A DNA stretch of 64,000 nt from Pseudoalteromonas sp. A25 (GTDB lineage: Bacteria > Pseudomonadota > Gammaproteobacteria > Enterobacterales > Alteromonadaceae). Below the pieces are notes generated by a model. It did no database searches. It had not been told where the DNA came from and saw nothing but the letters and a program-made list of their open reading frames with translations. The position numbers were made by a program, and so were the translations under genes. The stretch is taken from the NCBI RefSeq assembly GCF_009176705.1, contig NZ_AP021846.1, forward strand, positions 714,001-778,000, written 5' to 3'. Positions 1 through 64,000 of the stretch are shown here, piece after piece; the first letter of the stretch is position 1; each line of letters begins with the position of its first letter.

Positions 1-2595
1 GGTTATCATAACCGTGTACAGTTGAGCGCAGAGCGTTTTCTTAACAACCCATTTAATGACGCGCAGCCAACACTTTATCGCTCTGGGGATTTAGTGAAAG
101 TAGATAATCAAGGTGAACTAATTTACCAAGGACGTGCCGATCACCAAGTGAAGATCCGTGGTTTTAGAATTGAATTAGGGGAGATTGAAAACGCGTTATT
201 AGCCTGCAGCGGTATCAAAGAGGCTTTGGTGTTAGCACATGAAGCGCCGCAGCAAGGTGCGCAATTGGTGGCTTATGTTGTCTGCGATGAGCTTAGCGTG
301 CAAGCGTTGCGAGAACAGCTTGGCAAGACCTTGCCTGAGTATATGATCCCCGCCATTTTTATGCCGTTAACGGCATTTCCACTAACCATTAATGGCAAAA
401 TTGACCGCCGCGCATTGCCTGAGCCTAAAGTTGATAGAAGCACCCTCACGCAAGAATTTGTTGCACCAAGTAGTGCCATAGAAGTGGGTATTGCAAAAAT
501 TTGGCAACAAGTACTGAACGTTGATAGCGTCAGTGTCAACGATAACTTCTTTGCACTAGGTGGTGACTCATTACGTGCGGTGCAAGTGAATGAGCTGCTT
601 GAGCAACAAGGGATTTCTTTACCACTAGAGCAAATTTTTAAGACTCAAACCATCAAAGCGCTCGCTGAATATCTAAGCCAACACGATGCAGACTCTATGG
701 GCGTTGTAAAAGACGTTCCAGCTTTTAGCATGATAAGCGAGGAGCAGCGCGCGCAACTACCTGAAGATGTAATTGATGCTTATCCTTTGAGCGGCATGCA
801 GGCAGGTATGTTCTACCATATGATGTTGGCACCAGAGTCGAATATCTACCACTGTACGGGTACCTCGCACATTTGCTTGGACCATAAACTCAACGAAGCG
901 TTGTTTTATGAAGCGGTGCAAGAGTTGGTAGCCCATCATGAAATTTTGCGCACCGGATTTGACTTACACAATGAGTATCAACCCATTCAATGTGTGCATG
1001 CCCATGCGCTGTTGCCAGTGGAGTTTTCTGATATCTCGTCGCTGGATGAGTCACAGCAAGAAGCGCAAGTGATGGCATTGATTGAGCAAGAGAAAGCCTC
1101 ACCATTTGATTTAACTAAACCTACGTTACTGCGCTTTTTTATTCAACACCGCAGTGCCACAAGCTTCCAGTTTACCATGACGGAATGCCACCCTATTTTT
1201 GATGGATGGAGCTACCACTCATTAATTGTTGATGTGTTCAATCTTTATGCCGAAAAAATGGGCCGTCGAGCGCACACCGCACTGCCACAATTAAACTGGC
1301 GTTATGCAGATTTTGTGGCCACCGAAAAGGCAACCATCAACAACCCGCAAAGCATCGATTTTTGGACAAACTATTTGGCTGATTTTGAGCCGCTGGCATT
1401 GCCGCTGCAAAGTGATGCAATGTGTGAGTCAAAGCAATTGCGTGCTGTACACCTACGAATTGAAGATAACATTTACAACGGCTTAAAAGCGTTGATGAAA
1501 CAAGCCAATGTACCTTTGAAAAGCGTACTATTAGCAGGCCACATTAAGGTGATGAGCTTGGTCAGCGCACAACAAGATGTACTAACGGGTATTCCCACCA
1601 ATGGCCGCTATGAGGGTAAAGGGGGAGATAAACAATATGGTCTATTTATCAATACATTACCGTTTAGACAAAAGTTAAAAGACGGCACTTGGCAGGCCCT
1701 TATTCAAGATACCTTTGCGCTTGAGTGCGACCTTATTCCACATCGTCGCTTCCCTTTAGCAGAAGTGCAGCGCTTAGTAGGCCGAGAAACCTCATTGTTA
1801 GAAGATGTGTTGTTTAATTACATGGACTTCCACGTGTATGAAGCGCTGTGCCCTGAATTGGGTTTAACAGTGAAAAACAATCTGCGTACCGACCAAGTTC
1901 ATGAAGGCACCAACTTTGCTCTGACAGTGCATTTCCAGCATTTAACTCTGTCGTCAGGTCTAAAAGCCAATGATGTGTCATTGCAATTAGACTACGACAA
2001 CGACCTGCTAACGCGGGAGCAAGTGGTGGCGCTGGGCGAGTTATATATGGCGGTATTTGCGCAAATGGCCGACAACGCGCATGTGCAGCACCAAGCGTTT
2101 AGCCACAATTCAGTTGCGATTGCACAGCGTTTAGCAGCTTCGACAGCCAGTGATATAGTGCAATCAGACAGTGCCTCAACCCAAGAACCAGACACAGAGC
2201 AAACTAATGTGGAAGTGGTAGAGCAAGGAGGTGCGTCCGTTGAGCCCGCCCTGCTAGAAGGCGTTCGCCGCGTTTGGCATGAGCTCTTGCAAGGGCAGGT
2301 GAGCGATACCGATAACTTCTTTGACGCAGGTGGTCACTCGCTGTTGTTTTTACCCTTGCTCACTAAGCTCAAAGCGCTACCAGAGCAAGGGCCGATGAGT
2401 GATGCAAGCTCCTTGGCGCTTAAGGCAATTACCACACTAGATTTAATTAACTACCCATCAATTGAACGTTTTTGTCAGTTTATTTGTGGCGCACAGCAAG
2501 CGACTGCTCAAGTTGATAATAACAAAGTAAAGAATAAACAAGATGCAAGAGCGCGAATGCTCAAGCTGAGAAACCGACAAGGGAAAAGGGCATAA
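1..2595 (+). CDS. Nonribosomal peptide synthetase, 3' part (A-PCP-C-PCP), truncated by window start
   Basis: The reading frame is open to base 1, so the gene begins outside the window. A TTG at 22 is not the start, because codons before it continue an adenylation core (GYHNRVQLSAERF). Residues are counted from base 1. The end of an A domain comes first (YRSGDLV, then KIRGFRIELGEIE, then NGKIDRRALP). A PCP follows with GGDSL (Ser190), then a C domain (about 255-715) whose active site reads CHPIFDGW: the catalytic His397 and Asp401 are kept and the first His of HHxxxDG is Cys. A second PCP (GGHSL, Ser780) follows after a linker of about 70 residues. No A domain lies between this C and the last PCP, so the final module is C-PCP. 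Substrate specificity cannot be read because the A pocket lies upstream. The gene is 2 nt from the PKS gene. It probably builds the N-terminal part of a peptide-polyketide chain. Confidence 0.93.
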   Translation, partial: GYHNRVQLSAERFLNNPFNDAQPTLYRSGDLVKVDNQGELIYQGRADHQVKIRGFRIELGEIENALLACSGIKEALVLAHEAPQQGAQLVAYVVCDELSVQALREQLGKTLPEYMIPAIFMPLTAFPLTINGKIDRRALPEPKVDRSTLTQEFVAPSSAIEVGIAKIWQQVLNVDSVSVNDNFFALGGDSLRAVQVNELLEQQGISLPLEQIFKTQTIKALAEYLSQHDADSMGVVKDVPAFSMISEEQRAQLPEDVIDAYPLSGMQAGMFYHMMLAPESNIYHCTGTSHICLDHKLNEALFYEAVQELVAHHEILRTGFDLHNEYQPIQCVHAHALLPVEFSDISSLDESQQEAQVMALIEQEKASPFDLTKPTLLRFFIQHRSATSFQFTMTECHPIFDGWSYHSLIVDVFNLYAEKMGRRAHTALPQLNWRYADFVATEKATINNPQSIDFWTNYLADFEPLALPLQSDAMCESKQLRAVHLRIEDNIYNGLKALMKQANVPLKSVLLAGHIKVMSLVSAQQDVLTGIPTNGRYEGKGGDKQYGLFINTLPFRQKLKDGTWQALIQDTFALECDLIPHRRFPLAEVQRLVGRETSLLEDVLFNYMDFHVYEALCPELGLTVKNNLRTDQVHEGTNFALTVHFQHLTLSSGLKANDVSLQLDYDNDLLTREQVVALGELYMAVFAQMADNAHVQHQAFSHNSVAIAQRLAASTASDIVQSDSASTQEPDTEQTNVEVVEQGGASVEPALLEGVRRVWHELLQGQVSDTDNFFDAGGHSLLFLPLLTKLKALPEQGPMSDASSLALKAITTLDLINYPSIERFCQFICGAQQATAQVDNNKVKNKQDARARMLKLRNRQGKRA

Positions 2596-2597
2596 GC

Positions 2598-5500
2598 ATG
2601 GAAACGGTAACGGGGCTAGAAGTTGCAATTGTCGGTATGGCTGCTCGGGTGCCTGGGGCAAACTCAATAGATGAATATTGGGAAAATTTGCTGGCAGGCA
2701 AAGATGTCCTAAAAATGCAGCAACAACGATATCCCGATCAAAGTGGTAATTTGGGCGGGGTATTAGACAATGTGCATGGCTTTGATGCGGCATTTTTTGA
2801 TGTTGCGGCACGCGAAGCCTGCTTAATGGACCCTCAGCTTCGACAAAGTTTAGAAGTTAGTTGGCATGCCTTAGAAGATGCTGGTTTGATTAACCAGCGC
2901 ACTGATGCGCATGTTGGCGTATATGCAGGCGCCCCAACCAGTGCTTATTTAACCTATGGTATTAGCAATAAAGATAAGTTAGACAGCGCGGTAGAAATTG
3001 ATGAGTTAATCCATCATAACTCGCAAGAGTTGTTTGCCAGCAAGCTTGCTTATCAGCTGGGGGTAAACGGACCTGCATTGTCGTTGACAACTGGGTGTTC
3101 CACGTCATTTGTGCTATTGCATTACGCGTGTTTAGCATTGAATAGTGGTGACTGTGAAACCGCGCTGGTGGTTGCCAGTCGTATTGGGTATCCCCATTAT
3201 GAAGGCTACACAGCAACGCCCGGTGGACCGCTTAGCCCTGATGGTTTATGTCGACCTTTTGCCAATAATGCGACTGGTATGGTGCCTGGTAGTGGCGCGT
3301 TGGCAGTGGTGCTTAAGCGCTATGAAGAGGCACTTGAAGATGGTGACCGCATTTATGCGGTGATAAGAGGCAGCGCACTGAACAATGATGGACGTGACAA
3401 GTTGGGCTTTGCGGCACCGTCGGTCAATGGTCAAACACACGTGGCTCAGCAAGCGATGATGAACGCCGACATTGAGCCGCATGACGTGTCTTATGTAGAG
3501 GCGCATGGCACAGGCACTGAGCTGGGCGACGGTGTTGAGTTAAGAGCACTGCAACAAGCCTATGGTCAAACTATGCCAAGCCAATCTTGTGCACTGGGGT
3601 CGGTTAAAGGCAACATTGGCCATCTCGATGCGGCATCGGGCTTGGCTAGTTTGGTTAAAGTGAGCTTGATGCTACACCATCGCACATTGCTGCCCACCAT
3701 TAATTGTGAAGCGCCGCTTGAGCAATTAAATGCACCAAGCAGTGCGTTTTACGTGCAACGAGAGGCCGAGCCTTGGCCTGAGTCTAAAGCGTTGATTGCT
3801 GGGTTGAACATTTTTGGGATCGGCGGCACGAATGGTCATGTGCTATTACAAGGTGCCAACGCGACTCATTCAACAGCGACAGAAAACAAAAATCATGTTT
3901 TATTTTTAAGTGGCAAAGACCCACAAGCGGTGTTGCGTAATAGAGATGCTTTATGTGCTTGGCTGCGCAAACACCCACACTGTAACTTAAAACAATTAAG
4001 TTGGACTTTACTCAATTGCAAAGAGCCGATGCGTTATCGCAGCGCAGTCAGTGTCTCATCTTTGCAGCAGTTGCAAGCGCTCAAGGCATTGTCTGACAAC
4101 GATATATCCAAAGCAGAACCATCACCTACGCTTGGTATTGAGGCGATTACGAGCGAGCAGTTGATCATCTTGGAGCGGTTATTTGAGCGCGATGAAACAC
4201 TTAACTGGCAATTTAAACAGCACCTTTGTGAGTCTGGGGCGCAATTAGATGCGATAAGTAAGTCGGCGTCAATGTGGCACGAGTTACGAATAAAAGTAGA
4301 AGAAAGCGAAACAATCAATAATTTGCTGAACCGCGCGGTTTGGCTGAGTGTGTTATCGCATTTATCACACATGGGGATAGAGTTTAAAAGTATCCAAGCG
4401 TCGGGTGTGATGTTTATCACAGTTGCTGAATTGGCTGGGGTGTTAACATCAACACAAGCACTGGGTTTACTCCATAATAAAAGCATCGAAAATGCGCAAA
4501 ATTTGCCTAATAGTGCTCGTTATGCACTGGCTTGTAATGACTCGGTTGAGCCAGTAACCGCGCAACATTGGCAGCAAGAAGCGTTTTGGCAAGCATTATG
4601 TGACGCTCGAGAAAACACGCGCGTAACTTCTTCATCATGTCATACATTAACTTTAGAAACTGATTTATATGCCATGGCAGCACAGCTTTGGATGCAAGGT
4701 GTGACGATTGATAGCCAAGCGCACTTCAACGAACAGTTAGCGCCCTTATCTGTGCCGGGATATGCTTTTGCAACAACACGCTATAAGTTACCTTTGCATA
4801 CAAAACAAAGCACGCTTTGGCGCGCGCAGCAGTGGCTCAAAGTTGTGCCGCAAAAGCAGCAAAATCACATTTTACTGTTGATGCCAAAGGGAGAGGCCGC
4901 CAACAAAGTGCAGCGCTGTGTTAGCGCCAACGACACGCACTTGTGGTTTATCTATCAGGCAGATCAGTTTAGCGCAGCAAATGACAATGTACTGTTTGGC
5001 GATTTAACGCAAGTTGCGCATTTGCAGCGCATAGAAGCGCATGTAAAACATATTGTTGATGCATCGTGTTGCTGGGTTGATGCTCGGTTGAGTGATATCT
5101 CGCCAAAATTTGATGGCCTGTTAAATGCGATGGTGGACAGCGAGCTACGTCGCAGTTGGCAAGCGCTTGATATCCATCTGCTGCGTGATAGTAAGCGATG
5201 GTCACTTCTGTACATAGCATCGAGTGAGGCGGCTTATCAAAGCAATGCGCTAATGGGGCAGTATTTACTCGATTTCTTCTTGCACAGTTATCAAGATTTG
5301 GCATTACAGCAAGCGCCAAAAACTGTGTGGTGTGCAGCACCAAAGGGCGCATTTAAACGCACAGGTAAAGAAACTGTTAGCGGCTCTTTGTTAAGCCAGG
5401 TGGCAAACAGCAAAGCTGAGCAGTTTAAAATCATGCATAAGCAACTCTTTTGCTCTACCTACACGCCGTTTAAACCCACAGCAAAGGCAGCCACTGGCGA

Positions 5501-6458
5501 TAGTAAAGTTGTGTTATTAGGAATTGAACAAGCCAATGGGGTGGCAATCGCGTCAGCCTTGCCAGCATTGTGTGACAAGGTTCATGTGGTGTTACCGCAA
5601 GATTTTCCTGCGCAAACAGCATGGCAGCAATGGTTATCGGCGCATGTTGAGGGAAATTTGTATAGCAAAATCATTGTGCTGCTTAGCGGTTGGCTTAAAG
5701 AAGGGGTTCGTTGTTCTTGGCATATTGATAATAAAGCGAATCGACCTTTGCACAAACAGCTTGCGTTGCTCGACAGTGACATATGCATCAATTTATTGGG
5801 CACCGATAACGCATTAAGTCAGCCAGATATTTTGCTATCACATTTAGAGCGACAACAAGCAACTGGCCAGTTGCTAACAAAGTTAATGTCAAAGAACCCA
5901 CTAGTAAGTTCGCTGGTATTATTGCAAGGCCCCTGTCCAGCTGGCTTAACAAGTGGTGCGCAATTGTGGCATCACACATCTAGCCAGGCATTTTCAAGTA
6001 TTATTTTTGCCAATAAGGAGCTAAGTCCTGATGATGTGGCAGAGTGTCTTAACGCTTTAGCTTATCCTACACACAAAGTGCTTATTGATGACATGTTAGT
6101 CAGCAGTGTTTCGTCTGCCTCGTTAGTTAAGCAGGCCCAACAATGCAATGAGCAGCAATATGCGCCTCGACCCGAGTTGGCACAGCCTTTCTGTGAGCCG
6201 GTAAGTGCGCTTGAACAGCAAATTGCGCAGATCTGGCAAAGCTATTTTTATTTAGCACCGATTGGTCGTGATGACGATTTTTTTGACTTACATGGACATT
6301 CTTTACTCGCGCTCAAAATTGTCAATCGTATTAATGCGCAATGTGCAACGCAGCTTACTTTACAAGATGTACTTGAAAACCCAACGATTGCTAGGCTCAG
6401 TGAGTTAGTCAAAATCAACATGCCTGTGCAACAAAAGGAGCGTAGTGATGAGTATTAG
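2598..6458 (+). CDS. Modular polyketide synthase KS-AT(degenerate)-KR(degenerate)-ACP
   Basis: The 1286-residue protein begins with a ketosynthase (about 8-420) with the full triad: Cys167 in TTGCSTS, His303 in EAHGTGT and His342 in GNIGHLDAASG. An acyltransferase-like region follows, but its GHSxG site aligns with ASGVM near residue 603, so the catalytic Ser is missing. The flanking AT landmarks MGIEFKSI, AGVLTSTQAL and the post-AT linker LWMQGVTID (about 697) are still visible. A KR-like region starts near 975 (VVLLGIEQANGVAIA) but lacks the glycine-rich nucleotide motif and a recognisable Ser-Tyr-Asn triad. The protein ends in a carrier domain, HGHSLLAL (Ser1235). Zeamine and fabclavine loci encode a comparable KS-AT-KR-ACP protein, so this looks like that protein with decayed AT and KR. 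If it extends a chain, malonyl must come from another AT. The downstream C gene overlaps its stop. Confidence 0.9.
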   Translation: METVTGLEVAIVGMAARVPGANSIDEYWENLLAGKDVLKMQQQRYPDQSGNLGGVLDNVHGFDAAFFDVAAREACLMDPQLRQSLEVSWHALEDAGLINQRTDAHVGVYAGAPTSAYLTYGISNKDKLDSAVEIDELIHHNSQELFASKLAYQLGVNGPALSLTTGCSTSFVLLHYACLALNSGDCETALVVASRIGYPHYEGYTATPGGPLSPDGLCRPFANNATGMVPGSGALAVVLKRYEEALEDGDRIYAVIRGSALNNDGRDKLGFAAPSVNGQTHVAQQAMMNADIEPHDVSYVEAHGTGTELGDGVELRALQQAYGQTMPSQSCALGSVKGNIGHLDAASGLASLVKVSLMLHHRTLLPTINCEAPLEQLNAPSSAFYVQREAEPWPESKALIAGLNIFGIGGTNGHVLLQGANATHSTATENKNHVLFLSGKDPQAVLRNRDALCAWLRKHPHCNLKQLSWTLLNCKEPMRYRSAVSVSSLQQLQALKALSDNDISKAEPSPTLGIEAITSEQLIILERLFERDETLNWQFKQHLCESGAQLDAISKSASMWHELRIKVEESETINNLLNRAVWLSVLSHLSHMGIEFKSIQASGVMFITVAELAGVLTSTQALGLLHNKSIENAQNLPNSARYALACNDSVEPVTAQHWQQEAFWQALCDARENTRVTSSSCHTLTLETDLYAMAAQLWMQGVTIDSQAHFNEQLAPLSVPGYAFATTRYKLPLHTKQSTLWRAQQWLKVVPQKQQNHILLLMPKGEAANKVQRCVSANDTHLWFIYQADQFSAANDNVLFGDLTQVAHLQRIEAHVKHIVDASCCWVDARLSDISPKFDGLLNAMVDSELRRSWQALDIHLLRDSKRWSLLYIASSEAAYQSNALMGQYLLDFFLHSYQDLALQQAPKTVWCAAPKGAFKRTGKETVSGSLLSQVANSKAEQFKIMHKQLFCSTYTPFKPTAKAATGDSKVVLLGIEQANGVAIASALPALCDKVHVVLPQDFPAQTAWQQWLSAHVEGNLYSKIIVLLSGWLKEGVRCSWHIDNKANRPLHKQLALLDSDICINLLGTDNALSQPDILLSHLERQQATGQLLTKLMSKNPLVSSLVLLQGPCPAGLTSGAQLWHHTSSQAFSSIIFANKELSPDDVAECLNALAYPTHKVLIDDMLVSSVSSASLVKQAQQCNEQQYAPRPELAQPFCEPVSALEQQIAQIWQSYFYLAPIGRDDDFFDLHGHSLLALKIVNRINAQCATQLTLQDVLENPTIARLSELVKINMPVQQKERSDEY

Positions 6459-7953
6459 TATTGAGAACAACAGGCAGGTTTTACCACTTACTAATGGGCA
6501 ACTCAGTTTTTGGTTTATTTACCACATGACCAAAGAAACGGCGAATCACTTCTTACCTTATGAGTTTGAAGGGCCGTTACGAGCAGACTTCTTGGAGCGT
6601 GTGCTCAACGTTTTGTTGCAAGATAACGAGATCCTCCGTTCATCTATAAGTGACTGGTGCGCCGTACAATATATTCATCCTTATGAGTACTTTCACTTAC
6701 CCTATGAAGATTTAAGCGGTATGTGTGAGCAAGGCAGAGCAGCCGCTTTGGGTGCGCTATTTTTAAAATATAGTGCCCCTAATTTTGATTTAATGAAAGC
6801 GCCGCTATTGCGAGCGTGTTTGGTTAAAACGGCCCCAGAGAAACATTTACTTATGTTGGTAACCCCTCACTTCGCAATGGACGGCGCGGCGCTTTATCAA
6901 ATGGACAATGAGTTGCGGTCGTTGTATCAAAAAGCGCTGCAAGGGCAGCCCTTAAGGACGAGCCGAAAGTTAGGGTTGGCTGAATATGTGACGCAAGAGC
7001 AATCCATTCGCAGTGCTCAAAGTCAACAGGCGAGTGCCTTTTGGCAGCAACAGCTGGGTAAAACCAAACCGACTTATTTAGCGTCCGATTTATTGGATAT
7101 CAGCAATCGTTCGCGGCGTGGCATTTTTATCCCATTGAATGACGCTCAGTTGCAAGTGATTGGACGTTGGTGCTCTAAACACAAGCTAACACAGCAGATG
7201 GTGTTTTTAGCATTGATTGGCAAAGTGATGGCTAAAGTTTCTGGCAATCACAGTTTATGTTTAACAACGGTGCAAGAAAACCGCGATATTGACGGTGCGC
7301 GTGAGCTATTTGGCGCGCTACTCACTTCTTTACCCATACCGCTGCAGATCACCGAGAAACAATCTCTTACTGAGTTGTTTTTACAAGTTAAACAGACAAC
7401 GCTTGCGGTATATGAATATCGTCACGTGCCTTGGAGTGTACCTTTATCTATGCTAGCTCGTAGCAAACTGAAGAAGCAACCTTGGTGGCTAAAGGCAATA
7501 AGCAAAGTAAGTGGATGGTATCACCGTATCAGCAAACAAGCAGGGTTGTATCCACAGGCGCTTATGGATTTTGCTGCAATTGCCGCCAGTGATATGGCAG
7601 AAGATAAAAAAATAGCCCGGTTTGGGCCTCAGCATCAAGCGCTGACTATTAATGTAAATATGTTGCCTTCATTTTACGAACACGCAGCGCAGGTGCAATC
7701 TACTGAGCAAAGTGAACAAGCGTGTGAAATTACTTTGCGCCGTGAGTTAGATTTCCCAGTCCCCCAAGATGATAGCGAATGGGAGCAGAATGTACTGAAC
7801 TTTTACATTGAAAAACATGCACTTAAAGGTTTTGGGATCCGCCTTTCTCATCAGTGTTTGACACCTCACGCAGAGCAGATTTTACGTGACGAGTTGTATG
7901 GACTGTTGTTGCAAAGCTCGGATGTGGCATCGCCGTTAGTACAAGAAGCTTAA
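6448..7953 (+). CDS. Stand-alone condensation-domain protein (probable amide-forming release enzyme)
   Basis: A free-standing NRPS C domain of 501 residues. ATG 6448 is preferred over GTG 6445 because AAAAGGAG ends 7 nt before it; the start overlaps the PKS stop. The active site reads PHFAMDGAA, so catalytic His141 and Asp145 are present and the first His of HHxxxDG is Pro. The paralogous terminal C domain of the second NRPS (10282-17514) has the closely similar PHIIFDGAA, and the two also share ENR and ALL..LPI patterns and a tail of the form Y-P-x-x-L. In zeamine and fabclavine loci a stand-alone C protein is thought to join the peptide-ketide thioester to an amine of the polyamine. By position, directly after the carrier-terminated PKS, I infer the same role. 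A decayed or acceptor-swapped C domain is the alternative. Confidence 0.88.
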   Translation: MSISIENNRQVLPLTNGQLSFWFIYHMTKETANHFLPYEFEGPLRADFLERVLNVLLQDNEILRSSISDWCAVQYIHPYEYFHLPYEDLSGMCEQGRAAALGALFLKYSAPNFDLMKAPLLRACLVKTAPEKHLLMLVTPHFAMDGAALYQMDNELRSLYQKALQGQPLRTSRKLGLAEYVTQEQSIRSAQSQQASAFWQQQLGKTKPTYLASDLLDISNRSRRGIFIPLNDAQLQVIGRWCSKHKLTQQMVFLALIGKVMAKVSGNHSLCLTTVQENRDIDGARELFGALLTSLPIPLQITEKQSLTELFLQVKQTTLAVYEYRHVPWSVPLSMLARSKLKKQPWWLKAISKVSGWYHRISKQAGLYPQALMDFAAIAASDMAEDKKIARFGPQHQALTINVNMLPSFYEHAAQVQSTEQSEQACEITLRRELDFPVPQDDSEWEQNVLNFYIEKHALKGFGIRLSHQCLTPHAEQILRDELYGLLLQSSDVASPLVQEA

Positions 7954-8026
7954 TGTCCTTTGGTAAGGCTTTGTAAGCAAGTGGCTATTTTTGCAATGAT
8001 TCGATTGACCTAAAATGGGGAAAATT

Positions 8027-8083
8027 TATACTCGATATGCTTGAAATAGCATCGGGCTGTACGTCACATCGATGTTGAGTATA
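8027..8083. repeat. Imperfect inverted repeat in the leader of the first hydrolase gene
   Basis: In the 155-bp gap between the C gene and the hydrolase gene, TATACTC at 8027-8033 pairs with GAGTATA at 8077-8083, with partial pairing further in. It ends about 25 nt before the ATG. It could be an RNA hairpin in the 5' leader or an operator. No T-run follows, so a terminator is unlikely. Evidence is limited to the symmetry. Confidence 0.3.
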
Positions 8084-8108
8084 AAAAGAACGGAATGAGA
8101 ATATCGTA

Positions 8109-9167
8109 ATGCACTCAATAATAAAAATCGCCATCGCGTTTTTAATTGCTTTGCTTGTCGCTGTTATGTGGCTTTCAAGCTACGAGCGATATGCAATTAA
8201 ATTCGTCAGCCAACAAGATAGTTTGTATGGCTCTTTGGTACTGCCTAAGCAAAGTACTGAGCAGCCAGTGCCCGTGGTGATTTTTGTACATGGTGATGGG
8301 CCTATATCCAGTGGTAGCTATGGCTATTATCATCCGCTTTGGCAGGCCCTTGCTGATGCAGGGGTCGCCTCGTTATCTTGGGATAAACAAGGTGTTGGTG
8401 GATCTGAAGGTCATTGGCTAGGCCTTAACATGGAGCAACGCGCTGATGCACTTAGCGCAGCCATTGATTGGATATCGCAACAACCACACTTAGATAGTGA
8501 GCGTATTGGGGTGATTGGCTTTTCACAAGCCGGCTGGGTTATCCCGCAGGTTTTGGCCAAAGATGAGCGACTCAAATACGCCATTATGGTATCTACGGCG
8601 GTTAATTGGGTGCAGCAGGGCCATTTTCAAACGGTTCAGCGATTAAAGTCTCAAGGTCAAGAAGGGGCGTTACTTGCGCAAAACCTCGATTTTAACTCAG
8701 CCTTAGATGCGCTTTTAAAGCAAGGTGTTTCCTACAAAGCTTACCAACAATTTATGGCGCAAAATGCGCCCGAGAGTTATGGCGCTAAGGTGATGAATAA
8801 AGTGCGCTACGAGTTTGTGGTTAACAACATGCTTGTTGATGCCAGTGCTTCGCTGACGAAAATACAACAACCGGTATTGGCATTATTTGGCGACTCGGAC
8901 GCAGTGGTAGATGTAAACCACAGCATTAGTACTTATCAACGAAGTTTGTCAGGCCCTTTTAGCTACAAAGTGTATGAAAATGCCGATCATGGCATATTTA
9001 AAAACGCGTATTTTTCTGATATCCGCAAAGACTCAATTTGGTTTGGCGTCAAAATGAATTGGTTAGGAGCTAAGGGGTTCTCTGATCAATTTATTGATGA
9101 TGTGCTCAATTGGGTAACGACGCACACTCAAGCAGAAACACTAGGAGTAAACAATAATGACCGATAA
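8109..9167 (+). CDS. Membrane-anchored alpha/beta hydrolase (copy 1)
   Basis: This 352-residue protein has an uncleaved-looking N-terminal membrane segment (about 5-24), which predicts a hydrolase domain on the periplasmic side. The fold markers are FVHGDGP (oxyanion region), the nucleophile elbow GFSQAGW (Ser139), an acidic residue in FGDSDAV (Asp262 or Asp264) and His294 in ENADHG. The motifs resemble dienelactone-hydrolase and acyl-peptide-hydrolase-like enzymes. The zeamine locus encodes an acyl-peptide hydrolase that trims the pre-product, so a product-maturing peptidase or amidase is a reasonable inference. A release thioesterase is less likely because of the membrane anchor. The 3' end overlaps the next membrane gene by 11 nt. 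The gene is paralogous to 17508-18629, with matching GYYxPLWQ, SWDKxGVGGS and GFSQAGWVxPK/Q motifs. Confidence 0.85.
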   Translation: MHSIIKIAIAFLIALLVAVMWLSSYERYAIKFVSQQDSLYGSLVLPKQSTEQPVPVVIFVHGDGPISSGSYGYYHPLWQALADAGVASLSWDKQGVGGSEGHWLGLNMEQRADALSAAIDWISQQPHLDSERIGVIGFSQAGWVIPQVLAKDERLKYAIMVSTAVNWVQQGHFQTVQRLKSQGQEGALLAQNLDFNSALDALLKQGVSYKAYQQFMAQNAPESYGAKVMNKVRYEFVVNNMLVDASASLTKIQQPVLALFGDSDAVVDVNHSISTYQRSLSGPFSYKVYENADHGIFKNAYFSDIRKDSIWFGVKMNWLGAKGFSDQFIDDVLNWVTTHTQAETLGVNNNDR

Positions 9168-10161
9168 CTTTAGCAGCTGGTTTACCAAGCAGCGTGAAGA
9201 CTTGTTATGGGATTTATTATTTTCAAGCGTATTAGAAGTGCTTGCGATGTTTGCGGTGATGTTGCTTATTTCCCCCTATTTTGAAACGTTAAACTCGTTT
9301 TGGTATGGGTTTTTCTTGGTGTTGATCCCTTTGTATATATTTTCCGAGGCGGCGGCTGTTTTGGCTAAGTTAAAAATAGCAACACAAAAACAGCTGAGCG
9401 AATTAAGCGGTGTGGATATTTCGTCAATCAGTGTGGCTCCCATTAATCACCAATGGCAGTGTGTCACTATCAAAACGGCGGTTCTGGCGTTACTACCAGC
9501 GCTTGGTTGTGTGGCGTTATATTATTTTAGTTCAAAAAGTGTTGGCATCATGCTGCTTATTGCACTGTGCGCCGCAGTTGCTGTGTTTATTGGTAGTGCA
9601 TTGTTGTTTGAACGTTATGCCAAGTCATTGGTTGCTGGCACCTTGTTGCAAGCACAAAGTAAAGACTCACTCAACGAATCTCAAAGTATCGACTTTTTAG
9701 TAACGTATCATTTGTTGCCTTGGCTGGTATTTACCACATTGGTATTTGGTTTGCTAATGAGCAAATATTACATGGGTTATGTTGCTGATGCCGGTCAAAT
9801 TAGCCTGTCGAGCTTAGCAACATATAGTTATGTCAGCTGTACCTTTGTTGGCTTTTGGAGCTGCTACAACGTGCTAGAGTCGATGCAAGTAGAGTTTAAG
9901 TTACAGTCTATGTACTTGTCTGGTGTTGATAAATTCTCTCACTCAGAGCTATTTGGCATGATTTTAGGTGCGGGCTTTGTTCCTTGGGTCGCGCTGTTTG
10001 TCACAGGCTTTTTTGTGCCGACCTTAACCAGCGGCCTTTGGCTTACGGTCATAGCCACTAGTGTTATTGTTTTTGCCGTTGTTGTGGGGGTGAGTGCAGC
10101 GGCACTATTTGCATACAGTCAATTACAAGAGCAGAGGCAAGCGGAGTCTTGCTCACAATAA
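9157..10161 (+). CDS. Eight-TM membrane protein of unknown family (copy 1)
   Basis: I do not recognise this 334-residue family. The sequence shows about eight hydrophobic segments (near 17-42, 47-66, 105-123, 128-150, 183-205, 215-235, 262-285 and 293-318). The start overlaps the hydrolase gene by 11 nt, behind a CTAGGAG ribosome site, so the two are translationally coupled. A paralogue of exactly the same length (334 residues) lies at 18626-19630, in the same position after the second hydrolase. Shared patterns are QSID followed by HLLPW (about 176-190), KYYxG and SGxxxxSxSExF near 255. The constant pairing suggests a partner for the hydrolase, such as a membrane scaffold, permease or immunity factor. 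The function itself is unknown. Confidence 0.8.
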   Translation: MTDNFSSWFTKQREDLLWDLLFSSVLEVLAMFAVMLLISPYFETLNSFWYGFFLVLIPLYIFSEAAAVLAKLKIATQKQLSELSGVDISSISVAPINHQWQCVTIKTAVLALLPALGCVALYYFSSKSVGIMLLIALCAAVAVFIGSALLFERYAKSLVAGTLLQAQSKDSLNESQSIDFLVTYHLLPWLVFTTLVFGLLMSKYYMGYVADAGQISLSSLATYSYVSCTFVGFWSCYNVLESMQVEFKLQSMYLSGVDKFSHSELFGMILGAGFVPWVALFVTGFFVPTLTSGLWLTVIATSVIVFAVVVGVSAAALFAYSQLQEQRQAESCSQ

Positions 10162-10281
10162 TGTATTTTTGTTAATCGCATGAATGGGGTAAAGATAAAA
10201 CCACCATACATGCGAATGTATTTATGAATTTATTTATAAATTAAACGTAGCTGAGCGTTACAGTAGTATAAGGATGTTGTT

Positions 10282-13200
10282 ATGAGTATCACCTTTTGGC
10301 AAAACCAGTTCGTTGATCTTGATGCTTTGAGTGTTGCGGATCCGTGTGAAGATGAAGCACACATTGCGGCATATGGTGATAGTCACGCTGTTAATTTAAG
10401 CGATAAAGAAGTGCTTTCAATTAGGCAGTTGTTGGTGCAAACGAATCGTTGTTTGCGTACGGTGCTGGTGCTTAACTATTATCTCACTTTAAGGGTTTTG
10501 TCGGCACAAACTCGGTTTGCCATTGGTATAAACTACACGCATCCTCAGTCGCCTTTAAAGTACAGTCCACTTGTATGTGACTTGCCTATGGATATCAGCG
10601 TCGGGCAGGCACTAGAGAACTTAGAAAAGCTCGAAAGCAGGGTATTTAAACACAGTGCAAGAGCGACAGAAAAAGCGCTTTTACAAGCTGCGAATGCTGC
10701 GGGTGTCGAGTCACTTTATCAAGCAACCTTGAGTGTATTACACGACCCATTGCCAGTGCAGAGCAACGATTGTTGGCAAATACAAGCTGTTGAGCAAGGT
10801 GAGGCTATTGATATTCAGATAGTTTGTCCGACTCAATATAGCCAATCAGGCTTAGCGTTGTTTGCGAGTTGTTTTGCACAGACATTGCACAGTTTAGTGA
10901 GCTGCCCAGAGCAATGTTTGGCAGAAATTAATTGTGTAGCGCATGAGCAACAGAGCAAGCTACTTAAAGATTGGCAAGGTAATATTGTTAATTGGCCGCA
11001 AAGTGACACATTGGTGAGCCAACTAGAGCGCTCGGCTTCACTGTGGCCGCACCGTACTGCGGTTATTTTTCAAAACCAATCGATCAGCTACCAGCAATTG
11101 CATCAGCAAGCCGATAAACTCGCAAGCTACATTTGTAGCGAACTCAGCAAAAACCGCTCAGCACACCAGTTTGATGGGCAAAGCATCGTGGCGCTGCTGA
11201 TGGATAAAAGCGTAGATATGGTGATTGCTATTCTCGCTGTGCTGAAGGCGGGCGCGGCTTATGTGCCGATTTCGCCTAAGTTCCCTGCTCAGCGACGTCA
11301 ATTTATACTCGAAGATACACGCAGTGCATTGGTGTTAACTCAATCACATTATCTGCAGTGGATAGATGGCGAACGTTACCAATCATTAGCACTGGATAGT
11401 GCGGATTTTTGGAGCTGTATTCAGGCTAGCCAGGTGTCTACAACAGCTCATCCAGAGCAGTTAGCTTATGTGATGTACACTTCGGGTACAACAGGGCAGC
11501 CTAAAGGAGTCATGATAAGCCATAAAAGTGTGGTTAATTTGATTAACTGTCAGCGCCAAGCGTTTGCCTTTTCTGAGCAAGATACATCAATTTGGCTAGC
11601 CAACTATATTTTTGATGTATCTGTAGAGCACTTTTTCTTAACGCTAACGAGTGGCGCTTGTTTGGTTGTGCCAACTGAGCAGCAGATAGCGGAACCCAGT
11701 TGTATTAAATCATTGTTGCAAAAAGAAAAGGTCACCCACTTTGAAGCAACCCCGACTTATCTAAGCGCCATGGGCGCGCTTGAGGCCCCATATTTAAAAA
11801 CAGTGATCACCGGTGGGGAGGCGTGTACCAAAGATGTACAAATGCTTTGGCAAGCAAAGTTAGTTAATGGGTATGGTGTGACCGAAGCAACGGTAACGCA
11901 AACTCAACGGATTGGTAGAACCGATACTGGGCGCATGAATAATATCGGCAAACCACTGGCTAACACGCAAATATATATTTTGTCGCAGAACTTAAAGCTG
12001 CTACCCATTGGCGCACCAGGAGACTTGTATATCGGCGGTGCTGGGTTGGCACAAGGCTACCTAAACCGCCCAGAGCTAAACCAAGAAAAATTCATAGCCA
12101 ATCCTTTTACAGTGCAAAGTGACAGCGCTAACTTTTCTAATATTTTATATAAAACCGGCGATAGAGCACGTTGGCTGGAAAATGGTGATATTGAGTATCT
12201 TGGTCGTGAAGACTTTCAGGTAAAAATTCGTGGATACCGTATTGAACTGGGTGAAATTGAAGCGGTTATAACTGCGCAGCCGGAAATCGAAAGTGCCGCT
12301 GTAATTGACCGACTACGTGGACAAATCAAGTATTTGGCTGCTTATTATGTGCTTAAAGCTGGTTGTTGCTTAGACAGTAAGCAGCTCAAAGCACGTTTAA
12401 AGCAGACGTTACCAGAGTATATGGTACCTACCACTTACACAGTTGTTGAGCATATTCCAATCACAATAAATGGTAAATTAGATAGACGAGCTCTGCCTGA
12501 ACCACAGCACAGCACTGAAGCGCACATTGCACAGCCCACAAGCGAATTAGAAGTACAACTTAAATCATTGTGGCTGCAAGTATTGTCATTACCAGAAATT
12601 GGTATTCACGAAGACTTTTTTGCACAAGGAGGTGACTCGATCACTGCGCTTAAGCTATTGGGCCTATGCCAACAGCAGTTTTCCACAGCGTTATCGTTGG
12701 CTCAGTTGTATCAACACCCTACGATTGCGTTGTTGGCACAGCAACTTAGCCAAACGAGCAGCGTGGTAGAGATCCCGCGTGCCAGCGGGCAAAAATTGTC
12801 CTATGCACAGCAGCGCATGTTGTTTATCGAGCAGTTTGAAGGAGGCACGGATGCTTATCACCTGCCATTTTTTACCCAATTAACTGACGATGCTGATTTA
12901 GCATTGTTAGAACAAGCCATACAGCAGCTGTGCGAGCGTCATCCTGTGTTGAATAGTTGCTATTGTCACGCTGAAGATATCGTACGTGCTGAGTTAAAAG
13001 AAGTCACATACCCAATACACATCGCACGCATAGAACTTGACAGTGAACAGTTGCTCGTAGCGAGAGTGAATGAAGACTATCAGCGACCTTTTAATTTGCA
13101 AAACACAGCGCCAATGCGAGTATTTTGTTATCAGGTGCACCAGCAGCGGTTCTTGTTTATTGTCTGGCACCATATTGCCTTCGATGGTTGGTCAGAGCCG

Positions 13201-16200
13201 TTGTTTTTTAATGAACTGGCATTGATTTATCATGCGCTACAAACCGCATCAGAGGCAAAGCTGCCAGAATTGCCAATTTGTTATAGTGACTATGCGCAAT
13301 TTCAACACAGCGAACAACAACAGCAATTGATGCAGCAACAGCTCGCTTATTGGCAACGTCAGTTAGCAGGGTGTGAGCCGCTGGCATTGACAACCGACTT
13401 TCCTCGTCCTGCAAAATTTGATTATCAAGGAGCAACACATGCATTTGCAATTGAGCCGAATTTAACCAGGCAATTAAGGTGTATTGCATCTGCAAACAAG
13501 ACAACTTTATATACGGTGATGATGGCATGTGCGTTTGCTACCTTTTATGGTCAAACAGGCCAAAATGATATAATAATCGGCACGCCGACAGATAATCGTC
13601 ATTTGCCGCAAACCCATTCGTTGATTGGCTTTTTTGTTAATAGCTTGGCGCTGCGGCTCACTATGTCGCAAGACATGTCGCTGCTGGATTTAATTCGCCA
13701 GCTTCATCATGTGATCATGCAAGCAAAACAAAATCAAGACGTGCCATTTGAGCAGGTGGTGCAGGCGCTCTGCGATACTAGAGATACCGCTCGTCATCCC
13801 CTTTTTCAAGTGATGTTTAGTGTGGTGCCACCCGATAATACCAATGAACACGGTTTATTGCCTTTTGCCAGCAAAGGTGAGGTGGTGGAAATACAAGAGT
13901 CGGCGAAGTTTGACTTAGACATCGCAGTGACCGATCACAATACGCATCTAACCGGTAAATTGGTATATAGCAAGTCACTGTTTTGTGAGCTGCGAATGCA
14001 ATGGTTAGTGCAAAGCTACTTAGATGTGTTGGGGCAGTTCGCGGATGATCTGAGTATTGAGTTACAACAACTTAATTGGTTGCCACAAGCGCATACACAA
14101 CAATTAATAAGTTGGAATACCACACAATCACCATACCCAAAAAATACATCATTGTCGCAGCAAATAGATGATACTGCAGCACAACGGGCCGATGCCATTG
14201 CGCTGTGTTTTGGTGATACCCAAGTGACTTATGCACAGATGACTAAGTGGGTTACGACACTTGCGCTACAGATCCGTGAGCAGTATCAGAAAAGCTATGG
14301 GGTAGCGCTCAGTGCGAATACGTTTGTTGCGCTGCAGTTTGATAAAAGTATTGAAATGGTTATCGCGATTTTGGCTGTATTGAAGGCCGGGGGGGCATAT
14401 GTTCCCCTATCGCCTGATTTTCCAGCGCAAAGACGCCAGTTTATTCTTGAAGATACACAAGCCGCTTTGCTGTTGTGTACGCAAGATCACCAAGCGGCAT
14501 TGGCCAGTACATCAGTGCCCATTATACCTGTTAGCTGTGCCGCGCTTGAAAAAGCGGATTGCATCGAGCAATTTGATTTAACATGTCAAGCAAGTGATTT
14601 GGCCTATGTGATCTACACATCAGGTACGACGGGTAACCCAAAAGGAGTGATGCTTACGCACGAAAACGTGACGGTTTTAGTTGCATCGCAAACTCAAGCT
14701 TTTGATTTTAGTGCAAATGAACGCGTGCTGTGGCTGGCAAATTATATTTTTGATGTCTCTGTTGAGCATTTATTTTTGACCCTTATCAATGGCGCTTGCT
14801 TGGTTATACCCAGTCAATCTCATATTGTGCAGCCTGATCTGATCCGTACCATGCTCGTTGAGCAAAAAATTACACATTTTGAAGCAACCCCGACTTACTT
14901 AAGTGCACTGGGTAAAGTCTCATCGGTGTTTTTAAAAAGAGTGATCACCGGTGGTGAAGCATGTACTGCTGAGGTTGCCCAGTTTTGGGGCGACTTACTA
15001 ATCAATAGTTATGGGGTGACTGAAGCTACCGTAACTCAGCTGCAAAAATTGGAGAAAACGCCATTTGATAGTATCCAAAATCTGGGTAAGCCATTAGCCA
15101 ATACCCAGCTATTTATTTTGAATGAGCAAGGTAAGCTTGCCCCTTTGGGGGCGATCGGCGAACTTGTGGTTGCCGGGGAGCTGGTGGCGCAGGGGTATTT
15201 AAATCGCCCAGAACTTAACGAGCAGCGTTTTGTTAGCCAGTTTTCTTACACTAATAGCGATGACTTAGAAGCACTCAAAGCCTATAAAACGGGTGATCTG
15301 GCTAGGTGGCTACCCAGTGGTGAGATTGAATATCATGGCCGCAATGACTTTCAAGTAAAGATCAGAGGATATCGTATCGAGCTTGGTGAGATAGAAGCGG
15401 CATTGTGTAAATTGCAGCAAGTGCAACAGGCCGTCGTTATTGAGGTGAACAATGGGCAAAACCCATTTTTAGCCGCTTACATTGTGCCTACAGCTGAGCA
15501 TAACTGTGATGAAGGAGCGATACTTGCACAGCTTTCTGAGCAGCTCCCCAGTTATATGGTACCAAGCACCCTTACCTTGGTGGCGAGTATTGCACAAACT
15601 TTAAATGGTAAAGTAGATAGAAAAGCGCTGCCGAAACCTGCATATCAGATGAAAACGCAGACTATTGCGCCACGTAATGAGTTAGAACACAGCCTATACG
15701 AAATTTGGCAGCAGATCCTAAATGCGGATAGCTTTGGCGTGACAGATAACTTTTTTGCCTTGGGCGGACATTCGTTAAGTATTGCCAAACTCAAGGTGTT
15801 GATCAAAGACCGGCTAGATACCGAGGTTGAACTCAAAGCACTCTTTGACAACAGTACGATTGCAAAACAGGCAAAACTGCTGCGTTCACTTGAGGGGCAA
15901 GAAGCAGAACCGCGTGTGCAACAAGGCGTTACTTTGCCTGCGCTAACGACGCAAAAATGGCATGTAAATGAGTCTTTTCCGTTGTCTTACCAGCAGGTGG
16001 TATTTTGGCTAATTAACGATGCCAATATTGGTACTGTAAATAATACACAATGTATTGAAATTAAGTCGGTTATTGATGTAGCGTGCTTACAACAAGTATT
16101 ACAAAAACTGTGTACACACCACGACGCCTTGCAAGTTGAGATTGACTTGAAAAAGCCTTTGCAAAAAATGCGTGACAGCGTTGCGCCTATAAATTTGCAA

Positions 16201-17514
16201 ATAATTGATTGCCAAAATAAAACACCAAGCCAATTAGCCCAAGTCTATGACACATTAGAAAGGGTCCGTATAGAGCCTTTTGATTTAACCAATCCGCCGC
16301 TGTTGGTTGCGTATTTATTGCAGTTTTCATCGGATGAACATGTGCTTTTCTTGTGCGCACCACATATTATTTTTGATGGTGCCGCCCTGACGATTTTTGC
16401 GCGACATATCGAGCAATGTTACTTCAGCACGCTTAAAAACCAGAAGTGGCCTTTATCACTCAATAACGCTGGCTTGAGAGATTTTGTGTACTGGGAGCGA
16501 GCCGCCTACCACGCTTGCCAAGATGATATTACTGCGTTTTGGCAAAGTGCATTGCAAGGTCTTCACTACCCAGTATTTCCACCGCATTATCAAGCTGAGC
16601 AGTTACAGTTGCAAACGGCTTTAGTGAGCTTAAGTGAAGTGCAGCTGGATAAACTTAAAAATTATGCGCAGCTACATGGTGCTAGCATACAAATGCTCTT
16701 GAATACTTTGATTGGTATGAGTTTATCTGAGGTTACTTCAAACTCAGAGTTTTGCATAACTCATGTGATGGAGAACCGCTACGATGCACAGATGAGCGAC
16801 CTCATCGCGCTATTGGCTGGCGAAAGTGCGTTGCCTATTCGGGTATCTCAAGCACGCAGTGTTGCGAAGTTACTCAAAAGTGTTAAGCAGCACACCATTG
16901 CGGCACTTGAATATCCGGTGATCTCTTCGGTTATGCTCGATGCCATCATAGAGCAAGGCCGCTGGCAAGAGGTGCCCAGCTTTTACAAGTGGATGCTTAG
17001 GGCTGGAAGTCGCTTGTTCAGTTGGTACTTTAAATCGGCGCAAATTTACCCTGATTATTTGCAAGAAATGATGGCTGTGGATGATATCCCTAAATGGATC
17101 CGAAAGCTGATGACAGAACAGCGCCAAAGCCAAACTTATCGGGGATTTCGTGAAGCGCCACCGATTTCAGTCAATATTTTGCAGGATTTTGCTCAAGTGC
17201 AAGCAACCAGCGAATTGCAAACTTGGCATCATGATGCATCGGTCACAAAGACTTTAGAGCAGTATTGTGATGAGTCTTTGCAACTAGAAGAGCAAATCAA
17301 TGAGTGTGATAACGCAATTTGGGGGGCTACGCTTGAATTTGAGTGTACGCGAAGTGATACGCGACAGCCTTGTATAAAAATAAGCGCTCGTAGCTTAAAC
17401 CGCGATGCATTGGATGCCTTAAGGTGTGAGCTTGCATTACAAATAGAGGCACTTTGTCAGGAAAGTAGTACCTGCCTGCCAGCGAATGAAAAGAAAGAGG
17501 AGCACAAATGTTAA
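10282..17514 (+). CDS. Two-module nonribosomal peptide synthetase with terminal C domain (partial C-A-PCP-C-A-PCP-C)
   Basis: A 2410-residue NRPS. Residues 1-235 resemble only the C-terminal lobe of a C domain, with no HHxxxDG. A1 (about 245-745) has TSGTTGQPKG near 400 and the pocket segment FDVSVEH (Asp445). PCP1 has GGDSI (Ser786). The internal C domain has an intact HHIAFDGW (His963, His964). A2 (about 1280-1775) has FDVSVEH (Asp1491). PCP2 has GGHSL (Ser1831). The terminal C domain has PHIIFDGAA (His2028). By hand alignment to GrsA the pockets read D-V-E-E-I-G-G-V-T-K and D-V-E-E-I-G-S-V-T-K. Two acidic pocket residues suggest a basic amino acid such as ornithine in both modules. There is no thioesterase, so release by the terminal C domain onto an amine is inferred. 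The stop overlaps the next hydrolase start (ATGTTAA). Confidence 0.93.
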   Translation: MSITFWQNQFVDLDALSVADPCEDEAHIAAYGDSHAVNLSDKEVLSIRQLLVQTNRCLRTVLVLNYYLTLRVLSAQTRFAIGINYTHPQSPLKYSPLVCDLPMDISVGQALENLEKLESRVFKHSARATEKALLQAANAAGVESLYQATLSVLHDPLPVQSNDCWQIQAVEQGEAIDIQIVCPTQYSQSGLALFASCFAQTLHSLVSCPEQCLAEINCVAHEQQSKLLKDWQGNIVNWPQSDTLVSQLERSASLWPHRTAVIFQNQSISYQQLHQQADKLASYICSELSKNRSAHQFDGQSIVALLMDKSVDMVIAILAVLKAGAAYVPISPKFPAQRRQFILEDTRSALVLTQSHYLQWIDGERYQSLALDSADFWSCIQASQVSTTAHPEQLAYVMYTSGTTGQPKGVMISHKSVVNLINCQRQAFAFSEQDTSIWLANYIFDVSVEHFFLTLTSGACLVVPTEQQIAEPSCIKSLLQKEKVTHFEATPTYLSAMGALEAPYLKTVITGGEACTKDVQMLWQAKLVNGYGVTEATVTQTQRIGRTDTGRMNNIGKPLANTQIYILSQNLKLLPIGAPGDLYIGGAGLAQGYLNRPELNQEKFIANPFTVQSDSANFSNILYKTGDRARWLENGDIEYLGREDFQVKIRGYRIELGEIEAVITAQPEIESAAVIDRLRGQIKYLAAYYVLKAGCCLDSKQLKARLKQTLPEYMVPTTYTVVEHIPITINGKLDRRALPEPQHSTEAHIAQPTSELEVQLKSLWLQVLSLPEIGIHEDFFAQGGDSITALKLLGLCQQQFSTALSLAQLYQHPTIALLAQQLSQTSSVVEIPRASGQKLSYAQQRMLFIEQFEGGTDAYHLPFFTQLTDDADLALLEQAIQQLCERHPVLNSCYCHAEDIVRAELKEVTYPIHIARIELDSEQLLVARVNEDYQRPFNLQNTAPMRVFCYQVHQQRFLFIVWHHIAFDGWSEPLFFNELALIYHALQTASEAKLPELPICYSDYAQFQHSEQQQQLMQQQLAYWQRQLAGCEPLALTTDFPRPAKFDYQGATHAFAIEPNLTRQLRCIASANKTTLYTVMMACAFATFYGQTGQNDIIIGTPTDNRHLPQTHSLIGFFVNSLALRLTMSQDMSLLDLIRQLHHVIMQAKQNQDVPFEQVVQALCDTRDTARHPLFQVMFSVVPPDNTNEHGLLPFASKGEVVEIQESAKFDLDIAVTDHNTHLTGKLVYSKSLFCELRMQWLVQSYLDVLGQFADDLSIELQQLNWLPQAHTQQLISWNTTQSPYPKNTSLSQQIDDTAAQRADAIALCFGDTQVTYAQMTKWVTTLALQIREQYQKSYGVALSANTFVALQFDKSIEMVIAILAVLKAGGAYVPLSPDFPAQRRQFILEDTQAALLLCTQDHQAALASTSVPIIPVSCAALEKADCIEQFDLTCQASDLAYVIYTSGTTGNPKGVMLTHENVTVLVASQTQAFDFSANERVLWLANYIFDVSVEHLFLTLINGACLVIPSQSHIVQPDLIRTMLVEQKITHFEATPTYLSALGKVSSVFLKRVITGGEACTAEVAQFWGDLLINSYGVTEATVTQLQKLEKTPFDSIQNLGKPLANTQLFILNEQGKLAPLGAIGELVVAGELVAQGYLNRPELNEQRFVSQFSYTNSDDLEALKAYKTGDLARWLPSGEIEYHGRNDFQVKIRGYRIELGEIEAALCKLQQVQQAVVIEVNNGQNPFLAAYIVPTAEHNCDEGAILAQLSEQLPSYMVPSTLTLVASIAQTLNGKVDRKALPKPAYQMKTQTIAPRNELEHSLYEIWQQILNADSFGVTDNFFALGGHSLSIAKLKVLIKDRLDTEVELKALFDNSTIAKQAKLLRSLEGQEAEPRVQQGVTLPALTTQKWHVNESFPLSYQQVVFWLINDANIGTVNNTQCIEIKSVIDVACLQQVLQKLCTHHDALQVEIDLKKPLQKMRDSVAPINLQIIDCQNKTPSQLAQVYDTLERVRIEPFDLTNPPLLVAYLLQFSSDEHVLFLCAPHIIFDGAALTIFARHIEQCYFSTLKNQKWPLSLNNAGLRDFVYWERAAYHACQDDITAFWQSALQGLHYPVFPPHYQAEQLQLQTALVSLSEVQLDKLKNYAQLHGASIQMLLNTLIGMSLSEVTSNSEFCITHVMENRYDAQMSDLIALLAGESALPIRVSQARSVAKLLKSVKQHTIAALEYPVISSVMLDAIIEQGRWQEVPSFYKWMLRAGSRLFSWYFKSAQIYPDYLQEMMAVDDIPKWIRKLMTEQRQSQTYRGFREAPPISVNILQDFAQVQATSELQTWHHDASVTKTLEQYCDESLQLEEQINECDNAIWGATLEFECTRSDTRQPCIKISARSLNRDALDALRCELALQIEALCQESSTCLPANEKKEEHKC

Positions 17515-18629
17515 GGAAAGATAATGGGGTGAGATTGAACGATAAGGGGGGTGATGTGTATGCGCGTTGGAGCTTATACGTGGCGATAGTCGGCCTTGTT
17601 TTGATTTTGCTTGTGATGCTCGACCGTGCTCCGTATGAGAAGTTAGCGCAAGACTTTACAGTTGCAAACTCAACTCGTGCTGGTTCGTTAATATTACCAA
17701 CCAATATCGAAACGCCTCGCGCTGTGATGATATTTGTACACGGTGATGGTGCTATGGGACGCAGTGCTTTTGGGTATTACTACCCGCTGTGGCAACGATT
17801 CGCCAAACAAGGGATCGCCTCATACTCTTGGGACAAAGCAGGAGTTGGCGGCTCCGACGGCAACTGGCTTAACCAAGATATGCAAAGTCGCGCCCAAGAA
17901 ATAGATGAAGCCATTGCGAAGGTGCGTCAGCAAGCGTTGCTCAAAGACGTTCCAATAGGATTGATTGGCTTTTCACAAGCTGGGTGGGTCATGCCCAAAG
18001 CACTAAAAGAATCTTCTCAAATCGCATTTGCTGTTTTTGTATCTACGCCCGTGAACTGGTTAAAACAAAGCGAGTTTTTAACACAGGTGAGGCTACAAAG
18101 AGAGGGGGTTGATGGTGATGAGAAGCAACAACACATGACCCAAGCACAACAGATCTCCATGTTGATAGCACAAGGTGAAAACCACAGCGCATACTTAGAC
18201 TATTTAGCGCAAACAGACCCCGATGCGGTCGGATCCGCAATGAGCCCTGAGCGCTATCAATTTGTGCAAAAGAATATTCTTGCTGACTCGCAACAGGATT
18301 TAGCGCAGGTTACACAGCCGCTATTTGTTGCTTTTGGTGAGCATGATAGCAATGTCAATGTGCCCTATAACGTACAGCAATATCAGCACATATTTGCCAA
18401 TCGAGCTGCGCAGTTACAGCTTAATGTCTATCAAAATGCAAACCACACAATGCTGAAAAATAGTGAGTTCGGACACCTATCTCCCTCGTTATGGTGGCTA
18501 ATAAAAATGTCGTTATGGGAAGAAGATGGCTTTTCAGAGCCGTTTGTGGAAGACGTTACTTTGTGGCTCAACACACAGTTAACGCAGTTAGCCTCGCAAC
18601 AAACTCAACAATTAGGAGCTGCACAATGA
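17508..18629 (+). CDS. Membrane-anchored alpha/beta hydrolase (copy 2)
   Basis: Paralogue of the protein at 8109-9167, 373 residues. It has a short charged N-terminus and one membrane segment at about 21-40. The catalytic features are FVHGDGAMG, the elbow GFSQAGWVMP (Ser156), an acidic residue in FGEHDSN and His313 in NANHTM. The start overlaps the NRPS stop by 7 nt and the end overlaps the next membrane gene (ATGA), so the gene is translationally coupled on both sides. By its place after a terminal C domain, I infer that it trims or activates the product of the second peptide line outside the cytoplasm. Divergence from copy 1 is substantial, so the duplication is not recent and the two may act on different peptides. 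Confidence 0.85.
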   Translation: MLRKDNGVRLNDKGGDVYARWSLYVAIVGLVLILLVMLDRAPYEKLAQDFTVANSTRAGSLILPTNIETPRAVMIFVHGDGAMGRSAFGYYYPLWQRFAKQGIASYSWDKAGVGGSDGNWLNQDMQSRAQEIDEAIAKVRQQALLKDVPIGLIGFSQAGWVMPKALKESSQIAFAVFVSTPVNWLKQSEFLTQVRLQREGVDGDEKQQHMTQAQQISMLIAQGENHSAYLDYLAQTDPDAVGSAMSPERYQFVQKNILADSQQDLAQVTQPLFVAFGEHDSNVNVPYNVQQYQHIFANRAAQLQLNVYQNANHTMLKNSEFGHLSPSLWWLIKMSLWEEDGFSEPFVEDVTLWLNTQLTQLASQQTQQLGAAQ

Positions 18630-19630
18630 ATCAAGTGACAGAGTTAGTTCGTTCACAATCTCCAGGTTACGTCATGCGAACATTGTTGCTTGGCGTATTC
18701 GAAGTTGCTGTTGTTGCGCTATTGTTTTTGTTTACCAAGCCATATTTTGAGTCTTATCAGGTATTTTGGTATTTACTCTGTCTGATACTTGTTCCTGCGT
18801 GCGCATGCTCTGTGGCTGTCAATGTGCTGACAAAAATTGCATCGCAAGTTCTGATTGCAGCCAAAAAAAACAACATACATGTAGAAGAAGGCGAGTACAG
18901 CACCTTAGCTACTTCAGCTTGGCAATATATTAGTTGGAAGAAAGTATTGATGATGGTGAGTACAGGAGCTGTGATAGCGCTTTGCTACAGTGAAAGTACA
19001 CAGACTTTTAGCGATTTATTACTTTTGTTTGGTGCTATCACGATTGCTACGTTTGTGTTTGCAAATTGGATGGTTACTCAAGCTGCAATGCCACTTTGTT
19101 TGGCAGTGATAAGCGCATATAGGCATCGCCGTGATCCCTTAACAGAAGCACAAAGCATCGACCATATTATCCGTTTTCATTTGTTACCATGGAGTGCGAT
19201 TGCCGTTGCCACGCTGTTCACATTCTTTGTGAAATATTACTTAGGTTTGGCTGATGAGCATGGTTATGTTGAAACAGGAACTGTGGTGAAAAGCACGTAT
19301 ATATCGGGCGCTATTGTGGCTCTTTGGCTATGGCTAGAAGTCGGGCAAATCGCACGACTAGAACATATTTTGGGGCATATTAATCTTAGCGGAATAGGTC
19401 ATATGTCGGACTCAGAAGCATTTAGCTTGGTTATGGCCGTACCGATTGTACTGGCTGTCGTTATTGCGGCTGTAAATGGCTTTTTTGATATTGAACAGTA
19501 TCGCTATCAGAGTGCGATTGCTATTAGCATGTTTTCGATGTTTTTGGCTGCGCTTGCTGGCGTTTGCATTGCGATTATTAAGCTATGTGCGAGTAAAGCG
19601 CTAAGCGATTCATTATTTGAAAACACGTGA
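18626..19630 (+). CDS. Eight-TM membrane protein of unknown family (copy 2)
   Basis: The open frame extends back to 18491, but ATG 18626 follows TTAGGAGCT, overlaps the hydrolase stop as ATGA and gives 334 residues, exactly the length of copy 1 (9157-10161). Shared patterns are KPYFES.QVFWY against SPYFET.NSFWY near the N-terminus, QSID followed by HLLPW in mid-protein, KYYLG, and SGIGHMSDSEAF. About eight membrane segments are visible. No known catalytic motif is recognised. The gene is followed with a GTGA overlap by a frame whose better start is 19645. Function unknown; co-inheritance with the hydrolase suggests they work together. Confidence 0.8.
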   Translation: MNQVTELVRSQSPGYVMRTLLLGVFEVAVVALLFLFTKPYFESYQVFWYLLCLILVPACACSVAVNVLTKIASQVLIAAKKNNIHVEEGEYSTLATSAWQYISWKKVLMMVSTGAVIALCYSESTQTFSDLLLLFGAITIATFVFANWMVTQAAMPLCLAVISAYRHRRDPLTEAQSIDHIIRFHLLPWSAIAVATLFTFFVKYYLGLADEHGYVETGTVVKSTYISGAIVALWLWLEVGQIARLEHILGHINLSGIGHMSDSEAFSLVMAVPIVLAVVIAAVNGFFDIEQYRYQSAIAISMFSMFLAALAGVCIAIIKLCASKALSDSLFENT

Positions 19631-19644
19631 GAGACGGATCTAGG

Positions 19645-20832
19645 ATGATAAGCAAGACAATACGTGGCCGAGTCCATTATTTGGATAATTTACGCGCCTA
19701 TATTATGTGGCTGGGGGTGGTTATTCATGTTGCTATGTTGCAAATGGTCTCTGATACGCCGCAGCGACTCAGGGAACCTGAACTGAGTGAGTGGGCTGAT
19801 ATGCTGGTTTTTTCGATTCATAGTTTTCGAATGCCGCTTTTCTTTATTTTGTCTGGCTTTTTTGTTGCTGCTATTTTGGGCAGAAAAGGGTTAGGTGAAA
19901 CCATTCGCCTGCGTTTAGTACGGATCGGTATTCCGCTATTAATTTTTGGCCCAGTCATTTCTTACTCTCTTGGCTCAATCATTGTTGAGTATTTGCAGCT
20001 TATGCAAACCAGTGGCGCAGAGATTGATCAAGATTGGTTAGTGCAAGCGCAAGACCATCGCTTTAATTTCGCCCATTTATGGTTTTTATATTATTTGTTT
20101 ATCTGCCACATTATTTTATTACCATTATTTTATAAGTTGTCTTTGAGTAACTCATTGCGCTTAAAACGTTGTCGTTATTGGGCCAGTCACCCAGTTGCTA
20201 TTATGTTTTACGCGGTCATGATTGCCTATGTTGATAGCCATTTTGAGCGGGGTATGATCCCCGCAGATGGTAAACTGATCCCGAACCCTTTGCAGCTGTT
20301 GCACTATATTCCTTATTTTTGTTTTGGTTTTATGATGTACAAATTTAGACGGCTTTGGCTCAATCATTACCAACGGTGTTGGGGGCGCTATACCTTATTG
20401 GGATGTGTCATGATGGTTGCAACCTTGGTTGTCATTGAGCCATTGCTTTACGCGCCAGGTACGCAGGTTGATAATTTTTTGGTGGCCTACTGTTACGGTC
20501 TTTGGGGTTGGTTTTGGAGTTTTGCGCTATTTGGGTTTTTTAAGCATTGGCTCAGTAGCTATAAAAGTTGGTTGCGATACTTATCGGATAGTGCGTATTG
20601 GGTATACATCGTACATTTACCCATTGTATTGTTGGTGAGTTACGCCTTATATCATTATGAGTGGGCGTTTTATGTAAAAATGCTCGTCAACATAGCTTTG
20701 ACCTCAGCAGTGTCATTACTTAGTTATCATCTATTCGTTCGTTACACTTGGCTTGGTTTACTGCTCAATGGTAAACGTAGATCTCGTAAGTGGCCTAAAA
20801 GGCAAAACACGGCAAAGCTGGGTGAAGCGTAG
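19645..20832 (+). CDS. Acyltransferase family 3 (OafA/MdoC-like) membrane protein
   Basis: A 395-residue polytopic protein opening with HYLDNLRAYIMWLGVVIHV, the typical start of acyltransferase-3 proteins, whose conserved His sits in the first membrane helix. About ten hydrophobic segments follow. The motif SFRMPLFFILSGFF is also characteristic and most resembles the MdoC-like subgroup. The frame is open from GTG 19627, which would overlap the upstream stop; ATG 19645 was chosen because AGG lies just before it and the family N-terminus starts soon after. Such enzymes move acetyl or succinyl groups onto substrates at the membrane. Here it may acylate the natural product, for example by masking an amine or hydroxyl, or modify the cell envelope for self-protection. 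It is the last gene before the 1-kb gap. Confidence 0.82.
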   Translation: MISKTIRGRVHYLDNLRAYIMWLGVVIHVAMLQMVSDTPQRLREPELSEWADMLVFSIHSFRMPLFFILSGFFVAAILGRKGLGETIRLRLVRIGIPLLIFGPVISYSLGSIIVEYLQLMQTSGAEIDQDWLVQAQDHRFNFAHLWFLYYLFICHIILLPLFYKLSLSNSLRLKRCRYWASHPVAIMFYAVMIAYVDSHFERGMIPADGKLIPNPLQLLHYIPYFCFGFMMYKFRRLWLNHYQRCWGRYTLLGCVMMVATLVVIEPLLYAPGTQVDNFLVAYCYGLWGWFWSFALFGFFKHWLSSYKSWLRYLSDSAYWVYIVHLPIVLLVSYALYHYEWAFYVKMLVNIALTSAVSLLSYHLFVRYTWLGLLLNGKRRSRKWPKRQNTAKLGEA

Positions 20833-20906
20833 ATGTATGAGAAAACCACCAACTAGAGCGGTATATAGTATCTCATCATGCTATTAATCTAAGTACCGGT
20901 GTGTAC

Positions 20907-20954
20907 ACATTACATTGGCTCGCAATTATTGAGTATTGCAAGCTAATGTAATGT
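20907..20954. repeat. Long hairpin, 19-bp arms
   Basis: Arms ACATTACATTGGCTCGCAA (20907-20925) and TTGCAAGCTAATGTAATGT (20936-20954) pair at 17 of 19 positions around a 10-nt loop. It starts 75 bp after the acyltransferase stop. No T-run follows, so it is not a classical intrinsic terminator. It could protect the 3' end of the upstream mRNA or act as a weak or factor-assisted terminator. Confidence 0.6.
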
Positions 20955-21723
20955 AAGTGGCCTTACAATGATAAGCATAAAACTCGCAGTTTGTTTTTAT
21001 ACGAAGTAGTTGAATGTGGCTTATCGCGACTTTATGCCGATCATTTTTCTTTAAAACTTAAAAAAGCTAGCTTTAAGCATCATACACCCCATGTTGCGTT
21101 AAATTTGAGTCGCCCTTATGCACGATAATTTTTAGAGTGAATGAATTTAAAGTCACTTTTAATTAAACTCGTGTAAATTTATTGTAAATAAAAACTATTG
21201 TTCTTGCTTGTTTCCCCTAGCTTATGTCTGTTTATTGTAAAGCGATATATTTTAAGGTTTTGGTTGCTGGTTTGGTTGTCATTCTTTTGTTATTGATCAT
21301 GAATAATTCTCATTTTTGTTGGTTTTCTCATTGTCTTTGCTTTGTTTAAGGTGTTGTTTTGTATGCTTTTATTTTTGCATTGCTTTTATTGTTTAATTTT
21401 TTCTTTATTTATCATTGGTTTGGCTTTTTGTTGAGGTCATGATGTAGGTTGTGTTGTGGGTGTGATGATTTTTATTTTTGGTTTTTTTTATTTAAGCTAT
21501 TGAATTTAATATATTTGTTTTGTCTATTTTGTTGGCTTTTGGTTGTTTTCTCATAGCTGGATTTAGCTAATGTAAGGCGTGTAAAGTCGGTGTAAGCGTT
21601 CTATTTTTAGGAAAATAAATAAATTCATATGTAACCACATAAAAACTAATGGAATTATTTTGTGTATAAAAAAATTCATATTTTTTGTCTTCATTTTGCC
21701 GACAAAAAGTGTTCTCATGTGTA

Positions 21724-21742
21724 ACAAATGTTAAACATTTGT
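21724..21742. promoter_or_regulatory. Perfect palindrome, candidate operator
   Basis: ACAAATGT-TAA-ACATTTGT: 8-bp arms with a 3-bp centre, 122 bp upstream of the start of the PUFA-synthase-like gene. The size suits a dimeric regulator. It overlaps the second copy of a TCATRTGTAAC direct repeat (first copy at 21625). The regulator is unknown. Confidence 0.4.
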
Positions 21743-21863
21743 CGTTCCTGCGTAGTATTTTGATTTCGACTGGTTTGGGTGTTTATGCACTTAATTTAAA
21801 TGGTTTCGCAATCAAAAAAGGAATTTTTTGACTTCACTAATTTTTTTAAAAAGGACGAGTGAT

Positions 21864-24800
21864 ATGGTCACCAAGAAGTCGCCTACAAAAGCTAAAGCAA
21901 AAGCTAAACCGAATACGCAAAGCCAATCTAAAACGTATGAGGATGAACCAATCGCCATTGTAGGCATGGCGAGCCAATTTCCTGATGCTGATAATCTGTA
22001 TGATTTCTGGAGCAACATTTGCCAGAAAAAAGACGCGATGACCAGTGTTGATGAAAAAGACAACATGACCTACTGGGACAAAGATGCGTACTACGATCCG
22101 GATCCTAGCAAAGTTGATAAAACCTATATGTTTAAGGCTGGGTTTATTAAACCTATCGCCTTTGACCCAATAGAATTTAAGATCCCCCCGGTGTTGATCG
22201 AGTCGATTAGTACTGCACAGTTGTTTGCGCTGCATGTTGCCAAAAGGGCGATTGAAGATGCGAATTTGTTGAAAGAAAGCAGCAGCTTAGATCGCTCTAA
22301 AGTTGGGGTTATTCTAGGTGGTGCAGGTAACGGTAACACCGCTTTCTCACTGCTTGCGCGTAACCAAACGCCGATGGTACGCAGTGCGATGGTAAGCCAA
22401 GGTATACCAAGCAATGTAGTTGATACTGTGGTTGACAAGCTCAATGAGTGTTACATCGGCTGGAACGAAGACAGTTTCCCTGGCTTTTTAGGCAACGTAG
22501 CCTGTGGTCGTATTGCAAGTTACTTTGACTTTGGCGGTACTTCTAACATGGTTGATGCGGCGTGTGGTAGTAGCCATGCTGCAATCAAGTCAGCAGTCAA
22601 TGAACTAAGAATGGGTAGTTGCGACGCAGTATTAACCGGTGGTGTTAACTTAGAGAACTCTATCTTCTCATTCTTATGTTTTTCAAAAACACCTGCGCTT
22701 TCAAAGGCGGGGATCTGTCGTCCATTTGATGAACAAGCTGATGGTATGCTGCTAGGCGATGGCGTAGGCTTGGTGGTGCTAAAACGTTTGAGTGATGCTG
22801 TGGCCGATGGCGATAGAATTTACTCAGTGATTAAGTCAGTTGAAGCATCAAGTGACGGTAAAGCGAAAAGTGTGTTTGCGCCACGAGATCAAGGTCAGGT
22901 TTTTGCACTGGAGCGTAGTTACAATAGAACGGCTATCTCGCCAGAAGACATTGAGCTGATTGAGGCGCATGGCACGGGCACCGCTTCTGGTGATGAAACA
23001 GAACTGCGCAGTTTGGGGATGGTATTTGGTAACTATGATATTGCACCGCAGTCGATAGCTGTTGGTAGTATCAAGTCTCAAATTGGTCACGCGCGATGTG
23101 CTGCCGGTGCGGCTTCGTTGATTAAAGTGTCGCAAGCGCTGCATCATAAAGTGCTACCACCAACAATCAATGTGACTACGCCTAATAAGTTTTTTGCTGA
23201 TGAGAAAAACCCTTTTTATATCAGTGCCGAAGCAAGACCTTGGGTGAAGAAAGATGGTAAAAAACCACGTTGTGCAGCAACCAGTGGTTTTGGTTTTGGT
23301 GGTACTAACTACCATATCATTTTAGAAGAGTTTCAAGATGAGCATACAGACGCTTATCGTCAGTCAATTTTGCCAGAAGTTGTTGTATTAAGTGCTTCAA
23401 CACCTGCGCAATTGCAGCAAGTTGCTGAGCAAGCGCTTGCAGATTGGCGCTCTGAAGAAAGTGCAGTTAAGTTTCGTGAACATCTTGAGCAGCAGAATAT
23501 TACGGTTGCGCAAGGTGATGCACGCTTAACCATGGTAACGGGCGATGCACAACACGCTGCGGGGTTACTTGAAAAAGTGCTACCACTTTTGAGCAAGCAA
23601 CCAGAACAAGCATTTGAGCACCCCCTTGGTGCATTTTATCGCCCAACGGGTTTGGTCGAAAATAAAAACCAAGTTGCTGCATTGTTCCCAGGTCAAGGTT
23701 CACAGTATCTTAATATGGCCCGAGACTTGGCTATTGAATATCCAGAATTTCGAGACTCCTTACGTGTTGCAGATTTAGAGATCCGTAAAAAACTTGGTGA
23801 GAAACTATCAACGGCTATCTACCCAGTCCCCGTATTCAGCGAGGAAAAAGAGCAAGCACTGCATAACAAGTTACGCCGTACTGAGTTTACTCAACCAGCG
23901 CTAGGTGCCATATCCGCTGCGTACTACAAAACACTGTGTAATATGGGTTTGCAAGTAACGCGATTTGCAGGTCACAGCTACGGTGAACTTACCGCTTTGT
24001 GGGCCGCAGGTGCCATGTCTGAAAGCCAACTTTATCTTGCCTCGGTTGAGCGTGCTTTGTCGATGACCAATGCACTTAAAGATAAAGATGAAAAAGGCGT
24101 GATGTATGCGGTTGAAGCAGATGGTGAGACGGTAAAGAGTGTATTAGCTGAGTATAAAAACTTGGTTGTTGCTAATTTTAACTCTCCGACACAAACCGTG
24201 TTTGCTGGTGCCGAAAATGAAGCACAGCAAGCGGCACAAAAACTGACGGCCAAACAGCTTAAGTGTCAGCAGTTAAATGTCGATGCTGCGTTTCATTCGC
24301 CCTACATTGCACAGGCGCAAGGTGCTTTTTCTGAGGTGCTAAAGTTCATACCATTTAAAGCGCCTAAACACCCTGTTTATGCCAATACAACGGCTCAACC
24401 GTATAGCGAACAATCAACGCAAATGCGCGAAACATTGTCGTCACAGCTCACCAGCTCAGTACGTTTTGTTGAGTTAGTAGAGCAAATGTATGCCGATGGC
24501 GTAAGAGTATTTGTAGAAGTTGGCCCTAAAGGTGTTTTAAGTAACCTAGTTAAAAACATTCTGGGTGATAAACCGTTTGCCGTTGTGCCCGTTAACCCAT
24601 CGTCTTCAGCACCGACGGTTGCACAGTTCTACAAAGCTGCTGCGCAAATGGTGTCATTGGGCGTCGAGCTCAAGCACATTGATAAATATCGCTTAAGACA
24701 GCCACTTCCTGCTAAGCAATCTGCGATGACTATCTTGCTAGACGGTGGTAACTATGCAACGCCTAAGCGCAGAGCCGTAATGGAAAAGTTACGCGACACT

Positions 24801-27800
24801 GACGATAGCTTAATTAAAGAATTTGTTGACGAACAAGTACGTCAAGAGGTTGCACTAGCACAGGCAAACCTTGCACAAACTATTGCACAAAAAGATCAAG
24901 CGCTAAAACAGCTGCAATTGGCTAACCAAGATTTAGAGCAGCAGTTAGAGCAAAAATTACAAGAAGTGAAGTGGGCAGCAAATCAAGCTACGCACTTTAA
25001 TCAGGCATCTTCAAACTTAAATCAAAATCAGATCACAAGGGAATTGACCATGTCTCAAAACGACACAAATGCACAGTTCGGCGCCGTTGCTGGACAATTA
25101 CAAGCTCAACAACAACTTAGCGACGTTCATAGCCAATTTCAGGCTAACCAACAGCAATATTTAAATATGCTTACGTCGGTTATTAGCCATCAGCAAAATG
25201 CATTAAGTGAGTTTAGAAATCACGATAGCTTTAACCAAGTTCTTGGCCATATTGATCACACCTTATCAGTACTTGAAAAGAACCAGACACTTTATCATGT
25301 TAACCATGAGCAATACTTCCGCAGTCAACAAGCACTGTTAGGTCAAGTTGAGCCAAGTGCAACTGCATCTGTGTCTGACATTTCTAGCGTTAACGTTAAC
25401 ACCGCACCTGTTGCACCAGTTGCTCAGCCTGCGCCAGTAGCCTCTGCACCAGTAGCCACGGCACCAGCGACTCCAGCGCCAGTTGCACCTGTTGCATCAG
25501 CACCGGTTGCTTCAGCACCTGTTGCGCCAGTAGCGCCTGTTGCTTCTGCACCTGTGGTTGAAACGCCAGCGCCAGCAGCACCTGTAGCAGAAGTTGCTGA
25601 AGCACCTGCACTTGATAGTGGCGCAATGGACTTAGAGCAACGTTCATACTTTGAATCATTGGACATTGATAAGATCTGTGGCCTGTTAGTTGAAATCGTG
25701 AGTGATAAGACGGGTTACCCAACTGATATGATTGACCCTGATATGGACCTAGAGTCAGATCTTGGTATTGACTCAATCAAACGGATTGAAATCTTCGCTG
25801 CGTTGTTTGAGCGTTTGTGGGGTAAAGATTCTGACGATGGTATGGACGAAGACAATCTCGATGGTGACGTTAACTTCGATGCCCTTAACACAATTCGTCG
25901 TATCGCTGAATTTGCGCATAACTCAATTCAAGAAGTATTAAATGCGATTGATGGTGGCGCACTTGACGCAGCGCCAGCAGCTGAAGCAAAACCAGCTGTC
26001 AAACAAGAAGCTAAAGAAGAAGTGTACGTTGCTGACGCTGACGTGAAAAAGAAAACTCAACAAATCGGATTCTTTGTGTCTACAGACACACAGGAGGGTG
26101 CCGTAAAAAAGTCCCAGCTGCAGAGTAAATCTGCAGCGTCTCCCAGTTCAGTAGGCCGTTATGTTGCTAAAGTAGAAGCAATTGCACATCCTGATCGTAT
26201 TGAAGTTTTGCCGCAGCAAAATCACCAATGGTTAGTGCTGGCAAATACCAAGAAAAGCTTGACGTTATTTGACGATACGTTCAAACAGCATCAGCAGAAT
26301 ATGGTTGGTGTGTTAGTGGGTACTAAAAAAACGAACACGACAAGTGACTTCTACTTAACCCAGTGCACAGAAGAAGCAGTAAACGCGTTGGTTGAGCAAG
26401 TAGAGTCTAAAACCAAGCGTAAGATTGCAGGTGTGTTGTATGTTGCTGATGCAGTTAAGCAAGAGTCACTAGATTCCTTATATGACCCAGCACAAGTATT
26501 TAGCTTAAAAGCACTCTTTATGCTGGCAAAAGTACTACAGCCCAAATTACAAGCTGAGTCTGCAAAAGTACCTGCTTACTTCTTTACTGTAGGCCTAAAT
26601 GATGGTCAGTTCGGTACCAGTGAGGAAGGTAAAAGTGGCACTTTGAACAGCGCCCTCAGTGGGTTAACTAAGTCGTTAAACTACGAATGGTCTAGCGTTT
26701 ACTGTCGTCACCTTGATTTGCAGGCAAGCTTGAATAAAAAAGCCATGAATGAGGCTTTTACAAAAGAACTTGCGGACTCTGACCGTACCTTAAGTCATGT
26801 GGGTGTGAGCAAAGCGCAACGTGCTGTGCTGGTACTTGAGCGTGATGAAGTGACGCAGCAAACAGCCACGCCAGTGCTCAATGAGCAGTCGGTGTTATTG
26901 GTCAGCGGTGGTGCCAAAGGGATCACAGCTGGGTGTGTGATTGAGTTGGCGAAACGCTATCGTTGTAGCTTTGCATTACTTGGACGCAGTGAGCTCAAAG
27001 CACTGCCGCAGTGGGCACAAGGTGCAAACGATGATGCACAGCTGAAAAAACAAGCGATAGCACACTTAAAAGCACAGTCTGAGCCGATGACTCCGGCAAA
27101 AGTCGATGCGTTAATTCGCTCTACCAAAGGCACGCAAGAAATCCAAGAGACCTTGGATGCGTTGGCCAAGATAGGTGCCCCGGCACGTTATTATGCGGCC
27201 GATGTACAAAGCCAAGAAGCGCTTGGGCAAGTTATTGAAAGTGCTGAGAAAGAGCTGGGTGCAATCACTGGTGTGATCCATGGCGCGGGGAACCTTGCAG
27301 ATAAGAAAATTGAGCGCAAAACACTAGAAGATTTTGCTTTAGTGTTCGATACCAAAATATTGGGATTGCAGAACATTTTGTCATTGCTTGATAAAAGCAA
27401 ATTAGAAACGGTATTGCTGTTCTCATCTGTATCTGGGTTCTTTGGTAATGCAGGTCAAACAGACTACTCCATGTCAAATGAAGTGCTTTCACGTGCTGCA
27501 GATATGATCAAACGTCAATATCCAAACTGCCTTGTACGCTCTATTAACTGGGGCCCTTGGGATGGTGGCATGGTCAATGATGTGCTGAAAAAAGCCTATG
27601 AAAGCCGCAATTTAGTGCTGATTGACAAGCCAACGGGTTTTGCTGCGTGTGTGAGCGAGCTGGATGCGCCACAACAAAGTGCGACGCAGGTGATCATTGG
27701 TGGTCGTGCTTATCATGCTGATAAAAAACCAGTGTCGGTAAAATACAGTGAGCCACAAAAAGTGACTCGTACTTTACTTGCATCGGCAACACCGGGCCTT

Positions 27801-28619
27801 GCGGATCATCAGGTAGGCGGCAATATCGTGTTCCCTGCAATGTTCTCTTTGCACTGGATGATAGAGCAGAGTCTTAACTTCTACCCTGGTTTCTCTTTAA
27901 GCGAAATCAATGACTTTGCCGTGCTAAAAGGCATCGTGTTTGATGGCAAACAAAGCGATGACTATGAGTGTGTTATCAAAACGGATAAGCAACAAGGTAG
28001 TAAGTTGAGTTTAAGCCTTGAAGTGACAGGCCTTAAAGATGGTAAAACATTAAAGCATTATCAAGCTAGTATCGCCTTGGTTGCAAAAGCTGAAGCCAGC
28101 AAAGAGCAGCTAGATGCGGCTAAATTGCAAGGTGAAAAGGTTCTGCCATTCCCTGTTTATCATAACGGCGAGCGCGGCTACTTATTTAGTGGTCCTTCAC
28201 TGCAAGGTATTGATTCTGTAATACAGAATGACGAAAAAGGGATGTTGGTATCTTGCCAGCTAACCAGCCAGCAAGTGGGTCATGGTCAGTTTAATGACAT
28301 CAAACAGTTCAACGGCTTTATCGCTGATATCTTTGTGCAAGTGCCTTATCTGTGGCTTCGTCATCACAAGCAAACTGTGGGTCTGCCGCTTGGCATACAG
28401 CATATTGAAAAGCACCGTGATATTAATTTTGATGAGCGCTTTTATGTGGCTGTTGACGTGGTCTCTTGTAACAAGCAAACGTTGCTATCTGATATTTCGG
28501 TATATAACGAGCGTCGCGAGTTAGCGTATCGACTTTCAGGAGTCCAGTACACACAGTTGGCGTCGATTTCTGCTTCAGAAAACGCGTTATTGAAAGGTGT
28601 GAGTGAACATGAAAGATAA
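21864..28619 (+). CDS. PfaA-like PUFA-synthase/PKS, KS-AT-ACP-KR-DH
   Basis: A 2251-residue iterative synthase. ATG 21864 is chosen for its AAGGACG site at 7 nt spacing; an in-frame TTG at 21828 has none. Domains: KS (about 30-490; Cys234 in DAACGSS, EAHGTGT, SQIGHARCAAG), AT (about 610-910; FPGQGSQ and Ser705 in GHSYGE), a Gln-rich coiled-coil-like stretch (about 985-1050), an Ala-Pro-Val linker (about 1180-1245), one ACP (Ser1304 in LGIDSIKRIE), KR (about 1670-1910; SGGAKGIT, SSVSG and Tyr1868 in QTDYSMSNE) and a hot-dog DH with HxxxGxxxxP (His1982). True PfaA proteins carry several tandem ACPs; one ACP plus KR and DH matches the zeamine and fabclavine enzymes. It should build and process the chain that becomes the polyamine. 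Possible internal ribosome sites lie at the domain joints. The stop overlaps the next gene by 11 nt. Confidence 0.92.
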   Translation: MVTKKSPTKAKAKAKPNTQSQSKTYEDEPIAIVGMASQFPDADNLYDFWSNICQKKDAMTSVDEKDNMTYWDKDAYYDPDPSKVDKTYMFKAGFIKPIAFDPIEFKIPPVLIESISTAQLFALHVAKRAIEDANLLKESSSLDRSKVGVILGGAGNGNTAFSLLARNQTPMVRSAMVSQGIPSNVVDTVVDKLNECYIGWNEDSFPGFLGNVACGRIASYFDFGGTSNMVDAACGSSHAAIKSAVNELRMGSCDAVLTGGVNLENSIFSFLCFSKTPALSKAGICRPFDEQADGMLLGDGVGLVVLKRLSDAVADGDRIYSVIKSVEASSDGKAKSVFAPRDQGQVFALERSYNRTAISPEDIELIEAHGTGTASGDETELRSLGMVFGNYDIAPQSIAVGSIKSQIGHARCAAGAASLIKVSQALHHKVLPPTINVTTPNKFFADEKNPFYISAEARPWVKKDGKKPRCAATSGFGFGGTNYHIILEEFQDEHTDAYRQSILPEVVVLSASTPAQLQQVAEQALADWRSEESAVKFREHLEQQNITVAQGDARLTMVTGDAQHAAGLLEKVLPLLSKQPEQAFEHPLGAFYRPTGLVENKNQVAALFPGQGSQYLNMARDLAIEYPEFRDSLRVADLEIRKKLGEKLSTAIYPVPVFSEEKEQALHNKLRRTEFTQPALGAISAAYYKTLCNMGLQVTRFAGHSYGELTALWAAGAMSESQLYLASVERALSMTNALKDKDEKGVMYAVEADGETVKSVLAEYKNLVVANFNSPTQTVFAGAENEAQQAAQKLTAKQLKCQQLNVDAAFHSPYIAQAQGAFSEVLKFIPFKAPKHPVYANTTAQPYSEQSTQMRETLSSQLTSSVRFVELVEQMYADGVRVFVEVGPKGVLSNLVKNILGDKPFAVVPVNPSSSAPTVAQFYKAAAQMVSLGVELKHIDKYRLRQPLPAKQSAMTILLDGGNYATPKRRAVMEKLRDTDDSLIKEFVDEQVRQEVALAQANLAQTIAQKDQALKQLQLANQDLEQQLEQKLQEVKWAANQATHFNQASSNLNQNQITRELTMSQNDTNAQFGAVAGQLQAQQQLSDVHSQFQANQQQYLNMLTSVISHQQNALSEFRNHDSFNQVLGHIDHTLSVLEKNQTLYHVNHEQYFRSQQALLGQVEPSATASVSDISSVNVNTAPVAPVAQPAPVASAPVATAPATPAPVAPVASAPVASAPVAPVAPVASAPVVETPAPAAPVAEVAEAPALDSGAMDLEQRSYFESLDIDKICGLLVEIVSDKTGYPTDMIDPDMDLESDLGIDSIKRIEIFAALFERLWGKDSDDGMDEDNLDGDVNFDALNTIRRIAEFAHNSIQEVLNAIDGGALDAAPAAEAKPAVKQEAKEEVYVADADVKKKTQQIGFFVSTDTQEGAVKKSQLQSKSAASPSSVGRYVAKVEAIAHPDRIEVLPQQNHQWLVLANTKKSLTLFDDTFKQHQQNMVGVLVGTKKTNTTSDFYLTQCTEEAVNALVEQVESKTKRKIAGVLYVADAVKQESLDSLYDPAQVFSLKALFMLAKVLQPKLQAESAKVPAYFFTVGLNDGQFGTSEEGKSGTLNSALSGLTKSLNYEWSSVYCRHLDLQASLNKKAMNEAFTKELADSDRTLSHVGVSKAQRAVLVLERDEVTQQTATPVLNEQSVLLVSGGAKGITAGCVIELAKRYRCSFALLGRSELKALPQWAQGANDDAQLKKQAIAHLKAQSEPMTPAKVDALIRSTKGTQEIQETLDALAKIGAPARYYAADVQSQEALGQVIESAEKELGAITGVIHGAGNLADKKIERKTLEDFALVFDTKILGLQNILSLLDKSKLETVLLFSSVSGFFGNAGQTDYSMSNEVLSRAADMIKRQYPNCLVRSINWGPWDGGMVNDVLKKAYESRNLVLIDKPTGFAACVSELDAPQQSATQVIIGGRAYHADKKPVSVKYSEPQKVTRTLLASATPGLADHQVGGNIVFPAMFSLHWMIEQSLNFYPGFSLSEINDFAVLKGIVFDGKQSDDYECVIKTDKQQGSKLSLSLEVTGLKDGKTLKHYQASIALVAKAEASKEQLDAAKLQGEKVLPFPVYHNGERGYLFSGPSLQGIDSVIQNDEKGMLVSCQLTSQQVGHGQFNDIKQFNGFIADIFVQVPYLWLRHHKQTVGLPLGIQHIEKHRDINFDERFYVAVDVVSCNKQTLLSDISVYNERRELAYRLSGVQYTQLASISASENALLKGVSEHER
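25037..25052 (+). promoter_or_regulatory. Internal in-frame ribosome binding site and ATG at the AT/ACP joint
   Basis: AAGGGA (25037-25042) is followed at 7 nt by an in-frame ATG (25050, residue 1063) reading MSQNDTNAQ, where the coiled-coil-like segment ends. It could allow a separate ACP-KR-DH protein of about 1190 residues, or be a relic of a gene fusion. A second strong Shine-Dalgarno-like string, AGGAGGG at 26092-26098, lies at the ACP/KR joint but has no usable in-frame start codon. Confidence 0.4.
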
Positions 28620-31600
28620 AATAGCGATTGTCGGCTTAGGGTGTGTTTTCCCTGAAGCTGACAACCCAGAGCAACTCTGGAAAGTCTTTGAACAGGGAAC
28701 GGACGTAACGAGTGAGATCTGTGAGCAAGAGCTCGGGGTATCTCCCTCTCTTTACAAGCACCCAGAAAAAGGCACGATTGATAAGATTGGTTATAGCAAA
28801 AATGGCTATGTAAGAAAGTCAGATCTTGAACTGAACGGGTTTCGCGTTGCTCAGCAAACTTTGCAGCAGTTTGACAAGGTGTTTCAATGGACTTTGCACG
28901 CAGCCGCCGCTGCACTAAAAGATGCAGGCAGCAGCGATGTTGAAGAGCTGTTGTCTCGCACCGGCTTGGTTCTTGGCAACATCAATATGCCAACCCATGC
29001 AGCGAAGCAATTGGTCAGTGGTATGTACCATGAGATTTTGACACCGCATATTCAAACGCTGATTGGTCGTGAAGACTTTGCGTTTAGTAAGTATTGGCAA
29101 GGTCATGACTGGTCTTTTGATAACTTATTGATTGGTAGCCACAATGCTGTTGTAACCGCACAAGCGTTGGGTCTGCAGGGCCCAACGTACACCATTGATG
29201 GTGCATGCTCTTCGGGGATTTATTCTATTAGCCTTGCTTGTAAACACTTACAAGCAGGTGAAGCGGATATCATGCTAGCTGGTGCGACGTGTCAAGCAGA
29301 CCATATTTATATCAACCATGGTTTTAACGTACTCAAAGCGTTTCCTGATAGGGGGGAAGAATCTTTGCCCTTTGACAAACGCTCAGGTGGGTTGAAAGCG
29401 GGCGAAGGTGTGGGGGTGTTAGCGCTCAAACGTTACAGCGATGCCAAAGCCAGTGGTGACAAAATTTATGGTGTGATTGACGCCATCGGTCTGTCTAACG
29501 ATGCCGGTGCGAAACACATGTTGGTGCCGGATAGTAAGGGCCAGCAATTAGCCTTGTCGCGCGCTTATGAGCAAGCGAGCCGTTATCCTGATTATGTTGA
29601 GTGTCATGCCACGGGAACCCCTGTTGGTGACAAAGTAGAGCTTAACTCTATCGCCAGCTTCTTCGGTGCCGAACGTTTACCAAAAATTGGTGCTAACAAG
29701 CAAAACTTTGGTCATGCACTTACTGCGTCTAGTATGATCAGCATCTTTAAGGTGCTGCTAGCTATGCAGCATGACAAAGTACCCGCTACCCAAAAAGTCG
29801 AAGATTTTGTGGGCAGCGAATCCGGCATATTAACCATTAATTCGGTTGTTCGCTCTGCCATCAAATGGCCTGCTCAAGGCAAAGGCAAAGTGGCGGGGGT
29901 TAACGCCTTTGGTTTTGGTGGTGTAAATGGTCACTTAGTGATCTGCTCTGAAGATGCCATTAAAACGGTGACTGAAGAAGTGCCAGAAAAATCACCAAGC
30001 AGTTTAGCGATAGTTGGCTTAAGCGCTTGTTTACCTAAGGTCAAAGAACTCGTTGAACTTGACGCCTTAATTGAGCAAAGCGCAGACAACTTCAGTGAGT
30101 TGCCTTTAAAGCGTTGGTCGGGTATTGAACAATGTAAATCGTTGTTAGAAAAGTACAATCTAAATGAAATTCCGACAGGCGCATTTTTAGATAACTTTAT
30201 CTTTGACTGTCAGCGTTACAAAATCCCACCTAATGTGGCCGGCTTACACTTACTTTCTCACTTATCGCTTATGCCGCTTGCTGAAGCTGCATTTTTAGAT
30301 GCGGGTTTTGAGCGTGATGGCCAAGTGCGCAACATAGCGGTGATAGTAGCCGGTGATGATGATGTGAATAGCTTACGTTATCAAGCTAGAACCGAAATGG
30401 CTTGGCAACTCAAAGACAGTCTTGCCAAAGCAAATATTGAACTGACAGATGAAGAGCTAAAACGTTTAGAGACAATTACAAAAGATGCCTTGTTCCCAGA
30501 GCCGACCGTAGAGGGGGTAACGGGAGGGATCGGTAATATCGTATCTAGCCGTATCTCAGCACTTTTAAAACTCAATGGCCCTGCGTTTACCTTGCAGTCT
30601 CATGAAAACTCAATTGCCAAAGCCATAGATGTAGCGCGATTGCTGCTTGATGCCGGACAGGTTGATGCGGTGATCGTCGGTGGAGGTAGCTTCGGTGGCA
30701 GCGCAGAAGGCGTTATGTTCGCTCATCAGCGCTCACCGATAAATAGCGCTGAACCAGGCAAGCCATTACTTGAAAGTAAAGGTTGGAAACTGGGTGAAGG
30801 TGGCGGAGTTGTGGTACTTAAACCAAGCGATACGGTAACTGATAAAGACCGTGTTTATGCCACGATAGAAGCTTTGAGTTTTGTGCAATCGGTTGACAAT
30901 GGGACAACGTTTGTACCTGACTCAGCAAGCATTGCGAAAGCGGCTAATATGGCTCTGACAAAAGCAGGTGTTGATGTTGAGCAAATTGGGCTTTTAGAAG
31001 TTCATGCCAGTGGCATTGATGCTGAAGATGAAGCCGAAAAGCAAGGATTGTTATCGGTTTATGGCGATGTACGCAAGCCTGTTACGGTGTCTAACATCAA
31101 GCAACATGTTGGTCATTTGCACGGTGCATCTTATATCACTAGTTTGATTGGCACAGCGCTTAACTTGTACCGCAGGCGTTTGCCGGCAGTGCCGCAACTG
31201 TCGCAACAGCAGTCTATATCTGTGCAGCAACAGGGGTTAGTGCTTCGTCATGAAAATCACATTAGCGATGAGCTGTGTTATGCGGCTATCAGTGGTATGG
31301 GCTTAGACAGAACATATAGCCATATGGTTTTAAAAGCCGCTGATAAGTATGAAGAAAAAGGCTTAACGAGCTTATTTGCTAACTTATCAGATGAAAAGCC
31401 CAAAGGACTGTTTAAGACAATCTGGGTTGCTGGAGAAAACACCATTGCCGAAACACTGGTAAATGACAGAACGATGGCCCAGTTTGCGCCATGCCGTGAA
31501 CGTTTTGCCCCGCTTGAGAGCAGTGTAGTTGAAGCGCCGAAAAACGATGTGCAAAGTAGTGTTGCAGCGCAAACGGTCAGTGCGCCAGCAATACCAGTTG

Positions 31601-33231
31601 CACATAATGATGAGCAATTAACTCAGCCTGTGCCAGTTGTGGAAGCTGTTCATGAGTCAGCTCAAGAAAGCACTCAACAGGGTACTCAAGAGGGTACTCA
31701 AGAGGTTCCTCAAGTGCATAATGTGGCGGGTTCTACTTCGTTACCTAGCACAGCACAGCACAAAGTGTTATCTCAGCTTGCCCAAAATGCCAAAACCCAC
31801 AGTGCGTTTTTACAAGCAATGCGTGCAAGCTATGCGGCAACGGCGACATTATTGGCCTCAGACCTTGATGCGCAGCAGCCTGAAGACATCGTGCCTACAG
31901 CAAACAGTACCAGCCGTGCTAAATCGGTATTACTTGACCCGCGCTACGGGCGTTTAGCACCAGAAGTGAAAAACATTCCGGTATCGCCTCGTTCAAATGG
32001 TGCAATGTTCAACGAACAGCAATTACATGAGATCACAGATGGCTTAATTGCCAATGTTTTGGGGCCTGATTATGCCGCCGCAGATCAGTACCCTGTGCGT
32101 ACGCGTATGCCGTCATGGCCGTACATGTTTGTCTCTCGTATTTTGTCGTGCAGCGCTGAGCGTGGTCAGTTAAAACCGTGTGAAGTACATTGGGAATACG
32201 ACATCTCGCCAGATGACTGGTACGTGGTAAAAGGGCAGGTACCATCGTTTGTATCTTTAGAGTCGTCACATGCCATGATTGTGGCATTCACACTCATTGG
32301 TTGCGACGAAATGTTCCAAGGGCAGCATTCTTATCGCGCAGTGAACAGCGAAACTACCGTCTACGGCGAGTTCCCTAAACCGGGTGAAATACTCCGTGGT
32401 GTGGTTCGGATCACGTCATTTAAGAAGATGGGCAACAACGTATTGATTGATTATGAGTACGACTGTTTTGCCAAAGCGCCAAATGGTACAGAGCGTCATT
32501 GTTTTACGCTCGTTGCGGCATCAGGGTTCTTCTATCGTGAAGACTTGCAAAAGCAAAGTGGCAAGAGCATGAACAACAAAGGTGTGTTCTTTACAGCTAA
32601 GCCGCAACACAACCCAATTGATGTAACCAAACTAAGTCAGCAGCAAAGCTTTGATAGCACGCAAATTGCGGCGCTAAACTCGGGCCTATTATCGCAGTGT
32701 TTTGGTGATGGGTATGCTGATAACAGCGCGCTTGCACTGTACGGACCATGCCATCGGATGCTTGATAGAGTATCGCAGTTTGAGCCTTGTGGTGGTGCTT
32801 GGCAGTTAGGTCAAATGCTTGGTGAAGTTGATATTTCAACAGATCACTGGGTGTTTAATGCGCACTTTAAAAATGACCCCTGCGTGCCAGGTACCTTTAC
32901 GGTTGAAGGGTGTCAGCAGCTGTTCTCTTTCTACATGTACTACTTAAAGTTACCGCAATTACCGGGGGTTAAGTTAGTCACTAAATCTGGGCATGCCTCA
33001 TCGGCTAAGTTCCGTGGTGAAGTGAAGTACCAAGACGAAACTCTGTTCTACCGTATGACCATCAAAGATATCAGTGTAACTGAGCTGTCTGCCAGTCAAG
33101 CTCGCTTAGAGATCACTGCGGTTATTGAGGTGTTGTATGAAGAACGTGTGATTGGCTTATGTGACGACATGTATGTGTGTTACGAGGGCGACTTGCAGTC
33201 GATATTAACTATGAGAGCGCAAACGGTATGA
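28609..33231 (+). CDS. PfaC-like PUFA-synthase subunit, KS-CLF-DH-DH
   Basis: A 1540-residue protein. ATG 28609 is used; the frame opens at GTG 28603. The first KS has Cys200 in DGACSSG, ECHATGT and KQNFGH. A second KS-like domain starts near 465 (SLAIVGLSACLP); its active-site Cys is replaced within QSHENS (about 661), as in chain-length factors. A Gln/Glu/Thr-rich linker (about 1000-1060, with a GTQE repeat) leads to two FabA-like hot-dog domains. The first, near 1204, reads WYVVKGQVPSFV and lacks the catalytic His. The second has His1419 in NAHFKNDPCVPG and looks active. PfaC of EPA/DHA synthases and the second protein of the zeamine-type set share this order. It should partner the KS-AT-ACP-KR-DH protein in chain length and double-bond chemistry. 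Gene overlaps: 11 nt upstream and ATGA downstream. Confidence 0.91.
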   Translation: MKDKIAIVGLGCVFPEADNPEQLWKVFEQGTDVTSEICEQELGVSPSLYKHPEKGTIDKIGYSKNGYVRKSDLELNGFRVAQQTLQQFDKVFQWTLHAAAAALKDAGSSDVEELLSRTGLVLGNINMPTHAAKQLVSGMYHEILTPHIQTLIGREDFAFSKYWQGHDWSFDNLLIGSHNAVVTAQALGLQGPTYTIDGACSSGIYSISLACKHLQAGEADIMLAGATCQADHIYINHGFNVLKAFPDRGEESLPFDKRSGGLKAGEGVGVLALKRYSDAKASGDKIYGVIDAIGLSNDAGAKHMLVPDSKGQQLALSRAYEQASRYPDYVECHATGTPVGDKVELNSIASFFGAERLPKIGANKQNFGHALTASSMISIFKVLLAMQHDKVPATQKVEDFVGSESGILTINSVVRSAIKWPAQGKGKVAGVNAFGFGGVNGHLVICSEDAIKTVTEEVPEKSPSSLAIVGLSACLPKVKELVELDALIEQSADNFSELPLKRWSGIEQCKSLLEKYNLNEIPTGAFLDNFIFDCQRYKIPPNVAGLHLLSHLSLMPLAEAAFLDAGFERDGQVRNIAVIVAGDDDVNSLRYQARTEMAWQLKDSLAKANIELTDEELKRLETITKDALFPEPTVEGVTGGIGNIVSSRISALLKLNGPAFTLQSHENSIAKAIDVARLLLDAGQVDAVIVGGGSFGGSAEGVMFAHQRSPINSAEPGKPLLESKGWKLGEGGGVVVLKPSDTVTDKDRVYATIEALSFVQSVDNGTTFVPDSASIAKAANMALTKAGVDVEQIGLLEVHASGIDAEDEAEKQGLLSVYGDVRKPVTVSNIKQHVGHLHGASYITSLIGTALNLYRRRLPAVPQLSQQQSISVQQQGLVLRHENHISDELCYAAISGMGLDRTYSHMVLKAADKYEEKGLTSLFANLSDEKPKGLFKTIWVAGENTIAETLVNDRTMAQFAPCRERFAPLESSVVEAPKNDVQSSVAAQTVSAPAIPVAHNDEQLTQPVPVVEAVHESAQESTQQGTQEGTQEVPQVHNVAGSTSLPSTAQHKVLSQLAQNAKTHSAFLQAMRASYAATATLLASDLDAQQPEDIVPTANSTSRAKSVLLDPRYGRLAPEVKNIPVSPRSNGAMFNEQQLHEITDGLIANVLGPDYAAADQYPVRTRMPSWPYMFVSRILSCSAERGQLKPCEVHWEYDISPDDWYVVKGQVPSFVSLESSHAMIVAFTLIGCDEMFQGQHSYRAVNSETTVYGEFPKPGEILRGVVRITSFKKMGNNVLIDYEYDCFAKAPNGTERHCFTLVAASGFFYREDLQKQSGKSMNNKGVFFTAKPQHNPIDVTKLSQQQSFDSTQIAALNSGLLSQCFGDGYADNSALALYGPCHRMLDRVSQFEPCGGAWQLGQMLGEVDISTDHWVFNAHFKNDPCVPGTFTVEGCQQLFSFYMYYLKLPQLPGVKLVTKSGHASSAKFRGEVKYQDETLFYRMTIKDISVTELSASQARLEITAVIEVLYEERVIGLCDDMYVCYEGDLQSILTMRAQTV

Positions 33232-36215
33232 CGATGTTAACGCAAATCAAAGACAACTTGGCCACATTAGACTTGCCTTTGGCAGTGTGGTCAAAACAGT
33301 CAACACGCACGCTGATGCCCCTAAACCAGTTGGTGGGCGATCAGATCTCAATTAACGAAGTGGCAGGCACCATTCCTGCTGTTACACCTAACACCCTAGG
33401 TAGTGAAGCATTTAGAAAAGCTTATGGCTTAAAGTACGCTTACATGGGTGGGGCGATGGCCAATGGTATCCACTCAGCACGCATGGTTGCCGCGTTTGCC
33501 AATGCCGGCATGTTAGGTTCATTTGGCGCTGGTGGTTTAACACTTGATCGCATCGCGCAAAGCATTAGTGACATAAAGCAAGCGATAGGGGATAAAACCT
33601 TTGCAATGAACATGCTGCATAACCCCGCAGACCCTGAATGGGAAATGCGGGTCGTACAGCTATGTTTAGACAACGGTGTAAAAGTAGTAGAAGCCGCCGC
33701 TTATATTAACTTAACACCCGCATTGGTTTATTTCCGCTTGAAGGGCGTACAGCTCATTAATGGTCAAGTTGTACCTGCGCAACGCGTTATCGCGAAAATT
33801 TCTCGCCCAGAAGTGGCAAGCAAATTCTTAGCGCCTGCGCCAGATAAGATAGTTGCTAAGTTGGTGGCCAGTGGCCATTTAACAGAAACTGAAGCCAAGC
33901 TTGGTGAGCAGTTAGCAATGGCTGACGATATTACCGTTGAAGCTGACTCGGGTGGTCACACCGATCACGGCTCATTGACTTGTATCTTCCCACAGATGCT
34001 GCGCTTAGCGACTCGTTTGCACAAGCAATATGGTTATCAGCATGTTGTACGTGTCGGTGCTGCGGGTGGTATTGGTTGCCCTGAAGCTGTGGCTGCGGCT
34101 TATGCGATGGGCGCCGCCTACGTGGTGACAGGGTCAATCAACCAAGCGTGTATTGAGTCGGGAACGTCTGATCAAGTACGCGAAATGCTCACCGGGGCTA
34201 CGATAGCGGATGTTGTGTCGTCACCTTCTGCTGATATGTTTGAGTTGGGCGCGCAAGTACAAACTTTGAAAAAAGGCACTATGTATGGTGTGCGTTCGCA
34301 AAAGTTATATCAAATCTATAAGCGTTATGACTCATTAGAGCAAATTCCAGAAGCCGAGCAACAGCAGCTTGAAAAACAAATGTTCCACAAGCCGTTGGCG
34401 CAAATTTGGGATGACACCAAAGCCTTTTTTGCGAGTCGTAACCTGCAGCGCATAGCTGATTCTGCAGAGCAAGATCCTAAGCGCAAGATGGCCTTGGTAT
34501 TTCAATGGTATTTAGGTCAGTCATCTAAGTGGGCAATTACCGGTGATGCGCAGCGTCGCATCGATTACCAAATTTGGTGTGGACCAGCGATGGGGTCGAA
34601 TAATGATTGGTTACAAGACACTCATTTGCAGGGCGCACCATCACGTACAGTTGAGAGCGTAGCAAACTATCTACTTAACTGCGCCGCATATTTAACTCGT
34701 GTAAATATTGCAAAAACACTTTCCGTTTCTGGTATCGAACAGTGCCAAGATGGAACCTTCCCCATCCGATTACAGCAGTTTAGTGAATTTACTGATGCGC
34801 AGTCGCAAAAGGAAGAAATTAAGAAAGATTCTATTCAAGGAGAACAAAAGAAAATGAACACAGTAGTAAATCAAAAATTAGATCTGACCGAATCAAAAGA
34901 GTACTTCAAAAAACTATGGGAAGTACTTCCAGGTGGCGCACACTATAACTTCGCAGATCCAGAAAGAGCCTTAATTGTACCTTTTGTTAAAGGTAAAGGC
35001 TCTCGCGTTTGGGATATGGATGGCAATGAACACCTTGATTTATTCTGTAAATTTGGTGCTTTGTTTGTTGGCCACAACAACGAACAATACAACCAAATCT
35101 TAATCGAAAACATGCAGAAATTAACGTCTGTAGATACCTTCGACCTTGAGTATGAAGTGTGTCAAAAGTTAATTGATAATGTGCCTTCTGCGGAGCGTGT
35201 TCGTTTTAGCTTAAGTGGTACAGAAGCGGTACAAAATGCAATTCGATTAGCTCGTGGTTATACGGGCAAACCACGCTTTATCCGCTTCCATGGTCACTAC
35301 AATGGTAATGCAGATAACGTAGTTGGGGGCCGTTTTAACCCAGAAACTGCAGACTTCCCAGTGCCTGAAATGTTCAAAGGTGACATGCTAGACACTCTAG
35401 GTCGTTTCCCTAACACATTACAAGACCAAACATTTATGTTGCCTTGGAATGAGCCAGAAATCTTAGAGCAGACATTAGAGAAATACGGTCATGAGATTGC
35501 TGCGGTACTAATGGAACCTATCTGTATGAACGGCGGCGGTATTTTGCCAAAAGATGGTTATCTTGAGCGTGCAAAAGCGGCGTGTGAGAAGCACAATGTG
35601 GTACTGATTTTTGATGAAGTAATCACCGGTGTACGTTTTGGTCTAGGTGGTGCACAAAAATTACTAGGTGTTACGCCGCACATCACGACTTTAGGTAAAG
35701 CACTAGGTGGTGGCGCAGTACCAATTTCGGCAATTGTAGGCCGTAAAGACATCATGGATTACTACACCAAAGGTAAGATCATTCATGCGGGTACTTTCAA
35801 CGGGTATCCTATGGGTCTGGCTGCTATCAAAGCAACATTTGACCTAATTGAGAATGAGCCAGGTTGTTATGACCGCATGGGTGGTTTGATGTCGCAAATG
35901 GCTGATATCTTTGTTAAGGCTGCACACGCTGCAGACATGCCATTGGTACTACAAGGTATGCCGACAGGGATGGTGTTCCACTCTCAGAATGAGTTAGTAG
36001 ACCGCTCTGAAGGTTACACAGCAAAAGTGAAGATGTGTGACATCATCATTCGTGAGATCAGCAAGCGTTACGGCATTCAGTTCTCGCCACTATCACGTAT
36101 GTACTCAAACTTAATGCTTAACCAAGACGATGTCTCGTTCTTCGAAGAGCGTATTTATCCTGCAATGGTTAACGCAAAACAAATCATTGATATCACATTC
36201 CCTAAAGGACTTTGA
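33228..36215 (+). CDS. PfaD-like enoyl reductase fused to class III (PLP) aminotransferase
   Basis: ATG 33228 overlaps the upstream TGA (ATGA) and gives 995 residues. Residues 1-540 are a PfaD/2-nitropropane-dioxygenase-type flavoprotein: EADSGGHTDHGS, VRVGAAGGIGCPEAV and the trailing WCGPAMGSNNDW are typical of PfaD. From about 543 a glutamate-1-semialdehyde-mutase-like aminotransferase begins (LPGGAHYNF, SGTEAVQNAIRLARGYTG, FDEVITGVRFG), with the PLP lysine Lys824 in LGKALGGG. The fold type is that of HemL, but HemL itself lies at 61374-62654, so this is a pathway enzyme. In zeamine and fabclavine loci the transaminase places amines on the growing chain, and the reductase saturates enoyl groups; both roles are inferred here. 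The joint carries a strong ribosome site and in-frame ATG, so a free 453-residue aminotransferase may also be made. Confidence 0.92.
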   Translation: MTMLTQIKDNLATLDLPLAVWSKQSTRTLMPLNQLVGDQISINEVAGTIPAVTPNTLGSEAFRKAYGLKYAYMGGAMANGIHSARMVAAFANAGMLGSFGAGGLTLDRIAQSISDIKQAIGDKTFAMNMLHNPADPEWEMRVVQLCLDNGVKVVEAAAYINLTPALVYFRLKGVQLINGQVVPAQRVIAKISRPEVASKFLAPAPDKIVAKLVASGHLTETEAKLGEQLAMADDITVEADSGGHTDHGSLTCIFPQMLRLATRLHKQYGYQHVVRVGAAGGIGCPEAVAAAYAMGAAYVVTGSINQACIESGTSDQVREMLTGATIADVVSSPSADMFELGAQVQTLKKGTMYGVRSQKLYQIYKRYDSLEQIPEAEQQQLEKQMFHKPLAQIWDDTKAFFASRNLQRIADSAEQDPKRKMALVFQWYLGQSSKWAITGDAQRRIDYQIWCGPAMGSNNDWLQDTHLQGAPSRTVESVANYLLNCAAYLTRVNIAKTLSVSGIEQCQDGTFPIRLQQFSEFTDAQSQKEEIKKDSIQGEQKKMNTVVNQKLDLTESKEYFKKLWEVLPGGAHYNFADPERALIVPFVKGKGSRVWDMDGNEHLDLFCKFGALFVGHNNEQYNQILIENMQKLTSVDTFDLEYEVCQKLIDNVPSAERVRFSLSGTEAVQNAIRLARGYTGKPRFIRFHGHYNGNADNVVGGRFNPETADFPVPEMFKGDMLDTLGRFPNTLQDQTFMLPWNEPEILEQTLEKYGHEIAAVLMEPICMNGGGILPKDGYLERAKAACEKHNVVLIFDEVITGVRFGLGGAQKLLGVTPHITTLGKALGGGAVPISAIVGRKDIMDYYTKGKIIHAGTFNGYPMGLAAIKATFDLIENEPGCYDRMGGLMSQMADIFVKAAHAADMPLVLQGMPTGMVFHSQNELVDRSEGYTAKVKMCDIIIREISKRYGIQFSPLSRMYSNLMLNQDDVSFFEERIYPAMVNAKQIIDITFPKGL
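34837..34856 (+). promoter_or_regulatory. Internal in-frame ribosome binding site and ATG at the PfaD/aminotransferase joint
   Basis: CAAGGAG (34837-34843) lies 10 nt before an in-frame ATG (34854, residue 543), followed by MNTVVNQKLDL, which looks like a natural aminotransferase N-terminus. The preceding linker is hydrophilic and Lys/Glu-rich. Use of this start would give a 453-residue protein, a normal length for class III aminotransferases. Confidence 0.5.
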
Positions 36216-36220
36216 TAAGC

Positions 36221-36988
36221 ATGATACAACAAATAGCAGTTGTTACAGGTGCTGCTGGTGGGTTTGGTGCGGCGATATGCCGCGCCTTACTCGCGTCAAA
36301 TTATACGGTAGCGGCTGTAGATTTGAATGAAGACAAATTGGCGTCACTTAAGCATTGGTTAGACGGTGATGAGCGCTTACTGACGTTTGTTATGGATGTG
36401 ACCGATGTGGATAGCGTGCAAGCGGTTTATGATCAATTAGCGCAGCGTGAGAACAGCACAATTACAGTGCTGGTTAACAATGCCGGGATATTGCATAAGG
36501 CGTTTTGTCTTAAAAAGGACTCTTTGGCCGCAGCGCAGCAAACATTTGATGTAAACCTCACTGGCGCATTTAATTGCACCACCATTTTTAGCCAAGCCAT
36601 GGTGAGGCAAAAGTATGGTCGGATCATCAATATAGGCTCGGTAGCCGGTATTTGGGGCTCTGGTGGCAGTGCCGCCTACGCTGCATCTAAAGCGGGTTTG
36701 ATTAAAGCATCAGAGTCGTGGGCTCAGGAGCTGGGGCCGATGAATATTTGTGTCACTTGTGTGGCACCAGGTATTTGTAAAACTCAGATGTTTAATCAAT
36801 TTCTTGAAAAAGAAAGCATCCCTGATGCTGAAGAAGCCAAGTTTGCACGCCGTACAGTACCCATCGGGCGCTTTGGAACGGCTGAAGATGTCGCTGAAGT
36901 CGTGCAGTTTTTAGCAACTTGTAAAACTAACTATCTCAATTCGGCCGTGATCACCGTGGATGGTGGCATGCGAGTTGGGGCCATGTAA
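36221..36988 (+). CDS. Short-chain dehydrogenase/reductase (FabG-like)
   Basis: A 255-residue classical SDR. ATG 36221 starts just before the nucleotide-binding motif TGAAGGFG, behind AAAGGA. NNAG, Ser in GSVAG and the YAASK catalytic pair are all present, so it should be active with NADPH or NADH. Zeamine-type loci have an SDR at this position between the aminotransferase protein and the thioester reductase. It may reduce keto groups on the polyamine chain or the aldehyde from the thioester reductase; which one cannot be decided from sequence. It starts 5 nt after the upstream stop and ends 41 nt before the next gene. Confidence 0.9.
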   Translation: MIQQIAVVTGAAGGFGAAICRALLASNYTVAAVDLNEDKLASLKHWLDGDERLLTFVMDVTDVDSVQAVYDQLAQRENSTITVLVNNAGILHKAFCLKKDSLAAAQQTFDVNLTGAFNCTTIFSQAMVRQKYGRIINIGSVAGIWGSGGSAAYAASKAGLIKASESWAQELGPMNICVTCVAPGICKTQMFNQFLEKESIPDAEEAKFARRTVPIGRFGTAEDVAEVVQFLATCKTNYLNSAVITVDGGMRVGAM

Positions 36989-37029
36989 CGTAAACGCGAA
37001 ACTCAATGGAACAATTGTAAGGAAGAAAG

Positions 37030-38256
37030 ATGAACAATAACGCAGCGTTTTTACCAGATAATTACTTATTAACTGGTGCATCAGGCGTATTGGGCGGACG
37101 TATTTTAACTGAGTTGCTTGCAACCACTAATGCTAAAGTATATTGCATGTCTCGTGAGCAAGACTTAGAGAATGCACGTCGTAGAGTATTAGAAATGGTT
37201 GAGCTGTATGATCCTCAAGGCACAGTGACTGACCAATTATCACGTGTCAGTGTTATTTATGGTGATATCGGCAAAGACCTATTAGGCCTAAGTAATGACG
37301 ATTACGCGACTTTGGTATCACAAGTAAAAGTTGTGATCCACTGTGCGGCTAAGTTGTCTTTAATTGCTGAATATCCTTCTTTGCGCGAAGAAAATGTGGT
37401 GGGTACAGAGCGTATTGCCAAGCTATGTATGCAAGCGAATATTCCTCTACTTTATACTTCAAGCTTTTCTGTTATTGGCTCAAAGCTGTATGAAACGGGT
37501 TTTGTGCTAAAAGAAAACCAAGTTGATTATGGTCAGCACTTTAAAGACATGGGCTATGAGCAAACTAAATTTGAAAGTGAAGTATTACTGAATGATTTGG
37601 CAAAGCAAGGCCTGCAAATGGCCATTGTACGCCCTGGTAACATTTGGGGTGACAGTCAAAATGGTCGTTATCCATTAACCGGTACCACAGTTAAAGGTAT
37701 CTACTATGAGATGATAAGGGCGCTAGTTGAGACGGGTTATACCTTCCACTCAACCGATGACTTTGATGTCACGCCAGTAGATTATGTGGCTAAAGCGTCT
37801 TTAGAAGTTGTAAAGAACATCGGTACTGTAAGTGGTCAAACATTCAACTTGGTAAATCCAAACCCACCTACTTACAACGAGATTATCGACTTGCTACGTG
37901 CTTATGGCTACGAAGTGCGTAATGTGCCTTGTGATGATTACTTCCAAGCGCTACACGAAGACCGCATGTTGTTAAATGGTAAGCCTTATCACTCAAGCTT
38001 TACTGATATTTTGGCATTGGTCAGTGATGATGATAATTTATCTGAGCAAGCAAAGTATGAAACATCAGGTATACAAGCTTTGTTGGAAGGGACTGGCGTA
38101 AGCTGCCCTAAACTGGACGCTAAATTAATGTCAACCTTGTTAGATCACTGTGTGGCTGCAGGGTTAATTAAAGCACCAGCGCAACAGCACCCGATAGCAG
38201 AGATCAGCGAAGAGATCACAGCTAAGGTGTTTATGGAACATTTATACGACGCTTAA
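37030..38256 (+). CDS. Thioester reductase (NAD_binding_4 family)
   Basis: This 408-residue protein matches the terminal reductase domains of NRPS and carboxylic acid reductases. It has an N-terminal Rossmann motif LLTGASGVLGG, YTSSFSVIG and YEQTKFE (YxxxK). A ribosome site AAGGAAG lies 4 nt before the ATG. Such enzymes release an acyl carrier-bound chain as an aldehyde or alcohol with NADPH. In the zeamine and fabclavine pathways the stand-alone thioester reductase frees the chain so that a terminal amine can be installed. I infer the same here: the aldehyde would be transaminated to give a terminal amine. The C-terminal 80 residues are less typical. Confidence 0.88.
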   Translation: MNNNAAFLPDNYLLTGASGVLGGRILTELLATTNAKVYCMSREQDLENARRRVLEMVELYDPQGTVTDQLSRVSVIYGDIGKDLLGLSNDDYATLVSQVKVVIHCAAKLSLIAEYPSLREENVVGTERIAKLCMQANIPLLYTSSFSVIGSKLYETGFVLKENQVDYGQHFKDMGYEQTKFESEVLLNDLAKQGLQMAIVRPGNIWGDSQNGRYPLTGTTVKGIYYEMIRALVETGYTFHSTDDFDVTPVDYVAKASLEVVKNIGTVSGQTFNLVNPNPPTYNEIIDLLRAYGYEVRNVPCDDYFQALHEDRMLLNGKPYHSSFTDILALVSDDDNLSEQAKYETSGIQALLEGTGVSCPKLDAKLMSTLLDHCVAAGLIKAPAQQHPIAEISEEITAKVFMEHLYDA

Positions 38257-38269
38257 GTGGAAGTTAAAT

Positions 38270-39046
38270 ATGAGCGATAAACTAAAAATAAGCCTGTTAC
38301 AGCTAGACTTGGTTTGGCAAGATGCTGGCGCAAACCGTGCCGCAATTGAGCAGCACTTAAAAACAGTATCTGATAGAGATTTAATCGTTTTACCAGAGAT
38401 GTTTTCAACCGGGTTTGATATGAAGCCTGCAGGCTTGGCCGAAACAATGGATGGCGAAACTGTTAGCTGGCTGAAATCTCTAGCGGCACAACAAGATGCC
38501 GTTGTATGTGGCAGCATGATGATGCAAGTGGGTAATGAGTACGTAAACCGCTTTTTGTGGGTAACACCACAAGGAGAGGTTTCTCATTATGACAAACGTC
38601 ATCTATTTAAATTTGCTGGTGAAGACGAGCAATATAGTGCGGGTACTGAGCGTGCTATTTTCCAACTTGGCCAGTGGCGTATTGCACCATTTATTTGTTT
38701 TGACTTACGTTTTCCTGTTTGGTCTCGCAACTTAGATTGTCAGTACGATGTGGCATTGTACGTAGCGAACTGGCCGAAGGTACGTGCACCGCAGTGGAAG
38801 AGCTTGATACCTGCACGTGCAATTGAAAACCAAAGTTATGTTGTCGCGCTGAACCGCGTGGGGGTGGATGGTAACGATATCGCTTATAGTGGCGACTCTA
38901 TGGTTGTCGATCCGCTTGGAGAGACGCTGCTATATGGTGCTCAACAGGAAGTGGTGTTGAACATTGAGCTTGATTTAAATGAGCTTAAAGATGTGAGAAG
39001 CCGTTTTCCATTCTTGCAAGAGGCAGATGGATTTACCTTTGCTTAA
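38270..39046 (+). CDS. Nitrilase-superfamily omega-amidase-like hydrolase
   Basis: A 258-residue carbon-nitrogen hydrolase with the Glu-Lys-Cys triad: Glu in LPEMFSTGF, Lys in DKRHLFKFAGE and Cys in FICFDLRFPVWSRN. These motifs are closest to the YafV/Nit2 omega-amidases, which hydrolyse alpha-ketoglutaramate. The gene starts 13 nt after the thioester reductase and closes the operon before a terminator. Zeamine and fabclavine loci also encode a nitrilase/omega-amidase here. A possible role is removing the keto-acid amide left by glutamine-type amine donors, which would pull transamination forward; this is inference. Confidence 0.9.
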   Translation: MSDKLKISLLQLDLVWQDAGANRAAIEQHLKTVSDRDLIVLPEMFSTGFDMKPAGLAETMDGETVSWLKSLAAQQDAVVCGSMMMQVGNEYVNRFLWVTPQGEVSHYDKRHLFKFAGEDEQYSAGTERAIFQLGQWRIAPFICFDLRFPVWSRNLDCQYDVALYVANWPKVRAPQWKSLIPARAIENQSYVVALNRVGVDGNDIAYSGDSMVVDPLGETLLYGAQQEVVLNIELDLNELKDVRSRFPFLQEADGFTFA

Positions 39047-39054
39047 GCTTTAAA

Positions 39055-39077
39055 ACGCCCGTTATGGGCGTTTTTTT
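39055..39077 (+). terminator. Rho-independent terminator of the polyamine operon
   Basis: A 6-bp G+C-rich stem, ACGCCC (39055-39060) with GGGCGT (39066-39071), loop GTTAT, followed by a run of T. It begins 9 nt after the nitrilase stop and separates the operon from the exporter genes. Confidence 0.85.
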
Positions 39078-39228
39078 CAAGTTTGAAGTACTGAGCAAAT
39101 GGCACGAGTCGTTGTATCTTTACCAACCCTTACCAAATTTACCTGCTATTTGTGGTACAAGTATTTGATTGCGCAAACCAGTTGTGATGCTGAGTATGTT
39201 TGCAACCGTTGTTTTAATTTAAGGATAA

Positions 39229-40914
39229 GTGAGAATTCAATTGGAAAGCTTAAATCGCCTCTATAAAAAATACTTTTGGTATTTTGCTTTTACCCTACCA
39301 ATGGGGATTTTATTAGGTGTCATTAGTATGCATGTATTGCAGATCATTAATGATGCGCTTACCTCTGGTGTTGAGACTATTGAATACTCGGCGCAACAGT
39401 TTTTTATTACGATTGGCGTCTTACTCGGTCTTGGTGTACTCAATGAGTTTGTTAAAATTCGCCTAGTGGTGAATGCGAGTCGAGATATACACAGCCGCTT
39501 AGTTGATAAGGTTTTAGACTCATCTTATGAAAAAGTAGAGAGTATTGGCTTACCTAAAGTGAATGCCACACTTAGTAAAGATGTTGATACGGCGATTAAG
39601 TTCTTCCAAGTGTTACCGCAGATGGTTGCCAATGTGTCGATCATTGTTTGTGCGATTGCTTACATGGCGTATCTATCTTTAACAGCGCTGATGTATGTGT
39701 TTGCCTTGATTGCATTTGCGGGGCTGAGTTTTACGGTGATCATTTTGCTATCGCGTAAATATTTACAGAATATTCGTGAGTGTGCAGATACGCTCATGGA
39801 ACACTATGAAGCGATTGTAAAAGGAAAAAAAGAACTCTCTTTAGATTCAAAACGTCAGCGCTACGTGAGAACCGATATTCGCGGCACTTTAGATCAGCTA
39901 AGAAAAAACAACCGAGGTGCATTGACCTTATTTGGCATGCTAGAGCATTGGGGACAATTTATCTTGTTTGCCATTTTAGGTGTGATTTTATATTACCTAG
40001 GGATGACGTTGGGGCTAGAAAAAACGGTTGTGGTGGGTTATATCCTAACGCTGTTGTTTATTCTTGAACCTATTGAGCAGGTGACACAGGCTTCTACGGA
40101 TCTTATGGAAGCCAAAGTGGCATTTAAAAAAATAGAAAGCCTAGAGCTGTCGGATGACATGGTTGATGAGACGCAAGAAGTTGCTGCTTTGGGGAGTAAT
40201 CTTAATTTAAAACTCAGTAATATTACCTACCAGTATGCAGCGCAAGTGGAGTCTGAAAAAGGCTTTAAAATTGGCCCAATTGATTGTGAGTTTAAAGCGG
40301 GCGAAGCTACATTTATTATTGGCGGTAACGGCAGCGGTAAATCGACCTTATTCAAAATGTTAGCTGGATTGTACAACCCTACTGAGGGTTCGATAGCGTA
40401 CGGCGATATTCCTGTAGATGACAATAATATGCCAAGTTATCGAGAGTGTGTGAGCCTAATTGCCGCTGATTTTTGGGTATTTAAACACATCATGGTTAAC
40501 GAGTCAGCAGAAGATGCGCAGTTACTTCAGCAACTGGTATCGTTGCTAAAACTCGACAAAGCGGTGGAAATTATTGAGGGTAAATGGAGTAAAACAACCC
40601 TGTCACAAGGCCAAAGAAAACGTTTAGCGTTGATCCAATCTTATATCGAACACAAACCCATTGTTTTGTTAGATGAATGGGCTGCAGATCAAGACCCTGT
40701 ATTTAAAAAAGTATTTTATGAAGAAATCGTGCCTTCTTTAAAAGCGCAGGGTAAAGTAGTGATTATCGTATCTCATGATGATAACTACTATCACACGGCA
40801 GACCGTTTAATGGAGTTAAGGGATGGGCAGCTGATACTGCACAAAAACAATAAGCCCGCAGAAATTACACAGAATAATCAATTTTTTAAAATACTAGATA
40901 ATTGCAAGGAGTAG
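39229..40914 (+). CDS. Cyclic-peptide-type ABC exporter, fused membrane and ATPase domains (SyrD/PvdE-like)
   Basis: A 561-residue half-transporter. About six membrane helices in the first 300 residues are followed by an ATPase domain with Walker A GGNGSGKST, signature LSQGQRKRLAL and Walker B VLLDEWAADQDP. The DEWAADQDP form is characteristic of the cyclic-peptide exporter family (SyrD, PvdE, YojI). The GTG start at 39229 has AAGGA close by (3-nt spacing); TTG 39241 is an alternative. The gene has its own 150-bp upstream region after the terminator and runs into a response regulator 3 nt on. It most likely exports the cluster product or its precursor to the periplasm, where the anchored hydrolases could act. 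Confidence 0.9.
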   Translation: MRIQLESLNRLYKKYFWYFAFTLPMGILLGVISMHVLQIINDALTSGVETIEYSAQQFFITIGVLLGLGVLNEFVKIRLVVNASRDIHSRLVDKVLDSSYEKVESIGLPKVNATLSKDVDTAIKFFQVLPQMVANVSIIVCAIAYMAYLSLTALMYVFALIAFAGLSFTVIILLSRKYLQNIRECADTLMEHYEAIVKGKKELSLDSKRQRYVRTDIRGTLDQLRKNNRGALTLFGMLEHWGQFILFAILGVILYYLGMTLGLEKTVVVGYILTLLFILEPIEQVTQASTDLMEAKVAFKKIESLELSDDMVDETQEVAALGSNLNLKLSNITYQYAAQVESEKGFKIGPIDCEFKAGEATFIIGGNGSGKSTLFKMLAGLYNPTEGSIAYGDIPVDDNNMPSYRECVSLIAADFWVFKHIMVNESAEDAQLLQQLVSLLKLDKAVEIIEGKWSKTTLSQGQRKRLALIQSYIEHKPIVLLDEWAADQDPVFKKVFYEEIVPSLKAQGKVVIIVSHDDNYYHTADRLMELRDGQLILHKNNKPAEITQNNQFFKILDNCKE

Positions 40915-40917
40915 GCA

Positions 40918-41607
40918 ATGGCAAATAAAAAGCGCATTTTATTGGTCGAAGATGACAAACGTTTGAGTCATATGATCTCACATGTGCTGCGACATGAAGG
41001 TTACTTGGTCACTTGTGCATTTGATGGACAAGTGGCGTTAGAAAAAGTAAATAGTGAACTTTATGATGTCATTTTACTCGATATGATGCTGCCAAGGCTC
41101 AATGGTATTAGTGTGTTGGAGCAAATACTCCCAGAATACACGGGGGTTATCATTATGATGACTGCAAGCAATGATGAGTGTCTAGAAGCCGACGCGCTTG
41201 CGCTAGGTGTTCACGATTTTATTACTAAACCAATCAGGCCCCACATATTGGTCGCAAAAGTAAAAGCGCTTAGCCGCCTTGCCGGTCAAGCACCGACATG
41301 CAGAAAGTCAGTATTTCAAATTCAAGATTTAACCCTTAATACCAGCAATCGTAGTTTTTATTTAGATGATACGCCTGTAGAGCTGACTGAGGCTGAGTTT
41401 AGCTTGATGTATTACTTGATGTCACATCCTGGGGAAATCTTAGACAGAGCCAGTATCATCTCTGCTGTTAGAGGCATAGAATACGATGGACATGACCGTT
41501 CTATTGATATGAGACTCTCTTCCTTACGCAAAAAAATGAATGATAATGTCCCTCCCTACAAGTATATAAAGACGGTTAGGGGAGTGGGGTATGTACTACG
41601 CGAGTAA
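40918..41607 (+). CDS. OmpR/PhoB-family response regulator
   Basis: The 229-residue protein has a receiver domain with acidic pocket VEDD, phospho-acceptor Asp55 in LLDMMLP and a conserved Lys in FITKPI. A winged-helix output domain ends in KYIKTVRGVGYVL. It sits 3 nt after the ABC exporter and its end overlaps the histidine kinase by 17 nt, so exporter and signalling pair are probably one transcript. It likely controls transport or biosynthesis in response to the product or to envelope stress. The target sites are unknown. Confidence 0.93.
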   Translation: MANKKRILLVEDDKRLSHMISHVLRHEGYLVTCAFDGQVALEKVNSELYDVILLDMMLPRLNGISVLEQILPEYTGVIIMMTASNDECLEADALALGVHDFITKPIRPHILVAKVKALSRLAGQAPTCRKSVFQIQDLTLNTSNRSFYLDDTPVELTEAEFSLMYYLMSHPGEILDRASIISAVRGIEYDGHDRSIDMRLSSLRKKMNDNVPPYKYIKTVRGVGYVLRE

Positions 41608-42916
41608 CCAAATGTTTAAACGTTTATTTTTCTATTCTGCCGCTGCTTTTATTTGTAGTATTTTCATCGCCGTTATCTTACTTGATACCAATTATGTTGA
41701 TATACGTGTTCAAGAAGAAAAGCCAATCTTGGAAGGTATCTATTCTGTTATCAACAAGCAAGCGCAAGAAGGCCTTATCAGTGAAGATGTGTTGAACTAC
41801 TGGTCAGGTCAATTTGGCTATAAGCTTGATGTGCTGAGCGCTGAGCAAGCAATGGCTCTAGATGTGGATTTATCAGTTTTAGCCGCACAAGGAAGTGTTG
41901 TAGAGTTAATAAGTGGTTGGACGCAAGATAGAGTGACTGCTTACTATCAGCATGGCGAGCAAGTGTTAAAAATGTCTAAAATGCACATAGATAAGCAAGC
42001 TTACTTGCTGTATTGGCAATCATTATTGGTGACAATTTTAACGGTTTTGGCACTGTTTGTTTATTGCTATGTACACATGCACAAAAAGTACCTTAAAAGA
42101 TTGCTCAAGGCCTATCAAGCCTATGGTCAAGGTAAACTGTCTTTGCGTGTGCCCACTGAAATGCCAGCGCCTTACAGCGTGCTTGCTAGTCACTTTAATA
42201 CCATGGCAGAAAAAATAGAAAGTTTATTAGAAGAGCATCAACATATGCTTAATGGTATTTCTCATGATTTAAAAACCCCGCTTGCACGATTGCGCTTTGC
42301 GCTAGATATGACTCGCAGTTGTAATAGTGCTGAAGAGTATCGTGAGACTATTCAATTTATGGATGAAGATTTAGATGCATTGGACGAATTACTTGATGAC
42401 TGGTTTTTATATGTAGGTTTAAATGCCGCACGCACAGAGCCAAAGATAAAATCGTGTTTATTAGATAGTATTGTCAATAAAGTAGTCAGTCGCAGCGTAC
42501 CAGCTTATTCAAAGGTTAATGCGCTTAACCATATACAGCCTGACATTTTAGTTAATGCCGATAGCAAACTGTTGACGCGCGCCATTGAAAATTTAGTAAA
42601 CAATGCCTGTAAGTTTGCATCTAGCACCATACGCGTGAGCACTCGCACTACGAGCAAATATGTTTGTATAGATGTTGAAGATGATGGGGCTGGTATACCA
42701 GAGGATAAGCGCACAGCAGTGTTAAAACCATTCTTACGATTAGACAGTAGTCGTAATGTGCCCGGTATTGGGCTTGGCTTATCGATTGTGGCAAGTATTT
42801 TAAATAGTCACAATGGTAAACTAGAGATCTGTGACTCCTCATTGGGTGGCGCTAAAATAACCTTAATGTTGCCAATCAGCAGTCAAGATAGCAACGCCAC
42901 ATGTACCGCCAATTGA
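41591..42916 (+). CDS. Sensor histidine kinase (HAMP-HisKA-HATPase)
   Basis: A 441-residue kinase. Membrane helices near 12-32 and 140-162 flank a small periplasmic sensor. A HAMP region follows, then the phosphorylation box GISHDLKTPLARLR (His225), the N box NLVNNACKFA, DDGAGIPE and GIGLGLSIV. The layout resembles RstB/CpxA-type sensors. ATG 41591 has AGGGGAG 6 nt upstream and overlaps the regulator gene; ATG 41612 would remove seven residues. The partner is the preceding OmpR-type regulator. The small periplasmic domain could sense the exported cationic product, but that is only inferred. A repeat element starts 3 nt after the stop. Confidence 0.92.
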   Translation: MYYASNQMFKRLFFYSAAAFICSIFIAVILLDTNYVDIRVQEEKPILEGIYSVINKQAQEGLISEDVLNYWSGQFGYKLDVLSAEQAMALDVDLSVLAAQGSVVELISGWTQDRVTAYYQHGEQVLKMSKMHIDKQAYLLYWQSLLVTILTVLALFVYCYVHMHKKYLKRLLKAYQAYGQGKLSLRVPTEMPAPYSVLASHFNTMAEKIESLLEEHQHMLNGISHDLKTPLARLRFALDMTRSCNSAEEYRETIQFMDEDLDALDELLDDWFLYVGLNAARTEPKIKSCLLDSIVNKVVSRSVPAYSKVNALNHIQPDILVNADSKLLTRAIENLVNNACKFASSTIRVSTRTTSKYVCIDVEDDGAGIPEDKRTAVLKPFLRLDSSRNVPGIGLGLSIVASILNSHNGKLEICDSSLGGAKITLMLPISSQDSNATCTAN

Positions 42917-42919
42917 ATT

Positions 42920-43278
42920 ATACCAATCCGCAATAACACTTAATCCTTTTGAAGGATTAAACCTGACGACAGCTGCGTTAAAAATTTCTCATTTAGAACA
43001 ACTAAATAACGAAATTTTTGCCTTGCTATCGACAAGGTTTTCTTGCTTCAAAATAGACCACTTAGTTAACCTCAGCTGCGGATAAGAGTTTTGATAGCTC
43101 AGAAGAGAGACATTGCAACCCCTTCAATATCCAATGACGATATTTCGCTCACTATCAAGGCATTTTCGTGAAGTAATAGCGAGCTATTACAAATGAAAAT
43201 AACGAAGAGAGTGAGTGAAATAGCTTTATTGGGCAAATTCTCTTATGTGCAGCTGAGGTTAGTTAAGCGGATTGGTAT
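42920..43278. mobile_element. MITE-like repeat element with terminal inverted repeats
   Basis: 359 bp bounded by perfect 12-bp inverted ends, ATACCAATCCGC and GCGGATTGGTAT. Inside, a second pair of imperfect 27-nt arms (43062-43088 and 43240-43266, core AACCTCAGCTGC against GCAGCTGAGGTT) and a 9-bp hairpin (42940-42960) add structure. There is no open reading frame of note. A TTA triplet lies next to both ends and may be a target duplication. Similar ACCAATCCGC-bounded intergenic repeats are, to my knowledge, common in Pseudoalteromonas genomes. It would need a transposase in trans. It sits at the junction of the cluster and ordinary chromosomal genes. Confidence 0.7.
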
Positions 43279-43305
43279 TAATTTTCTAACTCACACGTTA
43301 AACAA

Positions 43306-43327
43306 AAAAGGACCATTCGGTCCTTTT
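43306..43327 (-). terminator. Rho-independent terminator of the chemoreceptor gene
   Basis: Stem AAAAGGACC (43306-43314) and GGTCCTTTT (43319-43327), loop ATTC. Read on the - strand, the stem ends in a T-run (GGTCCTTTTTTG), 19 nt after the chemoreceptor stop. Confidence 0.85.
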
Positions 43328-43346
43328 GGTGTTTTGTTGGCTGCTA

Positions 43347-44978
43347 TCAGCAGCTAAATTTGGCTATTTCTGTTTCTAATTTAACCGTTAAGTCCTTAAT
43401 GCTATCCGTGGCATGGTGGGCTTGCTCAGATACATTAGCGGTTTGAGATGCGGTATCTGAAATTGTTACTACACGACGGGCGGTATCTTCACCTGCTTCT
43501 AACTGCTCTTTGGCAGCATGGGCTATCTGGTGACTCATTTGCGATATTTCACTCAATGAATTGGCTACTTTACGCAGCTCCTCGCCAGCCTCTTTAGACA
43601 TCGTAACGGTTTTTTCACTAGTATGAATAGAAACGGTTACTGATGACTTCGCTTCTTGTGTGGCAGATTGCAGCTTACCAATCATGGTATGAATTTCTTC
43701 GGTACTGGTTTGCGTACGTTGTGCAAGTTGGCGCACTTCATCAGCAACCACGGCAAAGCCGCGACCTTGCTCGCCTGCGCGGGCGGCTTCAATAGCTGCA
43801 TTGAGCGCCAGTAAGTTGGTTTGTTCAGCAATGCTTTGAATAACACTCAGTACGTTAGCAATATTATTTACTTCTTCATCAAGGGTTTGAATGTTATTAC
43901 CAGCGCTGTCAATTTGTTTCTCTAATAAAGCGATGGTTTTTGCTGCCTCGGTTGTCAGCTTATCGGCATTTTGGCCTTGTTTCTCGGCTTCCTGCACGGA
44001 GTTAGCGGTTTGATCTGCATGTTCCACGACTGTTTGCGCTGAGGCTGTTAATTCAGTAATGGCTGAGGCAACCATCTGTGTCTCGCTACTTAAACTGCGG
44101 GTTAGTTGCTCAAGTTCATTGGAGCGCTGCTCACCATCGTTGCTTTGAGATTTAAGCGCATCGCTAACCCCTGCAATGCCACCAACTACTCCTTGCAAGC
44201 CTTTTTGCATGTAGCTCATTGCTGCTATGATGCTATCTTCTTTGGCATGGGTGGTATTAATGGAGGAGCTTAAGTTGCCGCGGGATACTTGTTTTACAAT
44301 TGACAGTACTTCGTCCAACTCTCCACCGAGCTTGTTAGACAAGCCTAAGCCAAATTTCGCTAATGCAAAGGTTAAAGCAACTGCGATGAGTAATGACAAG
44401 CTCAACAACCAGCGAGCGGTGTTCCAGTAGCGTTCATCGACCTCCTTGGCGCTGATCCCTGTGCCGACGTACCAGCCGAACTCAGGCGTTTTTTGTACGA
44501 CAGAGGTTAAATCAACAACCTCACCATCACGCACCGAGTCCCATTCGTAGGTGATGATTTGGTTTGTTTTATTGCCAACCAAGCGCTCCACCATGCGACC
44601 TATGCTGCTCCCTTTGGAGTCCTTAAAGTCATTAAAGCTGGTGCCATGAAGTTGTGGATCATGTGGCGTTGCTACAAAATTAAGTTTTTCATCAACAACA
44701 TATACGTACTCAGAGTCATGATACTTATTTTCTCTGAGCATTTGGGTAGCCAGTTTCTTAGCTTCCTCTTCATTAAGAGCGCCAGTTTGCACATAGGCTT
44801 CGAACTGTTCGACAATATTAACGGTACTCTTCATCAATTGATTGATACGTGCAATATTGTCAGATTCACTAGCATGTCGTAATGCTTGTAATCCTAAGAT
44901 AGCGACCAGTAAAAGTGAGAGGAAAATAGCCGCGGCGAAAAGTATTATTTTTATTCTTAAAGTTAAACCTGATAGCAC
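43347..44978 (-). CDS. Methyl-accepting chemotaxis protein with sCache sensor
   Basis: A 543-residue chemoreceptor. GTG 44978 is the start, with GAAAGGGG 6 nt upstream. Order: membrane helix (about 9-30), a periplasmic single-Cache domain (about 45-185; [15 protein letters not shown]), a second helix (about 188-210), HAMP, then the signalling hairpin tip [21 protein letters not shown]. It senses a small ligand, probably an organic acid or similar, and controls CheA. The gene is convergent with the cluster and separated from it by the repeat element. No link to the cluster is evident. Confidence 0.93.
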
Positions 44979-45103
44979 GATACGCCCCTTTCAGATAATA
45001 GAGTATTATTATCTACCATGTTTATAGGAATCATGTAAGTAACATATAGTGCATTTGGCTATAAATAGAGATGATATTTCCTCATACTGATTAAGGAATA
45101 ATC

Positions 45104-45814
45104 TTATTTTGCATTGATTATGCTTACCTCTTGCGCTGTCAGAGCGCGATATTCACCACTTGCTAAGGTACTATCTAATTCAATATCCGCTATTTTTTCT
45201 CTATGCAGTTCAACGACCTTGTTACCAACCGCAGCTATCATTCGCTTTACTTGATGGTACTTGCCTTCGCAAATAGATAAACGCAAGCTATAGCTTGCTA
45301 GTTGTTGCGCAATAGCAGGTAGTGTGGGGTTTTTCTCATTATGAAGTTGTACACCTTCTCTAAGTTGTTCAAGCGCTTCCTCCGTGATTGGCTCTTGGGT
45401 TTCAACCAAGTAGGTCTTAAACTTTTGCTTTTTGGGAGATGTAATTTGGTGCGACCAATCACCATCATTAGTGATAAGTACAAGCCCGGTGGTATCGATA
45501 TCTAAACGTCCTGCAACATGAAAATCTTTTAAGTTAGGTTCGTCTAATAAATCAAATACTGTGGCGTGAAGGTCATCGCTATTTGCGCACACATAGCCGA
45601 CTGGCTTGTTGAGCATATAGTAGCGTTTACCTAGATATTGCAGAGGGTTACCCTGCCATGTTACCTCATCATCTTGAGTTATTGAATGGTCAAACTTGGT
45701 CACAGTTTTGCCGTTTACGGTTACATAACGTTTTTTAATGCCCGCTTTGACTTTGGTACGGGGTAATTCAGCGAGGTGACTTAAAAACTTATCTAATCGG
45801 CAAGGAAACTTCAT
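45104..45814 (-). CDS. rsuA: 16S rRNA pseudouridine(516) synthase RsuA
   Basis: A 236-residue protein. An S4-like RNA-binding segment at the N-terminus (RLDKFLSHL) is followed by the RsuA/RluB-family catalytic motif GRLDIDTTGLVLITNDG, containing the catalytic Asp, and KYHQVKRM. Length and the motif LNKPVGYVCA fit RsuA rather than the longer RluB. It converts U516 of 16S rRNA to pseudouridine during small-subunit assembly. It is a single housekeeping gene. Confidence 0.87.
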   Translation of the reverse strand: MKFPCRLDKFLSHLAELPRTKVKAGIKKRYVTVNGKTVTKFDHSITQDDEVTWQGNPLQYLGKRYYMLNKPVGYVCANSDDLHATVFDLLDEPNLKDFHVAGRLDIDTTGLVLITNDGDWSHQITSPKKQKFKTYLVETQEPITEEALEQLREGVQLHNEKNPTLPAIAQQLASYSLRLSICEGKYHQVKRMIAAVGNKVVELHREKIADIELDSTLASGEYRALTAQEVSIINAK

Positions 45815-45870
45815 AATCTTTTATCTTCAATTTTAATTAATCATCAGTATACGTGACTGTCTCAATCAGA

Positions 45871-46200
45871 TCAGTTTTTTCGATAAAGTTGCGGCAGTAA
45901 ATCATAGGGGTGCACACTGAGTAACCAATCACTATCTAAGAGCTCTTCAAGGGCACCAAATAAGGTGTCGCTCAGTAACTGTTTTTGCTCTTCGCTACGT
46001 CCTGCTATGAGATGAGCTTGAATATGTATAAAACCGCTTTTACCTGCTTGTAATTTTACATGCTCGTAACTTTGAGCTCGGGTTTTAATTGTACTGTTAT
46101 CAAAGAGGTTAGTTTGCTCTGTTGCTTGATGAACATGTTCAATAAGTTGTTGGGTTGCAATTGGCAGGTTGTTGGAATGCTCAATGATTATGTGTGGCAT
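45871..46200 (-). CDS. 5-carboxymethyl-2-hydroxymuconate isomerase family protein
   Basis: A 109-residue member of the tautomerase superfamily. Pro2 follows the initiator Met and becomes the N-terminal catalytic proline (MPHIIIEHS). The pattern RAQSYEH and HIQAHLIAGRSEEQK are typical of the CHMI family. No aromatic-degradation genes are nearby, so its substrate here is unknown. It is divergent from creA, with 66 bp between starts. Confidence 0.82.
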   Translation of the reverse strand: MPHIIIEHSNNLPIATQQLIEHVHQATEQTNLFDNSTIKTRAQSYEHVKLQAGKSGFIHIQAHLIAGRSEEQKQLLSDTLFGALEELLDSDWLLSVHPYDLLPQLYRKN

Positions 46201-46266
46201 GATGACTTATTGTCTCAAGTATGAGTAAATGAGAAGTATATTAAGTCATTTATATGGAAATGCCAG

Positions 46267-46740
46267 ATGTATAAATACAAAAGCGCGTGTTTTGCTGTAA
46301 TTGCGATGTGGGCATTAAATGGTTGCAGCGACGATGCGGCTAAAGTGAGCTTGGGACTGTTTACAACCAAAGATGTGGTGGTATCGGCTCAGCAAGATCC
46401 AATTGTTACTGGCGTGACATGCCATATCAGCCATGTTGAAGCAGATTTTGACTTTTCAGATCCATCGGATATGTCTATAGCGTGTCGCCAAACCGGAGAA
46501 ATTACCGAGCAGCAGATGCAGCAAGTAGACTTGTCCAAAGATGGTGAAATTGTTTTCAAAACGTCTAAGAGTGTGTTGTTCAAATCACTTAAAGTGCGCC
46601 GTATTTATGATGCCAAAACACGTACTTTGCTGTATTTGTCTTACTCTACGAAAGAAACCAGCGGTAGTCATCATCATGCATTGTCAACTGTACCTCTGTA
46701 TAATACACAAGCATGGCAGTGGGCAACGAGAGCAAAGTAA
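46267..46740 (+). CDS. creA: CreA family lipoprotein
   Basis: A 157-residue secreted protein with a lipobox-like signal, WALNGC, near residue 20. It carries the CreA family patterns DPIVTGVTCHIS, MSIACRQTGEI, the VLFKSLKV...YDAK region and YLSYS near the end. CreA is widely conserved in proteobacteria but its biochemical function is unknown. The next gene starts 2 nt after the stop, so the two are probably co-transcribed. Confidence 0.8.
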   Translation: MYKYKSACFAVIAMWALNGCSDDAAKVSLGLFTTKDVVVSAQQDPIVTGVTCHISHVEADFDFSDPSDMSIACRQTGEITEQQMQQVDLSKDGEIVFKTSKSVLFKSLKVRRIYDAKTRTLLYLSYSTKETSGSHHHALSTVPLYNTQAWQWATRAK

Positions 46741-46742
46741 TT

Positions 46743-47528
46743 ATGCTAACTTTATTTAAATCAAAACCATTATTAACCGAGTCAGAAGTTGCTTGGCTGG
46801 TGGATACATTTGTTTGGGCCTGTGAGCATTTTGACGGGCAGTACTTTTTATCAAATACACAAATCATTGAGCCTACTGGGCAGTACTTTCCCGACCAAGT
46901 AACCAGCGTAGAGCAAATGGCTCAAACGGTATTCAAGCGAGTGCGCGATTATGCTGGCCTGCAGGCATGGCCATTGCAGTTAGTTGGGCCTGCAAATTTA
47001 CCGGCGCAACAAAATATGCCGGTATTTAGTTTTGCCGATACCATGCGTGGTGAGTCAGCCATGCTCAATGTGCAGCCACCTCATAATGTATTATTGTCGT
47101 ACAATCCTAATCAAATCAATCAACCGCAGGATTTGGTGGCCAGTTTTGCAGGTAGCTTAGCCACGGTAATGATTTATCAAAAAGGTGCTTTGCCCCCTGG
47201 GGGAGAGCAGCAAGTTGCTGCTGCGAGTGATGCTTTAGCGTGCTTTATGGGCTTTGGCGTGATGATGAGTAACACGGTATATCAATTTAAAGGAGGCTGT
47301 GGTTCTTGTTATAACCCCTATGCGAATCGCCAAGCAGCACTCAGTGAAGCCCAAACAGTGTTTATGCATGCTTTAGTGTGCTATTTCAAACCCCAAGTAG
47401 ATGGTAAAAAACATTTGAAGCCACATTTAAAAAGCGTTTATAAAAAAGCGAAAAAACAAATTGAAAGTTATATTAGCGACTCACCAAACCCAGTTCTGCT
47501 GATGCTAAAGGAGCAAAGTCATGCTTGA
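46743..47528 (+). CDS. Conserved hypothetical protein
   Basis: I do not recognise this 261-residue protein. ATG 46743 is chosen because it lies 2 nt after the creA stop; the frame extends upstream into creA. The sequence is soluble-looking, with a GGCGSC motif near residue 188 that might bind metal or form a disulphide, and a basic tail. An internal segment (about 135-185) is hydrophobic and Ala/Gly-rich. It overlaps the LysE gene by 8 nt. Confidence 0.72.
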   Translation: MLTLFKSKPLLTESEVAWLVDTFVWACEHFDGQYFLSNTQIIEPTGQYFPDQVTSVEQMAQTVFKRVRDYAGLQAWPLQLVGPANLPAQQNMPVFSFADTMRGESAMLNVQPPHNVLLSYNPNQINQPQDLVASFAGSLATVMIYQKGALPPGGEQQVAAASDALACFMGFGVMMSNTVYQFKGGCGSCYNPYANRQAALSEAQTVFMHALVCYFKPQVDGKKHLKPHLKSVYKKAKKQIESYISDSPNPVLLMLKEQSHA

Positions 47529-48147
47529 GTTTGTTGACGAGTTTTTGCTCATTGCTGTGGCACATTTTTTTGCAGTTGCAAGCCCCGGTCCTGACTTTGC
47601 AATAGTATTAAAGCAAAGCATTCAGCGTGGTCGGGCTAATGCACTATGGACCAGCGGTGGTGTTGCGTTGGGTATTTTGGTGCATGTGACATACTGTTTG
47701 TTGGGTGTGGCGATTGTTTTGTCGCAATCACCAACGCTCTTTAGTGTGCTTAAATATGTTGCGGGTGCATACTTAGCGTATATGGGAGTGCAAGCACTGC
47801 GAGCAAAACCAGCACAAGGCAACGCAGTAAGTGAACAAGCGACAGAGCAACAAACACAAAGCGCTTGGCAAGCGTTGCGGCTTGGTTTTTTAGTTAATGC
47901 TCTTAACCCAAAAGCAACACTGTTCTTTCTCTCTTTATTTACTCTAATTATTTCACCAACAACGCCCTCTGCGGTGCAGGCATTTTATGGTTTATATATG
48001 GCTTTTGCTACTTGGGCTTGGTTCTCATTTTTAGCTATGGTGCTGAGTAAAGAACGTGTTCGTCGCTTTTTTTCACGAGCGGGCCATTGGTTTGATAGAG
48101 GTATTGGTGTTGTCTTAATAGCTTTGGCGGTTCGGGTAGTTTTATAA
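47521..48147 (+). CDS. LysE/RhtB-family amino-acid exporter
   Basis: A 208-residue protein with about six hydrophobic segments and the family signature SPGPDFAIVLKQSIQRGR near the N-terminus. NPKATLFFLSLF in mid-protein is also typical. It should export an amino acid or homoserine-lactone-like compound; the substrate cannot be read. It is preceded by AAAGGAG and overlaps the upstream gene. Confidence 0.88.
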   Translation: MLEFVDEFLLIAVAHFFAVASPGPDFAIVLKQSIQRGRANALWTSGGVALGILVHVTYCLLGVAIVLSQSPTLFSVLKYVAGAYLAYMGVQALRAKPAQGNAVSEQATEQQTQSAWQALRLGFLVNALNPKATLFFLSLFTLIISPTTPSAVQAFYGLYMAFATWAWFSFLAMVLSKERVRRFFSRAGHWFDRGIGVVLIALAVRVVL

Positions 48148-48169
48148 GTAAGTAAAGGTTTAGAGTAGT

Positions 48170-48694
48170 ATGAGTATTAAGCCCCATATCAATTTTGCAT
48201 TTGGTTCAAATATGTCGACTAAGCGGTTGTTTGCCCGCTTACCCCAAGCACAATGTTTAGGTGTTGCTAAGCTTTATAGACATCAGCTTAGTTTTAATAT
48301 GCTCAGTACAGATGGTTCAGCTAAGTGCACAATTGAAGCGACTAACCGTGATGAAGACATTGTAATGGGTGTGTTATATGCCTTAAACGAGCATGAGATA
48401 AACCAGTTAGACAATATTGAAGGGCCGCGTTATAACCGCACAAAGTTGGAAGTTGAAGCAATTGAGCATGGCCCCATGCATGCTCATTGTTATATTGCGA
48501 ACACCTTTATTGATGATCATTTACCATTCGATTGGTATGTTCAACATGTTTTACATGGCGCTAAAGAGCATCGTTTTCCAACTGATTATGTCAGGCAGAT
48601 TGAATCTCAGCAGCACGTTACAGACCATGATGTCAGTCGTGCAGAACGAGAGTGGCAGTTATATCAAAAAGTGCGATTGAGTAAAAAGGCGTAG
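48170..48694 (+). CDS. Gamma-glutamylcyclotransferase-like protein
   Basis: A 174-residue protein with the GGCT-fold entry motif FAFGSNMS near residue 10, the segment GVLYALNEHEINQLDNIEG, and an acidic residue in NIEGPRY that corresponds to the region of the catalytic Glu. Family members cleave gamma-glutamyl compounds to 5-oxoproline; some are of unknown substrate. It follows the LysE gene by 22 nt. Confidence 0.8.
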   Translation: MSIKPHINFAFGSNMSTKRLFARLPQAQCLGVAKLYRHQLSFNMLSTDGSAKCTIEATNRDEDIVMGVLYALNEHEINQLDNIEGPRYNRTKLEVEAIEHGPMHAHCYIANTFIDDHLPFDWYVQHVLHGAKEHRFPTDYVRQIESQQHVTDHDVSRAEREWQLYQKVRLSKKA

Positions 48695-48775
48695 TGTGAA
48701 CACTAACACCAAAGTCGCACAGAATGAGTTTATGTGGCCTGCTAAACTAAGGCAAAAACAAAATGTAGGATTAAA

Positions 48776-49693
48776 ATGCGAACAGCAGTGATAAGCCATC
48801 CTCATTGTCGAAAGCATACTATGGGAGCTGAGCATCCAGAGTGCCCTGAACGTTTAGATGCTATCACCGATAGGTTATTGGCTTCGGGTGTTGATGCAAC
48901 GATTGCGCATATGCAAGCTCCTAAAGTGAGTATGGCTCAAGTGGCGTTAGTTCATGAGCAGTCTCATATTGATGAGGTGCTCGCGGCGATTCCTAAGCAA
49001 GGGGTGCATGAGTTTGCAGATGATGTTTGGCTGTGTCCCGACTCTTTTAAAGCGGTTGAGCGAGCGGCAGGGGCTGGCATATTAGCGGTAGACGAAGTGT
49101 TGGCTGGTAACTTGGATGCTGCTTTTTGTAGTGTGCGCCCGCCAGGACATCATGCAAATCAATATGCTTCATCGGGTTTTTGTGTGTTCAATAATTTGGC
49201 AATTGCGGTTGCTTATGCAAAATCGCTGGGTGTAAAGCGTATTGCGGTATTGGATATCGATGTACATCATGGTAACGGCACACAAGATATATTTCGAGAG
49301 CAACCAGATGTACTATTTTGCTCTTTGTTTCAATACCCATTTTATCCAAATACTGAAATCGAAAATAATCAGCATATTGTAAACTCTCCGTTGCCAGTGG
49401 CCAGTAAAGGCGAAGATTTAAGAGCTTTGTTTAATCAGCAGTGGTTACCTAAGTTATTAGAGTTTAACGCTGAGCTCATTTTTATTAGCGCGGGTTTTGA
49501 CGCTCATATTGAAGATGACATGGCGGGGTTACAATTCGTTGAAGCTGACTATCAGTGGTTAACTGAGCAAGTGATTAACATTGCAAAACACACGCAGGCA
49601 AAAGGGATCATCTCATTTTTAGAAGGAGGATATGCGTTATCGGCTTTAGGGCGCAGTGTAACCTCCCACGTTAAGGCGTTAGTGGAAGGTTAA
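48776..49693 (+). CDS. Class II histone-deacetylase-like amidohydrolase
   Basis: A 305-residue protein with the full arginase/deacetylase set: RPPGHHAN, zinc ligands in DIDVHHGNGTQ and GFDAH, and the closing LEGGYAL. Bacterial members act on acetylpolyamines or other acetylated amines, so a polyamine-related role is possible. It stands among housekeeping genes about 6 kb from the cluster edge, and no functional link is shown. Confidence 0.9.
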   Translation: MRTAVISHPHCRKHTMGAEHPECPERLDAITDRLLASGVDATIAHMQAPKVSMAQVALVHEQSHIDEVLAAIPKQGVHEFADDVWLCPDSFKAVERAAGAGILAVDEVLAGNLDAAFCSVRPPGHHANQYASSGFCVFNNLAIAVAYAKSLGVKRIAVLDIDVHHGNGTQDIFREQPDVLFCSLFQYPFYPNTEIENNQHIVNSPLPVASKGEDLRALFNQQWLPKLLEFNAELIFISAGFDAHIEDDMAGLQFVEADYQWLTEQVINIAKHTQAKGIISFLEGGYALSALGRSVTSHVKALVEG

Positions 49694-49695
49694 AT

Positions 49696-50001
49696 CTAAT
49701 TATGTAGCTGTGAGAGCAGCTCAAACGCTTGCTCGTGTCTGCGCAAGATCACTTTTTGTACGCAACATTGTCCATCGTCAACGAGAGCCTGTTGAACCAA
49801 TTTAGTTAGTTTCTCTAAAGGTATTGATGGCAATGCCTTGCCTGATAAGTTATGACATTGGCCATCTTTTTGTAAGCATATAGCGAATTGCTTTTGTTGC
49901 GCAGTTAAATGAAAAACGGCGTGCTCGAGCGTTTCTTGGTTATCTATATACTCAATACTTTCTTCTAAACATAGCAAGAATGGGTAATATTTTATTGCCA
50001 T
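49696..50001 (-). CDS. Small hypothetical protein
   Basis: A 101-residue protein, convergent with the deacetylase gene (2 nt apart). It is predicted to be soluble, with the pattern DDGQCCVQKVI near the C-terminus. It resembles the small DUF4144-type proteins of marine gammaproteobacteria, but I am not certain of the family. Function unknown. Confidence 0.65.
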   Translation of the reverse strand: MAIKYYPFLLCLEESIEYIDNQETLEHAVFHLTAQQKQFAICLQKDGQCHNLSGKALPSIPLEKLTKLVQQALVDDGQCCVQKVILRRHEQAFELLSQLHN

Positions 50002-50078
50002 AGTTTGTTCTCAATCAAAGTATAAAACATGAGCAGCATTATACTGCGTATTCGACTAAGAATACGAGGTTGTGCTTA

Positions 50079-52595
50079 ATGGTATCTGATAACCGTCAAC
50101 TACAAATCAAAGATATTTTTTCAAACCAATTATTGTCCTGTGATCATCAAACTTCTTTAGCTGAAGCGGTAGAATTGATGCGTCAGCGACGGGTTAGCTC
50201 TATTTTTGTGACTGAACACGGACGAATTGTTGGTATTTGGACGGAGTCAGACTGCGTAAAACTCAACTTTAATGACCCTGATTTTGCGCAAACGACTATT
50301 GCTTCTTCTATGACCGCTCCCGTGCATGACATACAAGTTGATAAAACGCTCAGTGAAGCGACTGTTAAGTTTCATCAGCTTGGTATTCGCCATTTGCTAG
50401 TGAAAGACCAGCAGGGTGAGCCTGTAGGCGTGGTGTCTTTATCTGATATTGTTCGTAATCAAGGGCTTGATCATTATTTACATTTTCGACCGATAGAAGA
50501 TCACTACAATCGAAATGTGGTTATTTTAAAGGCGGATGATTGCGTATCTAAGGTGATTGAAGTAATGCGATTGCGTAAGGTGACCGCGGTGTTGGTTTAT
50601 CACAATGAGTTAGCCGAATATGGTATCGTGACGCAGCGTGATATCGCTTATATGTTGCTCAAACCTGACTGGCGCATTCCGTGTTGGGAATTAGCCACTT
50701 ATCCGTTATTACAAGTCCGCCCGAAAGATAGCTTGTTTGACGCATATCGGTTAATGACTGCTGAGTCTATTCGTCATTTGGTTGTAAAAGACCCATGTTC
50801 GGGTCAAGTTATCGGGCTGCTTCCTCTTAAAAATGTGCTAACTGAGATTGAAACCGCATACTGCAGCGAGCTTGAAAAAGTCTTGGTGCAACGAGACTTA
50901 GCACTGCGCAAATCTGAGAAAAACCTCTATCTTGCTAATCGAATTATCGACGCATCACTGGATGGTATTATGATCACCCGTGGTGATGGAGAAATACTGC
51001 AAATAAACCCCGCATTTAGCGAATTGACGGGTTATCAGGATTACGAGGTGATAGGTAAAAGCCCAAATATTTTGAGTTCGGGTATTCACGGTAAGGAATA
51101 CTACGACCAGATGTGGGCGGAGCTGCGATCTAAGGGCGTATGGCAAGGTGAGATCTGCAACCGTAAAAAAAGTGGTGAGATTTATGTTGAGTGGCTAACC
51201 ATCATTGCCATCAATGAGCCTTACAGCGATGAAGTTTTATATGCCGCGATATTTAGTGACATTACTGAGCGTAAAAATGCGGAAGAAAAAATAGCTCGGT
51301 TAGCGTATTTTGATGAATTAACAGGCCTGCCTAATCGTCGTTTGTTTTATGATCGTTTGTCTATGGCGCTGGCATCTGCGCATCGAGAAAGTCATAAACT
51401 GGCTGTGATGTTTATCGATTTAGATCGGTTTAAAGAAGTAAATGATAGCCTAGGGCACAGTGCAGGAGATGAGCTGTTAGTGCAAGTAAGTGAGCGTATT
51501 AAAAATATGCTCGAAGAAGGGGATACGCTTGCACGTTTAGGTGGCGATGAATTTGTGGTGTTACTGACAGAAGTAAAGCACATGTCTGATGTGGTTGGAT
51601 TTGCTAACAAAATACTTGAGCAATTAAGCGTGGCGTTTGAACTTAATGATATTTGTGTTAACGCGACAGCCTCGTTAGGAGCGGCTATTTATCCAGATGA
51701 CGGAGTAGATAGTGAGACTTTACTCAAGCATGCGGATGTGGCGATGTATCGCTCCAAAGAGATAGGTCGAAATTCGTTTCAGTTGTACAAAGCGTCTATG
51801 AATGCTCGTTCATTAGAGCGCTTATCTATGTTAAGTCGATTTCAACAAGCACTTGAACATGATGAATTTGAACTTTATTTTCAGCCTTTGCAATGCTTGA
51901 AAAGTGACAGAGTCTCCAGTGTTGAGTGTTTGTTGCGCTGGAATGACCCCAAACTGGGCTTGATTTCACCTGCTCAGTTTATTCCGCTTGCGGAGGAATT
52001 AGGATTAATCATAAAGTTGGACCAATGGGTTATCAATAAAGCCTGTGAAAAAATGGCGCTATGGCGTCGCCAGGGAAGTGACTTGAGGCGTATAGCCATC
52101 AATGTATCTGCTCAGCATTTATGTCAAGGTGAGTTAGCGACAACGGTGTCGAATGCATTAAATAAACATGGTTTGGATGGACGCTTTGTAGAGCTAGAAC
52201 TGACTGAAAGCAGCTTTATCAGTAATTTACATGAAGCTAAAAGCGAGCTTCATAAATTAAAAAGTTTAGGCATCTCGATTGCTTTAGATGACTTTGGAAC
52301 GGGGTATTCTGCATTAAGTTATCTAACTAAGTTGCCTATCGATACGCTAAAAATCGATGCCAGCTTTGTGGCCAAAATCCCTGATGAATATGGTAATAGC
52401 GAAATTGTTGCTGCGATTATTGCAATGGCAAAGGCACTCAATTTGCATGTTGTTGCAGAAGGGGTTGAAAAGCCAGAACAGCGCCAGTTTTTACACAAAC
52501 TGGGCTGCAACACAGTACAAGGTTTTATGTATTGTAAACCTTTGAGCTGTAACGACTGGCTACGTTTTTATCATGCTGAGAAAGTTATTTCGTAG
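50079..52595 (+). CDS. Cyclic-di-GMP enzyme, CBS repeats-PAS-GGDEF-EAL
   Basis: An 838-residue protein without membrane helices. ATG 50079 has ACGAGGT 8 nt upstream. Four CBS-type repeats (about 1-260) are followed by PAS (about 285-400; SDITERK), GGDEF (about 405-570) with intact GGDEF in RLGGDEFVVL, and EAL (about 585-835). The EAL motif reads ECL (VECLLRW), keeping the Glu. DDFGTGYS and the final EGVE are intact, so phosphodiesterase activity is plausible. CBS repeats suggest control by adenine nucleotides. Its 3' end overlaps the convergent DUF2797 gene by 25 bp. Confidence 0.92.
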   Translation: MVSDNRQLQIKDIFSNQLLSCDHQTSLAEAVELMRQRRVSSIFVTEHGRIVGIWTESDCVKLNFNDPDFAQTTIASSMTAPVHDIQVDKTLSEATVKFHQLGIRHLLVKDQQGEPVGVVSLSDIVRNQGLDHYLHFRPIEDHYNRNVVILKADDCVSKVIEVMRLRKVTAVLVYHNELAEYGIVTQRDIAYMLLKPDWRIPCWELATYPLLQVRPKDSLFDAYRLMTAESIRHLVVKDPCSGQVIGLLPLKNVLTEIETAYCSELEKVLVQRDLALRKSEKNLYLANRIIDASLDGIMITRGDGEILQINPAFSELTGYQDYEVIGKSPNILSSGIHGKEYYDQMWAELRSKGVWQGEICNRKKSGEIYVEWLTIIAINEPYSDEVLYAAIFSDITERKNAEEKIARLAYFDELTGLPNRRLFYDRLSMALASAHRESHKLAVMFIDLDRFKEVNDSLGHSAGDELLVQVSERIKNMLEEGDTLARLGGDEFVVLLTEVKHMSDVVGFANKILEQLSVAFELNDICVNATASLGAAIYPDDGVDSETLLKHADVAMYRSKEIGRNSFQLYKASMNARSLERLSMLSRFQQALEHDEFELYFQPLQCLKSDRVSSVECLLRWNDPKLGLISPAQFIPLAEELGLIIKLDQWVINKACEKMALWRRQGSDLRRIAINVSAQHLCQGELATTVSNALNKHGLDGRFVELELTESSFISNLHEAKSELHKLKSLGISIALDDFGTGYSALSYLTKLPIDTLKIDASFVAKIPDEYGNSEIVAAIIAMAKALNLHVVAEGVEKPEQRQFLHKLGCNTVQGFMYCKPLSCNDWLRFYHAEKVIS

Positions 52596-53383
52596 GCGGT
52601 AAATTTACGTATATTGATAACGCCAGTATCAAAAATAAGGTACTGGCCTTTTATTCCCTGCAAAACACCTGATACTTCAGGGTTTTTATCAAAGTTAAAT
52701 GACGTGATCTTGGTTGGAAAGTGTTCAACGGGAAAGCTTAAATCCACCACATCCTCATCCAAGCATTCAATTGCTGTGGCACCGAATAGTTCGGCCAGCT
52801 CATCTAATTTGTGCTTTATTTGCGGGATCAGTTCGTTGGCACAGGCTTTAAGATCCATATCTTCTGAGACGCCCTTGAGCATATTGCGCCAATTGGTTTT
52901 ATCAGCAATAAACTGAGCAAGTGCTACTTCAACGAGGCCAGATTGCAAACGCGTTTGTACTTTAAATATAGGCAGCGCTTGCGTTGCGCCTTGATCTATC
53001 CAACGCGTTGGGATCTGAGTATGACGGGTAATACCTACTTTTAACCCTGATGTATTTGCAAGATAGACATAATGCGGGATCATACAATTTTCTTCCCCCC
53101 ATTGTGGCTCTCGGCATGTGCCTTGTTCAAAGTGACAAGTTTCAGGTTTCATAATACACATGTCACAGCTAGCAAGCTTTTTCATACAAACAAAGCAGTG
53201 ACCTTGGGAGTAACTTTTTTTGGTTTTTTTACCGCAGTTGCAGCAAAAAATATTCCCTGTATGCGTGAGTGTGATGTGCTTACCAATATACTCATTGAGT
53301 TCAATAAGCTCATCACCTATAGGTAATTTATATTGGATTGGTTGTGTATGCGTTGCTTTTAACTTGCTTAAAGTACCTTGCAT
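52571..53383 (-). CDS. DUF2797 family protein
   Basis: A 270-residue protein with a Cys-rich zinc-binding-like region (CCNCGKK, HCFVCMKK, CDMC) at about 48-90, and a segment VYLANTSGLKVGIT that recalls the GIY-YIG fold. Function unknown, though the family is widespread in gammaproteobacteria. The 3' end overlaps the c-di-GMP gene by 25 bp on the opposite strand. Confidence 0.85.
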   Translation of the reverse strand: MQGTLSKLKATHTQPIQYKLPIGDELIELNEYIGKHITLTHTGNIFCCNCGKKTKKSYSQGHCFVCMKKLASCDMCIMKPETCHFEQGTCREPQWGEENCMIPHYVYLANTSGLKVGITRHTQIPTRWIDQGATQALPIFKVQTRLQSGLVEVALAQFIADKTNWRNMLKGVSEDMDLKACANELIPQIKHKLDELAELFGATAIECLDEDVVDLSFPVEHFPTKITSFNFDKNPEVSGVLQGIKGQYLIFDTGVINIRKFTAYEITFSA

Positions 53384-53459
53384 CTTTACGCCCCTAAAGA
53401 TGGTAAAAGGGCGATACTACCAAGCTGCTCGATAAGTCACAATGCGTATAGGATGATAA

Positions 53460-53484
53460 GTGCGAATAGCTCGGCTATCCGCAC
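53460..53484 (-). repeat. Hairpin between the S10 peptidase and DUF2797 genes
   Basis: GTGCGAATAGC (53460-53470) pairs with GCTATCCGCAC (53474-53484) with one mismatch and a 3-nt loop. It lies 9 nt after the peptidase stop on the - strand. No T-run follows, so it is at best a weak terminator. Confidence 0.45.
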
Positions 53485-53493
53485 TCAAGAAGG

Positions 53494-55002
53494 TTAGTAT
53501 TTAGCGGAACGAGTTTGGCTTTTTAAAGACGCCTTAATAAACTCACGTAAATCATCGTTAGATGTTTTTAAATCCTCTTTGCGCAAATACATCATGTGGC
53601 CTGAACGGTAGCCCTTAAAGCTTAAGCGGTCTCGCATTTTGCCACTGGGGTCAAGTTGCCACATAGTATATTTTGCATCAAAGTAGTTGGTGGCTCCATC
53701 ATAGTAACCGGCTTGTACGAGCACATTGAGGTAAGGGTTTTCAGCCATCGCCTCACGCAGTTGCTCACCCGTGTTATTGTTACTTCTGTCCCATGGATGA
53801 ACGTTAGCCAACATATTGTATTGCACATCCGTTTTGTAGTTAAGTTCTTCACGGATGTAATGGTTAATGGCAGGTGTAAAGGCATGCAACCAAGCGCTTA
53901 ATTCAGGAAAGTAATCTGGACGATCCCCTGCGTCTCGCTTGTCGATGCCTAAATAACGTGAGTCTAATCTGCCTAAGATATAACCTTTGTCTCGTAGCAG
54001 TTCTTTCCAAAATGCATCATCACTGATATCTAGGTTATTTTGTAGGACAAAAGTTTTAGTTAAACCACTGTAAAAAGCAACGCGCTCTGCAATGGCTTGT
54101 TTTTCATCGTTTGCAATGAAAGCGCCTTTTGCTAGTGCTGGCAAATATTGGTTTATAGTAAAGCGCTCAACTTCTGAGAGTACATCAGTGAGATCTTTTT
54201 GCTGCAACTTGGCTGGTAGGGCTTTGTGATGCCACGCTGTGGCCGCAAAATAAGGAAGTCGATTGGCAGCTTTCACCGGCCCCTCGCGTTTGATACCGAT
54301 ATCGGTTGGCGAAACCAGCACTACACCATTTAAAAACCACCAATGGGCTTGTTGTAACTCTCGGGCAAGGCCTGCGACTCGAACTGTGCCATAACTTTCA
54401 CCGATTAAAAACTTGGGGGAAAGTGAGCGATTGTTGCGGGTAATAAAGGTATTAATCCAATCTGCGAGGTATTCGATGTCGGCGTTAACACCAAAAAACT
54501 GCGCTTTTTGCTCATCGGCACTGGGCATTTTGCCTTCTTTATTAGGCAAAACACGTGAATAGCCTGTTCTTACAGGGTTGACGAAAACGATGTCGGCAAC
54601 ATCAAGTACAGAATGCGGGTTGTCTTTCATACCGTAAGGTTGTACCGGGTATCCTTCGTCATCTATTTTCAAAATACGTGGCCCGGTATAAGCAATGTGC
54701 ATCCAGACAGAAGCGGAACCTGGTCCACCGTTAAATGAAATTAAAAGTGGGCGCTTACTGATATCGTCAACTTTGTCTTTTTTATAGTAGTTGTAGTAGA
54801 GCGTTGCTGTCGGTTCGCCTTGTTCGTTCCATACAGGCTGGGTGCCTGATGTCACACTGTAGCTGATCTTCTCACCATTGATAGTCGCTTTATGGTTGGT
54901 GATCACTTTACTATCAATATCAATTGCTCGATTTTGTTCAGCCGCAATACAATTAAAGCTAACTGTTACAACACACACTGCAAGCATTTTGCGTAAGTTC
55001 AT
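53494..55002 (-). CDS. Secreted S10 serine carboxypeptidase
   Basis: A 502-residue protein. ATG 55002 is used (GGGG 7 nt upstream); a TTG 12 bp earlier also opens the frame. A signal peptide (MNLRKM...CIAA, cleavage near 22) predicts export. Motifs: oxyanion FNGGPGSASVW, nucleophile GESYGT, Asp in GYYDGATNY and His in RSGHMMY, which form the S10 triad. It removes C-terminal residues from peptides outside the cytoplasm, probably for nutrition. No obvious link to the cluster. Confidence 0.9.
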   Translation of the reverse strand: MNLRKMLAVCVVTVSFNCIAAEQNRAIDIDSKVITNHKATINGEKISYSVTSGTQPVWNEQGEPTATLYYNYYKKDKVDDISKRPLLISFNGGPGSASVWMHIAYTGPRILKIDDEGYPVQPYGMKDNPHSVLDVADIVFVNPVRTGYSRVLPNKEGKMPSADEQKAQFFGVNADIEYLADWINTFITRNNRSLSPKFLIGESYGTVRVAGLARELQQAHWWFLNGVVLVSPTDIGIKREGPVKAANRLPYFAATAWHHKALPAKLQQKDLTDVLSEVERFTINQYLPALAKGAFIANDEKQAIAERVAFYSGLTKTFVLQNNLDISDDAFWKELLRDKGYILGRLDSRYLGIDKRDAGDRPDYFPELSAWLHAFTPAINHYIREELNYKTDVQYNMLANVHPWDRSNNNTGEQLREAMAENPYLNVLVQAGYYDGATNYFDAKYTMWQLDPSGKMRDRLSFKGYRSGHMMYLRKEDLKTSNDDLREFIKASLKSQTRSAKY

Positions 55003-55164
55003 TATTTTCCCCAAATGAATATGTTTGTAACATTACAGTTGTTTTTCACGCAATTTTCAAAGTGTATGAGTCAGATACCATTAACAATAGGATAACCGAC
55101 AGGCGGCATTGAGCCGCTGGCTGTCTTTGAGTATTGCACCATCACAGCACAGCATAGTTAATTG

Positions 55165-55181
55165 TGCACTTAGTTGGTGCA
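55165..55181. promoter_or_regulatory. Probable NtrC binding site upstream of glnK
   Basis: TGCACTTAGTTGGTGCA fits the NtrC palindrome (TGCAC-C-N5-GGTGCA) with one mismatch, about 80 bp upstream of a sigma-54-type promoter. A weaker match, starting TGCACC at 55135, lies 30 bp further upstream. Tandem sites suit NtrC activation. Confidence 0.6.
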
Positions 55182-55243
55182 TTTATATTCTATTTTATCG
55201 TCATGAAAAAAATAACATTCTGAAAATTAATAACTTTATTATG

Positions 55244-55259
55244 TGGCACGAAGGTTGGA
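55244..55259 (+). promoter_or_regulatory. Probable sigma-54 promoter of glnK-amtB
   Basis: TGGCACGAAGGTTGGA matches the sigma-54 -24/-12 consensus (TGGCAC-N5-TTGCW), except G for C in the -12 element. Spacing of GG to GG is the expected 12 bp. It lies 44 bp upstream of the glnK start. Confidence 0.65.
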
Positions 55260-55272
55260 TTAGCTTAGTTAA

Positions 55273-55641
<369 letters not shown>

Positions 55642-55649
55642 GGAGCCGA

Positions 55650-56882
55650 ATGATGGAAAGTGCAATTGTAGAACTCAAATTTTCTTTAAACACATTTTAT
55701 TTTTTAATCTCTGGTGTATTAGTCATGTGGATGGCAGCGGGTTTTGCCATGTTAGAGGCAGGATTGGTTCGCTCAAAAAACACCACGGAGATTTTAACTA
55801 AAAATATTACCTTGTACGCCATAGCATGTACGATGTTTTTGCTCGTTGGTTACAACATTATGTACGTTGGCAATACTGAGGGCGGTATTGTACCAAGTTT
55901 TGGTGCATTGATAGGTGAAGCCGCAGCGGATGCTGATCATGCTTTGGAATCTGACTTCTTTTTTCAAGTTGTGTTTGTGGCCACGGCGATGTCAATTGTA
56001 TCGGGCGCAGTTGCTGAACGCATGAAACTATGGGCGTTTTTAGCTTTTACGGTGGTACTAACAGGGTTTATCTATCCTGTTGAAGGGTACTGGACTTGGG
56101 GTGGTGGCTTTTTATCAGCACTTGGCTTTGTCGACTTTGCAGGCTCTGCGATTGTACATGGAGCAGGAGCTGCTGCAGCCTTAGCAGGGGTAATCTTGTT
56201 GGGTGCTCGTAAAGGTAAATATGGCAAGAATGGTGAAATTTACCCAATCCCTGGTTCAAACATGCCCTTAGCAACATTAGGCACGTTTATTTTGTGGATG
56301 GGATGGTTTGGTTTTAACGGCGGCTCACAACTATTTTTGGCAGATAAGGCAAATGCAGTTGCTGTGAGTCAAATTCTATTAAATACCAATGCGGCAGCCG
56401 CAACAGGTGCAATTGCAGCACTGTTGGTATGTAAAGCGCTGTGGGGCAAAGCGGACCTAACGATGGTGTTAAATGGCGCATTAGCAGGACTCGTTGTTAT
56501 TACCGCAGAGCCGGCTTCACCCACGCCTCTGCTGGCCTGTATGCTTGGCGCATTAGGGGGAGCTTTAGTGGTGTTTAGTATTGTATTTTTGGACAAAGCT
56601 AAAATTGATGACCCAGTTGGCGCAATTTCAGTGCATGGCACCTGCGGTATGTTAGGGGTTATGTTAGTGCCTTTGTCTAATAGCGATGCTACTTTTGTTA
56701 ATCAGTTTATTGGCTTGGTTTGTATTCTTGGCTTTGTATTTATCGTGTCTTACTTGGTTTGGGCTTTGCTTAAAAAGACCATGGGTATACGTGTTGGTGA
56801 AGAAGAAGAGATTAACGGTATGGACCAACATGATTGCGGAATTGATGCTTATCCAGAGTTTGTATCGGTACGTAGTCAGTAA
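55650..56882 (+). CDS. amtB: Ammonium transporter AmtB
   Basis: A 410-residue channel with about 11 membrane helices and the family landmarks: a Trp/Tyr-rich WTWGGG, the twin pore histidines in SAIVHGAGAAA and SVHGTCG, and GAVAERMK. A start at 55650 or 55653 (MMES) is preceded by AAGGAG. It takes up ammonium and is regulated by GlnK, its operon partner. The C-terminal tail is short. Confidence 0.94.
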   Translation: MMESAIVELKFSLNTFYFLISGVLVMWMAAGFAMLEAGLVRSKNTTEILTKNITLYAIACTMFLLVGYNIMYVGNTEGGIVPSFGALIGEAAADADHALESDFFFQVVFVATAMSIVSGAVAERMKLWAFLAFTVVLTGFIYPVEGYWTWGGGFLSALGFVDFAGSAIVHGAGAAAALAGVILLGARKGKYGKNGEIYPIPGSNMPLATLGTFILWMGWFGFNGGSQLFLADKANAVAVSQILLNTNAAAATGAIAALLVCKALWGKADLTMVLNGALAGLVVITAEPASPTPLLACMLGALGGALVVFSIVFLDKAKIDDPVGAISVHGTCGMLGVMLVPLSNSDATFVNQFIGLVCILGFVFIVSYLVWALLKKTMGIRVGEEEEINGMDQHDCGIDAYPEFVSVRSQ

Positions 56883-56913
56883 TCGTGGCAATAGTTGAAC
56901 AATGAACGATAAA

Positions 56914-56940
56914 GAACGGGCCACAGTGGCCCGTTCTCTC
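56914..56940 (+). terminator. Rho-independent terminator of glnK-amtB
   Basis: A 10-bp perfect G+C-rich stem, GAACGGGCCA (56914-56923) with TGGCCCGTTC (56927-56936), 3-nt loop, followed by pyrimidine-rich TCTCTTT. It starts 32 nt after the amtB stop. Confidence 0.8.
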
Positions 56941-57010
56941 TTTAAGGCTTTGTTAATCTGGGGTACTCTATGCTTCGGTATATTTAACTAAGAAGTTTGT
57001 AATTATTGGC

Positions 57011-59365
57011 ATGGTAGATAACAGTAAAAAAGGCACAGAAAACACGAAGAAAAAGCCCACCAATACGCCAGCCAAAAAGCGTCGCACAAAAAGCACTTCA
57101 TCAAAAGCTAAGGCTGCTTCACAAAAAGCCACTGTGGCTGCATTCAAGCACCGTGTATTACAAACTTGTTGGCGTTTTTTTTACAAAGGCACGCTCGCCA
57201 CAGTGGTACTGGTTAGTTTTTATCTCATTTATTTAGACGCTAAGATCACGCGCCAATTTGAAGGGAGTAAGTGGCAATTGCCGGTGCAGGTATATGCGCG
57301 TGCCATGAACTTTTATCCAGAGCAATTTTTATCCGAGAAGGAAGTTATCTGGGAGCTTAAACGTCTCAATTATTCAGAGGTGAATAAAATTAGCCGCACG
57401 GGGCAATATGTTATACAAGGGCGAACAATCAAGGTATTTCGTCGAGCATTTGAATTTTACGATGGCGTAGAGCCGGGGCAAGTATTTACTTTAAGCTTTG
57501 CCGGTAAACGTTTAGCCAATATTGTTGATGAACATGGCCGGCGTATACAACAGGCGCGTTTGGAGCCTGTGCAAATAGCACGAATTGGTAATGAATCTAA
57601 ACAAGACAGAGAGTTTGTGCCGCTTGAGAAGTTTCCTAATATCTTAAAGCAGGCGCTTTTGGTCGTTGAAGACAGAGCGTTTTATGATCATCATGGCGTG
57701 TCAGTTTGGTCTATTCTGCGTGCTTTATATACCAACCTTAAAGCCGGTCGAACTGTGCAAGGGGGCAGTACGTTAACTCAGCAACTAGCCAAAAACTTTT
57801 ACCTGACTCGCGAGCGCTCGCTCGTTAGAAAAATCAATGAAGCATTTATTGCGCTTATTCTGGATTATCGATACAGCAAGGACCAAATCCTAGAAGCCTA
57901 TCTAAACGAAGTGTTTATGGGTCAAGCTTATAGTCAAGGTGTACATGGTATGGGGCTGGCGGCGGAGTTTTATTTTGCAAAGCCTGTGGATGAGTTGGAA
58001 TTCGACCAAATTGCAATGTTGGTTGCGATGGTAAAAGGCCCTTCATACTATAATCCAAGGCGTTATCCTGAGCGTGTACAAGAGCGACGAGACCTCGTAC
58101 TGCGATTACTGGCGGAGCAAGGGCACATATCGACAAAAGAACTGCGTCAAGCTTTGGTTCGGCCGATTAAAATACAGCCTTTAAAAAAGAGTCGTCAGCA
58201 AAGTTATCCTGGCTACTTGGAACTGGTCGACAGAGAGCTGAAAACGCTGCTGACGAATCAAGAGATCATTAATGCAGGTGTGCGTATTTTTACGTACTTT
58301 GATTTGCAAAAGCAGGCGGCGATGGAAGAGGCCGTGCGCAAAGGGCTGCCTTACTTAGAGCGGCGCTTTGATACAGAGCAACTGGAAACCGCCATGATTT
58401 CAGTCAATGTCGAAAAAGGAGGTGTTGCTGCCTTAGTAGCTGGGCGTGACGTACGTTACAGCGGCTTTAATCGCGTCTTAGACACCAAGCGAAATATCGG
58501 CTCGTTGGTCAAACCCGCAATATATTTAACTGCATTAGAAAAGCCAAATTATCACCTTGGTACATTGCTTGATGACGGCCCATTACAAGTCACCGATGAG
58601 TCGGGGGATGTATGGCGGCCTGAGAACTTTGATCGTAAATATCGCGGCGCTTTACCGCTTTACCAAGCATTTAGTAACAGTGTTAATATCCCCGCGGTTA
58701 ACTTGGGACTTGATGTTGGAGTACATAATGTAGCTACGACGCTTAAAAAGCTTGGCATAGAGACACAAATAAACCAATACCCGTCTTTGCTTTTAGGGGC
58801 CTTAGAGTTATCTAGTTTTGAGGTGGCGCAAATGTATACTACCTTGGCAGGCAACGGGGTATATCGCCAGCTGACCACTATTTCTGCAATGACCAATGCC
58901 ACAGGCAAGGTTTTATATGAGCATGATGTGATAAATCGTGAGCGATTCAATGAACAAGCCGTTTATATGACCAAGTATGGGTTGAAAAAGGTGACCAAAG
59001 AGGGCACGGCTAAAAGGCTGAACTTACATTTTCCATCTATTCAATTAGCAGGTAAAACCGGCACTAGTAATGATCTGCGAGATAGTTGGTTTGCAGGGTT
59101 TGATCACAATACCGTGACGGTGACTTGGTTGGGCAGAGACGATAATCAATCAACCGGTTTGACGGGGGCAAGTGGCGCGCTTGAGCTGTATATTCGTTAT
59201 TTAAAACCGCTCAATCCTCAGGCGATAGCTGATAACCGCCCAAGTGATGTACGTTGGGCATTTATCAACCCTTTAACGGGTAAGCAAGCACCACCAGGGT
59301 GCGGTAAAGTGATCCAATTGCCAATACGTGAAAGTGAATTTAAGCCAAGACCTCTGTGTGAATGA
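57011..59365 (+). CDS. mrcB: Bifunctional penicillin-binding protein 1b
   Basis: A 784-residue class A PBP. A Lys/Thr-rich cytoplasmic tail (1-45) is followed by a membrane helix (about 51-73), a UB2H-like domain (about 100-185), GT51 glycosyltransferase (VEDRAFYDHHG, GGSTLTQQLAKNF) and transpeptidase domains. The active serine is in GSLVKP (SxxK), with SNSVN (SxN) and KTGTS (KTG) following. It polymerises and cross-links peptidoglycan. The UB2H-like region and long Lys-rich tail identify it as PBP1b rather than PBP1a. Confidence 0.93.
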   Translation: MVDNSKKGTENTKKKPTNTPAKKRRTKSTSSKAKAASQKATVAAFKHRVLQTCWRFFYKGTLATVVLVSFYLIYLDAKITRQFEGSKWQLPVQVYARAMNFYPEQFLSEKEVIWELKRLNYSEVNKISRTGQYVIQGRTIKVFRRAFEFYDGVEPGQVFTLSFAGKRLANIVDEHGRRIQQARLEPVQIARIGNESKQDREFVPLEKFPNILKQALLVVEDRAFYDHHGVSVWSILRALYTNLKAGRTVQGGSTLTQQLAKNFYLTRERSLVRKINEAFIALILDYRYSKDQILEAYLNEVFMGQAYSQGVHGMGLAAEFYFAKPVDELEFDQIAMLVAMVKGPSYYNPRRYPERVQERRDLVLRLLAEQGHISTKELRQALVRPIKIQPLKKSRQQSYPGYLELVDRELKTLLTNQEIINAGVRIFTYFDLQKQAAMEEAVRKGLPYLERRFDTEQLETAMISVNVEKGGVAALVAGRDVRYSGFNRVLDTKRNIGSLVKPAIYLTALEKPNYHLGTLLDDGPLQVTDESGDVWRPENFDRKYRGALPLYQAFSNSVNIPAVNLGLDVGVHNVATTLKKLGIETQINQYPSLLLGALELSSFEVAQMYTTLAGNGVYRQLTTISAMTNATGKVLYEHDVINRERFNEQAVYMTKYGLKKVTKEGTAKRLNLHFPSIQLAGKTGTSNDLRDSWFAGFDHNTVTVTWLGRDDNQSTGLTGASGALELYIRYLKPLNPQAIADNRPSDVRWAFINPLTGKQAPPGCGKVIQLPIRESEFKPRPLCE

Positions 59366-59378
59366 ATACAGAGGTCTT
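59347..59378. terminator. Hairpin spanning the mrcB stop codon
   Basis: Perfect 11-bp arms AAGACCTCTGT (59347-59357) and ACAGAGGTCTT (59368-59378) flank the TGA (59363-59365). It lies between convergent genes. The T-run is weak on both strands, so this is a candidate bidirectional terminator only. Confidence 0.5.
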
Positions 59379-59389
59379 GATGAAAGCGA

Positions 59390-61225
59390 TTAACTTTTAA
59401 ACTGGCTCATCGCTTTTTGTAATTTCTGTGCCATTGCAGCAAGTTTTAGTGCATCTTCCTCTGTTGCTTGAGCTGAGCTGAGTGTATGTTCAGCTAAATC
59501 GTTTACTTCGCTTGCATCAATAAGTGCTTGTTGTGTCGCTTGGCTTTGTTGTTGCACTAACTGCGCAATGTGAGCCCCTTGCTCATCTATTTTGACCATG
59601 CTTTGCTGGGCTTGCTGTAACACTTGATTGGTTTGATCTGCGGCATCAACACCTTGCTCCATTTTTTCTACACTGCTACGCATTTTACTTTGGGTATCAT
59701 TTGATGCGTGTTGTAGTGAGTTGATAATGGTATGAATTTCTTCAGTTTGTTGCTGTGTTCTTTTGGCTAGCGTTCTTACTTCATCAGCAACCACAGCAAA
59801 ACCCCGACCTTGCTCTCCGGCCCTGGCTGCTTCTATGGCAGCATTTAGGGCTAGTAGGTTGGTTTGCTCTGCAATCTCACTGATGGCTGCGCTGACTTTA
59901 CTGATGTTTTGACTATCCTGAGCAAGCTTATCTAGCGCAATACGACTTTCTTCAAATTCTTTTTGCAGCTCTGTCATATGTTGGGCAAGCTCGGTGGTGT
60001 TTGCTGAGCTTTGTTTAACTTGTTGGGCGGCGGTACTTGCTAGCTCCGTTGCGTGCTGAGCTGAGTTCTCCACTGCATCTGCAGCGTTAGCCATTTCACT
60101 CAATGCACTGTGGATCATACTAATTTTATCTTGCTGCTTATCAACATCACTGCGTGTGCTGTGGCTTATTTGAGTTAACTTAGATGTTTCGCCATCTAGC
60201 TCTATACTGGTGGTATTCACCTCTTTGAGTAGTGCAATAAAAGCCGCTATTACTTTATTGTACTGAGCCACAATAATCGTCATTTCATCTTTGCCATACG
60301 CAGTTGCTTCAGCGCGTAAATCACCCTGTGCAGCAAGTGCTGCCGCATCAGAAAAATTGGAAATGCTATCAACCACGGCAAAGTAGAAGCCAAACATCAA
60401 ATATATTGCCAGTATTAGACTCAGTGCTGATGCAATAGCAACACCATTTCTTATTATTGTTTGCCTTGCCACTTTGTCTGCTAGTAGCTTTTTAAGTAAA
60501 GGAGTTGCTTGGTTAATTAGCTCTGACACATCTTTGATCACGGTTTGATGAAGTTGTTTAAACTGAGCATTTGATAGCGCCAATTCGTCCGGATCGAGTA
60601 GGTTTTCTTTTATGGTATTTTTATATTGGGTAAGGCTTGCCTCTAAGCGTTGAATAGGTTGTTGTAACTGCTTTTTGGCTTGTGGATTAGCAGTCATTGC
60701 CACAGCCAGTTTGGTATCCAGCTGAGTGTAAAATGTCAGCAGAACTTTGTTTAGGTTCGACAGGGCAATAAAGCTGTCTGGGGTAAATTCACCTTGCTCG
60801 ATCACCAAGCGAGCCTGCTCGGCAAGGGCATTGATTTGCTCTACCAACTTTGGGGTAGACTCGACTAAGGCTCGGTTGATATACGAGCGAGCAAGATCAT
60901 CGTCAATGGCCAGTTTAGATTGAATCGATACTTGCTCTATCACTGAACTCTGTGAATTAAGTTGGTAATTTGCCCGTTTAGCGATTGCATGATTGTCCTG
61001 CTCTTGCATTTGCATCATGTTATTGAGTAGCTTTGGGTACAAGTTTAAACCTTGCTGCTGCTGAGCACTGATATTTATTGAGTGTGACAGTATATTAGTT
61101 AAGAAGAATAAGCTGACACTTAATGGCACCAGCAAAATGCCAAACACTAAGGTGATTTTGGTTTTATACTTAAGGTTTGCCATTAGGTGTATAGCAGGCG
61201 CACAAAAAGCTCTTAATCCATCCAT
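59390..61225 (-). CDS. Methyl-accepting chemotaxis protein
   Basis: About 611 residues from ATG 61225 (GTG 61234 is also in frame). A membrane helix (about 25-48) precedes a largely helical periplasmic region of about 200 residues, without a Cache motif, then a second helix (about 265-285). HAMP and the signalling tip [21 protein letters not shown] follow. The ligand is unknown. The tip matches the first chemoreceptor (43347-44978). Confidence 0.9.
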
Positions 61226-61373
61226 AAAGTTCACTTTCTTTAGATATTAGTATGATAAAGACCTGACAAAACTTAATATTAGTTCAAGTTTGTTTAATTT
61301 GTGCGAAGCGGATTAAATGGGTGGGAAAGAATCTGCAACCAGCTAAATGTAGCCAGTTGCAGAGGTCGTTTGA

Positions 61374-62654
61374 TTATAATTTGGCAAACGCGCGTTTTGC
61401 TGCTGCAATGGTATTATCAATATCCTGTTGTGTATGCATTGTACTTACAAAGCCTGCCTCAAACGCAGATGGGGCTAGGTAAACGCCTTCATCAAGCATC
61501 AGGTGGAAAAAACGCTTGAAGCGTTCTAGGTCACACTCGGTAGCTTGCGCAAAGCTATTAACACTGTCTGCCTCAGTGAAGAAAAAGCCAAACATGCCAC
61601 CGGCATAATTTGTGGTAAGGGCAATGCCAGCTTCATCTGCAGCGTGTTGAAAACCATCACATAACGCCTTACTTTTGGCTTCTAACTGCGCGTGCAGGCC
61701 TTCTTCACTTAACAGCTCTAGTGCTTTTAAGCCAGCGGCCATCGCAATAGGGTTACCTGATAAAGTGCCTGCTTGGTAAACGGGGCCAACAGGTGCAATG
61801 AAGTCCATGATCTCTTTTTTACCACCAAAAGCGCCGACAGGCATACCGCCACCAATTACTTTACCCAAACAGGTTAGGTCGGGGGTGATGTTGTAATACT
61901 GCTGAGCACCACCTAATGCAACGCGAAACCCTGTCATTACTTCATCAAAAATAAGCACGCTGCCATGGTTGTCGCATACCGCTCGCAAGCCTTCTAAAAA
62001 GCCTGGCATAGGAGGAATACAGTTCATGTTACCAGCAACTGGCTCTACGATAATACAGGCGATTTCGTCTTTATATTGCTCAAAAATGGCATTTACTTCA
62101 TCAAGATTATTAAACGACACAGTGAGTGTGTGTTTTGCAAAATCAGCAGGAATACCTGGTGAGTTTGGAACCCCCATAGTTAGTGCTCCCGACCCAGCTT
62201 TTACCAGCAAAGAGTCGGCATGGCCATGATAACACCCTTCAAACTTCAAAATTTTGTCACGTCCTGTGAAGCCGCGTGCTAATCGAATGGCACTCATTGT
62301 CGCTTCAGTACCAGAGCTAACCATGCGTACTTTTTCAATGGATGGCACCAGCTCTTTAACTTTTTCAGCCATAAGAATTTCGGTTTCGGTTGGCGCGCCA
62401 TAACTTAAACCATTTTCTACCGCGGCTAATACAGCTTGTTTAATCTGTGGGTGGTTGTGGCCTAAAATCATCGGTCCCCATGACCCGACATAGTCAATAT
62501 ATTTGTTGTTGTCAGCATCAAAAGTGTAAGGACCTTGCGCCTTAGTAATGAAAAGTGGTGTACCACCCACCCCATTAAATGCGCGAACGGGTGAGTTTAC
62601 GCCACCTGGGATGGACTCTTGAGCGCGTGTAAATAAATCTTGGCTAATTGTCAT
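61374..62654 (-). CDS. hemL: Glutamate-1-semialdehyde 2,1-aminomutase
   Basis: A 426-residue PLP enzyme in C5 tetrapyrrole synthesis, which turns glutamate-1-semialdehyde into 5-aminolevulinate. Motifs: [11 protein letters not shown] at the N-terminus, [18 protein letters not shown], and the PLP lysine in [16 protein letters not shown]. It is the housekeeping HemL, distinct from the aminotransferase domain at 34854-36215. It starts 15 nt after pyrB. Confidence 0.96.
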
Positions 62655-62669
62655 TATGATTCCTATCTG

Positions 62670-63686
62670 TTAGCTGTTACGTTTGCGGCTAAACCAAGGT
62701 ACGTCTGCTTCGTACTTTTCAACTTGGTTTTCTACTCCTAAGGTCAAAGCAAAGAGTGCCATGCGGATCAGTACACCATTTTGTACTTGGCGGAAAATAG
62801 CGAGGTTATCGTTGCTGTTTAAGTCATTGTCTAATTCATTGGCATCGCTGCGGCTATCACGAGGCAAGGGGTGCATCAATACAGAACTCGGTTTACAGTG
62901 CGCATTGTATATGGCTTGGCTTATTCTAAAGCCGCCACGGTATTTATTGGCTTCTTCTTGTGATGGAAAACGTTCTTCCTGAATACGTGTTTGATATACG
63001 ATATCAGCGGCAAGGTTACCTTCCATTTGTGAGACAAGCTCAATTTTATGACCCGCATTACTCACGCTATCTAATATGTAATCAGGCATTTGCAGGCCAT
63101 CTGGCGCGACCATAGTAAAGTGTACATCTTTGTAATGACACAGTAATTTTGATAATGAGTGTACAGTGCGACCATATTTTAAATCGCCTACAAGTGCAAT
63201 GTGCATACCGTCTATACCGCGCTCAAAGCGACCTAATTCACGTTCAATGGTGAGTAAGTCCAATAGTGCTTGAGTAGGGTGTTCATTTGGGCCGTCACCA
63301 CCATTGATAACAGGCACATCAGAGCCTGTGGCAAATTCGCTCACGGAGCCTGCATCAGGGTGGCGCATCGCAACTGCATCAGCGTAAGCTGAGATCACAC
63401 GTGCTGTGTCATAAAGCGACTCACCTTTAGCCAATGCGGAACTTTGCATACCAGTTGTCTCTCGCACCAAACCGCCGAGTAGATTAAAAGCAGTACCAAA
63501 GCTGACTCGAGTACGTGTGCTGGGTTCAAAGAATAAATTTGCTAAAATGGCCCCTTCAAGAACGCGAGTACGCTTGTGCTTTTTAGCATACGGTTCCATT
63601 TTTTTTGCGACAGTAAAGATATGTTCAATCGCTTCTCTGTCTAACTGATTGACAGAAAGAATATTTTCACCTTGGAAACTTAACAT
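62670..63686 (-). CDS. pyrB: Aspartate carbamoyltransferase, catalytic chain
   Basis: 338 residues from ATG 63686, with AGGA about 9 nt upstream; the frame extends to GTG 63704. It has the carbamoyl-phosphate motif FFEPSTRTRVSF, HPTQALLDLLT and MHPLPRDSRSD. The second enzyme of pyrimidine synthesis, of the longer ATCase form of marine gammaproteobacteria. No pyrI gene follows; hemL is the next gene. Confidence 0.95.
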   Translation of the reverse strand: MLSFQGENILSVNQLDREAIEHIFTVAKKMEPYAKKHKRTRVLEGAILANLFFEPSTRTRVSFGTAFNLLGGLVRETTGMQSSALAKGESLYDTARVISAYADAVAMRHPDAGSVSEFATGSDVPVINGGDGPNEHPTQALLDLLTIERELGRFERGIDGMHIALVGDLKYGRTVHSLSKLLCHYKDVHFTMVAPDGLQMPDYILDSVSNAGHKIELVSQMEGNLAADIVYQTRIQEERFPSQEEANKYRGGFRISQAIYNAHCKPSSVLMHPLPRDSRSDANELDNDLNSNDNLAIFRQVQNGVLIRMALFALTLGVENQVEKYEADVPWFSRKRNS

Positions 63687-63795
63687 TGGGCGGTTCCTAA
63701 TCACAACTTAACAACGGGTCACACGTAGCAAGGTAACCCAACCGTGATAACGCGCACATAACATCGCGGTTATTTGGCGCGCTATCATAGCATAG

Positions 63796-64000
63796 TTATA
63801 GATTAGGTTTGAGTATTGCGAGCAGTACAATGGCTAATAAAAGCAATACTGGAAACTCGTTGAAGTATCGATAGAAGCGGTGACTCTTTTGGTTGCGATC
63901 ATGTTTAAAGTCGTTGAGCAGTTTAAAGCAATAACCATGGTAGACATACAAGGCGATCACCAGCACTAATTTGTAGTGCAGCCACATACTATGGCGGAAC
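63796..64000 (-). CDS. hemJ: HemJ-type protoporphyrinogen oxidase, C-terminal end (truncated by window end)
   Basis: The open frame runs off the right edge of the window; the visible part is the last 67 codons. WLHYKLVLVIALYVYHGYC, FKHDRNQKSHRFYRYFNE and a final hydrophobic helix are the C-terminus of the HemJ/UPF0093 family, which oxidises protoporphyrinogen IX in haem synthesis. It lies upstream of pyrB on the same strand, separated by 109 bp. Confidence 0.85.
   Translation of the reverse strand, partial: FRHSMWLHYKLVLVIALYVYHGYCFKLLNDFKHDRNQKSHRFYRYFNEFPVLLLLAIVLLAILKPNL

Follow-up and report, generated by a model that had tools for sequence, protein, structure and literature searches.

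Two probably amine-acylating condensation domains and two hydrolase-membrane protein pairs in a probable zeamine/fabclavine-like cluster of Pseudoalteromonas

The best explanation that we can offer for the region is that a polyamine is acylated by two condensation (C) domains and that the product is then processed after assembly by a membrane module of two hydrolase-membrane protein (H-T) pairs and an acyltransferase; taken as a whole, we consider this account moderately likely. C1, a free-standing C domain, would act in trans at the end of a first, peptide-polyketide line and pass the acyl chain from its carrier to a polyamine amine; C2, the last domain of a separate dipeptide synthetase (NRPS2), would do likewise in cis. 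The polyamine would be made by the genes at 21828-39046, both acylations would occur in the cytoplasm, and the ABC exporter (39229) would carry the conjugate across the membrane. The H1-T1-H2-T2 genes and the acyltransferase gene, downstream of C1, would form one membrane module of the polyamine part of the pathway. Within it, T1 and T2, as duplicated proteins of the Zmn9 position, would act at the inner membrane by binding or moving the long polyamine chain; H1 and H2 would be the anchored periplasmic serine hydrolases of T1 and T2, trimming the acyl-peptide after export. The gene for NRPS2 and C2 would then be a separable addition inside the H-T module. We infer the topology and the substrate of the H proteins, the function of the T proteins and the existence of an H-T complex.

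The window, i.e. the whole stretch of 64,000 nucleotides that was analyzed, is from the genome of Pseudoalteromonas sp. A25, and its genes indicate that the region is probably part of a zeamine/fabclavine-like polyamine cluster. The peptide/polyketide/polyamine genes begin approximately 15 kb before the window and run to position 42916. They encode, in order, NRPSs of 4165 and 1677 aa, a PKS, C1, H1, T1, NRPS2 with C2, H2 and T2, followed by an acyltransferase-3, the Pfa-like synthase with the enoyl reductase-aminotransferase (ER-aminotransferase), a ketoreductase (KR), a thioester reductase (TR) and a carbon-nitrogen (C-N) hydrolase, and at the 3ʹ end an ABC exporter and a two-component system (Table 1). 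All six elements singled out in the initial annotation, a C domain, an anchored hydrolase and an 8-TM protein in two copies each, were recovered in their places.

Table 1. Features of the cluster within the window
Feature	Position	Strand	Remarks
1677-aa NRPS, 3ʹ part	1..2595	+	first peptide line; start upstream of window
PKS	2598..6458	+	first line; KS and ACP detected
C1, free-standing condensation domain protein	6445..7953	+	Zmn19/FclL-like; PHFAMDGAA; Pfam PF00668; tree clade
H1, membrane-anchored alpha/beta hydrolase	8109..9167	+	352 aa; S139-D264-H294
T1, 8-TM protein	9157..10161	+	334 aa; Zmn9-position family; 11-bp overlap with H1
NRPS2	10282..17514	+	2410 aa; weak partial C lobe-A-T-C-A-T-C2; second (dipeptide) line
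C2, C-terminal condensation domain of NRPS2	15958..17511	+	about 518 residues; PHIIFDGAA at residue 2027
H2, membrane-anchored alpha/beta hydrolase	17508..18629	+	second copy; 373 aa
T2, second T protein	18626..19630	+	ORF listed from 18491; 334-aa start at 18626
Acyltransferase-3 membrane protein	19627..20832	+	PF01757; MdoC-like
PfaA-like polyamine synthase subunit	21828..28619	+	KS-AT-ACP-KR
PfaC-like subunit	28603..33231	+	two KS stretches, FabA-like DH
Enoyl reductase-aminotransferase	33177..36215	+	Zmn12/FclE-like
Ketoreductase	36212..36988	+	
Thioester reductase	37030..38256	+	
Carbon-nitrogen hydrolase	38270..39046	+	Zmn15-like
ABC exporter	39229..40914	+	exceeds cut-off of TIGR01194 (cyclic peptide export)
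Response regulator and histidine kinase	40918..42916	+	

The combination of a Pfa-like synthase and aminotransferase with a stand-alone KR, a TR and a C-N hydrolase is a trait of zeamine and fabclavine clusters, and the ER-aminotransferase protein was 58% identical to its counterpart in G635, a genome of another genus of the order with a zeamine-type cluster. The PKS of the zeamine and fabclavine peptide lines is of the KS-AT-KR-ACP type, whereas in the PKS of the window Pfam detected KS and ACP parts, and neither AT nor KR in the approximately 700 residues between them; we therefore class the cluster as a variant and not as a member of this type. The 1677-aa NRPS was found to be C-A-T-C followed by about 166 residues without a Pfam match; with one A motif, it lacks the second-module A-T of the dimodular Zmn17 and thus does not contain two complete modules. 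The whole genome (4.7 Mb) has 55 condensation-domain matches, those outside the cluster lying in four further regions of one contig (labelled contig C1).

In searches for further clusters of this kind, the ER-aminotransferase query found 1/398 genomes of the phylum (the genome of the window itself), 3/394 of the order and, around G635, one of two genomes in its genus and one of 12 in its family; in the class sample, 18 of 369 genomes matched at E 1e-100, 17 of these 18 in the ER half only. A scan of contigs with the same protein gave four loci, all from Pseudoalteromonas. T is encoded in five of 108 genomes of the genus, with two copies each time, and all five also have the cluster, a distribution that speaks against the pair being common away from C-domain genes. 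These carriers are the genome of the window (G000), P. sp. S16_S37 (G035), P. caenipelagi JBTF-M23 (G066), P. sp. CIP111854 (G072) and P. aurantia S3788 (G064).

Each pair of copies was compared by local alignment and set against 200 shuffles. The identity was 25.7% for C1/C2 (score 329, shuffle maximum 59), 38.5% for H1/H2 (653, maximum 67) and 27.1% for T1/T2 (272, maximum 91, in a comparison that has to be read with the caveat that shuffling destroys hydropathy). The T proteins were also joined by a BLASTP match between T1 of one genome and T2 of another (about 285 residues, 28% identity, 88 bits), and conserved residues were spread through the T1 and T2 families alike. These alignments, which could have left the copies without significant similarity, place all three far above their shuffles, and by this evidence C1/C2, H1/H2 and T1/T2 are homologous pairs. 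The initial annotation also pointed to a length of exactly 334 residues for both T proteins. With the chosen starts this length is correct, but it is no constraint, as the relatives differ in size: 13 of 14 T matches have 331-346 aa, P0014 has 285 aa and looks incomplete, and the G635 homologue described below has 317 aa. There are at least 14 such matches, obtained by scoring 7993 word-sharing candidates in a search that missed the G635 homologue.

The relatedness of the C domains at the ends of both peptide lines was borne out by the C-domain tree as well. The C domain at the FclL position of G635 formed one clade with C1 and C2 among 44 C-domain rows (11 rows, 100/99), apart from the elongation C domains. 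Within this clade, C2 branched first and C1 paired with the G635 protein and not with C2 (97/89). The PHxxxDG motif with its second His was kept in C1 of all five genomes, in C2 of the three genomes having it and in the FclL-position protein of G635 (PHIIADGGA). Zmn19 is described as carrying PHxxxDG with Pro in place of the first His (PMC3547906), and FclL as coupling the peptide to the polyamine, for which its specificity is relaxed (PMC9113149). By motif and clade, both C1 and C2 thus look like chain-terminating, amine-acylating domains of the Zmn19/FclL type, in line with the earlier proposal that they release the peptide onto an amine. Of the two, C1 has the free-standing form of Zmn19, whereas C2 is fused to NRPS2 in 3/3 genomes. 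Under the best explanation, each of the two domains would couple a different peptide to the polyamine, where we infer the amine acceptor of C2.

NRPS2 has two modules and a weak C-domain fragment at its start, and this, together with the fused C2, suggests a dedicated dipeptide donor. Both of its A domains have identical pocket motifs (FDVSVE, FEATPT, ITGGE and YGVTEAT) and may load the same residue, presumably a basic one in view of two acidic pocket positions. For shortened fabclavines, assembly is reported to start alternatively at FclJ, which yields the dipeptide (PMC7214866), in contrast to the separate dipeptide synthetase of the window.

In the case of the T proteins, no Pfam or NCBIfam family was assigned to T1 or T2. 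The model of T1 had eight long helices (pLDDT 81, pTM 0.75), and a hydropathy scan gave seven segments past the threshold in T1 and six in T2. A link to a known system was found in G635, where a 317-aa ORF directly before pfaA matched the T profile over positions 16-324 with 48.5 bits, while the reversed sequence and 1000 shuffles gave at most 10.0 bits. When 26 membrane-like ORFs were scanned, including 10 T proteins and the one G635 ORF, the best of the other 15 scored 2.7 bits, and hhalign aligned T with the G635 protein at E 2.1e-6 and a probability of 89%. On these scores, T is distantly homologous to the membrane protein that G635 encodes immediately before its polyamine synthase. This G635 protein agrees in place and approximate size with Zmn9, a hypothetical protein of 331 aa encoded directly before zmn10 (PMC3547906), and the likeness drawn to Zmn9 is one of position and size. 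XIS1_460116, which adjoins an FclC homologue, is given as 43% identical to SerAS9_4283 (PMC5709968), a protein that, judged by tag order, would occupy the Zmn9 position; for that X. innexi cluster a tonB homologue, possibly the same gene, is mentioned (PMC7214866). A combined T/Zmn9-position profile matched 3/394 genomes of the order, and these are also the ones in which the ER-aminotransferase is encoded. Since the profile included rows of G000 and G635, its informative part is the absence of a match in the other 391 genomes, and the three matches represent two genera only. As T was found in the order only in genomes with the polyamine synthase, we consider that it goes with the polyamine and not with a peptide line.

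The occurrence of T with the polyamine synthase would also agree with a role in self-protection, with H1 and H2 inactivating any stray periplasmic or inner-membrane product and T1 and T2 as polyamine efflux permeases, meaning immunity and not maturation. The eight long helices predicted for T1 fit such a role, and Zmn9 is listed as a transport-related putative permease in a source which proposes transport genes for resistance (PMC4341552). However, a transposon mutant of zmn9 appears as zeamine-negative in the same source. This suggests a function in production, although polar effects on zmn10 are possible. Furthermore, the cluster already has an ABC exporter, and comparison of the T1 model with the PDB gave no convincing structural match and no recognised transporter fold, although a missing match shows little. 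We therefore regard self-protection as rather unlikely.

H1 and H2 belong to alpha/beta hydrolase families, with an intact Ser-Asp-His triad, and one N-terminal hydrophobic segment in each agrees with the membrane anchoring assigned to them initially. The catalytic residues were conserved in 34/34 (S139), 34/34 (D264) and 33/34 (H294) aligned H sequences, and the hydrolase motifs were intact in all 10 H proteins of the carriers. Distant single H relatives (E <= 1e-15) were found in 21/107 genomes of the genus besides the five carriers; at five loci from these genomes a lipoprotein-like signal was recognised by eye in each case, and no T match was found within 4 kb. A lipobox pattern was present in only one of the 34 aligned H relatives, so that the case for a periplasmic location comes from the N-terminal anchor and these five loci, which support, without proving, that the catalytic domains of H1 and H2 are periplasmic. 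In G635, no ORF matched H1 or H2 (blastp 1e-5, 75 kb); as its T-like protein is present, H appears to be dispensable for some T-like proteins.

The model of H1 (pLDDT 92) had esterases and lipases as its best structural matches, and with relatives that are mostly esterase-like, the fold alone does not favour peptide cleavage by H1 and H2. Alternatively, H1 and H2 could work with the acyltransferase-3 on the polyamino alcohol and determine its O- or N-acyl groups, as acyl esterases or transferases instead of peptidases. The acyltransferase gene, which directly follows T2 in 5/5 carriers, is compatible with this, but the H1 model also resembles acylaminoacyl peptidase structures (rank 37), and we consider this alternative quite unlikely. 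Periplasmic trimming by the H-T pairs and the acyltransferase is the probable function. XcnG of the xenocoumacin pathway is described in a similar role, the periplasmic trimming of a secreted precursor. XcnG and ClbP, membrane-bound prodrug peptidases with the job proposed here for H1 and H2, are beta-lactamase-fold peptidases with C-terminal TM helices, whereas H1 and H2 are not of the beta-lactamase type but alpha/beta hydrolases with one N-terminal hydrophobic segment.

The gene order of the carriers showed that the second peptide line is separable from the second H-T pair. G000, G035 and G066 share the order C1-H1-T1-NRPS2(C2)-H2-T2-acyltransferase. G072 and G064 have C1-H1-T1-H2-T2-acyltransferase; nothing of NRPS2 or C2 was found between their T1 and H2 (228 bp in G072, 319 bp in G064), and their H2 and T2 are 64-67% identical to the copies of the window. 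H2 and T2 can thus occur without the second peptide line, both H-T pairs being kept, adjacent to each other, in two of the five carriers. The proposal that C, H and T form a functional unit present once per peptide line does not hold for these two genomes. The C1 proteins of G072 and G064 and two metagenome sequences make up a single clade (99/99), and a single event of either kind, a gain of NRPS2-C2 in one lineage or a loss in the other, fits this. The H1 and T1 genes overlap by 11 bp in all five carriers, which suggests that H and T work together; the spacing of H2 and T2 ranges from 17 bp apart to an overlap of 4 bp (in G072 with a non-ATG start). The gene for the acyltransferase-3, which may modify the product, overlaps T2 in the window. 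pfaA follows the acyltransferase in the four carriers whose contig continues; the contig of G064 stops after the acyltransferase, and its ER-aminotransferase gene is on another contig.

The trees do not support one shared duplication of C and H. H1 grouped with P0030-P0032 (99/97) and not with H2, although one clade of H1 and H2 was not rejected by the AU test (p-AU 0.296), and long branches were flagged in both the C-domain and the H tree. Because the T family is tied to the polyamine synthase and C1 is nearer to the G635 protein than to C2, the three were probably not copied together. Duplication of C-H-T as a cassette, with each copy serving one peptide line, is very unlikely, in spite of the homology of all three pairs and the C, H and T that follow both lines in G000, given the two carriers with H2-T2 and no NRPS2-C2 and the placement of C1 and, less firmly, of H1. 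As an extension of the two acylations and the membrane module preferred here, each T might be a membrane polyamine receptor presenting the conjugate to its cognate H, the two forming a new kind of complex for maturation in the periplasm, and the polyamine of the three species that have NRPS2-C2 might bear two different peptides on one chain, via C1 in trans and C2 in cis; we consider this combination unlikely.

The zeamine clusters (Serratia plymuthica zmn and Dickeya zms) have, like the window, a Pfa-like polyamine synthase, aminotransferase, KR, TR, C-N hydrolase and an NRPS-PKS line, as well as a free-standing PHxxxDG C domain, Zmn19, corresponding to C1 (PMC3547906). The same source proposes that a single alpha/beta hydrolase, Zmn22, trims the peptide, and H1 and H2 resemble it by description. 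Unlike the zeamine clusters, the window has T twice, each time overlapping or near the gene of an anchored hydrolase and after a C domain, it has a second NRPS with an in-cis C domain of the Zmn19 type between the H-T pairs, and its PKS and 1677-aa NRPS are without domains present in Zmn17 and Zmn18. The fabclavine cluster (Xenorhabdus fcl) is similar in its FclL-type C domain, described as joining polyamine and peptide. The G635 cluster shares the set of polyamine, NRPS, PKS and C genes and the T homologue before pfaA, but has one T, no H match, one peptide line and ABC genes after the C domain.

Neither the H-T pairs nor NRPS2-C2 were found described in the open-access literature text searched, and a term search of the main text of a study mapping triple NRPS/PKS/polyamine hybrids found no Pseudoalteromonas (PMC13291983). 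By linking an uncharacterised membrane protein of the Zmn9 position with a partner hydrolase, the cluster makes the role of this protein testable. It also combines, in nature, a polyamine pathway and a second peptide line that ends in a terminal C domain of its own, and the three species with NRPS2-C2 and the two without provide a ready comparison for the contribution of the second line. For a further member of the genus, P. citrea S3895, the entry "zeamine (17%)" is given in PMC6581688.
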